Of a stretch of 39,577 bases of DNA, positions 1 to 39,577 are shown in pieces (within the stretch, counting starts at the first letter, position 1; the number at the start of each line of letters is the position of its first letter). The notes below the pieces were generated by a model that was given only the letters and a program-made list of their open reading frames with translations, had not been told where the DNA came from and ran no database searches. The DNA is from a virus, in IMG/VR virus record IMGVR_UViG_3300035168_000170, positions 1 to 39,577 of that record; one strand, 5' to 3'. Position numbers and translations under genes: made by a program.

Positions 1-154
1 TGCCCTTGCTGAACATCCAGTCATCCAGCAGACTGATCCGACCCCACTTTTCCCAGTCCACTTCATGGCCGCATCTTGTGATCCCGCGCCCGTTGGTGAG
101 AATCTGGGTGTGGTGGACCAAACCAGATGGCGACACGCTTAGGGAATAGGGCAT
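1..154 (-). CDS. Hypothetical protein, 3' end cut by window edge
   Basis: Leftward reading frame open from an ATG at 154-152 to the window edge, giving 51 visible residues beginning MPYSLSVSPSGLVHH. The ATG overlaps the TAA of the gene at 154-468 (TAATG), which argues for translational coupling and for this start. The visible part has Trp-rich stretches (DWEKWGR, DDWMF) and no motif I recognise. It is the most distal visible gene of the leftward operon. Function unknown. Confidence 0.6.
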   Translation of the reverse strand, partial: MPYSLSVSPSGLVHHTQILTNGRGITRCGHEVDWEKWGRISLLDDWMFSKG

Positions 155-468
155 TAGTCCTCCAGTTCTGACATCCGGGCGACGATGAGGTCGCCTGGGT
201 CTTGACCGAAGGTGATGATGTAGTCACCCGGTAGGAGTTCGTTGATCCAGTCGAGGATCTCGTCCTCCAGCTCTGCCCAGGTCCCACCCGTGATGGGACC
301 TTCGCCGTTCGGGTGTGTGTACTCGGCGTGTGACTGGGCCTCACGATAATTGGCCCAGTTTCGATCGAATTCCTCGGTCAGATCACCTAGGTAACCGATC
401 AGGTGGTTGACTCGTTCCCGTGGCGTACGTGGAACGGCACCATCGATGACGACGCCGTCTCGACTCAC
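154..468 (-). CDS. Hypothetical acidic protein, 104 aa
   Basis: The start is a GTG at 468-466, preceded by AAAGGAGG. It overlaps the TGA of the upstream gene (GTGA), so I prefer it to the longer in-frame extension, whose extra residues are a basic shadow of that upstream gene. The protein begins VSRDGVVIDG and is acidic, with Trp/Tyr-rich helical stretches (EEFDRNWANY, ELEDEILDWI) and a C-terminal strand-like segment (GDYIITFGQ). No family recognised. It sits in a tightly coupled run of small leftward genes. Confidence 0.75.
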   Translation of the reverse strand: MSRDGVVIDGAVPRTPRERVNHLIGYLGDLTEEFDRNWANYREAQSHAEYTHPNGEGPITGGTWAELEDEILDWINELLPGDYIITFGQDPGDLIVARMSELED

Positions 469-752
469 CGGCGCGACCTCCTTTTGTCGTAGCCTTCGAT
501 CGCCTCCCACAGTGTTCTGTGGTAGTCACCCACGAACGTCTGGTCGACGACGTGGGTCCCCCCGCTGGCGGTGGGTGCTTCGGTGAAGACGGTCCTGCGC
601 CACACCACGAATGGTGTGTACGACTCCGGCTGAAAGGCGAGGACTATCGACTCCCGTGGCCTGTCGCCGATCTGGACATCGATCACGTCCTCGGCCATGA
701 TGTATGCACCGTTGGCCAGTTTGGCCCCCGGCGCAGATGGGAATTTCTTCAT
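465..752 (-). CDS. Hypothetical protein, 95 aa
   Basis: ATG at 752-750 overlaps the stop of the upstream gene (ATGA), and its own TGA overlaps the next GTG (GTGA), so it is coupled on both sides. It begins MKKFPSAPGAKLANG and contains beta-rich segments (ESIVLAF, YTPFVVWRR) and a basic C-terminus (YDKRRSRR). The longer frame reaching 1139 runs through the two upstream genes in Arg/His-rich translation and is not credible. No family recognised. Confidence 0.75.
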   Translation of the reverse strand: MKKFPSAPGAKLANGAYIMAEDVIDVQIGDRPRESIVLAFQPESYTPFVVWRRTVFTEAPTASGGTHVVDQTFVGDYHRTLWEAIEGYDKRRSRR

Positions 753-943
753 GACTGTTTGACCGTGATGGTGGTCTTGATCCCGCGCCAGGAGTTGCCC
801 ATCGCCTCCCACTTGTCGAGCATCTCCTTCTCCAGCGACTTGAGGATCACCGGACTCGGGTGCGTGTCCGCGACCCCGAACTCCTCGCTCAGCGACTTGC
901 TTCCGTCGCCGTACGCGACTCTGACTGTGACTGTGCTTGCCAT
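749..943 (-). CDS. Hypothetical protein, 64 aa
   Basis: ATG at 943-941 is preceded by AAAGGAGAGCG. The protein begins MASTVTVRVAYGDG and looks like a small alpha/beta protein: an N-terminal strand, a central helix (LKSLEKEMLDKWEAMG) and a C-terminal strand (GIKTTITVKQS). It overlaps the following gene by four bases. No recognised domain; function unknown. Confidence 0.75.
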   Translation of the reverse strand: MASTVTVRVAYGDGSKSLSEEFGVADTHPSPVILKSLEKEMLDKWEAMGNSWRGIKTTITVKQS

Positions 944-952
944 CGCTCTCCT

Positions 953-1219
953 TTAGAGCTTGATGAGCTGCAGTAGTCTGTCTACTGCGGCATCGGGCGC
1001 TACCGTTCGCAGCATCTGTTCGGTGACCTGTTCGAACGGGATCAGCCGTGACCACGTGTTCGTGATCGGGTCCCGCACTCCGTCGATGAGGCTTACTCCT
1101 TGTGCCCCATTGCGTATGTCGAAGTAGACCGGGATCCATTCCAGCGATCCGTCCGGCGTGAGCTGAGGTGCCTCGGTCACCGAGACACTGTAGTCGGTAT
1201 CGGTCAGATTGGGCGACAT
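953..1219 (-). CDS. Hypothetical protein, 88 aa
   Basis: The start is the ATG at 1219-1217, with AGGAGAG just upstream. The in-frame extension to 1264 would run into the promoter element at 1255-1260, so it is rejected. The protein begins MSPNLTDTDYSVSV, has beta-rich segments with IPVYFDIRNG, and ends in a helix (AAVDRLLQLIKL). It is the first gene after the leftward promoter-like element at 1243-1284, giving a short 5' leader of about 29 bases. Function unknown. Confidence 0.75.
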   Translation of the reverse strand: MSPNLTDTDYSVSVTEAPQLTPDGSLEWIPVYFDIRNGAQGVSLIDGVRDPITNTWSRLIPFEQVTEQMLRTVAPDAAVDRLLQLIKL

Positions 1220-1242
1220 GCTCTCCTTCCTGCGGCTCCGTA

Positions 1243-1284
1243 GGGGTCCCCCAGAGTATATCATGCCGGGGGACCCCCGCGCAA
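1243..1284 (-). promoter_or_regulatory. Leftward promoter with -10 inside an inverted repeat
   Basis: Read leftward, TTGCGC (1284-1279) and TATACT (1260-1255) are separated by 18 bases. The -10 lies in the loop of a perfect 10-bp inverted repeat, GGGGTCCCCC (1243-1252) and GGGGGACCCC (1268-1277). The same TTGCGC-N18-TATACT arrangement occurs at 7918-7947. The position, 36 bases upstream of the ATG at 1219, fits a promoter with an embedded operator or hairpin. Confidence 0.65.
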
Positions 1285-1294
1285 GACCGCCCTT

Positions 1295-1525
1295 CTACCG
1301 GGCGAATGCGACCCTCATGGCGGCGACCACTCGGTTGATGATCTCATCTTCCGAGTACAGCTTCGTTCCGTGCTCGTCCCTCTCCACGTCGAGTGCGTCG
1401 TGCAGGGTGATGATGGCGAAGTCGATGAAGAATCCACCGACCAGGAACTCGCCGGCCAGGAACCTTGGTGCGTAGAGGTCGAGGATTCGCCTCTGCTCCT
1501 GCTTGTCCGATAGGACCTCACTCAT
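1295..1525 (-). CDS. Hypothetical protein, 76 aa
   Basis: ATG at 1525 lies within the last codons of the upstream gene (8-base overlap), with GGAGG about 12 bases upstream. It begins MSEVLSDKQEQRRIL and is mostly helical, with a hydrophobic central stretch (FLVGGFFIDFAIITLHDAL) that is short and interrupted by Asp, so it is more likely a buried core than a membrane span. It is the last gene before the promoter element at 1243-1284. No family recognised. Confidence 0.7.
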   Translation of the reverse strand: MSEVLSDKQEQRRILDLYAPRFLAGEFLVGGFFIDFAIITLHDALDVERDEHGTKLYSEDEIINRVVAAMRVAFAR

Positions 1526-1898
1526 AGTGCGGGGTCACCTCCGGGTCACGGCGAGGCGGACCGTTCTCGATCCGCCAGACACGGTCGACGCCGCCGAGGA
1601 CGGACGTCACGCCGTACGGGTTGTTGGCACGATTCTCGATTGTGGCGAACGCGTCGAGCTGGTTGCGTACTTCGTACGCGTCCTCCCACTCGATACCTGG
1701 ATGGAGCTTGATGGTGTTCCCGGTCGGGACGTAGAGCATGTACCACCAGTCTCCCTCTTCGGGACCGCCGTACTCCTGTGACATCTCGTATTCGTTGAGC
1801 TGCCAGTTGCGGTCGACGAGGTCAGCCTGCACTTCGTCTTCGTACTCGATACCGCCGACACGCACACGTGCGCCGGTCCGGTCATCGATGGTGGGCAT
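1518..1898 (-). CDS. Hypothetical protein, 126 aa
   Basis: ATG at 1898 is preceded by GGAAGGAGGGCTA, an excellent ribosome-binding site. It begins MPTIDDRTGARVRVGG and is acidic and beta-rich, with EEGDWWYMLYVPTG and WRIENGPPRRDPEV. An N-terminal TGARVRVGG...YEDEVQAD segment resembles small SH3-like barrels, but this is only an impression. No family assigned. Confidence 0.75.
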   Translation of the reverse strand: MPTIDDRTGARVRVGGIEYEDEVQADLVDRNWQLNEYEMSQEYGGPEEGDWWYMLYVPTGNTIKLHPGIEWEDAYEVRNQLDAFATIENRANNPYGVTSVLGGVDRVWRIENGPPRRDPEVTPHYE

Positions 1899-1924
1899 TA
1901 GCCCTCCTTCCTCTATTGCTGCGG

Positions 1925-2065
1925 TTACTCGTCCGCGTCGAGGTCGTCGACATCGGTTGCGATCAGGTCGCCGTTGTGCTTGCCTCCGGCTTCCTCCATG
2001 TCGGACAACGCAGCTTCCGCTGTCTCCTTGTCGTCGAAGTCCATGGTGACTGTGACTCGTACCAT
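1925..2065 (-). CDS. Hypothetical small acidic protein, 46 aa
   Basis: ATG at 2065-2063 overlaps the TAA of the upstream gene (TAATG), and GAGGGGGTGA lies upstream. The 46-residue product begins MVRVTVTMDFDDKE, has a helix with Glu and Ala, and ends DVDDLDADE. The strand-helix layout suggests a ferredoxin-like half-fold, but nothing more can be said. The longer in-frame version is Arg/Pro-rich shadow sequence. Confidence 0.7.
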   Translation of the reverse strand: MVRVTVTMDFDDKETAEAALSDMEEAGGKHNGDLIATDVDDLDADE

Positions 2066-2325
2066 TAGTTCACCCCCTCGCTTGCGTTGAGCATGTTCAG
2101 GTCGCCGGCCATGAACAGGTCGTACCGGCGTTGTGCGTCCTCGCGGTGGCCGAAGAACTCGTTCCATCGACCGAACTCATCGATGAATTCCAGCCGGATG
2201 TCGTCGACCTCGGTGATCGGGCCGGTCATCCCGTCCACGTGGATTCGTGAACCTTGGTACCAGCGGACTCGGCGCGTCCACGCGGGACGCCGGTCCTGCC
2301 AGCTCTTGAGGTAGTGCCTGCTCAT
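2065..2325 (-). CDS. Hypothetical protein, 86 aa
   Basis: ATG at 2325-2323 overlaps the upstream TGA (ATGA), and its stop overlaps the next ATG (TAATG). It begins MSRHYLKSWQDRR, has a basic Trp-rich N-terminal part (WTRRVRWYQG) and a helical C-terminal half with FGRWNEFFGHREDAQRRYDLF. The basic first half could bind nucleic acid; this is a guess. No family recognised. Confidence 0.75.
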   Translation of the reverse strand: MSRHYLKSWQDRRPAWTRRVRWYQGSRIHVDGMTGPITEVDDIRLEFIDEFGRWNEFFGHREDAQRRYDLFMAGDLNMLNASEGVN

Positions 2326-2465
2326 GACTCGTCGAGCACGGCTTCGATTTCGTCCTTGAGTTGACGCAGCTCGTCCTCGTTCATGTTGCCCTGCAGGACA
2401 AACTCGTCGCCTCGGGTGCCGATCAGGTTGTAGTTCCCGTGGATGGTCTTGATGACTGCGATCAC
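2322..2465 (-). CDS. Hypothetical small protein, 47 aa
   Basis: GTG at 2465-2463 overlaps the TGA of the gene at 2462-2800 (GTGA), and its own TGA overlaps the next ATG (ATGA). The product begins VIAVIKTIHGNYNLIG, with two predicted strands followed by an acidic amphipathic helix (EDELRQLKDEIEAVLDES). It is short and easily overlooked, but coupling on both sides supports it. Function unknown. Confidence 0.7.
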   Translation of the reverse strand: MIAVIKTIHGNYNLIGTRGDEFVLQGNMNEDELRQLKDEIEAVLDES

Positions 2466-2800
2466 GCGCCCATCGCCCTTTCTTGCCGCTCGATGGCCCA
2501 CATGTCGTGCATCTCCTGCGAGTCCTCTTTGGACATGATGTCTTCGTCCTTGACTCCGCGCATGTCGGGCCTGCCGCAGGCGGCACACAGACCACGGTTG
2601 GCCATGTCCCGCTCCATGGCGAGCATGACGGACTCGTGGTCCTCTTCGTCGATGATGTTCTCCTGCATCCAGTCGCCTGTGAAGACGAGCGGCTCGTAGG
2701 TCGAACGACCATCGGAGATTCTGTGGTAGATATCCCACAGCTTGCTGTCGTACTCAGGGATCCCGGTCAGTTGACCGCACCCTTTGCACGCTTCGGGCAT
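2462..2800 (-). CDS. Putative zinc-binding protein with two Cys pairs, 112 aa
   Basis: ATG at 2800 is preceded by AGGAGGGGCTATC. Two CxxC pairs, CKGC near residue 5 and CAAC near residue 72 (followed by GRPD), could together bind one zinc ion, as in zinc-ribbon proteins. Between them lies an acidic helical region rich in Glu, Asp and Met. The C-terminus is Met-rich and helical. It heads a coupled group with the next two genes and follows the hairpin at 2830-2855. Its role is unknown; DNA, RNA or protein binding are all possible. Confidence 0.75.
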   Translation of the reverse strand: MPEACKGCGQLTGIPEYDSKLWDIYHRISDGRSTYEPLVFTGDWMQENIIDEEDHESVMLAMERDMANRGLCAACGRPDMRGVKDEDIMSKEDSQEMHDMWAIERQERAMGA

Positions 2801-2829
2801 GATAGCCCCTCCTTCCTGTTGACAACTCC

Positions 2830-2855
2830 CTGCTCCCCTTCTGACAGGGGAGCAG
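2830..2855 (-). terminator. Intergenic hairpin, possible terminator
   Basis: Perfect 9-bp inverted repeat CTGCTCCCC / GGGGAGCAG with an 8-base loop. It lies between the stop at 2864 and the next leftward start at 2800. No T-run follows, so it could equally be an RNA-processing or stability hairpin. Confidence 0.5.
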
Positions 2856-2863
2856 GCAGCGGC

Positions 2864-3196
2864 CTAGTACAGACCCGCGACGTGCAGATAGTGACGGACG
2901 TTCTTGGCCTCGTCCTCGTCGAGGTAGTGATCGAGGAACTGGACAGGGTCGCCGTTGATGCCGGACCAGTTCGGCTCCTGATCCCCGTCGTCGAACCCCT
3001 CTGCGATCACCCGCCCGTCCGGGTCGGTGAGGACCCACCTGATGGGGACCGTCTCGATCTGCGGATCGGGACCCGACTCGCCGCTTCCGTGGTCGCTTGC
3101 CCTGGTCGTCACCGTGATGGTGAGTTCCAGCCCGATGGGGAGGACCGGCTCAGGTCCTTCGTCCCACACGGGTCCGTTGTGAGCGCGCTCGTTCAC
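2864..3196 (-). CDS. Hypothetical protein, 110 aa
   Basis: The GTG start at 3196-3194 overlaps the upstream stop (GTGA) and has GGAGG a few bases upstream. It begins VNERAHNGPVWDEG and is acidic, with beta segments LELTITVTTRA and IRWVLTDPDGRVIAEGFDD. The C-terminal half has an amphipathic segment (FLDHYLDEDEAKNVRHYLHVAGLY). No family recognised. Confidence 0.75.
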   Translation of the reverse strand: MNERAHNGPVWDEGPEPVLPIGLELTITVTTRASDHGSGESGPDPQIETVPIRWVLTDPDGRVIAEGFDDGDQEPNWSGINGDPVQFLDHYLDEDEAKNVRHYLHVAGLY

Positions 3197-3399
3197 TCGA
3201 CCTCCTGGGTCGTGATGGTGGTGCGGAATTTCCGCCCATCGTGCTGGGTGATCTCGATGATGTTGGTCGGATGCTCTGCGTCTGGCACGTCGATGTGGTC
3301 AACGTGCTCTTGTAAGACGTAGTGTTCCTTGTCCTCGTTGATGAAATCGGTGATCCGATCCATGAACGTCTCGATGTGCACGTCCAGCTCGCTATACAC
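3193..3399 (-). CDS. Hypothetical protein, 68 aa
   Basis: The GTG start at 3399-3397 is preceded by GGGAGGCGAAGC. The product begins VYSELDVHIETF, with an N-terminal helix and His/Asp/Glu-rich middle (HVDHIDVPDAEH), then strands ending RTTITTQEVE. It is coupled to the next gene by GTGA. Function unknown. Confidence 0.7.
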   Translation of the reverse strand: MYSELDVHIETFMDRITDFINEDKEHYVLQEHVDHIDVPDAEHPTNIIEITQHDGRKFRTTITTQEVE

Positions 3400-3419
3400 G
3401 CTTCGCCTCCCTGGCTGCG

Positions 3420-3632
3420 TCAGTCGACGGCGGGATCTTCGGCGACTGGGAAATTCTGGGCCTCCTTCGGGGGGGTCCCCTGCCTGTCCTGCTCGATCCG
3501 ATCTGCGATCGCCATGTTGTGCTCTGACCCGAGCTTGCGCAGATCAGCGATGTAGACCTCGGCTTCTTCGTCCGACAGGCTCATGCCGTGCTCGTAAGCC
3601 TGGTCGCTCAGGTCACCTGAATCCTGAGACAT
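3420..3632 (-). CDS. Hypothetical acidic protein, 70 aa
   Basis: The start is the ATG at 3632, preceded by AGAAGGAGGTTCAGC. The in-frame extension to 3695 passes through the promoter-like element at 3660-3695 and is rejected. It begins MSQDSGDLSDQAYEHG and is acidic and helical, with a putative amphipathic helix in the middle (EEAEVYIADLRKLGSEHNM). It is the first gene downstream of that promoter. Function unknown. Confidence 0.75.
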   Translation of the reverse strand: MSQDSGDLSDQAYEHGMSLSDEEAEVYIADLRKLGSEHNMAIADRIEQDRQGTPPKEAQNFPVAEDPAVD

Positions 3633-3659
3633 GCTGAACCTCCTTCTGTAGATGGCTTC

Positions 3660-3695
3660 CCCCGTAGTATACCACACGGGGCAGCCGCGCGTCAT
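3660..3695 (-). promoter_or_regulatory. Leftward promoter with GTATAC-centred inverted repeat
   Basis: Leftward ATGACG (3695-3690), an 18-base spacer and TATACT (3671-3666). The -10 lies between CCCCGT (3660-3665) and ACGGGG (3676-3681), arms of an inverted repeat around GTATAC. It belongs to the same design as the elements at 1243 and 7912. Confidence 0.55.
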
Positions 3696-3722
3696 AACCG
3701 CGCTCGGCGGGCTGTCAGGTTC

Positions 3723-3947
3723 TTAGAGAACCTCCAGCTGTCCCAGCGCGTCGAGCAGGTCCTTGATGTTGACGTGGACCCATTGCACGGGGTTGACGCG
3801 ATACTCGTCTTGGTCTTCGATCGACCCGTTCTTGATGCCAATCTCCACGATCCCGCGCATCCGGTTCAGATGGATGCTGGGGCCGTCGGTGATCGCGTCG
3901 TGAAGGACGATGTCCTGTCCCTCCGGCGGGTTCTGTGGATCTACCAT
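3723..3947 (-). CDS. Hypothetical protein, 74 aa
   Basis: ATG at 3947 begins MVDPQNPPEGQDIVLHDA. AGGAGG lies about 12 bases upstream, a long spacing. A GTG closer to it opens only an Arg-rich shadow frame. The protein has strands (IVLHDA, GIVEIGIKNGS) and a C-terminal helix (VNIKDLLDALGQLEVL). It may be a small DNA- or protein-binding fold, but no family is recognised. Confidence 0.7.
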   Translation of the reverse strand: MVDPQNPPEGQDIVLHDAITDGPSIHLNRMRGIVEIGIKNGSIEDQDEYRVNPVQWVHVNIKDLLDALGQLEVL

Positions 3948-3985
3948 TTGTACATTTCACCTCCTTCCCGTCTGATAGACGTGGG

Positions 3986-4010
3986 AACGCCCGGTGTATA
4001 CCAGGCGCTC
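3986..4010. other. GTATAC-centred imperfect palindrome
   Basis: GCCCGGT (3989-3995) and ACCAGGC (4000-4006) flank GTAT with one mismatch, and the pairing can extend outward. It lies between the stop at 4021 and the start at 3947. A leftward TATACA is present, but no convincing -35 is seen 17-18 bases upstream, so operator or hairpin is as likely as promoter. Confidence 0.5.
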
Positions 4011-4020
4011 CGGACCTCGA

Positions 4021-4251
4021 TCAGAGCTGGGTCAGTACCGTGTCCAGGTCGAGGACCTCGCTCTTCTTGAGGACGTCGATGATCACGATGCGGTGTTGAC
4101 CGATTTCGCTGCTCGCCATGCCGGTCTTCACCGCGAGTTCGATGCTGACGTAGTCGTCGGTGTGCGTCTGCCCGACGACGACCAGCGCGTCAGGCGCAGA
4201 CTCGATCAGTCGACCGAGCTTCGTGTGTAGCTCCTTGACTGAGAGGGTCAT
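4021..4251 (-). CDS. Hypothetical protein, 76 aa
   Basis: ATG at 4251 overlaps the TGA of the small membrane-peptide gene (ATGA), with GGAGGAGA upstream. It begins MTLSVKELHTKLGRLI and is an alpha/beta protein: an N-terminal helix, strands ALVVVGQT and YVSIELAVKT, a strand HRIVIIDVL, then a C-terminal helix. No family recognised. Confidence 0.75.
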   Translation of the reverse strand: MTLSVKELHTKLGRLIESAPDALVVVGQTHTDDYVSIELAVKTGMASSEIGQHRIVIIDVLKKSEVLDLDTVLTQL

Positions 4252-4340
4252 GTTCTCCTCCTTCCTATCCAGATGACCGCCGTCAGGACGACGGCGGTCA
4301 GGATCGTGTACCAGGTCGGGATGTAGTAGATCACGATCAC
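4248..4340 (-). CDS. Single-span membrane peptide, 30 aa
   Basis: The GTG at 4340-4338 overlaps the upstream TGA (GTGA), and its TGA overlaps the next ATG (ATGA). The 30-residue product begins VIVIYYIPTWYTILT, has one hydrophobic span, and ends in a basic tail (GRRRT), the positive-inside pattern of a small inner-membrane peptide. Length is its weakness; coupling on both sides is its support. Function unknown. Confidence 0.55.
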   Translation of the reverse strand: MIVIYYIPTWYTILTAVVLTAVIWIGRRRT

Positions 4341-4468
4341 AGCCCGAGGATGACGGTGGCCTGCCGGAACAGGGGCAGCTTCTCCCAGACGAAGTGCTCG
4401 ATGGGGAAGCTGGCGGTGGTGACGATGCACCAGATGCAAAGTCGCCGGCCTTGGTGCTTGCAGTTCAT
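4337..4468 (-). CDS. Small Cys-containing protein, 43 aa
   Basis: ATG at 4468-4466 overlaps the upstream TGA (ATGA). The product begins MNCKHQGRRLCIWCIV. It contains C, CxxC and His spacing (C3, H5, C11, C14) that could bind one metal ion, followed by a moderately hydrophobic segment. It is coupled to the membrane peptide downstream. Function unknown. Confidence 0.6.
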   Translation of the reverse strand: MNCKHQGRRLCIWCIVTTASFPIEHFVWEKLPLFRQATVILGL

Positions 4469-4656
4469 GACTTCGCCTGCACAGTGAACATGGCCGGGTC
4501 GATCCGTGCGTCCATCTCGCCATTGTCGTACTCGACGCGGATGAACCCGTCGCTGTGGATGGACGTGACCTTGCCCCTCCATCCCTCGCGGTCGTCCCAG
4601 AAGACGACGTCCCCGACGGTGAGGGTTACTTCGTTGCCGAACGGGCGGTTGCTCAA
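4465..4656 (-). CDS. Small SH3/KOW-like protein, 63 aa
   Basis: The start is a TTG at 4656-4654 with AAGGGAG seven bases upstream. The longer frame to 4710 would run through the hairpin at 4691-4737. It begins LSNRPFGNEVTLTVG. The pattern GDVVFWDDREGWRGKVTSI followed by RVEYDNGE is typical of small beta-barrel (Tudor, KOW, SH3-like) modules. Such modules bind protein or nucleic acid; here the partner is unknown. Confidence 0.65.
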   Translation of the reverse strand: MSNRPFGNEVTLTVGDVVFWDDREGWRGKVTSIHSDGFIRVEYDNGEMDARIDPAMFTVQAKS

Positions 4657-4690
4657 AGGGTGCTCCCTTCGCTTGCGGCCTGGCCTATCC

Positions 4691-4737
4691 GGGCCGACAT
4701 GGGTGCGCACCTTGCGATGCGCACCGGATGTCGGTCC
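4691..4737 (-). other. Two-tier intergenic hairpin
   Basis: The inner stem GGTGCGCA (4702-4709) / TGCGCACC (4718-4725) has an 8-base loop. The outer stem GGGCCGACAT (4691-4700) / ATGTCGGTCC (4728-4737) has one G-T mismatch that could pair as G-U in RNA on one strand. It begins right after the stop at 4741 and ends before the leftward TTG start at 4656. No T-run, so processing, stability or termination are all possible. Confidence 0.6.
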
Positions 4738-4740
4738 GAG

Positions 4741-4977
4741 CTACGGCGTCTGGTCGGTGGCTTGTGCGATCTGCTCGACGAGCTGCATCAGCGCACCGGC
4801 GTCCTCGTGGAAGAGGGCGAGGATGGTTGTTTCGCCGGCTGGGTTGGTCAGTTCGGCTTCGTCGCTCTCGGACCATTCGATCCGCCAGGTGTCCTCCCCG
4901 CCCAGGTCCGGGCGGGGGAAGATGAAGGTGTAGCTGCCGCTCACCTCGTCGTCGTTGATGAGAACCTCGACTTGCAT
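4741..4977 (-). CDS. Hypothetical protein, 78 aa
   Basis: The start is the ATG at 4977, with GGAAGGAGCACG upstream; the in-frame extension to 5040 overlaps the preceding gene and is rejected. It begins MQVEVLINDDEVSGS, is acidic and beta-rich (YTFIFPRPD, TWRIEWSES), and ends in an amphipathic helix (DAGALMQLVEQIAQAT). No family recognised. Confidence 0.75.
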   Translation of the reverse strand: MQVEVLINDDEVSGSYTFIFPRPDLGGEDTWRIEWSESDEAELTNPAGETTILALFHEDAGALMQLVEQIAQATDQTP

Positions 4978-4988
4978 CGTGCTCCTTC

Positions 4989-5294
4989 CTAGAGGACGCA
5001 GCTGAGGCGGGACCTCAGCTGGTCGGCTCCCCAGTAGCACACGTCCCGGTGCGGGAACTCGCCCCTGGCGTCGTTGTGTCCCTCGATCCGGATGGTGTGG
5101 TCGAGGCAGTAGTTGAATCCCGCGTCGCTGATCGCGCGGAGGACCTCGTCAAGCGGGGGATTCGTCATCGCGAGCTTCGTGTAGAGGGAGCGGACGCTCA
5201 CCATCTCGTAGCCCGGTGCGTTCTCGATGCGACGCGCCTCGTCCAGGATTTGCTGGACGGCGTCGCGAGTTGGTCCGTCTGGGATGCGGAACAT
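4989..5294 (-). CDS. Hypothetical protein, 101 aa
   Basis: ATG at 5294 is preceded by AAAGGAGCGGC. It begins MFRIPDGPTRDAVQQ. The N-terminal helix is followed by VRSLYTKLAM and DEVLRAISDAGF, an arrangement like a small winged-helix domain. The C-terminus carries His and Cys (HRDVCYWGADQ). DNA binding is possible but unproven. It starts a coupled group that includes the gene at 4741-4977. Confidence 0.75.
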   Translation of the reverse strand: MFRIPDGPTRDAVQQILDEARRIENAPGYEMVSVRSLYTKLAMTNPPLDEVLRAISDAGFNYCLDHTIRIEGHNDARGEFPHRDVCYWGADQLRSRLSCVL

Positions 5295-5304
5295 GCCGCT
5301 CCTT

Positions 5305-5496
5305 TCAGTCGATGACGCCGATTGGCTCGACGTCGATGGCTTCGGGCCTGGGCAGACCCGGCAGGGCGAACTTGAGGGCGTTGTGCCAGATCTGCAGTTC
5401 CAGGCTCTGGCCGGGGGCGACGTAGATGATCTCGCTTTCGGAGCGCCAGCAGCCCTCCTTGCCGTAGATCACCTTGTATGCGATCGTGGCGGGCAC
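5305..5496 (-). CDS. Hypothetical protein, 63 aa
   Basis: The GTG start at 5496-5494 lies two bases after the upstream stop, and GGAGGT inside that gene serves as the ribosome-binding site. It begins VPATIAYKVIYGKEG and is beta-rich (EIIYVAPGQSLELQIWHNAL), ending AIDVEPIGVID. The longer frame to 5547 is shadow of the membrane peptide gene. Function unknown. Confidence 0.7.
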   Translation of the reverse strand: MPATIAYKVIYGKEGCWRSESEIIYVAPGQSLELQIWHNALKFALPGLPRPEAIDVEPIGVID

Positions 5497-5498
5497 GG

Positions 5499-5615
5499 TT
5501 ACGACCTCCAGTACTCGCGTGTGAACGGCGACAGGCCGACTTGCCACTTGGCCGTGACGCCGATGGAGATGAGGGCGGCGGTCAAGATGACCGCCGCCAC
5601 GACGATGAGGCCCAT
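5499..5615 (-). CDS. Single-span membrane peptide, 38 aa
   Basis: ATG at 5615 lies one base after the TAA of the upstream membrane-protein gene. The product begins MGLIVVAAVILTAALISIG, so one hydrophobic span starts right at the N-terminus, then a short polar tail (FTREYWRS). It is the second of two adjacent small membrane proteins, which may act together. Function unknown; no lysis signature is visible. Confidence 0.6.
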   Translation of the reverse strand: MGLIVVAAVILTAALISIGVTAKWQVGLSPFTREYWRS

Positions 5616-5616
5616 G

Positions 5617-5790
5617 TTAGCGAACCAGGGCCGTGACGGTCGCCGCGAGGGCGATGGCCGAGCTGGTGAACCAGCCGAGCGTCCCCTCACCGACGCCGTA
5701 GTCGGCGACGAACTGGACGACGTCCCATGCGTTGTATGCAACGATGGGGAGCAGCGCGATCGCTGCAATGCGGGCGATTTTCTTCGCCAT
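5617..5790 (-). CDS. Small membrane protein, two spans, 57 aa
   Basis: ATG at 5790 is preceded by GGAGGGAACACCCTC. The product begins MAKKIARIAAIALLP, with a basic N-terminus and a first hydrophobic stretch, a polar middle (DVVQFVADYGVGEG), and a second hydrophobic stretch (SSAIALAATVTALV). This layout fits a two-helix hairpin inner-membrane protein. It lies directly upstream of the membrane peptide at 5499-5615 and downstream of the palindrome at 5831-5880. Function unknown. Confidence 0.65.
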   Translation of the reverse strand: MAKKIARIAAIALLPIVAYNAWDVVQFVADYGVGEGTLGWFTSSAIALAATVTALVR

Positions 5791-5830
5791 GAGGGTGTTC
5801 CCTCCTTGTCCGTGGACAGGCTCCGTGCCT

Positions 5831-5880
5831 GGCCGACGTGGGAACAGCGGGGGTATACCCCGCTGCTCCGGACGTCGGTC
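5831..5880. other. Two-tier palindrome with GTATAC core
   Basis: The inner stem AGCGGGG (5846-5852) / CCCCGCT (5858-5864) surrounds a GTATA core. The outer arms are GGCCGACGT (5831-5839) and ACGTCGGTC (5872-5880). It lies between the stop at 5884 and the leftward start at 5790. It shares the core with the promoter elements and the outer GCCGAC/GTCGG arms with the hairpin at 4691-4737. No clear -35. Confidence 0.6.
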
Positions 5881-5883
5881 CTG

Positions 5884-6279
5884 CTACGCCTGGACCTCCT
5901 CGTCCTTGTCCCAGCCGAACGTGACGAGCGCGGCGTTGGCCAGCTCGGCGGTCTCGGCGTTGTCGCCCTCGGCGGTCGTGTGCAGCCGCGTCTTGAGGAT
6001 GGCGTCGTGCCCCGGCGCGAACCGGCCCTTCGTGGTCTCCTTGCACCCGCAGAGGCAGGAGCTGCTCGCGGGCCTGGCGTTGGCGGCGACCCACGTCGCC
6101 TCCTCCAGGTCGAGCGGCGGGCGGGACGCCTTCTTCGGTCCACGCGCCGCCTTGTTGTTCGCGGCCTCGACCTCGCCCTTGAGCCGCTCGACCTCGGCCT
6201 GGAGGATCTCCAGGTCGGTCAGCTCGGAGCCGTTGGTGACCTCGTTGGTGAGGTCCTTGGTGCTGGTGGTGCTGGCCAT
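5884..6279 (-). CDS. Coiled-coil protein with CLCGC/PGHDA zinc-like motif, 131 aa
   Basis: The start is the ATG at 6279, with CAAGGAGGCCAAC upstream; the extension to 6327 enters the structured leader. The N-terminal 20 residues are Thr/Ser-rich. Residues about 20-45 form a predicted coiled coil (LEILQAEVERLKGEVEAA). Then comes a conserved module: a WVAANARP segment, CLCGC, TKGRF, PGHDA and LKTRL. The C-terminus ends in a helix with TFGWDKDEE. The same module and order occur in the protein at 8554-8880, so the two are paralogues. The Cys and His probably bind zinc. Function unknown. Confidence 0.8.
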   Translation of the reverse strand: MASTTSTKDLTNEVTNGSELTDLEILQAEVERLKGEVEAANNKAARGPKKASRPPLDLEEATWVAANARPASSSCLCGCKETTKGRFAPGHDAILKTRLHTTAEGDNAETAELANAALVTFGWDKDEEVQA

Positions 6280-6321
6280 GTTGGCCTCCTTGCTCCCCGA
6301 TGGGAGCTGTTGTTGGTGGAT

Positions 6322-6377
6322 CGGCAATTGGTTGCCGTCCCTGCTGAAGTCCTCACCGCAGAGAGGACTCCAGCAGG
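6322..6377 (-). promoter_or_regulatory. Structured 5' leader with two hairpins
   Basis: In the roughly 108-base leader of the gene at 5884-6279 there are two stems. The first is a 15-bp stem (6340-6354 / 6363-6377, 8-base loop) with a single mismatch that becomes a G-U pair in the leftward RNA. The second is a perfect 6-bp stem CGGCAA/TTGCCG with a 4-base loop (6322-6337). They lie between the candidate promoter at 6394-6422 and the ribosome-binding site, which fits a riboregulator, a stability element or an attenuator. Confidence 0.55.
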
Positions 6378-6393
6378 CGCGGCACCAACCCCA

Positions 6394-6422
6394 ATTAAAT
6401 CACACCGGCACCAGCTGCACAA
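6394..6422 (-). promoter_or_regulatory. Leftward promoter candidate
   Basis: Leftward TTGTGC (6422-6417), a 17-base spacer and TTTAAT (6399-6394), in a locally AT-richer stretch upstream of the structured leader of the gene at 5884-6279. The -10 matches consensus at five of six positions; the -35 is weaker. Confidence 0.45.
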
Positions 6423-6467
6423 GATTGCGCGCGTATTCTACCTCCTTCGTCGCTGTCTAACCTGGTC

Positions 6468-6491
6468 AGCGCCCGAGCGGACTCGGGCGCT
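6468..6491 (-). terminator. Intergenic hairpin, possible terminator
   Basis: Perfect 10-bp stem AGCGCCCGAG / CTCGGGCGCT with a 4-base loop, 8 bases past the TAG at 6499. No T-run. It is followed by a candidate promoter, so termination of the upstream gene is plausible. Confidence 0.6.
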
Positions 6492-6498
6492 CCCCGTG

Positions 6499-6774
6499 CT
6501 AGGCTGCGATCCTCGCCTGGACCTCGGCGACCTCGGTCATGAACGCGGGGTGGACCTCCGCGTACGAGTAGCCGTTCACGTTGCCGAGCATCCAGCCGAC
6601 GTGGCGGATCTGCGGCTTGCCGTCGATCCACAGCAGGTCCGTGACCAGCATCGCCCACGTCGGGTCGCGGTCGACGTGCGCTACGTCGTTGGGACCGTAG
6701 GCGCGGCGGTGGACCGGCCACCTTGCGTCGTCGACCATCCGCCATGTGTCGGCGTATTTCCGTGTGCCGGGCAT
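6499..6774 (-). CDS. Hypothetical protein, 91 aa
   Basis: ATG at 6774 is preceded by AGGAAGGAGTCGGGA. It begins MPGTRKYADTWRMVDD and is rich in Trp and His (RWPVHRRAYGP, TWAMLVTDLLWIDG), with a C-terminal helix (FMTEVAEVQARIAA). It stands alone between two tetraloop hairpins and so may be a single-gene unit. No family recognised. Confidence 0.75.
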   Translation of the reverse strand: MPGTRKYADTWRMVDDARWPVHRRAYGPNDVAHVDRDPTWAMLVTDLLWIDGKPQIRHVGWMLGNVNGYSYAEVHPAFMTEVAEVQARIAA

Positions 6775-6808
6775 TCCCGACTCCTTCCTGTTGGTGGTTT
6801 GCTAGGTC

Positions 6809-6830
6809 AGCGCCTCCGGATGGAGGCGCT
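6809..6830 (-). terminator. Intergenic hairpin, possible terminator
   Basis: Perfect 9-bp stem AGCGCCTCC / GGAGGCGCT with a 4-base loop, 14 bases past the stop at 6845. It shares the flanking GGTCAGCGCC...GGCGCTCCCC pattern with the hairpin at 6468-6491, so the two belong to one family. Confidence 0.55.
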
Positions 6831-6844
6831 CCCCTCGCGAACCG

Positions 6845-7024
6845 CTAGAAGGACCAGTTCTCGAAGACCTCGGTCGGCTCGCCGACGTAGTCGGTGACCG
6901 TCTCGGCGTCGGGATGCTGGGCGTGGATGCAGCTGGCGAACTCGCTTGCCTCCTCGATCGTGTGGAACACGAACATCGTGTTGCGGACGCCCGCGAGGGG
7001 CTTGGTGAGCTGAACATAGAACAT
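6845..7024 (-). CDS. Hypothetical protein, 59 aa
   Basis: ATG at 7024 lies one base after the TAA of the upstream gene, and AAGGGAGGCGGTAAC provides the ribosome-binding site. The product begins MFYVQLTKPLAGVRNT. It alternates strands and helices (MFVFHTIEEASEFASCIHA, AETVTDYVGEP), like a small ferredoxin-like alpha/beta fold. Function unknown. The other frame over this stretch is Ser/Arg-rich and not credible. Confidence 0.7.
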   Translation of the reverse strand: MFYVQLTKPLAGVRNTMFVFHTIEEASEFASCIHAQHPDAETVTDYVGEPTEVFENWSF

Positions 7025-7025
7025 G

Positions 7026-7247
7026 TTACCGCCTCCCTTTCCTTGAGATGAGTGCGTCGATGTGCATGTCTTCGGGCGCGCTGTTAACAGCGGCCTTCCT
7101 TCTTACGGGCGGGATCCGTCCGGGGTGTCGGCCAGGTGCGGCCTTCACAACCAGGTCGTGCCTGAGCATCCTGATCTGCTCATGTAGCTCCGCGAGTTCG
7201 CGGATTCTGCCCAGGTGGGCGAGTGCTGCTGTGATCGCTCCTTGCAC
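7026..7247 (-). CDS. Hypothetical basic protein, 73 aa
   Basis: The GTG start at 7247 is preceded by AAGGAGACACC. It begins VQGAITAALAHLGRIR. The N-terminal half is a long amphipathic helix with heptad character (RELAELHEQIRMLRHDL). The C-terminal half is basic and Pro-rich, ending SRKGRR. It could be a small coiled-coil nucleic-acid-binding protein; not established. Confidence 0.65.
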   Translation of the reverse strand: MQGAITAALAHLGRIRELAELHEQIRMLRHDLVVKAAPGRHPGRIPPVRRKAAVNSAPEDMHIDALISRKGRR

Positions 7248-7256
7248 GGTGTCTCC

Positions 7257-7430
7257 TTAGTACAGGGGGACTCGCTTGTAGACGACGAAGTTCTCGCTGT
7301 TCAACTCGGGGTGTCGAGTGAGGAAAACTGCGAGGTCGGCTTCGATTTCGGCGTCGGTGCCGGTCAGTGTCAAGACTGGGTAGTCGAAGTCACCCACCTT
7401 CTCGTAACTGACGGCGAAGCGTTCTGGCAT
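7257..7430 (-). CDS. Hypothetical protein, 57 aa
   Basis: ATG at 7430 is preceded by GAAGGAGCGAC. The product begins MPERFAVSYEKVGDF, a compact alpha/beta layout (DYPVLTLTGTDAEIEADLAVFLTRH, ENFVVYKRVPLY). Its stop lies next to the ribosome-binding site of the following gene. Function unknown. Confidence 0.7.
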   Translation of the reverse strand: MPERFAVSYEKVGDFDYPVLTLTGTDAEIEADLAVFLTRHPELNSENFVVYKRVPLY

Positions 7431-7470
7431 GTCGCTCCTTCACTGGCCCGCTCTATCTGTCTGGCGGGGT

Positions 7471-7508
7471 GGGCACGTGCGCTCGCGTGTGTGACGCTCG
7501 CACGTCCC
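7471..7508 (-). terminator. Intergenic hairpin, possible terminator
   Basis: Stem GGG-C-ACGTGCG (7471-7481) with CGCACGT-CCC (7499-7508), one bulged C and a 17-base loop. It lies in the 173-base gap between the stop at 7604 and the start at 7430. No T-run; I see no gene in this gap. Confidence 0.4.
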
Positions 7509-7603
7509 CAACCCGGCGGGGCTGTGGATTCGGTGTCTGTCGGCTCTGCGTCCGGGGCTTGGCCCTCGGGCGACGCTCGGCGTCTTGTCTGGCCGGACCT
7601 GGG

Positions 7604-7870
7604 TTAGCGCCGGCGTCTGACTTTCCCTCTTAGAGCTACCGGTCTCGTCCGGACCATTGGGGTGGTTGGCCCCCAGGTTCTGGCGCTCTCACCGGCTGGG
7701 TATCCGGTCTGGATGTGATGATAGCGCGAGCGCTCGTCCTTCCAGACCTCCCCTATGATCCATCCTCCGTCTTGCTTGGGGGGACGCCCGAAGACGCTCT
7801 GCCGCTCGCCGAATTGCAGGTCTGCGATGGCGGCTCTGCGGCCTGGTCTGTTCCGTGTGGGATCTGCCAT
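7604..7870 (-). CDS. Hypothetical basic protein, 88 aa
   Basis: ATG at 7870 is preceded by GAGGAGGTGACAAAAC. It begins MADPTRNRPGRRAAIA and is strongly basic at both ends, closing with GKVRRRR. The middle contains GGWIIGEVWKDERSRYHH, a small beta element. It is the first gene downstream of the promoter at 7918-7947. A nucleic-acid-binding role is plausible from its charge only. Confidence 0.7.
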   Translation of the reverse strand: MADPTRNRPGRRAAIADLQFGERQSVFGRPPKQDGGWIIGEVWKDERSRYHHIQTGYPAGESARTWGPTTPMVRTRPVALRGKVRRRR

Positions 7871-7917
7871 GTTTTGTCACCTCCTCTCTCTGCGTGCTCT
7901 CCCGCGCTGGCCCCCGA

Positions 7918-7947
7918 AGTATATCAGCAGCCGGGGTCACCGCGCAA
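7918..7947 (-). promoter_or_regulatory. Leftward promoter TTGCGC-N18-TATACT
   Basis: Leftward TTGCGC (7947-7942), 18 bases, then TATACT (7923-7918). CCCCG (7912-7916) and CGGGG (7932-7936) flank the -10 as an inverted repeat. The hexamers and spacing are identical to the element at 1243-1284. The ATG of the next gene lies about 40 bases past the expected start site. Confidence 0.65.
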
Positions 7948-8261
7948 GGTTGGGCAGGTTAGTACGTGGATTTTGTCTGTGTGCGCCCACGCGCGCGGTC
8001 TGTCTACACAAGCACACGGAAAGGTCCAATCACCAAGTCTATAGAACACAACTTACCCTCGGCAATTTGCATGTCCCCTCTCGTGCGCGGGCGTATGTGG
8101 CGGCTGGCCGGTGGCCTCCACAGATATTCCAAATCAAGATAACTTGACCTATCACCGCGTCGACACATCACATCAAATCACTCAGACTATCACCGCGTCG
8201 GAATGTGGCGCATCGCCGGCGACCCTAGGGGTCACTGGGAAGGTGCCGGGTCCACGCACAG
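7948..8261. other. Gene-free control region
   Basis: About 310 bases with no credible gene. The composition is locally AT-richer than its surroundings. It holds the palindrome and direct repeats described at 8134-8200 and ends at the hairpin at 8262-8289. Short frames crossing it in both directions show no ribosome-binding site and unnatural composition. Confidence 0.6.
8134..8200. repeat. Palindrome and 14-bp direct repeats, possible operator
   Basis: TCAAGATAACTTGA (8134-8147) is an inverted repeat with 5-bp arms. Directly after it CTATCACCGCGTCG occurs twice (8149-8162 and 8187-8200), 38 bases apart. The repeats lie upstream of the leftward promoter at 7918-7947 in a gene-free region. They could be binding sites for a regulator or for a replication protein. 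Confidence 0.5.
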
Positions 8262-8289
8262 CGACGCCCCCCATCTCTGGGGGGCGTCG
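8262..8289 (-). terminator. Strong intergenic hairpin, likely terminator
   Basis: Perfect 11-bp stem CGACGCCCCCC / GGGGGGCGTCG with a 6-base loop, 22 bases past the stop at 8312. It marks the end of the short operon of two genes below the 8938-8967 promoter. No T-run. Confidence 0.6.
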
Positions 8290-8311
8290 GGTCGCGCGGG
8301 ATGTGACTGGT

Positions 8312-8488
8312 CTAGCGGGCGCTCACGTCGGCGGCGTGTACGACCCCCGTATTCGGGTCGCTGCCGAACTCCGGGGTGTTGTGGGTGGCGATCATCACGA
8401 TCATGGTCACGACCACGGTGGCGATCAGGAGGGCCAGTCCCGCGATGCCCCACATCTCTCCGTCGAAGCTGCTGTCGTAGTTGTTCAT
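8312..8488 (-). CDS. Small single-span membrane protein, 58 aa
   Basis: ATG at 8488, with a modest AGAGGAC upstream. The product begins MNNYDSSFDGEMWGIAG and has one long hydrophobic span (residues about 15-35, rich in Leu, Val, Ile and Met), then a polar C-terminal tail of about 22 residues. It lies between two perfect hairpins. A transmembrane regulator or exclusion protein is conceivable, but no family is recognised. Confidence 0.65.
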   Translation of the reverse strand: MNNYDSSFDGEMWGIAGLALLIATVVVTMIVMIATHNTPEFGSDPNTGVVHAADVSAR

Positions 8489-8517
8489 GGTGTGTGTCCT
8501 CTCGTGTTGGGGGGTGA

Positions 8518-8543
8518 GGGGGCTGGTCGTGTGACCAGCCCCC
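8518..8543 (-). terminator. Strong intergenic hairpin
   Basis: Perfect 11-bp stem GGGGGCTGGTC / GACCAGCCCCC with a 4-base loop, between the stop at 8554 and the start at 8488. It may reduce read-through into the membrane-protein gene or protect the 3' end of the upstream message. Confidence 0.6.
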
Positions 8544-8553
8544 GTGTTGCGTC

Positions 8554-8880
8554 CTACCAGCCGAACGTCTGGAGCGCGGCCAGCGCGTCCCAGGCCTCGG
8601 GGGTGTCGGTCGCGATCGTCGCGGCGAGGCGGCTCTTCAGGACCGCGTCGTGACCGGGGACGAACCGCCCCTTCGTCTCGCCGTCGCACCCGCAGAGGCA
8701 CTTCGCGACGGCGGGCCGCGCGTGGCTGGCGACCCAGGCCGCGCGGTCGTTGGCGAGCGGCGTCTGCGCGGTGCGCGGCGTCGTCTTGGCCTGCGCCGTC
8801 GCGAGCTCGGCGGTGAGGCGGGCGATCTCGGCCTGCGCGGCCGCGAGATCGGGGGCGATGGTGCGGGACGTTCCGGACAT
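8554..8880 (-). CDS. Coiled-coil protein with CLCGC/PGHDA zinc-like motif, 108 aa
   Basis: ATG at 8880 is preceded by CCAGGAGGCCACC. Residues about 9-35 form a predicted coiled coil (LAAAQAEIARLTAELATAQ). The conserved module follows: WVASHARP, CLCGC, TKGRF, PGHDA and LKSRL. The C-terminus ends QTFGW. Order and spacing match the protein at 5884-6279, its paralogue. It is the first gene leftward of the divergent control region, so it is probably expressed first in the left arm. Probably zinc-binding; function unknown. Confidence 0.8.
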   Translation of the reverse strand: MSGTSRTIAPDLAAAQAEIARLTAELATAQAKTTPRTAQTPLANDRAAWVASHARPAVAKCLCGCDGETKGRFVPGHDAVLKSRLAATIATDTPEAWDALAALQTFGW

Positions 8881-8927
8881 GGTGGCCTCCTGGCCTCGTG
8901 GGCGATGGGGGTGTCTCCCCCGCTGCC

Positions 8928-8967
8928 CTGTAACTACAGTATATCACGGCGCAGGTATCGGCCATAA
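8928..8967 (-). promoter_or_regulatory. Leftward promoter of the divergent control region
   Basis: Leftward TTATGG (8967-8962), 18 bases, TATACT (8943-8938). A short palindrome CTGTA-AC-TACAG (8928-8939) overlaps the expected transcription start and the -10, a natural operator position. It lies about 60 bases upstream of the ATG at 8880. AT-rich DNA extends to its right, up to about 9080. Confidence 0.55.
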
Positions 8968-9085
8968 GGGGGTCCCTTTTTAGATTTGAGAGGCATATAT
9001 CCGTAATCGATAAAAATAGTTACCACGCTCGGAGAATAACAAATATGCGCTGACGCGGCGGTGAATTAATTTAGTTGCCGTAGAC

Positions 9086-9114
9086 TTGACAGGCGTACGA
9101 GCGTGTGGTAGAAT
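9086..9114 (+). promoter_or_regulatory. Rightward near-consensus promoter for the late genes
   Basis: TTGACA (9086-9091), exactly 17 bases, TAGAAT (9109-9114). This is the best promoter in the window. The expected start site is at about 9121, which coincides with the GTG of the first rightward gene. Confidence 0.8.
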
Positions 9115-9120
9115 GGCTCG

Positions 9121-9819
9121 GTGGCTGCTGAGGACATCACAGAGAGGGTCGCCCGACCAGATTTGCTTGGTGCGACTGCGATCCAGAACTCTCGTCGCCG
9201 GAAGCATGACCTGGACGAGTCGAAGAAGCCGTGGTGGAAGCAGCCGAAGGAGTCGATGCAGGCTTACCAGGCGTTCATGACCTACCTGATGCAGGGTCAA
9301 GACCGCAAGGTGGAGGATGCAGCGAGGATCTTGGAGAAGTCGGTGCCGCTGATGCGCCGGTGGTCGGCTCAGTGGCAGTGGAGGCTCCGGGCTGCTGCTT
9401 ACGAGGAACACTATCTCCTCCTGAGGTTGGAGTCCATGGAGGCCGACAGGGACGATATGTTCCTCAGGCACAAGGCTCTCGCTTCAACCGCGATGGTCAT
9501 CATCGAGGCGAAGTTCAACGAGCTGATCAGCCTCCTAAGGCCGGACGAAGATGGGAACGTGAAAGGCCTGGGCGAGGAGTTCAAACCGGACACGCTGGTC
9601 CGGCTGTTCGCGGAAGCGGTGAAGGTCGACCGGATGTCGGTTCTGGGCAGGGTGGAGGCTGCTGAGAAGAGCGCTCAGGAGCAGGAGCGGCTGGCGGAAG
9701 AACACGCCGACGAACTCGCCTCCATCATCAAGAGCATCGTCAATGACCTTAACCTTGATGATGATCAGCTTGCAATCGCAAGAGAGGTCATCCCCAAGTA
9801 CGTGATGGGGGCGGCATGA
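9121..9819 (+). CDS. Small-terminase-like protein, 232 aa
   Basis: GTG at 9121 lies seven bases after the -10 of the promoter, with no ribosome-binding site possible, so the message is probably leaderless. The N-terminal region (KVEDAARILEKSVPLMRRWSAQWQW, broken here into helices) looks like a helix-turn-helix that uses the pattern seen in phage small terminases. The rest is long and helical, with a Glu-rich coiled coil near residues 175-205 and an acidic end. Its position before the large terminase supports the assignment. Small terminase subunits recognise the packaging site. Family membership is inferred. Confidence 0.65.
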   Translation: MAAEDITERVARPDLLGATAIQNSRRRKHDLDESKKPWWKQPKESMQAYQAFMTYLMQGQDRKVEDAARILEKSVPLMRRWSAQWQWRLRAAAYEEHYLLLRLESMEADRDDMFLRHKALASTAMVIIEAKFNELISLLRPDEDGNVKGLGEEFKPDTLVRLFAEAVKVDRMSVLGRVEAAEKSAQEQERLAEEHADELASIIKSIVNDLNLDDDQLAIAREVIPKYVMGAA

Positions 9820-9872
9820 CCAGACAGGGAAACCCCCTTCGGGCGCACAAGCGGGAGGGCTGGGGGAGGTAA
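9816..9872 (+). CDS. Possible 18-aa peptide
   Basis: ATG at 9816 overlaps the TGA of the preceding gene (ATGA) and opens an 18-residue basic frame beginning MTRQGNPLRAHKREGW, ending with TAA at 9872. Its last codons contain the strong GGGGGAGG ribosome-binding site used by whatever follows. It may be only a translation relay. Weak. Confidence 0.2.
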   Translation: MTRQGNPLRAHKREGWGR

Positions 9873-9879
9873 ATCCTTG

Positions 9880-9937
9880 GGTCCAGTTGAGCCTCCCTCT
9901 CTTCCTCACTGGGACGAGATCCCCGCTCAACTGGACC
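9880..9937. repeat. 13-bp perfect inverted repeat between terminase genes
   Basis: GGTCCAGTTGAGC (9880-9892) and GCTCAACTGGACC (9925-9937) pair perfectly across a 32-base loop that itself holds a small GGGA/TCCC hairpin. It lies in the gap between the small and large terminase genes, where packaging sites or regulatory RNA often lie. It is not a tRNA. Confidence 0.65.
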
Positions 9938-9975
9938 GAAGGATGGACTTACAAGCATCGACGACGGGAGTCAAG

Positions 9976-9998
9976 TTGGCGGGCCTAGCGCCCGCCAA
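9976..9998 (+). terminator. 9-bp hairpin
   Basis: Perfect stem TTGGCGGGC / GCCCGCCAA with a 5-base loop. No T-run follows. It precedes the membrane-protein frame at 10010 and may be a partial terminator or an RNA-processing hairpin. Confidence 0.4.
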
Positions 9999-10009
9999 AC
10001 TTATGTCCG

Positions 10010-10177
10010 GTGTCTCTAGACAGGGTTCTTCTGCTCATCGGACTGTTCCTGTGGGTCATGCTTCTGCTGATCACAGTTCTGGTTGCCTGCTTCGCCATGG
10101 CGGCTTGGCTCACGGACCTTGCAATGGAGCTTGCCAGGTGGTGGAGTGAGCGCCGGGATCCCCCTGAGGGTCCGTAA
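10010..10177 (+). CDS. Small membrane protein overlapping the terminase start, 55 aa
   Basis: The GTG at 10010 opens a 55-residue frame with a long hydrophobic stretch (VLLLIGLFLWVMLLLITVLV and following) and a polar tail (WWSERRDPPEGP). Third codon positions are mostly G or C, as in real genes here. A competing frame (9877-10149) has a better ribosome-binding site and ends in GTGA at the terminase start. Its second half has T-rich third positions and unnatural composition. No ribosome-binding site precedes this GTG, and it overlaps the terminase gene by 32 bases, so it remains uncertain. Confidence 0.45.
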   Translation: MSLDRVLLLIGLFLWVMLLLITVLVACFAMAAWLTDLAMELARWWSERRDPPEGP

Positions 10178-11606
10178 ACGAGCACTTGAGCAGATCTTCC
10201 CACCGCTGGACCCGCACATCGCAGACCCGGTCGGGTGGATCCGGGAAAGATGCAAGAGGTTCATCTGGTCGAAGCAGAGGCAGATCGCTGAGTCGGTGAG
10301 GGATCACCGTTACACAGCGGTCCCCGCGTGCCACGGACCAGGAAAGACGTTCATCGCCTCAGGGATCGCGACGTGGTGGCTGGATGCCCATCCCCCCACC
10401 GAGAGCTTCCTTGTCACCACCGCCCCATCCGACCCGCAGGTGAAAGCCCTGCTGTGGAGGGAGATCGGTCGGCGGAAAAGGGAGTCGCACTCTGAGGGGC
10501 GGATCACCCTCGACGCGAAGTGGTACCGAGGGGAGAAAATGGTCGATGAGGAGATCATCGGCTACGGGAGGAAGCCGCAAGACTACAACGCGGATTTCTT
10601 CCAGGGAATCCACGCCAAGTATGTGTTGATCATCATCGACGAGGCCGGCGGTGTCCCGAAAGCTCTATGGGACGCGCTGGAGACGCTGATGACCAACGAA
10701 TACGCGCGGATCCTGGCGATCGGCAACCCGGACGACCCGACTTCCTATTTCGAACAGGTCTGCCGTCCTGGTAGCGGCTACAACGTGATCAGGATCGACG
10801 CGTTCAGCACACCGAATTTCACGGGGGAGCCGGTCCCGAAGGATGTCAGCGAGCAGCTGGTGTCCCAGACCTGGGTGGATGAGCGACGGAAGAAATGGGG
10901 GATCGGGAGTCCACTTTACCAGTCGAAGGTTCTGGCGCTGTTCCCGGAAATCTCAGACGACACGCTAATCACCCCGAACATGGTCAGGATCGCGCAGGCG
11001 AAGAAGATCGAGCCGACGCTGACCGGCCAATACGGGTTCGACATCGCCCGGTTTGGATCCGACGAGACGGTGGGTTACCGGAACCAGAACGGCTACGTAA
11101 GACGGGTTTACAACAAGCACAAGCAGGACACGGTGCTGACCACCAACGCAATCCATATGTTCATGCTGGGACACGGGGTGGATTATGTCCCGGCGGTTGT
11201 GGATGTGGTCGGGGTGGGCGGTGGCGTGGTCGACCAGCTACGCGCCAGGGACCTGAACGTGATCCCGTTCGATTCGGGTGAGAAGGCCTTCGCCCCGAAG
11301 AGGTTCGCCAACCGGAGGGCGGAGGTCTACTGGAAACTGCGGCAGCTTTTCGAGGAACACCGGTTCGACATCGATCCTCTGGATGAGGAACTGGCCGCCC
11401 AGCTGACCTCCATCAAGTGGTTTGTCACGCACGGGCGGATCCAGATCGAGTCGAAGGAGCAGATGAAGCGCCGGGGTCTGCCGTCACCAGACCGAGCTGA
11501 CGCGTTCATGATGGCAACCTCAGCGCTGGATTCGTTCATCGAGGCACAAGACCGCTACGTTCCTGTGCCATCCATCACCGGCGATCTTCTTGCAGAAGTG
11601 ATGTGA
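10146..11606 (+). CDS. terL: Terminase large subunit, 486 aa
   Basis: This is the packaging motor: an N-terminal ATPase pumps DNA into the prohead and a C-terminal RNase-H-fold nuclease cuts it. The start is the GTG at 10146 after AGGTGGTGGA, giving VSAGIPLRVRK; the upstream extension is shadow sequence. The Walker A motif is CHGPGKT at residues 62-68, and Walker B is LIIIDE at 161-166, with the catalytic Glu. In the nuclease domain FDIARFGSDE holds the first Asp, VVDVVGVGGG follows, and DRADAF near the end gives a further Asp. The length is normal for the family. Gene order (small terminase before, portal after) agrees. Confidence 0.93.
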   Translation: MSAGIPLRVRKRALEQIFPPLDPHIADPVGWIRERCKRFIWSKQRQIAESVRDHRYTAVPACHGPGKTFIASGIATWWLDAHPPTESFLVTTAPSDPQVKALLWREIGRRKRESHSEGRITLDAKWYRGEKMVDEEIIGYGRKPQDYNADFFQGIHAKYVLIIIDEAGGVPKALWDALETLMTNEYARILAIGNPDDPTSYFEQVCRPGSGYNVIRIDAFSTPNFTGEPVPKDVSEQLVSQTWVDERRKKWGIGSPLYQSKVLALFPEISDDTLITPNMVRIAQAKKIEPTLTGQYGFDIARFGSDETVGYRNQNGYVRRVYNKHKQDTVLTTNAIHMFMLGHGVDYVPAVVDVVGVGGGVVDQLRARDLNVIPFDSGEKAFAPKRFANRRAEVYWKLRQLFEEHRFDIDPLDEELAAQLTSIKWFVTHGRIQIESKEQMKRRGLPSPDRADAFMMATSALDSFIEAQDRYVPVPSITGDLLAEVM

Positions 11607-11635
11607 CGTGGTTGCGGCGTTGATCGGGCCGGGGG

Positions 11636-11663
11636 CCGAATTCTTTAGGAAAGGAGAATTCGG
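11636..11663 (+). promoter_or_regulatory. Hairpin around an AGGAAAGGAG sequence
   Basis: Perfect 9-bp inverted repeat CCGAATTCT (11636-11644) / AGAATTCGG (11655-11663). The ribosome-binding-site-like AGGAAAGGAG is partly in the loop and partly in the right arm. The endolysin ATG lies at 11676, unusually far from it. It may limit translation of the lysis gene or stabilise the end of the terminase message. Confidence 0.5.
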
Positions 11664-11675
11664 GGCAGGCGTCGC

Positions 11676-12548
11676 ATGGCTGTCACCCTGTCCTCAGTCC
11701 CCGGCCCGAAGAACCAGATGACGACAACTCTTAAGCGGAACCTGACCCTGGTTAGCCCGAACACCCACGGGGCTGACGTGATGGCGTTGCAGCGTCACCT
11801 GCAACGCCATCTTTTCTATGCGGGGGACCTCGATGGCATCTACGGGGTCCTCACCGCACAGGCCGTGTTCAAGGCCAAATATTGGCTGGGTTACGCAGAG
11901 CCGACCCAGATCGCAGGGCCGGCGTTCTTCAAGTTCATCTCAGGAGCAGCTGTCCCTAGCGCAGAGATGAAACGTCGGATCGCTGCGAGACGGAGGGAGG
12001 CCGAGGTTCGTCTCACCGCCCAGCAGGTCATGGCTCAGAAGGCGGCACGTTATCTCGGGCGGGAAGAGGACCCGGAGGGAAGCAACCATGTCCCTGGGAT
12101 CACCGATTGGTATCGCCGTGGGGCGGTCGACTACCAGCCTTGGTGCGCGATCTTCGTGAGTCGCTGCGCCTTTGAGGCCGGGGTCGATTTCCTATACCAC
12201 TACTGTCCGTCCATTGTCAGTGACGCAGAGCAGGGTCACAACGGTCTGTCGGCTGTGAAGTTCAGCCAGATCAAGACCGGTACCATCTCAACTTACGATT
12301 TCCAGGGCGACGGGGTGGCGGATCACGCGGGGATCGTGGTCGAGGAACTCCATTTGCAGCGCTGGGTGCCGAACAGGCTACAGGAAGCGAAGCGGGAGTT
12401 CGGGCACCAGGGGCCAGACGAGTTCTGGGCCATCGAGGGGAATACGCTCACCGGGAACGACACGGACGGTGGGCACGTAATGATCAGACTCCGGAAAGTG
12501 GCTCTGGTCCGGAGATTCGCCAAGGCCGGGAGGTTGATCAAGACATGA
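11676..12548 (+). CDS. Endolysin: peptidoglycan-binding and CHAP domains, 290 aa
   Basis: This enzyme should cut peptidoglycan cross-bridges or stems at lysis. Residues about 28-88 match a PG_binding_1 module (GADVMALQRHL, DGIYGVLTAQAV). A helical linker (95-125) follows. The CHAP-type amidase/peptidase domain covers about 140-275. Cys157 lies in QPWCAIFVS, His217 in DHAGIVVEE, and Glu254/Asn256 in WAIEGNT, the expected triad. No signal peptide or membrane span is visible, so export needs a holin. The start is uncertain because the nearest ribosome-binding site is 19 or more bases away inside a hairpin; Met15 (MTTTLKRN) is an alternative. Confidence 0.88.
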   Translation: MAVTLSSVPGPKNQMTTTLKRNLTLVSPNTHGADVMALQRHLQRHLFYAGDLDGIYGVLTAQAVFKAKYWLGYAEPTQIAGPAFFKFISGAAVPSAEMKRRIAARRREAEVRLTAQQVMAQKAARYLGREEDPEGSNHVPGITDWYRRGAVDYQPWCAIFVSRCAFEAGVDFLYHYCPSIVSDAEQGHNGLSAVKFSQIKTGTISTYDFQGDGVADHAGIVVEELHLQRWVPNRLQEAKREFGHQGPDEFWAIEGNTLTGNDTDGGHVMIRLRKVALVRRFAKAGRLIKT

Positions 12549-12871
12549 CAGGTGAAGAGCAGTTCGACAAGATCAACGTGGAGCCGTACTGGGAGGAGAT
12601 GAAGCTCCGGGTCAATCGCATCGTCAACGCGATGAATACCGAAGGTTTCGCCGCCAACAAGGAAGTCAGCTTCACGATCTATGATGTGCCGCACAAGGCG
12701 GTCATCATCTACGGCGCGCAGGATTTCGAGCTGACCTGCGGTGAGATTCCTGGCGAGGACCCGCCCTATCTCTACAAGTGGATTCTCCCTCGGAACTGGG
12801 TCCGCTCGGACGAGCCGTGGCCGGTCGATCCGTCCAAGACCGACCCATCGAACGTCATGCCGCGCCCGTAA
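12545..12871 (+). CDS. Hypothetical protein, 108 aa
   Basis: ATG at 12545 overlaps the endolysin TGA (ATGA), so translation is coupled. It begins MTGEEQFDKINVEPYW. The first half is helical (EEMKLRVNRIVNAM), the second half beta-rich (EVSFTIYDVPHKAVIIYG, LYKWILPRNWV), and the tail is Pro/Asp-rich. It lies just upstream of the portal gene. Function unknown; it may be a small structural or lysis-associated protein. Confidence 0.75.
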   Translation: MTGEEQFDKINVEPYWEEMKLRVNRIVNAMNTEGFAANKEVSFTIYDVPHKAVIIYGAQDFELTCGEIPGEDPPYLYKWILPRNWVRSDEPWPVDPSKTDPSNVMPRP

Positions 12872-12874
12872 CCG

Positions 12875-14290
12875 ATGTCGACGCCGCCGCTCACACAACA
12901 CGGGAAGATCAAACAGCGGCAACCGATGTCCAGCAATCTGGGCATCGACCTCGGCTGGAACCAGTTCATCGACACGCAGGAGTACGTGCCTGTCCTCAAA
13001 TGGCCGCAGAGTGTCACGTCTTACGACACGATGCGGACAGACTCTCAGCTTTCGGCTCTCTACAGGGCTGTGACGCTTCCGCCTCGTAGATATCACTGGA
13101 TGCTCCACCCGAACGGAGCCGATACCGCTAGGGTAAATCGGCTCGCAGACAACCTGAATCTTCCCGTGGTGGATGCGCAGCCGCGACCCAGAGGTCGCAT
13201 GAAGGGGAGATTCAGTTTCTACAAGCATCTCTACGAGGCTTTCCTCTCGGGAATCTACGGACATTCCTACTTCGAGCAGGTCGGCCCGATCGCAGAGGAT
13301 GGGCTGTGGTCGATCAAGAAGCTGTTCTACATCCCACCGACTTCGATTGCCCAGATCAACGTCGCTGACGATGGTGGCTTGATCAGCATCAAGCAGAAGT
13401 TCAACATGGGCTTGTATCAGCCGACCGAGCTGGAAGTCGATCGCCTGGCGGTCTATGTGAACGAGCAGGAGGGAGGTTCCTGGGTTGGACGATCCTGGTA
13501 CCGAGACTGTTACAGGAACTGGCTCATCAAGGACCGACTTCTCCGTGTCGATGCCATCAACCACGAGCGCGCTGGTGGTGTACCAATCGGGACCGCAGCG
13601 CCTGGGGCGTCCCCAACGGAAATTCAGGCTCTTGCAAGGGCAGCGCAAGGATTCAAAGTTTCCGAGGACGGTGGGGCGGCGATCCCAGCCGGATCTAAGA
13701 TTGATCTCTTGCGACTCGGAGCAGGAACCGACGTCGTAGGGTCAATCAGGTATCACGACGAGGCGATGTCCCGCGTGTTCCTGCAGATGGTCATCGAGCT
13801 GGGGATGACGGAGACCGGGTCGCGCGCCCTAGGAGAGAGCTTCGGCGAACTTGCCCATGGAGCGCAGCTGACCATCGCTGACGGGATCCGTGACACCTTC
13901 AACGAGCACGTGATCGAAGACTACTGGGACTGGAACTACACGGACAACAGCAACAACGTCCCGTACCTCGTCTACATCGTGGAGCAGGAACACGAGGACA
14001 TGTCCATCGAGGACCTGGCTCTAGCGGTCAACCGCAAGTTGATCCGGGTGGACGACGAACTGGAGGCTTACCTTCGGGAGAGATTCAAACTCCCCAAGGC
14101 GGGGACTCCGAGAGTGGATCCGCAACCAGATCCCATCGTCCCTGGCAATTCTCCCGTCGAGCAGGAGGTTGCAGCCCGCGCCAGGGTCATGATGCTGGCT
14201 CTGGAACAGGAACGTCAGATCGAGCAGCTGGAAGAGGCGCGACTTTCAAGCAGCCGTCCGGCGGGTGTGGTACACTCCCCTAGGAGTTAG
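12875..14290 (+). CDS. Portal protein (Mu gp29/DUF935-like), 471 aa
   Basis: Portal dodecamers form the vertex ring through which DNA enters and leaves the head. The N-terminal region TDSQLSALYRAVTLPPRRYHW (broken pattern: sampled-state helix then strand) followed by ADNLNLPV, FLSGIYGHSYFEQV and RSWYRDCYRNWLIKDRLLRV resembles the DUF935/Mu gp29 portal family. The C-terminal 60 residues are Pro-rich, then helical and Glu/Gln-rich. The length is normal. It lies after the terminase and before the protease. The start is the ATG-derived M of MSTPPLTQH three bases after the previous stop; a later M (MSSNLGIDL) is possible. Confidence 0.87.
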   Translation: MSTPPLTQHGKIKQRQPMSSNLGIDLGWNQFIDTQEYVPVLKWPQSVTSYDTMRTDSQLSALYRAVTLPPRRYHWMLHPNGADTARVNRLADNLNLPVVDAQPRPRGRMKGRFSFYKHLYEAFLSGIYGHSYFEQVGPIAEDGLWSIKKLFYIPPTSIAQINVADDGGLISIKQKFNMGLYQPTELEVDRLAVYVNEQEGGSWVGRSWYRDCYRNWLIKDRLLRVDAINHERAGGVPIGTAAPGASPTEIQALARAAQGFKVSEDGGAAIPAGSKIDLLRLGAGTDVVGSIRYHDEAMSRVFLQMVIELGMTETGSRALGESFGELAHGAQLTIADGIRDTFNEHVIEDYWDWNYTDNSNNVPYLVYIVEQEHEDMSIEDLALAVNRKLIRVDDELEAYLRERFKLPKAGTPRVDPQPDPIVPGNSPVEQEVAARARVMMLALEQERQIEQLEEARLSSSRPAGVVHSPRS

Positions 14291-14293
14291 CCC

Positions 14294-15019
14294 ATGCCGT
14301 GGTCAGTTACAAAAGACGAGGCGGCGTGTTCAGCAGCGAAGCCGTGGGCTGTCAAGAACAAGGACACCGGGAAGGTGATGGGGTGCCATGCAACTGAGGC
14401 TGACGCTAAGAAGCAGCAGTCAGCTCTCTATGCTCAAACAGAGGATGCGGCGGCGTTGGTTGCAGTGGACAGGATGCGTATCGTTCGGTCCGCTACGCTC
14501 AGTGTTCCCGCTGCCCCGCTCCCAATCCTCACCACCGTACCCAATGTCCCTCTATACGAGGTCGGGATGGAGTTTCCGGCCTCAACGGGTCCCGTCACAT
14601 TTACCTTCGAGGATCTTGCTGCGTCGGTGGCCGCTCGTTCTGATCCGACAGTACCTCGACCCAGGGTCAAGCTCGGTCACACCGATCCTCGCTACAACGA
14701 CTCAAACGTCTTCGACGCCGCACCAAATTTTGGTTTCGTCGACAACATGCACACGGTGGGCGATGGACACATCGTTGCGGCAGATCTGGTTGGTGTACCG
14801 GTCTGGCTTGCAAACATCATGCCTGTTGCATACCCTTCACGTAGCATCGAAGGGTGGTTTGGATATCATGCCAATTCGGGGCGCGAGTACCAGTTCATTG
14901 TGACTGCGCTTGCCCTGCTCGGTGTCTGCTTCCCAGGCGTGATGTCCCTAGCAGATCTTCCCCTGATGTACGGGGACGAGCAACCGTCATTTGTAACCAT
15001 TCAGGAAGGAGGGGAATGA
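14294..15019 (+). CDS. Prohead protease, Mu gpI-like, 241 aa
   Basis: Maturation protease that trims scaffold and head proteins. The first 50 residues form a small Cys-containing module common in front of actinophage proteases: PWAVKNKDTGKVMGCHAT, then ADAKKQQSALYAQ. The core begins at about residue 80: KLGHTDPRYND with His, GFVDNMHTVGDGHIVAADL, WLANIMPVAYPSRSIEG with the serine-like motif, and TALALLGVCFPGV. These are the usual landmarks of the Mu I-like family. It ends in an ATGA overlap with the next gene, whose N-terminus looks like the usual C-terminal part of such proteases. Confidence 0.8.
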   Translation: MPWSVTKDEAACSAAKPWAVKNKDTGKVMGCHATEADAKKQQSALYAQTEDAAALVAVDRMRIVRSATLSVPAAPLPILTTVPNVPLYEVGMEFPASTGPVTFTFEDLAASVAARSDPTVPRPRVKLGHTDPRYNDSNVFDAAPNFGFVDNMHTVGDGHIVAADLVGVPVWLANIMPVAYPSRSIEGWFGYHANSGREYQFIVTALALLGVCFPGVMSLADLPLMYGDEQPSFVTIQEGGE

Positions 15020-16026
15020 ACAGCCGGTTCGTGGCCTGCCGTGCCGCCGAAGGCGTAGTGGCAGCAACCTTCGCCGTCGACGACCTGCGACGTGCGTTTT
15101 ACGACGACTGGGCGCAGGGCGACCGGTACTGGTGGTGGATCAGGATGATCTTCCTCGATCCCAACGAGCTGATCGTCGACGACGGAGAGGACAACCTCTA
15201 CCGCATGGTGTGGAGTGTCGACGGCGACGCAGCAACGTTCGGAGAGCCACAGCCGGTTCGCATCGAGTACGTGGACATCGCGGCGAGGTCGGAAGCGGTA
15301 TCAGCCGCAGCCGACGCGATGGCCTCAGTTCGTGAACAGGCGCAAATCGCCGCCCGCTACAACAGTCGGGAAGGATCCCGGCCAACCGCAAGCACAGGAG
15401 GAGGTTCGATGACACCAGAGCAGATCGCAGCGGCCAGGCTCCTTCTCGGACTGGACGCGACGCTCACGGACGAAGAGGTCGAGGCGAGAGCCGCCCCGCT
15501 TCTCACCGGAATCCAGGCCGGCGAAGAGGGCGCGGAGCCTGCCCCGCCAGCCGACGATCCAGGGACGACCGACGACGAGTCCGGGGAGACCGAGGACGAG
15601 CCAGCCGTGGCCGAGCCTGCCGGTGTGGCCTCGCGCGCCGACGCCGGAACAGTCCGGGTCGACCAGACGATGCTCGCTCAGCTGCGCGCCGACGCACAGG
15701 CCGGTCGCGAAGCTCGGGCGATCCAGCTCCGCGCGGATCGCGAGCGCATCGTCGACGCGGCGATTCAGCAGGGGCGCTTCGCTCCTTCTCGCCGCCAGCA
15801 CTACCTCCGGTCGCTGGAAGTCGACCCGGAGGGCACGACCGCGCTGATCGACTCGCTGGCGGAGGGACTCGTCCCTGTCAACCAGCGGGCGGTCCAGCCG
15901 AGCGAGACCGCAACGTCGGCGGGCTATCCCGCCGAGTGGCTTCCGGATGTCCAGATCCGGAACCGCAACATCCAGGCGCAGGCCACGCAGGGAGTCCGGC
16001 CTCGCGTCATGAACGACGCCGCATAG
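15016..16026 (+). CDS. Protease C-terminal-like/scaffold protein, 336 aa
   Basis: The start is the ATG at 15016 after AAGGAGGGGA, overlapping the protease stop (ATGA). Residues 1-100 (YWWWIRMIFLDPNELIVDD, LYRMVWSVDGD, FGEPQPVRIEYVD) resemble the C-terminal part of actinophage proteases. Residues 132-336 look like a scaffold: a helical start (MTPEQIAAARLLLGL), an acidic disordered middle (about 165-205), then RADRERIVDAAIQQGRFAPS and a C-terminal part like Mu-type scaffold tails. A strong internal start at 15409 could give the scaffold alone. It lies between the protease and decoration genes. Confidence 0.8.
   Translation: MNSRFVACRAAEGVVAATFAVDDLRRAFYDDWAQGDRYWWWIRMIFLDPNELIVDDGEDNLYRMVWSVDGDAATFGEPQPVRIEYVDIAARSEAVSAAADAMASVREQAQIAARYNSREGSRPTASTGGGSMTPEQIAAARLLLGLDATLTDEEVEARAAPLLTGIQAGEEGAEPAPPADDPGTTDDESGETEDEPAVAEPAGVASRADAGTVRVDQTMLAQLRADAQAGREARAIQLRADRERIVDAAIQQGRFAPSRRQHYLRSLEVDPEGTTALIDSLAEGLVPVNQRAVQPSETATSAGYPAEWLPDVQIRNRNIQAQATQGVRPRVMNDAA
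15409..16026 (+). CDS. Candidate internal-start scaffold product, 205 aa
   Basis: In frame with the 336-aa gene, the ATG at 15409 has CAGGAGGAGGTTCG directly upstream, one of the strongest ribosome-binding sites in the window. It falls exactly where the protease-like part ends and the scaffold-like part begins (MTPEQIAAARLL). Nested scaffolds made from an internal start are known in lambda (C/Nu3) and Mu (I/Z). Here the product itself is inferred from sequence only. Confidence 0.6.
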   Translation: MTPEQIAAARLLLGLDATLTDEEVEARAAPLLTGIQAGEEGAEPAPPADDPGTTDDESGETEDEPAVAEPAGVASRADAGTVRVDQTMLAQLRADAQAGREARAIQLRADRERIVDAAIQQGRFAPSRRQHYLRSLEVDPEGTTALIDSLAEGLVPVNQRAVQPSETATSAGYPAEWLPDVQIRNRNIQAQATQGVRPRVMNDAA

Positions 16027-16038
16027 GAAGGAGGGAAG

Positions 16039-16440
16039 ATGGCAGAAGTCGAGCATTTCTACAAGCCAGGCAAGGACATCACGTGCCACGCGAACGTCGC
16101 GATCACAGGCGGTCGCTGCGTGATGATCGTCGGCAACCGGCCTTCGGGTCCGGCGCTGAACACGTCAGCCGAGGGCGGGAACTACCTCGTCGGTCTACCG
16201 ACGGCGGCAGGCCGGATCTTCGGCGTCGCCCTCACCGATGCGGCATCCGGAGCGAAGGTCGGCGTCACTCGCGGTGGCGTCGTGCCGATCGAATCGGCGG
16301 GCAACATCGCCGCAGGCGCGGAGGTCGAGGTCAACGGCTCGGGTCAGGTCATCACCAAGTCAGCGGGCGTGGCCATCGGGTTCGCATGCACCGGGTCTTC
16401 CTCGGGTGCGTACACCGAAGTCGCCCTCTACAACGGCTAG
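16039..16440 (+). CDS. Capsid decoration protein, DUF2190-like, 133 aa
   Basis: ATG at 16039 is preceded by AGGAAGGAGGGAAG. It begins MAEVEHFYKPGKDITC and is beta-rich with many Gly and Ala. ALTDAASGAKVGVTRGGVVPIES and AGAEVEVNGSGQVIT (two separate blocks) match the usual pattern of the small DUF2190 head proteins that bind the outside of the capsid. It sits immediately before the major capsid gene, the normal place for this family. Confidence 0.8.
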   Translation: MAEVEHFYKPGKDITCHANVAITGGRCVMIVGNRPSGPALNTSAEGGNYLVGLPTAAGRIFGVALTDAASGAKVGVTRGGVVPIESAGNIAAGAEVEVNGSGQVITKSAGVAIGFACTGSSSGAYTEVALYNG

Positions 16441-16449
16441 AAAGGAGGG

Positions 16450-17478
16450 ATGATGCAGACATTGCTCAAGCAGCTCGACAGGCTGAGCGTCGAGAAGCTC
16501 GCCGCACAGGGCCACGACCTGGGCCACGGCGAGAGGTTCGTCGCTGCCCGCGCCGAGCCGGGAGTGGCAGCAGCCCTCCAGCCGGGAGCGGTGGTAAACC
16601 CGCTCGCGCCACCGACGATCTCAGGGACCACGGTCACCGTCGACTTCGCGCTCCGGAACGTCTCGGAGGTCGTGACGCCGATGATCGTGGACATCACGCT
16701 GCAGCGGTTCTTCGTCGACCGGGTCTTCACGAACGGCGGCGGTGTGACCGGCGGTGCGGTGGTCTACACCGAGGTCGAGGCGAACGACGCCTACGCCGCT
16801 CGTGACGTGCAGCGCGTGGAAGCCGGGATGGAATTCCCGGAGATCACGTTCCAGCGGCGCGTCCCGAAGATCGCCACCGTGGAGAAGTGGGGCGGCAAGT
16901 TCCGGATCACCTGGGAAGCCAGGGATCGGAACAACGTCTCCGAGTTCACGACGGCGGTCCGCCAGCTCGCCAACACGATCGTCCGCAAGATCAACCAGAT
17001 CGGCATCGCGAAGATCGACGCCGCGATCACCGCCGGTTCCCGGACGGTGACCGGCGTGAACTGGTCCACCGTCGTCACCACCGGCTCGTCGGCGTCGAAC
17101 CACACGCTCTGGCCGGCCAGGGACTTCGGCAAGGCGGCCTCGACGGCGGCTGTCGAAGAGATGGGGATGCAGTACACCCTGTGGATCCTCAATCCGCAGG
17201 AGTACGCGAACCTCGCCTCCATCTACGGCGACAACCTCAACGCCGTTCTGGAAGGCTTCAACATCAGCCTGTTCGTGACGAACCGCGTCGCGGCGGGCAC
17301 GGCGTACGTGGTCGCAGAGGGCATGGTCGGGGAGATGCGGTTGGAGCAGCCGCTGCAGTCCCGCTCGTGGGACGACCCGAACGGGATCGAGCAGACGTGG
17401 GTCCAGTCCTCGGTCCGCCCGCTGTTCTTCGTCAACAACCCGTTCGGTCTGCTCAAGTTCACCGGACTCGCGGGCTAG
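16450..17478 (+). CDS. Major capsid protein, 342 aa
   Basis: Main shell protein, expected to have the HK97 fold. ATG at 16450 (or 16453) follows AAAGGAGGG. The N-terminal 60 residues are helical and Ala-rich, as in capsid proteins with a cleaved or flexible N-arm. The landmark region FPEITFQRRVPKIATVEKWGG followed by FRITWEARDRN and LANTIVRKINQIG matches a capsid family of actinobacterial phages. The end has FFVNNPFGLLKFTGL. Length, position after the decoration gene and composition all agree. Confidence 0.9.
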   Translation: MMQTLLKQLDRLSVEKLAAQGHDLGHGERFVAARAEPGVAAALQPGAVVNPLAPPTISGTTVTVDFALRNVSEVVTPMIVDITLQRFFVDRVFTNGGGVTGGAVVYTEVEANDAYAARDVQRVEAGMEFPEITFQRRVPKIATVEKWGGKFRITWEARDRNNVSEFTTAVRQLANTIVRKINQIGIAKIDAAITAGSRTVTGVNWSTVVTTGSSASNHTLWPARDFGKAASTAAVEEMGMQYTLWILNPQEYANLASIYGDNLNAVLEGFNISLFVTNRVAAGTAYVVAEGMVGEMRLEQPLQSRSWDDPNGIEQTWVQSSVRPLFFVNNPFGLLKFTGLAG

Positions 17479-17491
17479 GGAGGGGAGGGAC

Positions 17492-18361
17492 ATGGCAACC
17501 AGAATCGTCAAGTCGCTCCTGATCCATTTCTTCACGCCAGTGGACGATCCTCTGCGCCCTGGCGAGCAGATGATGGCGGAGCGGCAAGCTCGCCACGGTC
17601 AGCGCGTATCGACCGACGACATGGGCAACTCGCCCAACACGGTCTACGGGCTGACCGACTACTACCTGCGGAAGTACGACCTCGAAGGTCACTTCTTCAC
17701 GCAGGCGGAGGTCGACGCGATGAACGCGGGGGTGACCGATTCGACCCTGCCGGTCGAAGGGTTTCTCACGCAGCCGCGCGGCGACGTTCTCTCCACACCC
17801 GCTACCCCCGGCATCGGGAACGATCCGGGAGCCACTCCAGGGACGTCGGTCCCTCACCCCCTGAGCTTCCAGGAGATGCAGGTCTGGCAGATCGCGGAGT
17901 GGTTCAAGCGGGAGAACCCCGAAGAGGACACGATCACGACCATCGTCACCCGCGACCCGACACTCGCCCCGAAGTTCGTCGAGGCGATCGGCCAGGTCTG
18001 GAACGGGCCGGAAGAGCAGGACGACCGCGACTACCTCATCGCAGGGATCGCGGCAATCGTCGGTTCCGGCGTCGCGCCGTCCGGATCGGAAGGTGTCGAG
18101 GGAACGGCCCCACCGGACAACCCCCCGCCGGTCGAAGTCGAGGGAACTCCGGACGATCAGGAGTATCCGCCGTCCGAGCCGGTCTATCCGGGCGAGGGCA
18201 CCCCCGAGCCGGAGGGAGAGCCGGAAGGCGAGACCGAGGTCGACGCAACCGAGTCCGCCAAGACGTACGCGGCGGAGAAGGGGATCGACCTCTCCCAGGT
18301 GACGGGATCCGGGTCCGGTGGGACCATCACCAAGGCCGACGTCCAGGCATACGAGTCGTAG
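17492..18361 (+). CDS. Head-associated protein with E3-binding-like C-terminal domain, 289 aa
   Basis: ATG at 17492 follows GGGAGGGGAGGGAC. Residues 1-110 look like a small structural domain (LIHFFTPVDDPLRPGEQ, YYLRKYDLEGHFF). Residues 124-195 are helical and acidic. Residues 197-250 are a Pro/Glu/Gly-rich linker. Residues 252-287 match the peripheral-subunit-binding (E3-binding) module of 2-oxo-acid dehydrogenase acyltransferases: AKTYAAEKGIDLSQVTGSG, then GGTITKADVQ. It is the last gene before a strong terminator, right after the capsid gene, so it is probably a head or connector component. The role of the domain is unknown. Confidence 0.75.
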   Translation: MATRIVKSLLIHFFTPVDDPLRPGEQMMAERQARHGQRVSTDDMGNSPNTVYGLTDYYLRKYDLEGHFFTQAEVDAMNAGVTDSTLPVEGFLTQPRGDVLSTPATPGIGNDPGATPGTSVPHPLSFQEMQVWQIAEWFKRENPEEDTITTIVTRDPTLAPKFVEAIGQVWNGPEEQDDRDYLIAGIAAIVGSGVAPSGSEGVEGTAPPDNPPPVEVEGTPDDQEYPPSEPVYPGEGTPEPEGEPEGETEVDATESAKTYAAEKGIDLSQVTGSGSGGTITKADVQAYES

Positions 18362-18382
18362 TAGGCCGCAGCCACTACGATT

Positions 18383-18414
18383 GGGGGGACCGAGACATCA
18401 CGCTCGGTCCCCCC
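18383..18414 (+). terminator. Strong terminator after the capsid genes
   Basis: Perfect 12-bp stem GGGGGGACCGAG (18383-18394) / CTCGGTCCCCCC (18403-18414) with an 8-base loop, followed only by TT. It lies between the stop at 18361 and the start at 18437 and would set a high capsid-to-tail transcript ratio if it works as a partial terminator. Confidence 0.8.
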
Positions 18415-18436
18415 TTAACGTAAGAGAGGAGGTTAG

Positions 18437-18925
18437 ATGGCCGGTTCGGACGTAATGGCGAACATCGCACGTGGTCGGATGGTCCAGTACTACGACAACG
18501 TCAAGAACAACTCGCCAGCGAACAGCGCCTTCGTTTACGTTCTCCTCCAGGACACAGGCCTGGACGCGGACGACACACTCCGTGACTTCGACACCCTGGC
18601 GACGCTCATCGCCGCCAACACCGAGGCCACGTTCACGAGCTACGCCCGCAAGATCGTCACGGACTCGGACCTCGCAGCACTCCCGTCTCCAGACGACACG
18701 AACAACCGGTTCGATTTGGACATGCCGGACTGGGTCTTCGCGACCGCAGGCGGCGCGTCCAACAACACGATCCAGAAGCTCGTCGTCGGCTACGACGCCG
18801 ACACCACGTCCGGTACGGACGCCAACATCGTCCCGTGCCTGCTCCTCAACGTCAACATCGTGACGGACGGCAACCAGCTGACCATCGCGGTCAACGCCAG
18901 CGGCATCTGGCGCTCACAGGACTGA
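18437..18925 (+). CDS. Putative virion structural protein, 162 aa
   Basis: ATG at 18437 is preceded by AGAGGAGGTTAG. It begins MAGSDVMANIARGRMVQYYD. It is beta-rich and acidic with many Asn and Thr (ASNNTIQKLVVGYDADTT, LTIAVNASGIWRSQD), as in many exposed virion proteins. It is the first gene of the module between capsid and connectors and is followed after one base by a gene of equal length. No family identified. Confidence 0.75.
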   Translation: MAGSDVMANIARGRMVQYYDNVKNNSPANSAFVYVLLQDTGLDADDTLRDFDTLATLIAANTEATFTSYARKIVTDSDLAALPSPDDTNNRFDLDMPDWVFATAGGASNNTIQKLVVGYDADTTSGTDANIVPCLLLNVNIVTDGNQLTIAVNASGIWRSQD

Positions 18926-18926
18926 C

Positions 18927-19415
18927 ATGTCGGGGACATACATCGCCATCCCGAAGGCGTCGCATGCAGTCGTGGAGGTCGCGACTGGTACGGCGATCAA
19001 GACGCTCCTGCAGGTCGCTACTCCTTCAACGACCGGCCTGTATGTCGTCGCGTGGGGAATCAGCTTCGACGGGATCGTAGTCACCGACTCTCCGATCCCG
19101 GTCTCATTCATCGATGTCGATGTCGCGGCAACGGTCACGTCTTTCACCCCAGAGAAGTGGGGTGATGACAACGACGAAGCAAGCCTCTGCGTCGGAAGCA
19201 CGACGGCAACGGGGTACAACGCAACAGTCGAGGGGACCATCGGTGCTTCTCGTCTTCTGGACGCACAAGAGGTCCATCCGCAGAGCGGGTACTCGCTCTG
19301 GTATCCGGACTCCAACAAGAAGATGCCTCGGGTCAAGCTGTCAAGGTTCCTGCGGATCCGGTCGCTCGCACCGGCGGGCGTGAACTGCATCCCATGGATC
19401 ATCTGGGAGGAATGA
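18927..19415 (+). CDS. Putative virion structural protein, 162 aa
   Basis: ATG at 18927, one base after the previous stop. It begins MSGTYIAIPKASHAVVEVA and is beta-rich throughout (TAIKTLLQVATPS, LYVVAWGISFDGIVV, VSFIDVDVAATV), with a pattern compatible with a jelly-roll. It ends IPWIIWEE. It belongs to the head-accessory module. Function unknown; a capsid-surface or fibre-base role is suggested only by its place. Confidence 0.75.
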   Translation: MSGTYIAIPKASHAVVEVATGTAIKTLLQVATPSTTGLYVVAWGISFDGIVVTDSPIPVSFIDVDVAATVTSFTPEKWGDDNDEASLCVGSTTATGYNATVEGTIGASRLLDAQEVHPQSGYSLWYPDSNKKMPRVKLSRFLRIRSLAPAGVNCIPWIIWEE

Positions 19416-19627
19416 TGTCTACACCGGAACTGGAAATCCCGCAGGGTCGCATCATCGCCGTGGATGGGGGCGGATTCGTGAGGGTCTGCCCCATCTGCGA
19501 CGAAGAGTTCTCTGAGACAGGGACCCAGGTCGAGGCGGGGGGCTATGACGAGCTTCCCGTGACCAGCTACACGACCGAGGTGTCGGAGAACGCGTACAAG
19601 GCCCACTACCAGGCCGAACACGCGTGA
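19412..19627 (+). CDS. Small C2H2 zinc-finger protein, 71 aa
   Basis: ATG at 19412 overlaps the previous stop (ATGA), with GGGAGGA upstream; the next codon is also ATG. The product begins MMSTPELEIPQGRI. CPICDEEF near residue 29 and HYQAEH at the C-terminus give Cys-Cys and His-His pairs, as in a C2H2 zinc finger with a long insert. Small zinc-finger proteins occur among phage late genes. The role here is unknown. It is coupled to the next gene by GTGA. Confidence 0.75.
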   Translation: MMSTPELEIPQGRIIAVDGGGFVRVCPICDEEFSETGTQVEAGGYDELPVTSYTTEVSENAYKAHYQAEHA

Positions 19628-20028
19628 CGGTCTTCATCGTCGAGGTTCTAGCTATCTACGAGGGGATGGGTGCGAGCGTCACCAACCCTCGTCGTAATGC
19701 GCGTGATCAGGATCTCGCATTGGCGGCAAACTCATCCGACAAATACGAACCCGGTGGGGTCCCTCCCGAGGATGAGTATCTCGATGGGTTTGAGGGAAGC
19801 CGCTATGGGTTCGGCTGGAGAGGCCGACAGTTCGTCACGGTGAAGCAGACAGCCGATCAGCTCGGGAACGCTGCCTACAATCAGCTGAACAACAGAGGGA
19901 TGCAGGCTGGCTCCAAGGTGCTCATCTTTTCCGATGACCGTGACCAGGAGCCTGGGGCGGCGACCGGTGATCCGTCCTATCGGAGAATGTGGCCTCGTGC
20001 CAACCCGCCGGAGCCGGACATCGGCTAA
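19624..20028 (+). CDS. Hypothetical structural-module protein, 134 aa
   Basis: The GTG at 19624 overlaps the previous stop (GTGA); a later ATG (MGASVTNP) is an alternative. The product is acidic and Gly/Pro-rich in places (EPGGVPPEDEYLDGFEGS) with a central helix (ADQLGNAAYNQLNNRGMQ) and a disordered Pro-rich end. It ends by overlapping the next ATG (TAATG). No family recognised. Confidence 0.7.
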   Translation: MTVFIVEVLAIYEGMGASVTNPRRNARDQDLALAANSSDKYEPGGVPPEDEYLDGFEGSRYGFGWRGRQFVTVKQTADQLGNAAYNQLNNRGMQAGSKVLIFSDDRDQEPGAATGDPSYRRMWPRANPPEPDIG

Positions 20029-20801
20029 TGTCGTACCGGCTTAACGGCACAGATCCATTCTGGCGGGCGTCCATTGGAGCCTTCAATGGCTACGCCTTCC
20101 GCAACTCGGCCCTGTCCGGGGCGACGCTGTTCAAGCGACTTTCGACAGGGTCGTGGCATGGGTTGCATGCGATCGACAACGGGTCGACCGGCAACTACTC
20201 CTACATGTACGAGTTCAACCCGTCAGACCAGATTGCCGCAGATATGACCACTGCGAACCCGTTCAGTTCGACGGCTACATTCGCCGATTCGACGAACTGG
20301 ATCATCATGGGGTTCACGTGGACAGGTGGAACAAGCGCGGGCAACTGGGTCTGGAGATACAAGATCGGCGCGGGTGCATGGTCCAGTGAGAACGAGACGA
20401 ACCCAGGCAGCAATGCCACAACCGCAGGGAGCGGATACAGACACCTGATCGGCAATGAGGCTGGTCTGCTCGACGACACGAACACAGATTTCTGCTGCGT
20501 AGGCTTGATCAAGTCCAACCTGTCTCAGGCTTCCTTTGAGAGCCTGAACATGACGGCGTTCACGTCTTGGCAGTCGGTGTTCACCGGCGCAGGCGCAGCG
20601 CTCTGGGGATTTGAGACGATCGCATCTCAGACCGATCGTGCTGGGAACGGGGCCAATGAGTCTTCACGCTCCGGCGGCATCACCCTGGTGAGCGATCCCC
20701 CCGGTTGGTCTTGGGGTGCAGCAGCAGCTGCCAAGGTTCCTACTCAGCGCTGGTCTCGTCGGCGGAGCGGACTTATTGCTCCTGCGGGGTTCGGTAGATG
20801 A
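20028..20801 (+). CDS. LamG/concanavalin-like beta-sandwich protein, 257 aa
   Basis: The start is the ATG at 20028, overlapping the previous TAA. It begins MSYRLNGTDPFWRASIG. Aromatic and Gly-rich strands (NGYAFRNSALSGATLFKRL, WIIMGFTWTGGTSAGNWVW, YRHLIGNEAGLLDD) suggest a concanavalin/LamG-type jelly-roll, a fold often used to bind sugars. The C-terminal 25 residues are basic (QRWSRRRSGL). It lies directly upstream of the repeat protein, with an ATGA overlap. A surface-exposed, glycan-binding virion protein is likely; the fold is inferred by eye. Confidence 0.6.
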   Translation: MSYRLNGTDPFWRASIGAFNGYAFRNSALSGATLFKRLSTGSWHGLHAIDNGSTGNYSYMYEFNPSDQIAADMTTANPFSSTATFADSTNWIIMGFTWTGGTSAGNWVWRYKIGAGAWSSENETNPGSNATTAGSGYRHLIGNEAGLLDDTNTDFCCVGLIKSNLSQASFESLNMTAFTSWQSVFTGAGAALWGFETIASQTDRAGNGANESSRSGGITLVSDPPGWSWGAAAAAKVPTQRWSRRRSGLIAPAGFGR

Positions 20802-23080
20802 GGAACGTACGTCACGCGCCGATCCCGAAGTCTGGTCCACAGACAGTCACACTCGGGATGGTCGTTGAGGCAGAGCCGCTTTTCGCTCTTTCCGTAGCGG
20901 AGACAGCGACTCTCGGTCTTCTCCTTGAGAAGGAGACAGGCCTTGCTACCTCCACCATTACGGGCCAGACCTACACGCTTGGACAGGTCGTCGAGTCCGA
21001 GCATCTGCTGTCTACCGCCGCAGCCAAGACCGCGACGATGGGGATCCTCGCGGAGAAAGAGAATCTCTTCGCGGCATCCTCTGCCAAGACGGCGGGTCTG
21101 GCCATTGTCCAGGAGAAGGAGCTTCCCCTTATCCTGGCCATCGACAAGAAGGTGCAGCTCGCTCTCATTACAGAGAGAGAGTCCAGCTTCCCAGCCGCGT
21201 GGGGAGCGATCCACACACTCGGAATCGTCGTCGAGAAGGAACTCTCTTTCTCGTCGTCCATAGCGAAGCTGGCCACTCTCAACCTGCTTACGGAGAAGGA
21301 AGCAGGCACATTCTCCGACGTTATCCAGGGTGGGGGCGCACCGGGCGGACCGGTTACTTTCGAGTCAGCTGGGGCTGGCGCGGACGAGGTCAACAATGAC
21401 GCGTCGATCGCGGTTGCCTATCCCTCAGGGGTTTCTTTGGGGGATCTTCTCATCTTGCAGGTAGAGGCAGGCATTCACTCGACCGGGTTCAACGACCCAT
21501 CCGGGTGGTCCCGACTGCCAGGACTCTCTGCCGACGTGAACTTCGGTACGGTCGGCACCATCGGAGGGACCTGCATCGCGGCGTGGTACAAGTGGGCAAC
21601 CGGATCCGAGTCCGGGAGTCTGACTGTCACCCGTACGACCGCGACAGATTTCTTCATCGGCAGGATGTACTGCTTCACCGGATTCGGTACGACAACAGGT
21701 GACCCGTTCACCGGCACCAGCACGAATACCGGGACTGACTCGACCATCGAAACTCCGTCAGCTGGGCCTGCCGCTGCTGACAACGACCTCGGGATCGCTC
21801 TGATCTGGGTTGGCGACGACAACGCAATCACGCCGGCTGATGAGCTTACTGAGACGATCGAGTGGTCCGAGCCGGTTGCCGAAATGTTGTCCACCACCGG
21901 CAACGACGGGGCGATGGGCATCCAGACCTGTGCCACGGTCACAGCTGGAGTGGCCATCCCGGCCAACCGTATCACGATGGCAGCTGCTGACCCGTGGTAC
22001 GTGTGGGTTGGAGTCGCAAAGACCGGCGGCGCAGTCGGGCAGACTGTCACCCTGGGGCAGGTCAAGGAGAAGGAATCTTCCTTCGCCCTAGTGATGAGCG
22101 AAATTGCGACGCTAAGCCTACTGCTGGAGAAGGAATTCGGGCTGGCATCGCCTGTTACGAAGATCGCAGCACTGGGCATGGTTCCAGAGCGCGAGAATTC
22201 GTTCGCCCTCTCGATGAGCAAGTCGCTGACCCTGGGTCTCGTCACCGAGAGAGAGACCACTCTTCCGCTAACCGCATCCGAGGTCGTCTCGCTGAGCCTC
22301 ATCGTCGAGCGCGAGCTACCGCGTCCGCTGACCATGGCGAAGCTGGCGACTCTGGGTCTGTTGACAGAGCGCGAGTCTTTGTTCGGCATTTCCATCGGTG
22401 CTGGTCAGACGATCAGCCTGGGGATGGTTGTCGAGAGGGATGGAATCTTCTCTCTATCTATCTCCGAGACAGTGACCTTGGGTCTGCTGCGCGAGAGGGA
22501 ATCTCTTGTGAGCCTCTCTCTCGACAAGCGCGCAACCCTTGGAGTTGTGTCCGAGCGCGAGACAGGTCTGTCTCTCACCTCGGCCAAGCTTGCTTCTCTC
22601 TCTCAGATCACAGAGAGGGAGTTCTCGCTCCTGCTGTCGCTGAGCAAGCTGTATACCACAGGATTTGTGACAGAGCGTGAGGCTGTGAGGCCGCTAACAG
22701 CCTCACGCATTGCCTCTTTGGGGTTTGTCGTCGAGCGCGAGTTCCCGATGCCGACTACAAGCCAGGGTGGCCAAATCATCACAATCGGTTTCGTGGTCGA
22801 GCGGGAAAGCGGGCGCATCCTCGTCACATCGAAGATCGCGAACCTCTCCCAGTTGATCGAGCGCGAGGCTCCATACCACGCAGCGCTTTACAAACTCTTC
22901 ACTCTGGGCCTGATAACGGAGCGGGAGCTACTGCTAGCGGCCTCCTCGTTCCAGGGAGACCCCGCCACGGTTCTCCCTGAAACGGCGGGTGGCGAGCTGG
23001 TATTCGGGGCTGCCGGAGCACTCTCCGGTCCAGGGAGAAGCGGAGAGCTGGTCACATCCAATCCGGGGAGTGTGAGCTAA
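20798..23080 (+). CDS. 23-repeat virion protein with inserted jelly-roll-like domain, 760 aa
   Basis: ATG at 20798 overlaps the previous stop (ATGA). After 13 residues come 8 tandem repeats of 20 residues (to about 175), an inserted domain (about 182-412), then 15 more repeats (about 415-718) and a short Gly-rich tail. The repeat reads roughly T-x-TLGLL-x-ERE-x-x-F-x-LS-x-SK, with an acidic-basic ERE or EKE core in almost every copy. Three copies are 22 residues long and carry a GQ insertion before the next repeat. The insert contains GVSLGDLLILQVEAG and WYKWATGSESG, as in phage jelly-roll domains. Probably a fibrous virion protein of the head-accessory module. Confidence 0.8.
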   Translation: MRNVRHAPIPKSGPQTVTLGMVVEAEPLFALSVAETATLGLLLEKETGLATSTITGQTYTLGQVVESEHLLSTAAAKTATMGILAEKENLFAASSAKTAGLAIVQEKELPLILAIDKKVQLALITERESSFPAAWGAIHTLGIVVEKELSFSSSIAKLATLNLLTEKEAGTFSDVIQGGGAPGGPVTFESAGAGADEVNNDASIAVAYPSGVSLGDLLILQVEAGIHSTGFNDPSGWSRLPGLSADVNFGTVGTIGGTCIAAWYKWATGSESGSLTVTRTTATDFFIGRMYCFTGFGTTTGDPFTGTSTNTGTDSTIETPSAGPAAADNDLGIALIWVGDDNAITPADELTETIEWSEPVAEMLSTTGNDGAMGIQTCATVTAGVAIPANRITMAAADPWYVWVGVAKTGGAVGQTVTLGQVKEKESSFALVMSEIATLSLLLEKEFGLASPVTKIAALGMVPERENSFALSMSKSLTLGLVTERETTLPLTASEVVSLSLIVERELPRPLTMAKLATLGLLTERESLFGISIGAGQTISLGMVVERDGIFSLSISETVTLGLLRERESLVSLSLDKRATLGVVSERETGLSLTSAKLASLSQITEREFSLLLSLSKLYTTGFVTEREAVRPLTASRIASLGFVVEREFPMPTTSQGGQIITIGFVVERESGRILVTSKIANLSQLIEREAPYHAALYKLFTLGLITERELLLAASSFQGDPATVLPETAGGELVFGAAGALSGPGRSGELVTSNPGSVS

Positions 23081-23805
23081 TGTACGTTGTCGGCTTCACA
23101 GACTGGACCCCCACCGCGAGGTTCGACTCCCTCCCGTGGACCCAGGCGCGCATCGAGGAATCCATGAACCGCGAAGGGCCATGGGTTGCTCTGGAAGTGA
23201 AGAACATCACGCCGCTCGACACGGACCCTGCCCACCCGAAGTCGCGCTCCTTCACGACCGAGCTTGCCACGATCCAGACCGGTGGCTGGTATCGCATCGT
23301 CTGGTTGGACAGCACCGGTGATCAGGAGCAGCCAACCACTCCCATCCAGAACACGCCGGCTTACAGCTACACGCCGACGAACGCCATGGTCGGAGGTCTG
23401 CTCAGGACCAGGACCATCATCCCCACCGGCCAGGAACTCGGCTACTTCACGATGGAGACCCGCCCGACCTCGGAAGAGGTCCAGGGCTTGATCCAGGTCG
23501 CCGTCCGTGACGTGTCCCGCGACCTGGGGCGCGAGGTACCGGCAGAGTTTTACGACGACGCTAGGGGATTGACCGCGCTTCGCACAGCGATGCTCGTTGA
23601 GCTGACCTACTTCCCGGAGCAGGTCGCCGCGAACATCTCCCCGTACGAGCAGTACAAGGTCCTGTACGACGAGAACCTGATCAAGCTTCTGGAAGCGATC
23701 AGTCGTGACCCAGATGCAGATCCGGATACGGGCACAGGCGGGATGCCGGAATACTACTTCCCTGCAAACGATGGCGGCCTGGTTGGCTGGCAGACGGTGA
23801 TGTAG
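23080..23805 (+). CDS. Head-tail connector/adaptor protein, gp6-like, 241 aa
   Basis: ATG at 23080 overlaps the TAA of the repeat-protein gene (TAATG). The N-terminal part (MYVVGFTDWTPTAR, then ITPLDTDPAHP and WYRIVWLDSTGD) looks like an extra beta domain. The C-terminal half (TSEEVQGLIQVAVRDVSRDLG, MLVELTYFPEQ, YEQYKVLYDENL) is the helical pattern of gp6-type connectors that dock under the portal. The position just before the completion proteins fits. Confidence 0.65.
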   Translation: MYVVGFTDWTPTARFDSLPWTQARIEESMNREGPWVALEVKNITPLDTDPAHPKSRSFTTELATIQTGGWYRIVWLDSTGDQEQPTTPIQNTPAYSYTPTNAMVGGLLRTRTIIPTGQELGYFTMETRPTSEEVQGLIQVAVRDVSRDLGREVPAEFYDDARGLTALRTAMLVELTYFPEQVAANISPYEQYKVLYDENLIKLLEAISRDPDADPDTGTGGMPEYYFPANDGGLVGWQTVM

Positions 23806-24389
23806 TGCCAGCTGACCCCGTAGAGTTCACTATCAAGACGTTCGGCGTGGAGACGGCGGCTGCCGCGATCGAATCTCTGGGCTGGCAGGCCACCAACGTC
23901 AAGCCGGCGATGGAGGAAATCTACGAGGTCATCCTGGACATCGTCGACGAAACCTTCGACACGGAGGGCGCACGAGGCGGATTCAAGCCTTGGCCACCGA
24001 ACACTCCTGTGACCATCGACGAGAAAGCGAGATTCGGCTTGGGGCCAGGAGTTCTAGTCTCGTCCGGTACGCTACGGGACGCGATGACTTCTCCTCGTCA
24101 TCCGTACCAGAGTGCTCGGATCCTCAAAACCCACATCGTCTTTGCACCGAAATCGATGCCACGGAAGCGCAAAGGCAAAAGCAGGCGTGGGTCATACAAC
24201 TACGGGCGTCTGCACCAGACTGGTGAGGGGAACATGAAGAAGCGCCCCTTCATCCGTTTCACCTTCGATGATCAGCAGGCCTTCGCCAAGGAGATAGAGC
24301 GGCACATCATGAAGATCGCCCGAATGATGGCTATCTCTCAGAAACTGTCCAAGGGACCCCTTGGCCGATCGTTTGGACCATTCAGATAA
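23805..24389 (+). CDS. Tail completion/virion morphogenesis protein, Mu gpG-like, 194 aa
   Basis: The GTG at 23805 overlaps the previous TAG (TAGTG). The end of the first half holds LVSSGTLRDAM, and the second half holds YNYGRLHQTGEG and RPFIRFTFDDQQ. These are the conserved landmarks of the Mu gpG/virion-morphogenesis (tail completion) family: strand S-G-x-L, then H-x-x-G and RPF. A basic loop RKRKGKSRRG lies between them. It would complete the neck before the tail joins. Confidence 0.8.
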   Translation: MPADPVEFTIKTFGVETAAAAIESLGWQATNVKPAMEEIYEVILDIVDETFDTEGARGGFKPWPPNTPVTIDEKARFGLGPGVLVSSGTLRDAMTSPRHPYQSARILKTHIVFAPKSMPRKRKGKSRRGSYNYGRLHQTGEGNMKKRPFIRFTFDDQQAFAKEIERHIMKIARMMAISQKLSKGPLGRSFGPFR

Positions 24390-25300
24390 TGGGCGTCCAA
24401 GTCGTCATGGTCCCGGACGTGCGCGGCATGACTCCGTCTCAGGCCGCGAATGCGCTCGTGGCTGCCGGAGTCATCGGCCCGAGCGAGGCAATCCTGGCCC
24501 CGCAGACGGACCATGACGCTGACATCGCTCTCGGGTTGGCGATCTACACATCCCCGATCGCAGGTCGCATCGTCAACCCTGTCGAGCCGATCACGATCTT
24601 TCTCAACCCGGACATTCCTCCGGTCCCAGACCCGGATCACGGTGGCTCTATCTCCGTCATCGAGCCGATCTTCTCCGCAAATCGGTTGGATAACGCAGCT
24701 GAGGCCACTCTGCGGAACTGGATGCCGACATACATCAAGGATCTCTGTCTGCAGAACGGCATCGCCCATTCGCTCGACGATCCGAATCATCTGGTACCTC
24801 CAAGATCATACAACGTCCGGAACGATCAGGCGCGTTGGCCGGAGGAACAGATGCCAGCGGTGGTCGTGGTCAACACCGGGATGGCCCGACCACCGCGCAT
24901 GTACGGGGACGGACGTTACAGCGGATTCTGGCGAGTAACTGTCCTGACCTATTGCCACGGGATAGACAAGACCACGACGAACAGGAACAACCAGATTTAC
25001 GCTGCTGCCGTCAGGGCAATCTTGTTGCAGAAGAGAACTCTCGGTGGGGTCGCCGCTGGGGTCGAATGGGAGGCTGAGGACTACAACGAAGCGACGACAG
25101 ATCCGCAGGGAACCCGCACGATGGCCTCATCAGCTATCACCATGGTTTTCGAGGTAGAGAACATCATCAACCGCGAGGGCGGTCCACGGGAGACAGTTCC
25201 TCCCACGCCAGACACGATTCCTGGCAGCGTCTGGGGTCGTGTACTCACCACTTTCCTACATTTGTTCCGGCGAATGCCGGGTGAGCCACTCGACAGCTAG
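24389..25300 (+). CDS. Tail terminator-like protein with N-terminal PASTA domain, 303 aa
   Basis: ATG at 24389 overlaps the previous stop (TAATG). Residues about 6-72 match a PASTA module: VPDVRGMTPSQAANALVAAG, then TSPIAGRIVNPVEPITIFL. A Pro-rich linker follows. Residues 90-265 carry the tail-terminator/completion pattern: PAVVVVNTGMARPP, GRYSGFWRVTVLTYCHG, NRNNQIYAAAVRAILLQ and TRTMASSAITMVFEVEN. PASTA modules normally bind peptidoglycan fragments or serve as folded spacers in cell-wall kinases and PBPs. Presence in a tail protein is unusual. The tail terminator caps the tube. Confidence 0.75.
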   Translation: MGVQVVMVPDVRGMTPSQAANALVAAGVIGPSEAILAPQTDHDADIALGLAIYTSPIAGRIVNPVEPITIFLNPDIPPVPDPDHGGSISVIEPIFSANRLDNAAEATLRNWMPTYIKDLCLQNGIAHSLDDPNHLVPPRSYNVRNDQARWPEEQMPAVVVVNTGMARPPRMYGDGRYSGFWRVTVLTYCHGIDKTTTNRNNQIYAAAVRAILLQKRTLGGVAAGVEWEAEDYNEATTDPQGTRTMASSAITMVFEVENIINREGGPRETVPPTPDTIPGSVWGRVLTTFLHLFRRMPGEPLDS

Positions 25301-25313
25301 AGAGGAGGGAAAC

Positions 25314-25613
25314 ATGAGATACAGAAATGTGAGCAATCACATCGAGGATCTGGATGACGGAAGAGTCATCGAGCCAGGTGGTTACGTCGAACTGGACGAC
25401 GATGCCACCGATGCGGACCACAACAAGCGCCTCATCGAGGAGGGTCAGCTGATCGAGGCTCCAGAGGCTCCCGATGTCCAGGCCATTCTGCCGTCGAAGA
25501 ACGCAGCGAAGACAGAATGGCTGTCAGTCGCCGAGGCACTCAGCATTGATGTGCCGGAAGACGCCACTCGTGACGAAGTTGTCGCGCTCGTAGAGAAGGG
25601 GGTGAAGAAGTAA
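25314..25613 (+). CDS. Hypothetical protein before the sheath, 99 aa
   Basis: The start is the ATG at 25314, after GAGAGGAGGGAAAC; the longer frame overlaps the terminator gene and is rejected. It begins MRYRNVSNHIEDLDDG. The first part resembles small virion proteins that sit before tail genes (VIEPGGYVELDDD). The C-terminal 35 residues (WLSVAEALSIDVPED, then RDEVVALVEKG) look like a HeH/LEM-type helical hairpin. Its TAA is followed directly by the sheath ATG. Confidence 0.75.
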   Translation: MRYRNVSNHIEDLDDGRVIEPGGYVELDDDATDADHNKRLIEEGQLIEAPEAPDVQAILPSKNAAKTEWLSVAEALSIDVPEDATRDEVVALVEKGVKK

Positions 25614-27047
25614 ATGCCACGTCCGGGAACTGAAGTCGTCATCCGCGAGCTTCCGCCTCCCCGCGGTGCGCCAACCGATGTCGGAGTCGCATACGTCGTG
25701 GGCCTCACGGAGAGGGGTCCGCTCGTCCCGGCTCTCTGCCGGAACATGTCCGACTACGTCCGCATCTTCGGCGATCGCGTGACCTACGGGTTCGTCTACG
25801 ACTGGCTCGACGGCTACTTCCACGAGGGAGGTCGCAGGGTCTACGTGAGTCGTGTCGTCGGGCCGGCGGCAATCATCTCGTCGAAGAACCTGCTGGACGG
25901 AACGTCGGCGATCTCTCTCGTCGTCACCGCCAAGAGTCCTGGCGACTGGGGGAACACCCTCGGGATTGCGGTCGTCGCCGGTAGCGTCGGCGGCTCGTTC
26001 GTTCTCGTCCTCTACCGTGGCGGTGTGGAAATCGAGAGGTCGACCGATCTTCTCGACAACGCAGCCGCTGTCGCGTGGGGCGCACAGAACGACTGGGTTA
26101 CCATCGCGCTCGGCGCGTCCGCCCTCGACCCGGCGGTCGTTGCTCTGTCGGCTCTGACCGGCGGCACCGACGACCGCGTCAACGCGGTCGATGCGAACTG
26201 GCAGACCGCGCTCGATGCCATTTCCAAGGACCTCGGTCCTGGGCAGGTGTCGATGCCGGGTCGCACGACCGGCACGGCACACACGGCCCTGCTGAACCAC
26301 GCCGAGGCTCGGAACCGGGTCGCTCTCCTGGACCTGCCGGACTCGTCGTCGAAGTCCACGCTCAAGGCAGCGGTCGCGGCCATGGGCCTCAACCGCCGTT
26401 GGGGTGCCGCATTCTCCCCATGGGCGAAGGTTCCTGGCGTCGTGGCGGGGACCACTCGTACGATCCCGTACTCAGCAATCGAGGCGGGCATCATCGCACG
26501 GAACGATGTTACGTACACGGCGAACGTGGCGTCGGCGGGTGACCTGGGGATGTCCCTCTTCGCGACGGGACTGAGCCAGGTGCCATGGTCGGACGCCGAC
26601 CGGGAGGACCTCAACGAGCATGGCGTAGACATCGCCATCACCAAGTTCGGCGGCATCCGGACGTACGGATACCGGACGGTGGTCGACCCGGTGGCCGAGC
26701 CGAACTGGGTCGAGTTCAGCGGTTCTCGCCTGCTGATGCAGATCGCGGCGCTCGGGGGTCGGGTCCTCGAATCGCACGTGTTCGACCAGATCGACGGTCG
26801 TGGTCGGCTGTTCTCCCAGATCGAGGGGGAGATGACCGGCATTCTGCAGCCGATGTACGAGGCGGATTCGCTCTACGGATCGACTCCCGCAGAGGCGTTC
26901 AACGTCGACGCCTCGTACCCGAACGTCAACACGGACGAGACGATCGCAGCCCGCGAGCTGCATCTCGTCGTCGCCGTGAGGATCAGCCCATTCGCAGAGT
27001 TCGTGCAGATGGAACTGGTCAAGGTCTCCGTCCAGCAGACGCTGTAG
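25614..27047 (+). CDS. Tail sheath protein, 477 aa
   Basis: The contractile outer layer of the tail, which drives the tube through the cell wall. It begins MPRPGTEVVIRELPPPRG, followed by VGVAYVVGLTERG, the classic N-terminal signature of phage sheaths. The C-terminal part has FGGIRTYGYRTVVDP, LLMQIAALGGRVLESHVFDQ (a long helix) and LHLVVAVRISPFAEFVQMELVKV, the expected sheath C-terminal domain. ATG follows one base after the previous TAA. Length is typical. It is followed by the tube gene. Confidence 0.93.
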   Translation: MPRPGTEVVIRELPPPRGAPTDVGVAYVVGLTERGPLVPALCRNMSDYVRIFGDRVTYGFVYDWLDGYFHEGGRRVYVSRVVGPAAIISSKNLLDGTSAISLVVTAKSPGDWGNTLGIAVVAGSVGGSFVLVLYRGGVEIERSTDLLDNAAAVAWGAQNDWVTIALGASALDPAVVALSALTGGTDDRVNAVDANWQTALDAISKDLGPGQVSMPGRTTGTAHTALLNHAEARNRVALLDLPDSSSKSTLKAAVAAMGLNRRWGAAFSPWAKVPGVVAGTTRTIPYSAIEAGIIARNDVTYTANVASAGDLGMSLFATGLSQVPWSDADREDLNEHGVDIAITKFGGIRTYGYRTVVDPVAEPNWVEFSGSRLLMQIAALGGRVLESHVFDQIDGRGRLFSQIEGEMTGILQPMYEADSLYGSTPAEAFNVDASYPNVNTDETIAARELHLVVAVRISPFAEFVQMELVKVSVQQTL

Positions 27048-27061
27048 AAGGGAGGTGAACT

Positions 27062-27526
27062 ATGTCGACGACTCCTGGCGGTACACGTGCTGACACCTGG
27101 GATGTCAAGGTGGGCATCATTCCGCCTGGACAGAGCAACCCCATCGGGTTCGGCACGTACGACCAGCAGGAGGGCGGCGATGTGGACTCGGAAGAGTTCA
27201 CGTGGAAGCCCGGAGGGATGAAAGACCCCGAATCCCTCGGAGGTTCACGGACCGTCGAGAACCTCACCATCCGGCGTCTCTACAAGCTGGGACGCGACCA
27301 CATCGAGTCTGACCGGCTGATCGGCTGGGTCGGCAAGGCTCGGGCCATCATCACCAAGCAGCCCCTCGACCAGGAAGGGAACGTCTGGGGCAAGCCGATC
27401 GTCTACCGTGGAATCCTCAAGCGCGTGGGGTTCCCGGACCACGACTCCACCTCGTCGGACGCAGGTCTGATCGAGATGGAGTTCACGGTCGACGGCATGC
27501 CCACTGGTATGCAGAAGGCTGGGTAA
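27062..27526 (+). CDS. Tail tube protein, 154 aa
   Basis: ATG at 27062 is preceded by GAAGGGAGGTGAACT. It begins MSTTPGGTRADTWDVKVG. Size, beta-rich sequence (ESLGGSRTVENLTIRRLYKLGRD, VYRGILKRVGF, LIEMEFTVDG) and position between sheath and chaperone all fit the inner tube of a contractile tail. Tube proteins stack as hexameric rings around the tape measure. Confidence 0.85.
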   Translation: MSTTPGGTRADTWDVKVGIIPPGQSNPIGFGTYDQQEGGDVDSEEFTWKPGGMKDPESLGGSRTVENLTIRRLYKLGRDHIESDRLIGWVGKARAIITKQPLDQEGNVWGKPIVYRGILKRVGFPDHDSTSSDAGLIEMEFTVDGMPTGMQKAG

Positions 27527-27550
27527 CCATCAGTCACCACGGGAGGCACC

Positions 27551-28084
27551 ATGACTGATTCAGAGAGCATCACGGAAGTGGGGGCCGCTCCGGCGGCTCC
27601 CAATTCCATCCTCGACTCCATCCGCGAGCAGCACAAGCGGATGACCAGTGATCACTCCTTGATGGAGGCGATCCCTGGTTACGATTCGCTCTACGTGAAG
27701 TACCGTCTTCTGACCGTCGACGGCGACATCAAGCGGATCAGCAACAAGATCAACCGGGAGTACAAGGACGACATCGATCGTGCCTTCTACTCTGCGATCG
27801 ATGCATTGGTCGCATCCTGCGAGGGCTTCTACTACTACGACGGGGAGCAATTCCATCCTCTCGCGGAATCCTTCGGGCCGGACGAACCCCCGGTCCTGTA
27901 TGGACCCCGGATGGCGGAATTTCTCGGGGTGGAGGCCAACACAGCACGTGAGGTCGTCAAAGCCGTCTTCGGGTACAACGAGCCGGCGATCCTGCAACAT
28001 GCGCAGGTCGTCACCGGCTGGATGGCTGGGACCACTCAGAACGCCAACAACGAGTTCATGGCGAGCCTGGGGGAACGGCCCTAG
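27551..28084 (+). CDS. Tail assembly chaperone, short (zero-frame) form, 177 aa
   Basis: ATG at 27551 is preceded by GGGAGGCACC. The product begins MTDSESITEVGAAPAAP. It has a charged helical middle (KRISNKINREYKDDIDRAF) and an acidic C-terminal half, and ends ...LGERP. Its place between the tube and tape-measure genes, and the downstream overlapping frame, match the gpG/gpGT type of tail chaperone. The chaperone loads tube subunits on the tape measure and is not expected in the virion. Confidence 0.8.
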   Translation: MTDSESITEVGAAPAAPNSILDSIREQHKRMTSDHSLMEAIPGYDSLYVKYRLLTVDGDIKRISNKINREYKDDIDRAFYSAIDALVASCEGFYYYDGEQFHPLAESFGPDEPPVLYGPRMAEFLGVEANTAREVVKAVFGYNEPAILQHAQVVTGWMAGTTQNANNEFMASLGERP

Positions 28085-28296
28085 GCGAGGATGATGGTGG
28101 AACGAACCCCATTCATCTGGCGGTCGATGTCGCCCTCGCCGGGATGGACCCCATGCGATTCCTTGAGTCAGACAACTTCGTGGACCAGGCTGTGATGTTC
28201 TATATCAGCCAGCGGTGGATCCGTCGCCGTCAGGAACTCGACAAGTCGCTGGCCCAGGACATCGCCAACTCGATCTGGAAGGCTGTTAAGACGTGA
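27551..28296 (+). CDS. Tail assembly chaperone, -1 frameshifted form, about 248 aa
   Basis: A -1 shift near the end of the short form, at CTG GGG GAA (28067-28075), opens a frame that runs on to TGA at 28294-28296 and adds 74 codons. The extension reads LGEDDGGTNPIHLAVDVALAG in part (broken), then DPMRFLES and SQRWIRRRQELDKS. It has no good start of its own and ends with a GTGA overlap with the tape-measure gene. This is the GT-type product needed for tail assembly. The exact slip site is inferred. Confidence 0.78.
28069..28075 (+). other. Frameshift site GGGGGAA
   Basis: A run of five G followed by AA in the last codons of the short chaperone form. A tRNA on GGG at 28070-28072 can slip back one base onto GGG, after which GGA is read in the -1 frame. 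The zero frame stops at 28082-28084, four codons after the slip codon. Confidence 0.7.
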
Positions 28297-30365
28297 GCAC
28301 ACCGCAGTGGGTGATGGTCCGTCTGGAGATGCAGAACGCGCAGCGCTTCATCGCGCAAGCGAGAGCCGCTGGTGCGTCTGTCCGGCAAGTCGGACACGCT
28401 GCAGACCGGACGGGCCAGTCCCTGCGGACCGCTGGGAACCATGGATTCTGGTTCAACCAGGCCATGTTCACGGTTCGTCGTACGGTCTACGGAGTCACGC
28501 TCGCACTCGGTGGTTTGGTAGCTGCCGCTGGAGCGATGGGCTTCAAGTTCAACCAGTCGATGGAGCTGAACCGGCTGGCGTTCACCAGGTTCCTCGGCTC
28601 TACAGAGGCTGCTGACCAGGAACTGCACACACTTTTCGAACTGGCTGCGCACACGCCGTTCGAGTTCACTCAAGTCGTCGATGCTACGCGCAAGTTCCTC
28701 GCGTTCGGATTCTCCATCGACGAGTCGAATGCCCTCCTGCGCGACACCGCAGATGCCGTCGCGGGAATGGGTCTTGGCGGGGACGCCATCGACAGGGCTG
28801 TCCTGGCTCTCGGTCAAATGAGAACCGCCGGGCGTGTCCTCGGACAGGATCTTCGGCAGCTGCAGGAGCTGGGTCTGTTCTCGCCGGAAGATTTCCAGAA
28901 GAGACTTGGGGTTGGCCCAGAGGACTTTGGCCAGATCGGCCAGTTGGGCATCCCATCTAAACTCGCCATCGACGCCATCACCGCGTATTGGCGCGAGAAG
29001 TTCGGTGGCGCAAGCGCCGACTTCCAGAAGACGTTCACTGGTCGACTGACCACGCTACGTGACTACGGGTCGCAGCTGTTCGGCGCGATCACGAAGCCTT
29101 GGTACGACCAGCTGTCGAATCAGATCCTCCCGCTGCTGATCCACATCGCGATCACGTCAAACAAGGCGTTCCAGGAGGGTGGCCTCACCGGCGTCCTGGC
29201 GAACGTAGACAAGCAGCTAGGCAAGGGCACCAACCTAGCCGGCCTGTTCACCAACCTGACAGATGTCTTGCATGAGCTTCTCGATGTTCTCCAGCCTCTG
29301 GCGGAGTCGTTCCTCATCGCGTGGGTTTCGTTGTCTCCGGGTGAGCACACCCTTCCGATGCTGGCGTTCGGGTTGAGCGCAATCGGCCATGCGCTTGAGG
29401 TTCTGAAATACCCGCTTGCGGTTATCATCGGCCTGCTCATCATCGAGCGCTCTGTTACTCTTGCGGCGGCGTTCGCTACGAAGATCTGGTCTGCAGCAAC
29501 CGCCATTGCGACATTCGTAACAGGGCGAGCTACGAAGGTTAAGAAGCTATACGTCTTCTGGATGGGCCTGGAAGCGAAGTCTCTCAGGGGTCTGGTCGGA
29601 GCGATTAGGAGCTACCTCTTCGCCACCAAGACGGTCGAGGTTATCCAGAATCGCGGCGTCTTCAGGAAGTCTGTCTTCATGAACGAGGGGAAGATAGCCA
29701 AGGCTGGTCGCGCGATGTGGGGATTCGCTGTAGCAGTCTGGGCCACTGTTCCGGCGATCTGGGCACAGACCATCGCACTCCTGGCAAACCCGATCACATG
29801 GATCATCCTTGCGGCTGTCGCTCTCATCGCTATCTTCGTCATCTTGATCTGGAAGTGGAAGGCGTTCGGAGACAAGATGAAGGACCTCTGGCATTGGCTG
29901 GTCGCTCACTGGTACATGATCCCCATCTTTGGGACCATGATCAAGGCTATCGACCTGCTGATCGATCTGTTCGGGCATCTCAGGGGTGCGGTAGTCTACG
30001 TGAAGAATGCGGTTGTTGACCTTTATCACTGGGTCATCAAGCTGCCCAGGTGGTTTGTCAAGGGGATGGGCGGAAAGAGTGAGCTTTTCCGATCACTTCT
30101 TCCTCCGCTTGGACCAACCGCAGCAACAGGAGTTTCCGTTGCGAGTGGTGGTATCGGCTGGGTAGGTGAGCGCGGACCAGAGCTTCTGCAGCTCCCACGC
30201 GGTGCACGGGTAACCCCTGTTGGCAAGTCGTCCCCCATCGAACTCGATCTTGGCGGTCAAATGGCCGGCGGCGGAGGGACTATCATTGTTAAGCTCGTGG
30301 TCGATGGTCGTGTCCTGGCCGAAACGGTCGCACGTGCAAACGAGACGAAAGCAGCGAGGCGTTAA
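28293..30365 (+). CDS. Tape measure protein, 690 aa
   Basis: The GTG at 28293 overlaps the chaperone stop (GTGA). It begins VSTPQWVMVRLEMQN. Landmarks: RFLGSTEAADQELHTLFELAA and FTQVVDATRKFLAFG of the tape-measure N-terminal family, several hydrophobic helices (about residues 64-85, 365-400 and 470-530), and the C-terminal GWVGERGPELLQLPRG motif. At the usual 1.5 angstrom per residue a 690-residue tape measure implies a tail of about 100 nm. No muralytic domain is visible. Confidence 0.92.
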   Translation: MSTPQWVMVRLEMQNAQRFIAQARAAGASVRQVGHAADRTGQSLRTAGNHGFWFNQAMFTVRRTVYGVTLALGGLVAAAGAMGFKFNQSMELNRLAFTRFLGSTEAADQELHTLFELAAHTPFEFTQVVDATRKFLAFGFSIDESNALLRDTADAVAGMGLGGDAIDRAVLALGQMRTAGRVLGQDLRQLQELGLFSPEDFQKRLGVGPEDFGQIGQLGIPSKLAIDAITAYWREKFGGASADFQKTFTGRLTTLRDYGSQLFGAITKPWYDQLSNQILPLLIHIAITSNKAFQEGGLTGVLANVDKQLGKGTNLAGLFTNLTDVLHELLDVLQPLAESFLIAWVSLSPGEHTLPMLAFGLSAIGHALEVLKYPLAVIIGLLIIERSVTLAAAFATKIWSAATAIATFVTGRATKVKKLYVFWMGLEAKSLRGLVGAIRSYLFATKTVEVIQNRGVFRKSVFMNEGKIAKAGRAMWGFAVAVWATVPAIWAQTIALLANPITWIILAAVALIAIFVILIWKWKAFGDKMKDLWHWLVAHWYMIPIFGTMIKAIDLLIDLFGHLRGAVVYVKNAVVDLYHWVIKLPRWFVKGMGGKSELFRSLLPPLGPTAATGVSVASGGIGWVGERGPELLQLPRGARVTPVGKSSPIELDLGGQMAGGGGTIIVKLVVDGRVLAETVARANETKAARR

Positions 30366-31063
30366 TGGCCGACACTTATATCCTTAGGCCGATCGCGAGC
30401 CATCTTCCACAGGTTGTCTGCCTGCGCGGGGCAGGTCCGCCGATCCTGTCTGGAGGATACGGCGCGTGGGATGTTGTCGATCGTCCCCACCGGCCTGGGA
30501 TCACAAATTGGACGGGTCGAGCACCCTTTTCGATGCAAGTCCCGATCCTATTCGACGGTTGGGCAGAAGAGAACAGCGTCGAGGGTCCATGCACTAACCT
30601 CTCTCGTCTTGCTCAGTCTCCTGGCGCGTTCACCCCACCGCCGGAGCTTTTCATCACCGGCGGTGTGCCGCGACAGGGTGATCGTTGGGTGATCTCTGAC
30701 ATTTCCTGGGGCAACATGGCGATCTGGGTTCTTAGGAATGGGAAGCGCTTCCGAGTGCGGCAGGATGCGAATCTGACGCTACTGGAATCGATCAAGCCTG
30801 ATCTGGTCAAGACTCGCGGCGACATGCCCGGTACCGACAGAAGCCGCACAAAGCACAAGTCCAACAACAGCAACCCCGGATACCATCTTTACACGGTAAA
30901 GGATGGCGAGAGTCTTCGGAGCATCGCCGCCCGTGAATACGGCGATGCTGCCCAGTGGAAAGTAATCGCGGAGGCGAATGGACATCGCGGGTCCAGCGTC
31001 GCAGCAGGATCCATCATCAAGATCCCTGAGACTGCGAATTCTAATCAGGATCGTCGCTTCTAA
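30365..31063 (+). CDS. LysM-containing baseplate hub/tail protein, 232 aa
   Basis: ATG at 30365 overlaps the previous TAA. Residues 1-130 form a structural domain (FSMQVPILFDGWAEENSVE, WVISDISWGNMAIWVLRNG). Residues about 172-222 are a LysM module (YTVKDGESLRSIAAREYGD, then WKVIAEANG and AGSIIKIPE), which binds GlcNAc-containing glycans. This layout matches the gp53/XkdP-like proteins that join tube and baseplate in contractile phages. It ends directly before the hub gene. Confidence 0.85.
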   Translation: MADTYILRPIASHLPQVVCLRGAGPPILSGGYGAWDVVDRPHRPGITNWTGRAPFSMQVPILFDGWAEENSVEGPCTNLSRLAQSPGAFTPPPELFITGGVPRQGDRWVISDISWGNMAIWVLRNGKRFRVRQDANLTLLESIKPDLVKTRGDMPGTDRSRTKHKSNNSNPGYHLYTVKDGESLRSIAAREYGDAAQWKVIAEANGHRGSSVAAGSIIKIPETANSNQDRRF

Positions 31064-33592
31064 ATGGCGATTGGGCCTCCACTCTTTACGCAGGAAGGCC
31101 CAGCTTACTATGAGGCTGCGTTTGCCTACATGGAAGAGTGGGCGATCCCTGGCCCGTACCAGGAATCTCTTACAGATGCAGAAGAGCGCGACTTCCGGGC
31201 GTGGGTGGCCTCTAAAAATGTCCCCTTTAATGTCAATGCTGGCACAGTCGACTACGACATGCGTGGGTTCTGGAAGCACGAACCGGTCATCGCTGCTGAC
31301 TGGCATGAGGGGCAACATTTCCCGGACACGTACAAGACTCCATATGACACGAGTTTCTCTGACGAGTCGAAGTACGCGATCATCGGATCTCCCCTTGAGT
31401 GGGAGGGAGACCTTCTGGTCAATCAGTATACAGACCAGATCGTGTTCGGACCTCCTGGTGCTGGCGCTCAGAAAACCACTGCGAAGAAGACCCCATCAAC
31501 TGAGATCAAGCCTACTGCGCGCGAGAAACTTGAGCGCTCCAAACTCAAGACTACGCAGCTGGAAGGGCTTGGGGACGTCAATCTCAGTCACCTGGTATTC
31601 CGACTCAAGGACTCGCAGGGTATCGACGTCATCGACTTCGTCACGGACATCGTGATCGAGCGGACTATCGAGGGAGCCAGCACCCTGCACGTCAAGCTCA
31701 ATGACGATGACAGAGAGATTCTGCGCTCGGGGCGATTGAGTCAGGCGACCGACGTCAAGATTGATGGACTGTGGTTCCGGCTGGCGCAAGTCAACAAGAA
31801 TGGCAGTGACCTGGAATGCCTCTTTGAAGATAGAGAGATTGCTGTGCTGCGAACCTATGCGAAGTTCAAGCAGGCGAATCGCACGAAGGTCACGCGCGCA
31901 GAGTTCATTCTCAACCTGATTCGAGAGGTCAAAGAGTTCAAGATCCCGGTCGTCATGCCTGAGCTTCACACGGTCATGCCCGTCGAGCAGCCCAAGGACA
32001 AGAACAGGTGGTCGGACAAAACAGGCAGTACGTCAGGTTCGTCTGGCGACTATTTCCGCACTCGTGGTCTACCACGATCTGCCCAGAACAACACGGCCAA
32101 ACGACCTGGCAACGTCCCAGAGGGGACCGGTCCGAAGCGGAGCGATTCACCCACCGGAGCCGATCTTCTGGTCGACGGGAATCCGCCCACCGATGCTCAG
32201 CTGGACATCGCAGAAATGATCCTCGATGTTGGTATGGTGATGAAAGTCAACAGGAAGCTTCTCGTGTGCGCGATCATGACCGCGATCACCGAGACGCATC
32301 TGACCAACCCCGATGAGGCAAATTCCGATGGAGACAGCTGCGGCGTCTTCCAGCAACGGCCCAGCTGGGGATCAACTCTCGACCGCATGAACCCCGCTAC
32401 CTCTGCTCGCCTGTTCTATAATGCAGCGATTAGGGTCTTTAACGGTGATCCGCACATGCCTTATGGACCTCTCTGCCAGGCGGTCCAGCATTCAAGGTTT
32501 CCAGAGCGATATGCGCTCCATCGCGTCGAGGCGGAGAGGTTCGCCACGGTGTACGGTGTTCCTGGCACCGACAATGAGATCCCTCTCTCCGAATCGAACA
32601 CCCAGAACGTCGACATCGGTGGACTTGGCGGGCAATATCTCTTCTATCGTGGAGAGCCAGACGATACTGGGACCGGGAAGTGGTTACCAGAGAACTCATG
32701 GCGCTGTATCCAGCGACTCGCTGACGAGGTTTCCGTTCGTGCGTTCTTCGTCAGCGGGGTTTTCTACTGGATTAGCGATGACACGCTCATGAAGAGTCGC
32801 CCGCAGATGACCATCGACGAGCAGACCACCGGGATCGACACAATCGACTTCGACTACGATCGTGGGAAGAAGTCTGCCACCGTGACGGTGAAATGCAGAG
32901 CTTCCCGGTGGACGGCTCCACCGGGATCCGTTGTGCAACTCGTCGATATGGGTCCTGTCAACGGACGGTGGCTGGTCAACAGAATTAGCCGGTCGCTTTT
33001 CACCACGGAGGCTGAAATCACTTTGAAGAAGCCGAGGCCGATCTTGCCGGAGCCTGCCGAGAGCAACGATCCAAGCACGAAGCAATGGGACACATACGTG
33101 CCGGAAGACGAGGGGACGAACCCGAAGCAGTATCAGACTGCAACTGCTCTTGTCCAGCCGAGTGTCAAGGGGCACGACTACCTCATCAACGGCACAAATC
33201 ACGGGGGCCAGCACGCAACGTCAGGTCTTGCTGGCTACGAGGCATACGACTGGTGGATCCACGCGGGAGAGCCAATCGTCGCGCCAGAGAACGGACGCAT
33301 AACCAGGTTCAGCGGACACGATCCGGCTTCTGGGCTTCCCGAGGGACCACATGGACCGTTTGCGTGGAGTCTGTACATGCACGGCGAGTCGGGAACTGAC
33401 TACTTTATCACGCACATGGGAGCAAGGGCCGTGATCGAGGGCCAGACAGTGACGGCTGGCACCAAGCTCGGCACAGCTGCTGATTTCGAAGGCGCGACAG
33501 CAGGAGCAACACCAGACCATGCTCACATCGGACTGTCGGGCGGAGCGGTGACCCTCTCAATGTTGGCGGCTGCCCCGCAGGTGGAGGGCTAA
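31064..33592 (+). CDS. Baseplate hub with transglycosylase-like and M23-like domains, 842 aa
   Basis: A multi-domain puncturing hub. Residues 1-130: an actinophage N-terminal domain (YDMRGFWK, HFPDTYKTPYDTSFSD, WEGDLLVNQ). Residues 170-300: hub domain 1 (VTDIVIERTIEGASTLHV). Residues 305-375: Ser/Thr/Pro-rich linker. Residues 378-500: lytic-transglycosylase-like (AIMTAITETHL with Glu410, CGVFQQRPSWGS). Residues 540-665: hub domain 2. Residues 718-830: M23-like (EAYDWWIHAGEPIVAPENG with Asp729; DHAHIGL with His819 and His821). The first zinc His of M23 enzymes (HxGxD) is replaced by Tyr-x-Ala-x-Asp, so peptidase activity is doubtful. Confidence 0.85.
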   Translation: MAIGPPLFTQEGPAYYEAAFAYMEEWAIPGPYQESLTDAEERDFRAWVASKNVPFNVNAGTVDYDMRGFWKHEPVIAADWHEGQHFPDTYKTPYDTSFSDESKYAIIGSPLEWEGDLLVNQYTDQIVFGPPGAGAQKTTAKKTPSTEIKPTAREKLERSKLKTTQLEGLGDVNLSHLVFRLKDSQGIDVIDFVTDIVIERTIEGASTLHVKLNDDDREILRSGRLSQATDVKIDGLWFRLAQVNKNGSDLECLFEDREIAVLRTYAKFKQANRTKVTRAEFILNLIREVKEFKIPVVMPELHTVMPVEQPKDKNRWSDKTGSTSGSSGDYFRTRGLPRSAQNNTAKRPGNVPEGTGPKRSDSPTGADLLVDGNPPTDAQLDIAEMILDVGMVMKVNRKLLVCAIMTAITETHLTNPDEANSDGDSCGVFQQRPSWGSTLDRMNPATSARLFYNAAIRVFNGDPHMPYGPLCQAVQHSRFPERYALHRVEAERFATVYGVPGTDNEIPLSESNTQNVDIGGLGGQYLFYRGEPDDTGTGKWLPENSWRCIQRLADEVSVRAFFVSGVFYWISDDTLMKSRPQMTIDEQTTGIDTIDFDYDRGKKSATVTVKCRASRWTAPPGSVVQLVDMGPVNGRWLVNRISRSLFTTEAEITLKKPRPILPEPAESNDPSTKQWDTYVPEDEGTNPKQYQTATALVQPSVKGHDYLINGTNHGGQHATSGLAGYEAYDWWIHAGEPIVAPENGRITRFSGHDPASGLPEGPHGPFAWSLYMHGESGTDYFITHMGARAVIEGQTVTAGTKLGTAADFEGATAGATPDHAHIGLSGGAVTLSMLAAAPQVEG

Positions 33593-33858
33593 TGAGTGCA
33601 CTGGACACAAACGACTCGGTACCTCTCTTCAAGGAAGGGAGGATGGTCTGGCGGGGAGTTATCCAGAATAACCCTGGCGACCTGAGCATCAAAGTGAACG
33701 TGATCATCCCCGATATGAATCCCAACATCGTGTGGGGTCCATGTAACTGGCAGTCACGGGATGCGCTGTCGGTGCCCCATCGGGGAGACGTCTGTCTCAT
33801 CATTTTCGACAACACCAAGGAGCCATGGGTTGTAGCCTGGTGGCCCTTCGAGGTTTAG
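33592..33858 (+). CDS. Small OB-fold-like baseplate protein, 88 aa
   Basis: ATG at 33592 overlaps the hub stop (TAATG). It begins MSALDTNDSVPLFKEG. Strands VWRGVIQNNPGD, IKVNVIIPDM and VPHRGDVCLIIFDNT have the pattern of gp5-type OB domains that form the spike base; PHRGDVCLI is the expected landmark. It lies between the hub and the gp25-like gene, as expected for a spike component. It ends just before the next ATG. Confidence 0.65.
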   Translation: MSALDTNDSVPLFKEGRMVWRGVIQNNPGDLSIKVNVIIPDMNPNIVWGPCNWQSRDALSVPHRGDVCLIIFDNTKEPWVVAWWPFEV

Positions 33859-34188
33859 ATGCCGGTTGACACGCCACATTTCGATCTGCCGTTCCGTTTC
33901 AGCAAGCATGCCATCTGTGCGGAGCAGCACTCTCAGGATGACGTCGAGAACTGCGTCGAGGCGATCATTCGTACGGAAATCGGCGCTCGCGAGACCCTGG
34001 TCGGATTCGGAATCCCGGATCAGACCTTCACGGAGATTCCGCTCGACATGGACATCATCCGACAACAGATTTACGACTGGGAACCACGGGCACAGGTCGT
34101 TCTCTCAGAGCAATTGATCGATCAGCTGACCGACCAGATCACCACGGAAGTAGCAACGCGAGGCGACCCGAACTTCCCAACGCAGTAG
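33859..34188 (+). CDS. Baseplate wedge protein, gp25/W-like, 109 aa
   Basis: ATG at 33859 follows one codon boundary after the previous stop. It begins MPVDTPHFDLPFRF. ENCVEAIIRTEIGARETLVGFGIPD is the hallmark of the T4 gp25/P2 gpW family (I-x-x-I-L-x-T-x-x-G-E/R in others), which joins wedges to the sheath start. The length is typical. It precedes the J-like gene, as in other contractile phages. Confidence 0.8.
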   Translation: MPVDTPHFDLPFRFSKHAICAEQHSQDDVENCVEAIIRTEIGARETLVGFGIPDQTFTEIPLDMDIIRQQIYDWEPRAQVVLSEQLIDQLTDQITTEVATRGDPNFPTQ

Positions 34189-34201
34189 CCACGGAGGCTT
34201 T

Positions 34202-35875
34202 ATGAGATATATCGCGGTTACAATCGACACCGATCCAGACATTCTGCAGCAGCTGGCCTTCGACTACCTGGTGAGCAAGATCCCAGGCTGGCAGCCAGCT
34301 GACGGGAACCTGGACGTGTGGGTCATCGAAGCGAACAGCTTTGAGGCAGCCGAGGTCCGCGATATCGCGAGCCAGGTGCCTGACACAATCTTCCGTTACT
34401 TCGGCAACTCGCTCCTGGGGGTCACCCCTATCGACGAGTCGTCTGCCGCTTCGTCTACCACGTGGACCTCAAGGGACAACGTCGGGCACACCATCCCCTC
34501 GGGGACACAGGTCGTAATCAGGGATCCGACCGGCGAGGCGGTCCCGTTCGTAACCCTCAACGAGGTTACCATCCCCCCAGGGGCTACAGTGACCCAGACC
34601 GGAGAGGTTGTCATTCTCTCCCTCCGCGCTGGGTCGTTTGCGTCGGGCCTAGGCGCTCCTGGCGGGAATGTCGAGCTTCTCGACGTGTTGGACTGGGTGT
34701 CGGGAATCACAATGACTCAGGCGACCACTGGTGGTGTCGACGCCGAGCTGGATGACGTCTATCTCGACCGGCTGCGGGAGGCTGCTTCACTCCTGTCTCC
34801 GAGGCCGATCTTGCCGGACGATTTTGCGAAGCTTAGCAAGTCGGTTGCTGGCGTGTGGAGAGCACTCGCCATCGACCTGTACAACCCGAATCACAACCTG
34901 ATGACGGCCAATCAGGCCAGCCTGGAAACCTCAGCAGCCGGATGGACAACATCCACGGGGTCACCGACGCTTACCCGCACCACTACTCAGTTCCATCATG
35001 GTCTGGCATCCCTGCAGATGACTTCCACCGGCACCGGCCTCATGCGGGCGAGGATGGCTTCCCCAGACTACGTCGATGTAGTGCCTGGGGAACTCATCAA
35101 GTGCGCTGCGTGGTTCAGGCCCAACTCGACTGTACGGAGTGTCCAAGTTGCTCTGGTCTTCCTGGACGCCGCTCTGGCTACAATCTCGGATACGTCCGGG
35201 ACAGCGGTGGTCGAAATCGCGTCGGCATGGGTCAAGGCTAACCACCAGGTGATCGCCCCTCCGCTCGCTGCCCACGTCAGGATGGCGGCTGTCGTCGTGA
35301 CCACAGCAGCTGCCGAGGTTCACTACGTGGACGAGTTCCTGCTCAACAAGTCGGGCAGTGATACGTTCGCTCCCGGAGGCACGGCTGCCTATCCGGTGGA
35401 GCGGATGGTGACCGTAGTCCCGGTGGACGTGTCCGGCGAGCCGGTGAGTGCTCTGACCAAGCAGGCTCTCGATGACTATCTCCAGCAGCAACGGGAGATC
35501 AACTTCATCGTCAACGTCTTCGACCCGACCTACACGGCAATCGATGTTCAGACCGATGTCACGTTCCTGCCGGGGTACACGCCGGAGGGAGTTGAGGATG
35601 CCGTGACTCAGGCGATCACGAACTACCTCGACCCGGCTCTCTGGGGAATCCCATTCGAGGGTTCCACTCGTGACTGGCAGATCGATCCAGTCATCGATCA
35701 CATCTACCACCTGGAGATGGCGACGGTCATCAACAATGTCCTCGGGGTCGACAGGGTCGTGACTCTCACCATGGCTCGGGCCGGTGGGACTCTCGCAACA
35801 GCTGATGTGGGTCTGGTTGGCGTCGCGCCGATGCCACGTCCTGGCACGATCACCGTGGACGCGGTGGAGTTGTAA
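34202..35875 (+). CDS. Baseplate J-like protein with inserted carbohydrate-binding-like domain, 557 aa
   Basis: ATG at 34202 is preceded by CACGGAGGCTT. Residues 1-228 carry the baseplate J pattern: GHTIPSGTQVVIRDPTGEAV, then GAPGGNVELLDVLDWVSGI and DVYLDRLREAASL. Residues about 400-557 complete it (VVPVDVSGEPVS, FTYT-type strands, and PRPGTITVDAVEL at the end). Between them, residues about 229-395 form an extra beta-sandwich (GWTTSTGSPTLTRTT, GELIKCAAWFRP, EVHYVDEFLL), the layout of CBM4/9-like modules. J links baseplate wedges. Confidence 0.85.
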   Translation: MRYIAVTIDTDPDILQQLAFDYLVSKIPGWQPADGNLDVWVIEANSFEAAEVRDIASQVPDTIFRYFGNSLLGVTPIDESSAASSTTWTSRDNVGHTIPSGTQVVIRDPTGEAVPFVTLNEVTIPPGATVTQTGEVVILSLRAGSFASGLGAPGGNVELLDVLDWVSGITMTQATTGGVDAELDDVYLDRLREAASLLSPRPILPDDFAKLSKSVAGVWRALAIDLYNPNHNLMTANQASLETSAAGWTTSTGSPTLTRTTTQFHHGLASLQMTSTGTGLMRARMASPDYVDVVPGELIKCAAWFRPNSTVRSVQVALVFLDAALATISDTSGTAVVEIASAWVKANHQVIAPPLAAHVRMAAVVVTTAAAEVHYVDEFLLNKSGSDTFAPGGTAAYPVERMVTVVPVDVSGEPVSALTKQALDDYLQQQREINFIVNVFDPTYTAIDVQTDVTFLPGYTPEGVEDAVTQAITNYLDPALWGIPFEGSTRDWQIDPVIDHIYHLEMATVINNVLGVDRVVTLTMARAGGTLATADVGLVGVAPMPRPGTITVDAVEL

Positions 35876-36537
35876 TGGCCCCAGATGTTCTTAGGCCAGA
35901 CTCACCTTCATACGCAACGCGGCTGTACCGACTTCTGCAGCCGATGACTTATGACGACGACCGGCAGGGTTGGGCGCTTCTCATTTATCTCATCGCCATC
36001 GGTGAGATGTTCCAGGAAATCGATGGCTATGTGCAGGATACGCCTGATGGGAAACCAGGGTGGTCCCTCTTCGTCGATGTTGATCGTTGCCCCGAGAAGG
36101 GGCTTCGCTGGCTCGGCCAGTTCGTCGGGGTGACCGTCGACCCGAAGCAGTCAGGCGAAACGTCGGAACAATTTGTTCTTCGGGCTAGGGCACAGATCAA
36201 GGACGCGTCGGGCTGGAAGCGTGGTCGGCCCGACTCGTTCCGTGGGGCTGCGAGACTCTATCTGACCGGAACCAAGGCGGTTCTGATCAGAGAGCGCGAC
36301 AACAGCCCCTACAACATCACAGTCGTCACAAGGGTTGAGGAAACGCCGGATGAGGCGGCTGTCCTCAGAGCGCTCTTGACACAGAAGCCGGCTGGTCTCA
36401 CCCTCAACTACATCGTGCAGTCCACGCAGACATGGCGGACACTACGGGACGGACCTCCGCATGCACGAACGTGGCAGACGGTCAAGACGGACTATGCCAC
36501 TTGGCGAGCAGCGAGAGATTTCGAACCGCCACTGTAA
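35875..36537 (+). CDS. Tail protein I-like baseplate wedge, 220 aa
   Basis: ATG at 35875 overlaps the previous TAA (TAATG). It begins MAPDVLRPDSPSYATRLYR. Landmarks: WLGQFVGVTVDPKQ, FVLRARAQIKDASGWKRG, LTGTKAVLIRERDNSPY and KPAGLTLNYIVQ, typical of the P2 gpI/tail-protein family. It would connect the J-like ring to the fibre encoded next. The end is basic and aromatic (TWRAARDFEPPL). Confidence 0.8.
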   Translation: MAPDVLRPDSPSYATRLYRLLQPMTYDDDRQGWALLIYLIAIGEMFQEIDGYVQDTPDGKPGWSLFVDVDRCPEKGLRWLGQFVGVTVDPKQSGETSEQFVLRARAQIKDASGWKRGRPDSFRGAARLYLTGTKAVLIRERDNSPYNITVVTRVEETPDEAAVLRALLTQKPAGLTLNYIVQSTQTWRTLRDGPPHARTWQTVKTDYATWRAARDFEPPL

Positions 36538-36546
36538 AGGAGCCTT

Positions 36547-37656
36547 ATGCCTGACACCACAGATAGGGTTGGGATTCCATTCCCAGAACTCGACGAGCTG
36601 GCCGATGGGCCTTTGTACATGGGAGCGCTCGCTCAGCACCTGGACACCAGGGTGGCGCTCGACGATCAGGGACCCATCGCGAGTCGTCCAATCAGCACAC
36701 CGGCTGCGCCGGGAACCCGTGGTCGCTACTACTTCGGAACCGACACGGGTCTGGTCTATCGCGATCACGGGACGGGATGGACCATCGTCACCCGCATCAT
36801 CGGCGAGGACGAAATCACGAACTTCGAGATTGCACCCCTCACGGTGAGGTCTATAGAGCTTGCCGACAACGCCGTAATCCGGCGGACAGTCGGTGACCTG
36901 GCGATCGGTGCTGCGGAAATCGACAACAGCGTCGTCGGCTACACACACGTCGCGAATGGCCTCAAGCCGTCACAGGGTGCCGGTGCTGCGCAGGAATCTC
37001 TCCGTGCGCTCGGCAACGCCCCTGGCATGGCAGCCGCCGGGATCCACGGATCTACCCACCGACCTAACGGAGCAGACCCGCTTCTCGACACCGTCCTGAC
37101 CGTCGCCCAGTTCAAAGCTCTTGCCCCACAACACGGCATGATCGCTCACGTCAACGTCGGTGGAACAGATGCTTCAGTCTGGACCCTCATGTACGACGCC
37201 GCCATCGGCGACGCGTACAAGTGGCATTCTGTCGGCGGCCCGTCTCTTGTCTCTGAGTATGCTGGCACAATCGACATGCCTCTCGTCCCTGGTAGCTGGC
37301 AGGTCACTCCCTGCGTGCTTTCGACTCCTCTCACGGGACTGTATCGCACCCAGTTCGACATCCAGGGATTCATCAACTATCCAGGGGGATACACCCTCAT
37401 CGGGATGTGGGCTGGTCTGAACTACTACGGCATTGGGATCAACACGTCGTTGCGTGCGCTTGGAGACGCAACCTGGGGCACTTACTCGCAAAACACAAGA
37501 ACTGGATACGCAGACTCGCATGATGTTGCGCGAGTCGTCGGGGAAGGACAGATCATCCAGCTCGTGACGTTGCAAGAAGGTGACGGAGCTGGCGGGAACT
37601 GGGTCCGGCTGGTCTTCCCTCGGGTCATAATGGATCCGATAAGGGTGAGCCAGTGA
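36547..37656 (+). CDS. Tail fibre/receptor-binding protein, 369 aa
   Basis: ATG at 36547 is preceded by AAAGGAGCCTT. The N-terminal 110 residues hold a conserved phage fibre attachment pattern (IPFPELDELADGPLYMG, GTRGRYYFGTDTGLVYRD). A region with IELADNAVIRRTVGDLAIGAAEID resembles triple-helical fibre shafts. GIHGSTHRPNGADPLLD is a common fibre motif. The C-terminal 150 residues are beta-rich, ending IRVSQ, the probable receptor-binding head. It is the last structural gene before the holin-like genes. Confidence 0.8.
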   Translation: MPDTTDRVGIPFPELDELADGPLYMGALAQHLDTRVALDDQGPIASRPISTPAAPGTRGRYYFGTDTGLVYRDHGTGWTIVTRIIGEDEITNFEIAPLTVRSIELADNAVIRRTVGDLAIGAAEIDNSVVGYTHVANGLKPSQGAGAAQESLRALGNAPGMAAAGIHGSTHRPNGADPLLDTVLTVAQFKALAPQHGMIAHVNVGGTDASVWTLMYDAAIGDAYKWHSVGGPSLVSEYAGTIDMPLVPGSWQVTPCVLSTPLTGLYRTQFDIQGFINYPGGYTLIGMWAGLNYYGIGINTSLRALGDATWGTYSQNTRTGYADSHDVARVVGEGQIIQLVTLQEGDGAGGNWVRLVFPRVIMDPIRVSQ

Positions 37657-37868
37657 CTCGTGGCAAGAGCCAGGAGGTTTCTCTCTGGGCAGGGGCTGCG
37701 GCTTTCTTCGGGAGTGTCCTCGCCATCGGTGCGTTCGACATCCTGGACATCGAAGGATGGGCGAAATTCTTCGCCGGCCTATTGATAGGAGTCTTCACCG
37801 GCGGGGCTGTCTACTCCCGAGAGAGACTCACGTTTGCTCGTAGGCTCAAGAACGGCGAGGACGAGTGA
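37653..37868 (+). CDS. Holin-like membrane protein, 71 aa
   Basis: The GTG at 37653 overlaps the fibre stop (GTGA). It begins VTRGKSQEVSLWAG. Two hydrophobic segments (about 13-30 and 38-55) are joined by DILDIEGWAK, and the end is basic and charged (RERLTFARRLKNGEDE). Size, two spans and a charged tail fit a small holin that lets the endolysin reach the wall. It lies far from the endolysin gene at 11676. It is coupled to the next gene by GTGA. Confidence 0.7.
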   Translation: MTRGKSQEVSLWAGAAAFFGSVLAIGAFDILDIEGWAKFFAGLLIGVFTGGAVYSRERLTFARRLKNGEDE

Positions 37869-38011
37869 GCTACGGAGGGAAAGATCGTCGGCACGGGCGG
37901 GGGAGACGTTCTACCGACCTGCCGCCATGGGTGACGATAACCCTGGCGTTGGTCGGAGCTGTACAACCAATCATCCTAGCGATTGCCGCGCTCATCGTGG
38001 CGATCAAATAG
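37865..38011 (+). CDS. Small membrane protein next to the holin-like gene, 48 aa
   Basis: The GTG at 37865 overlaps the previous stop (GTGA). The 48-residue product begins VSYGGKDRRHGRGRR, a strongly basic N-terminus, followed by one long hydrophobic span (WVTITLALVGAVQPIILA and on) to the C-terminus. A second small membrane protein coupled to a holin-like gene is often a holin partner or antiholin; here that is inference. It is the last rightward gene of the late region. Confidence 0.65.
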   Translation: MSYGGKDRRHGRGRRSTDLPPWVTITLALVGAVQPIILAIAALIVAIK

Positions 38012-38237
38012 CTTGGTCGCGTCCTCACCCGTGGGAGGATCGCTGACCGGGGGCCGGGTGGGTGTGTCCCCCGACGGGCGCACCCCCCGGTACTAAACAG
38101 GCGGGCGCTGGCGTGGCCAGCAGCCCGCTAGCGGCTCAGCGTGGACCGCCCCGCGGTTCTCCCCTGAGTCAAGCGGGCCTGGCGCGGCCTGCGGGCTGGC
38201 CCCCCTACGTCGGCTCAGCGTAGGACTCGCGGCGCTC
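38012..38237. terminator. Hairpin-rich convergent intergenic region
   Basis: No gene is visible. At least three stems lie here: 38054-38066 / 38079-38090 (bulged T), 38101-38111 / 38117-38128 (bulged A), and CCTACG 38204-38209 / CGTAGG 38219-38224. The sequence CGGCTCAGCGT(A)GGAC occurs twice (38132-38146 and 38211-38226). It separates the end of the rightward late genes from the end of the leftward right-hand genes, so a bidirectional terminator is likely. Confidence 0.6.
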
Positions 38238-38534
38238 TTAGTCGGTTCCCCACACGCCGGGCTTCTTACGGCCCATCCCGAGGACTTCCTTAACCAGGCG
38301 TAGCCTCTCGACTTGTACGAGGTGGATCTGCGCCGCATCCTGCCAAGCGCGACGATCGTCATAACCCCTCGCTTTGAGGGCTTCCTGGCCGCAGCGGTTG
38401 CTCTCAGCTGTGTGGGTCCCGATGAGGTCATCGATGTACTCACGAGCTAGCTGCTTTTTGTGAGCGTTTATAGCCTTTTGCGATCGCTCGTTCGACGCGT
38501 TTGTCGACGATCTCGTTCCACTTGTTCCCATCAT
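38238..38534 (-). CDS. Hypothetical helical protein, 98 aa
   Basis: ATG at 38534 (or 38531) after AAGGGGC, giving a 95-base overlap with the RNase H gene. No later standard start exists in the frame, so part of the overlap may be an artefact. It is helical and charged (KAINAHKKQLAREYIDDL, AQIHLVQVERLRLVKEVLG), with one His-Cys cluster. No family recognised. It is the last gene of the leftward right-hand group. Confidence 0.6.
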   Translation of the reverse strand: MMGTSGTRSSTNASNERSQKAINAHKKQLAREYIDDLIGTHTAESNRCGQEALKARGYDDRRAWQDAAQIHLVQVERLRLVKEVLGMGRKKPGVWGTD

Positions 38535-38919
38535 GCCCCTTGATATGGACGAATGTCACGTTGTCCAGGCAGTTTGAGTAGTTGTTTAGTCGTGACCACA
38601 GATCGTAGTTATCGATCTGTCGACCCCTTGAGTTCTTCCACCCGTTTTCCATCCACTTGTAGCGCCACGTGTTCAAACCCTCTACGACGTACTTAGAATC
38701 ACAATAGAAGGTTATTGGACGCCCTTGTAGACCAGCGCGGATCAACCAGACGCAAGCTTCCATGGCGGCTGTGAGTTCCATCCGCTGATTGGTCGCCATG
38801 GGTTCATAACCCTCCTTGCCGTCTGCGCCACCTGTCTCGTAAACACAGACGTACGCCCAACCGCCGGGACCTGGGTTCGTCGGGCGACAGCCCCCATCGG
38901 TATAGACGTCAATCTTCAC
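38440..38919 (-). CDS. rnhA: Ribonuclease HI, 159 aa
   Basis: RNase HI cuts the RNA strand of RNA-DNA hybrids, e.g. in primer removal or R-loops. The start is the GTG at 38919, giving VKIDVYTDGG; the longer frame is shadow of the upstream gene. The catalytic set is complete: Asp8 (YTDGG), Glu48 (RMELTAAME), Asp74 (FYCDSKYV) and Asp139 (NEIVDK), with His129 in KGHDGNKWNE. Length is normal. It overlaps the upstream gene by 11 bases without a clear ribosome-binding site, so translation is probably coupled. Confidence 0.95.
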   Translation of the reverse strand: MKIDVYTDGGCRPTNPGPGGWAYVCVYETGGADGKEGYEPMATNQRMELTAAMEACVWLIRAGLQGRPITFYCDSKYVVEGLNTWRYKWMENGWKNSRGRQIDNYDLWSRLNNYSNCLDNVTFVHIKGHDGNKWNEIVDKRVERAIAKGYKRSQKAASS

Positions 38920-39226
38920 GGGGGACAGGGCGCGCAGCGAGGGCGTCGTCAATCCAGCGGATGAGCCACGACGCTGCAATCACACCTGCCGACTCGTCCG
39001 CGATCTTGCGCAGCTCCAGCAGCTCCTCCCGTTCCGGCGTGGCCTGTGACGGGCGGGAAGCTAGGATGGCTGCGGCATCCCGATACGCCTCAGCCATACC
39101 TCGGTAGTAGTCGTACGCGTCGAGGTCTATGCCATCGCTGAGTGCCCTCGCCCCATTCGTCGCCGCATCACGAGCTTTCTGCCGCAGCGCTTCCTCGGCT
39201 TTGTCCGCGCGCTCTAGGTCATTCAT
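38909..39226 (-). CDS. Hypothetical helical protein, 105 aa
   Basis: ATG at 39226 is preceded by CCAGGAGTTGTACG and overlaps the resolvase stop. It begins MNDLERADKAEEALRQ and is almost all helix: a charged N-terminal helix, DYYRGMAEAYRDAAAILAS, REELLELRKIADESAG, then SWLIRWIDDALAARP. It lies between a resolvase and RNase HI and so may serve in replication or recombination. No family recognised. Confidence 0.75.
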   Translation of the reverse strand: MNDLERADKAEEALRQKARDAATNGARALSDGIDLDAYDYYRGMAEAYRDAAAILASRPSQATPEREELLELRKIADESAGVIAASWLIRWIDDALAARPVPRED

Positions 39227-39577
39227 CGTACAACTCCTGGATCCCGAAGACTTTGAGGCACCACGCATCATAGAGGTTCCAGTTATGTGCGAACATCCAT
39301 GGTTCGGTGCCACGCTTTGTGAGCCATTCCTCACAGAACCTCTCGTTGTGGAGACAGAAGTCACGGATCCAGGCCTTCGTCCTGTTTGACTTGTTCCCGA
39401 CGTAGATGAAGTCCTTTGGTGGAGTGCCTCGCCCGATGACTGACTTCTTCCAGTGAGCGACATCGACCCAGTGCCACTCTCTGTCGTTCTTCAACCCGCC
39501 GGCTTCGATCCATGCAGCCCAGATTGCCCCGGTGGCCATAGCTAGCAACCGATTGGTTTTACCATTCTGCAGAGACA
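39219..39577 (-). CDS. RuvC-like Holliday junction resolvase, 5' end cut by window edge
   Basis: The frame is open to the right edge; the visible part is 118 residues and the first start codon inside the window is not the true one. NGKTNRLLAMATGAIWAAW, HWKKSVIGRGTPPKD and NLYDAWCLKVFG are the pattern of the C-terminal half of RuvC-type resolvases, with the last catalytic Asp in YDA. The N-terminal catalytic Asp would lie outside the window. It would cut branched DNA before packaging. Assignment by eye. Confidence 0.65.
   Translation of the reverse strand, partial: SLQNGKTNRLLAMATGAIWAAWIEAGGLKNDREWHWVDVAHWKKSVIGRGTPPKDFIYVGNKSNRTKAWIRDFCLHNERFCEEWLTKRGTEPWMFAHNWNLYDAWCLKVFGIQELYDE

Follow-up and report, generated by a model that had tools for sequence, protein, structure and literature searches.

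A 20-residue ERE/EKE repeat protein and its conserved upstream partner: a candidate accessory neck fibre of a contractile-tailed actinophage

Fibre I of the Ralstonia podophage GP4 (8JOU) is a chain-like fibre on the collar, in which small repeated subunits are carried by an elongated 'rope' protein; five gp80 dimers are reportedly linked by this rope. In the Anabaena cyanophage A-1(L) five bead-chain neck fibres are carried on a pentadecameric ring (PMC10966104). The gp82-gp81-gp80 genes of A-1(L) resemble the assembly proposed below in that a few genes specify an accessory bead-chain at the neck, with a carbohydrate-binding module at its distal end (PMC10966104); they differ from the locus described here in that each bead is a further copy of a separate protein, and no long repeat-array protein is described. 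In the Alishewanella phage LSH1 an accessory module of three genes (gp34-36), described as virion-associated, comprises a fibril protein with an HHpred match to 8JOU_g, a protein that resembles adhesins and a tail that defied prediction (PMC13243795). The authors of that study could offer no explanation for a poorly predicted region next to the adhesin domain, wondered about a repetitive motif, and named a second phage, Slicko01, as sharing that domain (PMC13243795). In Slicko01, also an Alishewanella phage, we find a 1843-residue protein (L271:11570-17101) with strong 20/40-residue periodicity beside adhesin-like domains.

The locus that we compare with these systems lies in a 39,577-nucleotide stretch of viral DNA from IMG/VR (IMGVR_UViG_3300035168_000170; hereafter the window). 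Its features, all on the plus strand, are as follows.

16450-17478, plus strand: major capsid protein, the upstream boundary of the slot (phrog_1650, E 2e-56)
18437-18925, plus strand: conserved partner of 162 aa, phrog_26662 family, a proposed fibre bead or adaptor (profile match E 6.8e-24; co-occurrence; AF2; Foldseek)
18927-19415, plus strand: small protein with relatives beside the module in L086, L061 and L160 (sequence match)
19989-20801, plus strand: lectin-like protein (ConA/LamG-type by eye), the true start of which may lie downstream of 19989
20798-23080, plus strand: gene of the 23-repeat protein (P0001, 760 aa; translation, repeat register, phrog_14065 match)
20843-21328, plus strand: first array, 8 repeats, residues 16-177 (repeat register)
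20963-20968, plus strand: GQ insertion 1, in a 22-residue copy (repeat register)
21329-22042, plus strand: inserted domain, about residues 178-415 (relatives at the N-termini of other repeat proteins and in the L070 gene)
22043-22954, plus strand: second array, 15 repeats, residues 416-719 (repeat register; AF2 model)
22403-22408, plus strand: GQ insertion 2, in a 22-residue copy (repeat register)
22769-22774, plus strand: GQ insertion 3, in a 22-residue copy (repeat register)
23080-23805, plus strand: next gene, in the head-tail adaptor slot (positioned as Hiyaa gp14; itself unmatched in PHROG and Pfam)
23805-24389, plus strand: neck/tail completion protein, the downstream boundary of the slot (phrog_26, E 2e-11)

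The genes of the virus run in the order terminase, endolysin, portal, protease, scaffold/decoration and capsid, followed by a set of small genes that ends in the repeat gene; connector genes, tail sheath, tape measure, an M23/lysozyme-type tail protein and baseplate J come downstream. This is the gene content of a contractile-tailed phage; the tail block (sheath, tape measure and baseplate J) occupies 25614-37656. The nearest relatives of its capsid and sheath proteins belong to Gordonia, Mycobacterium and Arthrobacter phages. Six such actinophage relatives have no repeat protein in the same slot, which argues that the gene is accessory. The same virus is represented by short contigs in three other metagenomes, and in one of these contigs (L002) the repeat gene is identical at the DNA level. 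On the evidence set out below we propose, with a probability of about 0.55, that the product of the repeat gene is the long subunit of an accessory fibre on the virion of a contractile-tailed actinophage, with the neck as its most likely site of attachment.

A first-pass annotation, made from the letters of the window, had described the protein as 8 + 15 = 23 tandem copies with a step of 20 residues and three 22-residue copies that carry a GQ insertion, and the repeat register confirms this description. The cores of the first array stand at residues 24 (EAE), 44, 66 (ESE), 86, 106, 126, 146 and 166, and those of the second at residues 424, 444, 464, 484, 504, 524, 546 (ERD), 566, 586, 606, 626, 646, 668, 688 and 708. 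The step is exactly 20 residues except from 44 to 66, 524 to 546 and 646 to 668, where it is 22, and each of these three copies has GQ immediately ahead of the next. The repetition is real and not a product of chance: the lag-20 self-similarity score of the 760-aa protein is 245, compared with a maximum of 36 among 1000 residue shuffles, the lag-40 score is 200, and neighboring lags score below 42. Other elements of the description hold in part. An E-R/K-E core, said to be present throughout, is found in 20 of the 23 copies, the remaining three being EAE, ESE and ERD; and the SK end occurs in about half of the copies (K at repeat position 18 in 52%). The array is indeed split by a domain, of about 240 aa (residues ~178-415).

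The repeat copies share a mean pairwise identity of 35% as protein and 46% as DNA; by codon position the DNA identity is 51% at positions 1 and 2 and 36% at position 3. Tandem Repeats Finder called no DNA tandem array at the gene. Because the DNA copies have diverged, most of all at position 3, and form no detectable tandem array, we conclude that the array is old and that its protein pattern has been conserved, in agreement with the earlier reading of an old, selected array. A separate observation concerns codon usage: the first glutamate of the core is encoded by GAG in all 23 copies (probability about 7e-4, given 73% GAG in other genes), while the second is GAA in six.

The sole library match of the repeat protein is to phrog_14065 (E 3.2e-6; window residues 354-705 against model residues 611-961), a family annotated 'unknown function', of which gp13 of the Streptomyces phage Hiyaa is a member. 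Hiyaa was also reached independently, via a search with a consensus of the ETD-type repeat. A search of IMG/VR for three copies of the pattern G-x-x-x-E-x-[ED] at 60 nt led to 73 proteins with ETD-type arrays by mechanical score. The window copies and these arrays agree in a hydrophobic residue at position 2, G at 3, E at 7, an acidic residue at 9, a hydrophobic residue at 14 and K at 18, the last in 52% of window copies (as above) and 59% in the ETD arrays. The best register between the two is 0, with p 5e-5 over all columns by column permutation; once the three columns used for selection are masked the agreement still exceeds that of 99.8% of column permutations (p = 0.002). The commonest longer step in the ETD arrays is also 22 (54 of 82), and their extra residues fall mostly after columns 15-19 (68 of 82), which is where GQ sits in the window, automatic placement of the window's own three insertions being a few columns earlier (10-15).

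The phrog_14065 match, the shared register, K18 and the shared 22-residue copies identify the ERE/EKE array as a diverged relative within the widespread family of phage proteins with 20-residue LG...ETD...K repeats, as had been suggested in the first-pass annotation. It is a variant and does not belong to the ETD subfamily proper, because its core is E-R/K-E and not the E-T-D by which that subfamily is defined. No Pfam model covers the 20-residue repeat, and scattered Pfam matches of repeat arrays were unrelated single hits that we attribute to chance. Searches of 50,697 phage records with tblastn, using the whole protein and the insert, returned nothing useful. Patterns specific to the ERE version matched the repeat among viral contigs in this virus's own fragments only; none of their other matches was this repeat, those in 84,980 species genomes being charged or low-complexity stretches. 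Within the viral contigs and species genomes searched, the ERE variant therefore appears to be private to this virus.

Hiyaa gp13, labeled 'minor tail protein', shares with the window protein the 20-residue repeats in the same register, K18 and the combination of globular domains with an array. The two differ in that gp13 has largely lost the E-x-D/E core and has its globular domains at the N-terminus, whereas in the window protein the cores are ERE/EKE and the inserted domain separates two arrays. The ETD-repeat proteins from IMG/VR (for example those of L058, L073, L087, L217 and L229) resemble the window protein in the period of 20, in the 22-residue exceptions and in the presence of a phrog_26662 partner; they differ in their E-T-D core and in having polar Q/A where the window has L/V/F.

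The partner, which the first-pass annotation had missed, is the strongest clue to the role of the repeat protein. Among genes upstream of ETD-repeat genes one family recurs, phrog_26662, a ~150-aa family annotated 'unknown function' (25 of 138 at the library threshold). With an iterated profile it is found upstream, on the same strand and within about 4.6 kb, in 43 of the 47 ETD-repeat contigs in which two or more upstream genes are present. When the search was reversed and started from phrog_26662 only, relatives turned up in at least 257 IMG/VR stretches; in the phage collection the family occurs in six records, from five phages. Where at least 2.5 kb of sequence lies downstream of phrog_26662, a period-20 protein follows in 34 of 52 loci, and in 19 of 27 among the longest; the other 18 of the 52 lack a clear array in the sequence at hand. 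By way of control, a period-20 protein occurs in one of 29 upstream stretches of the longer loci and in none of six related actinophages without the gene. Near-duplicates among the loci (L234-L239, L245-L249, L121/L162, L063/L129 and L160/L167/L061) mean that these counts are not independent and that effective numbers are smaller; the two-way association is nevertheless strong, and phrog_26662 and the repeat protein make up a newly recognised two-gene module. Two loci depart from the usual arrangement: L127 (1472-2360) has two tandem phrog_26662 genes upstream of a single repeat gene, which suggests duplicated bead or anchor subunits, and in L250 a strong period-20 protein lies upstream of phrog_26662 (upstream of position 6900) and not downstream. 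A search for the family in 379 + 318 bacterial genomes returned no matches and, having no positive control, is uninformative.

The gene that follows the repeat protein is, where it can be named, mostly a head-tail adaptor (phrogs 442, 332, 40, 449 and 211). Hiyaa, Keanu and Galactica have a common order of phrog_26662 (gp12 in Hiyaa), repeat protein and head-to-tail adaptor, and the window resembles Hiyaa in having a phrog_26662 gene before the repeat gene and an adaptor after it, the window's adaptor being assigned by position. In the cyanophage Pam4 phrog_26662, a lectin-like protein and insert-type domains lie within the tail block, next to baseplate and tape-measure genes, and the repeats and insert-type domain are fused to a long, apparently tail-hub protein; the module is thus portable. 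The Pam4 fusion, and the GenBank label 'minor tail protein' in both Hiyaa and Galactica, would also suit a tail or baseplate appendage whose neck-side gene position is incidental. We consider this distinctly unlikely, given that the tail block of the window is elsewhere and that contigs unrelated to one another repeatedly show the slot ahead of the adaptor. We therefore retain the neck fibre for the window, with the proviso that neck attachment is perhaps not universal, because the Pam4 module stands among tail genes.

The globular parts of the module also recur. With repeats removed from the seeds, and using a small database and lenient thresholds, the inserted domain, a candidate jelly roll in the first-pass annotation, was found to be related to N-terminal domains of the repeat proteins in L065, L087, L152, L072, L127 and others, as well as to the product of a free-standing gene that precedes the array in L070; it has no match in Pfam or the PDB. 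The lectin-like product of 19989-20801 is related to an N-terminal domain that is fused to repeats in L131 (E 1e-4). Since lectin-like and insert-type domains are fused to repeats in L131 and encoded as separate genes in the window and L070, these domains have been swapped in and out of fusion with the repeats, in the manner of adhesin cassettes.

In the AF2 monomer of the 15-repeat array (35 rows) each repeat contributes two strands, the first on the V-x-E-R-E core and the second across the SK/TLG junction; the mean pLDDT is 59, with about 76 at best in mid-array. The model has no significant fold match in the PDB or among viral structures (none below E 0.05), and these results do not establish the beta-helix that the first-pass annotation had envisaged. 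So weak a model fits a need for partners or trimerisation and proves nothing. It would also fit an internal or non-structural protein, packaged, ejected or used in assembly, that has no role at the surface. We regard such a protein as very improbable: lectin-like and insert-type domains recur at the ends of arrays, related actinophages lack the gene, as one would expect if it encoded an accessory appendage, and the similar LSH1 module is virion-associated (PMC13243795).

The phrog_26662 protein is modeled with greater confidence (49 rows; pLDDT 84, pTM 0.82). Its top PDB fold match in Foldseek is 8jou_a, 'Fiber I and fiber-tail-adaptor of phage GP4'; the match is weak and not significant by E-value (E 0.31, prob 0.60, TM 0.43/0.50), and we treat it as a lead only. 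No sequence similarity to the GP4 proteins was detected, and searching the PDB with profiles of phrog_26662 or of the repeats gave no homologue, 8JOU being unmatched up to E 10. Matches of the partner to Gag in the PDB vanished with profile search and were set aside as chance.

As the earlier reading had it, the repeat gene lies between head and connector genes, and this placement is conserved in the repeat family, for which reason the best interpretation is a head or neck fibre. Of these two sites the earlier reading had named the capsid as a possibility. On a capsid-surface fibre or decoration, phrog_26662 would sit on capsomers or vertices and hold the repeat rod; the module does lie downstream of the major capsid gene in both the window and Hiyaa, small Ig-type linker proteins are known from capsid fibres (PMC12796354), and the capsid fibres of phage 7-7-1 stand on pentamers. 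The fibre part of that reading is kept. We nevertheless think the capsid an unlikely site, and favor the neck, because the conserved neighbor is on the head-tail adaptor side and the partner's top fold match, weak as it is, is to a fibre/tail-adaptor entry; in addition, the Pam4 module is in a tail gene block.

If the repeat protein is indeed the long subunit of a neck fibre, its 23 repeats would form an extended, beta-rich rope or rod, the length of which is set by repeat number. The phrog_26662 protein would be present either as beads along the repeats or as their anchor at the neck, a role modeled on the dimeric fibril/adaptor proteins of GP4 fibre I and on gp81/gp82 of A-1(L). The inserted domain and the separate lectin-like protein would then act as binding (adhesin) units for cell or environmental polymers.

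More tentatively, phrog_26662 and the repeat protein could represent a widespread and undescribed class of modular appendage, in which each repeat binds a bead or bead dimer and repeat number corresponds to fibre length. In such a class, itself doubtful, adhesin domains might be exchangeable and the ERE/EKE array a lineage-specific, charge-altered rope; it is conceivable, too, that uncultivated phages often carry an appendage of this class and cultured ones almost never. The position of the module beside connector genes gives phrog_14065 and phrog_26662, both of 'unknown function', a concrete and testable role, and suggests a fibre with its length written in repeat number. The module may also explain unpredictable 'repetitive' domains in other phages. 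LSH1 and Slicko01 resemble the assembly proposed for the window in having an accessory module with a fibril protein, an adhesin-like domain and a long, poorly predicted stretch; Slicko01 differs in having an S-x-F-D-V-type motif and no significant phrog_26662 match (best E 0.026).

Several further features of the genome deserve mention. The head maturation protease, matched as one protein by phrog_3894, is split into two frames (14294-15019 and ~15016-16026), and the presence of the same sequence in L175, from another metagenome, shows that this is not an error of a single assembly. An endolysin-like gene (11676-12548) lies between the terminase and portal genes. The large tail protein at 31064-33592 matches lysozyme/endolysin-type families and has a C-terminal M23 peptidase-like domain, below the Pfam cut-off. 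Finally, the tail-terminator-like protein at 24389-25300 begins with an N-terminal PASTA domain (Pfam E 1.1e-5), which is unusual for a connector protein and possibly binds the cell wall.
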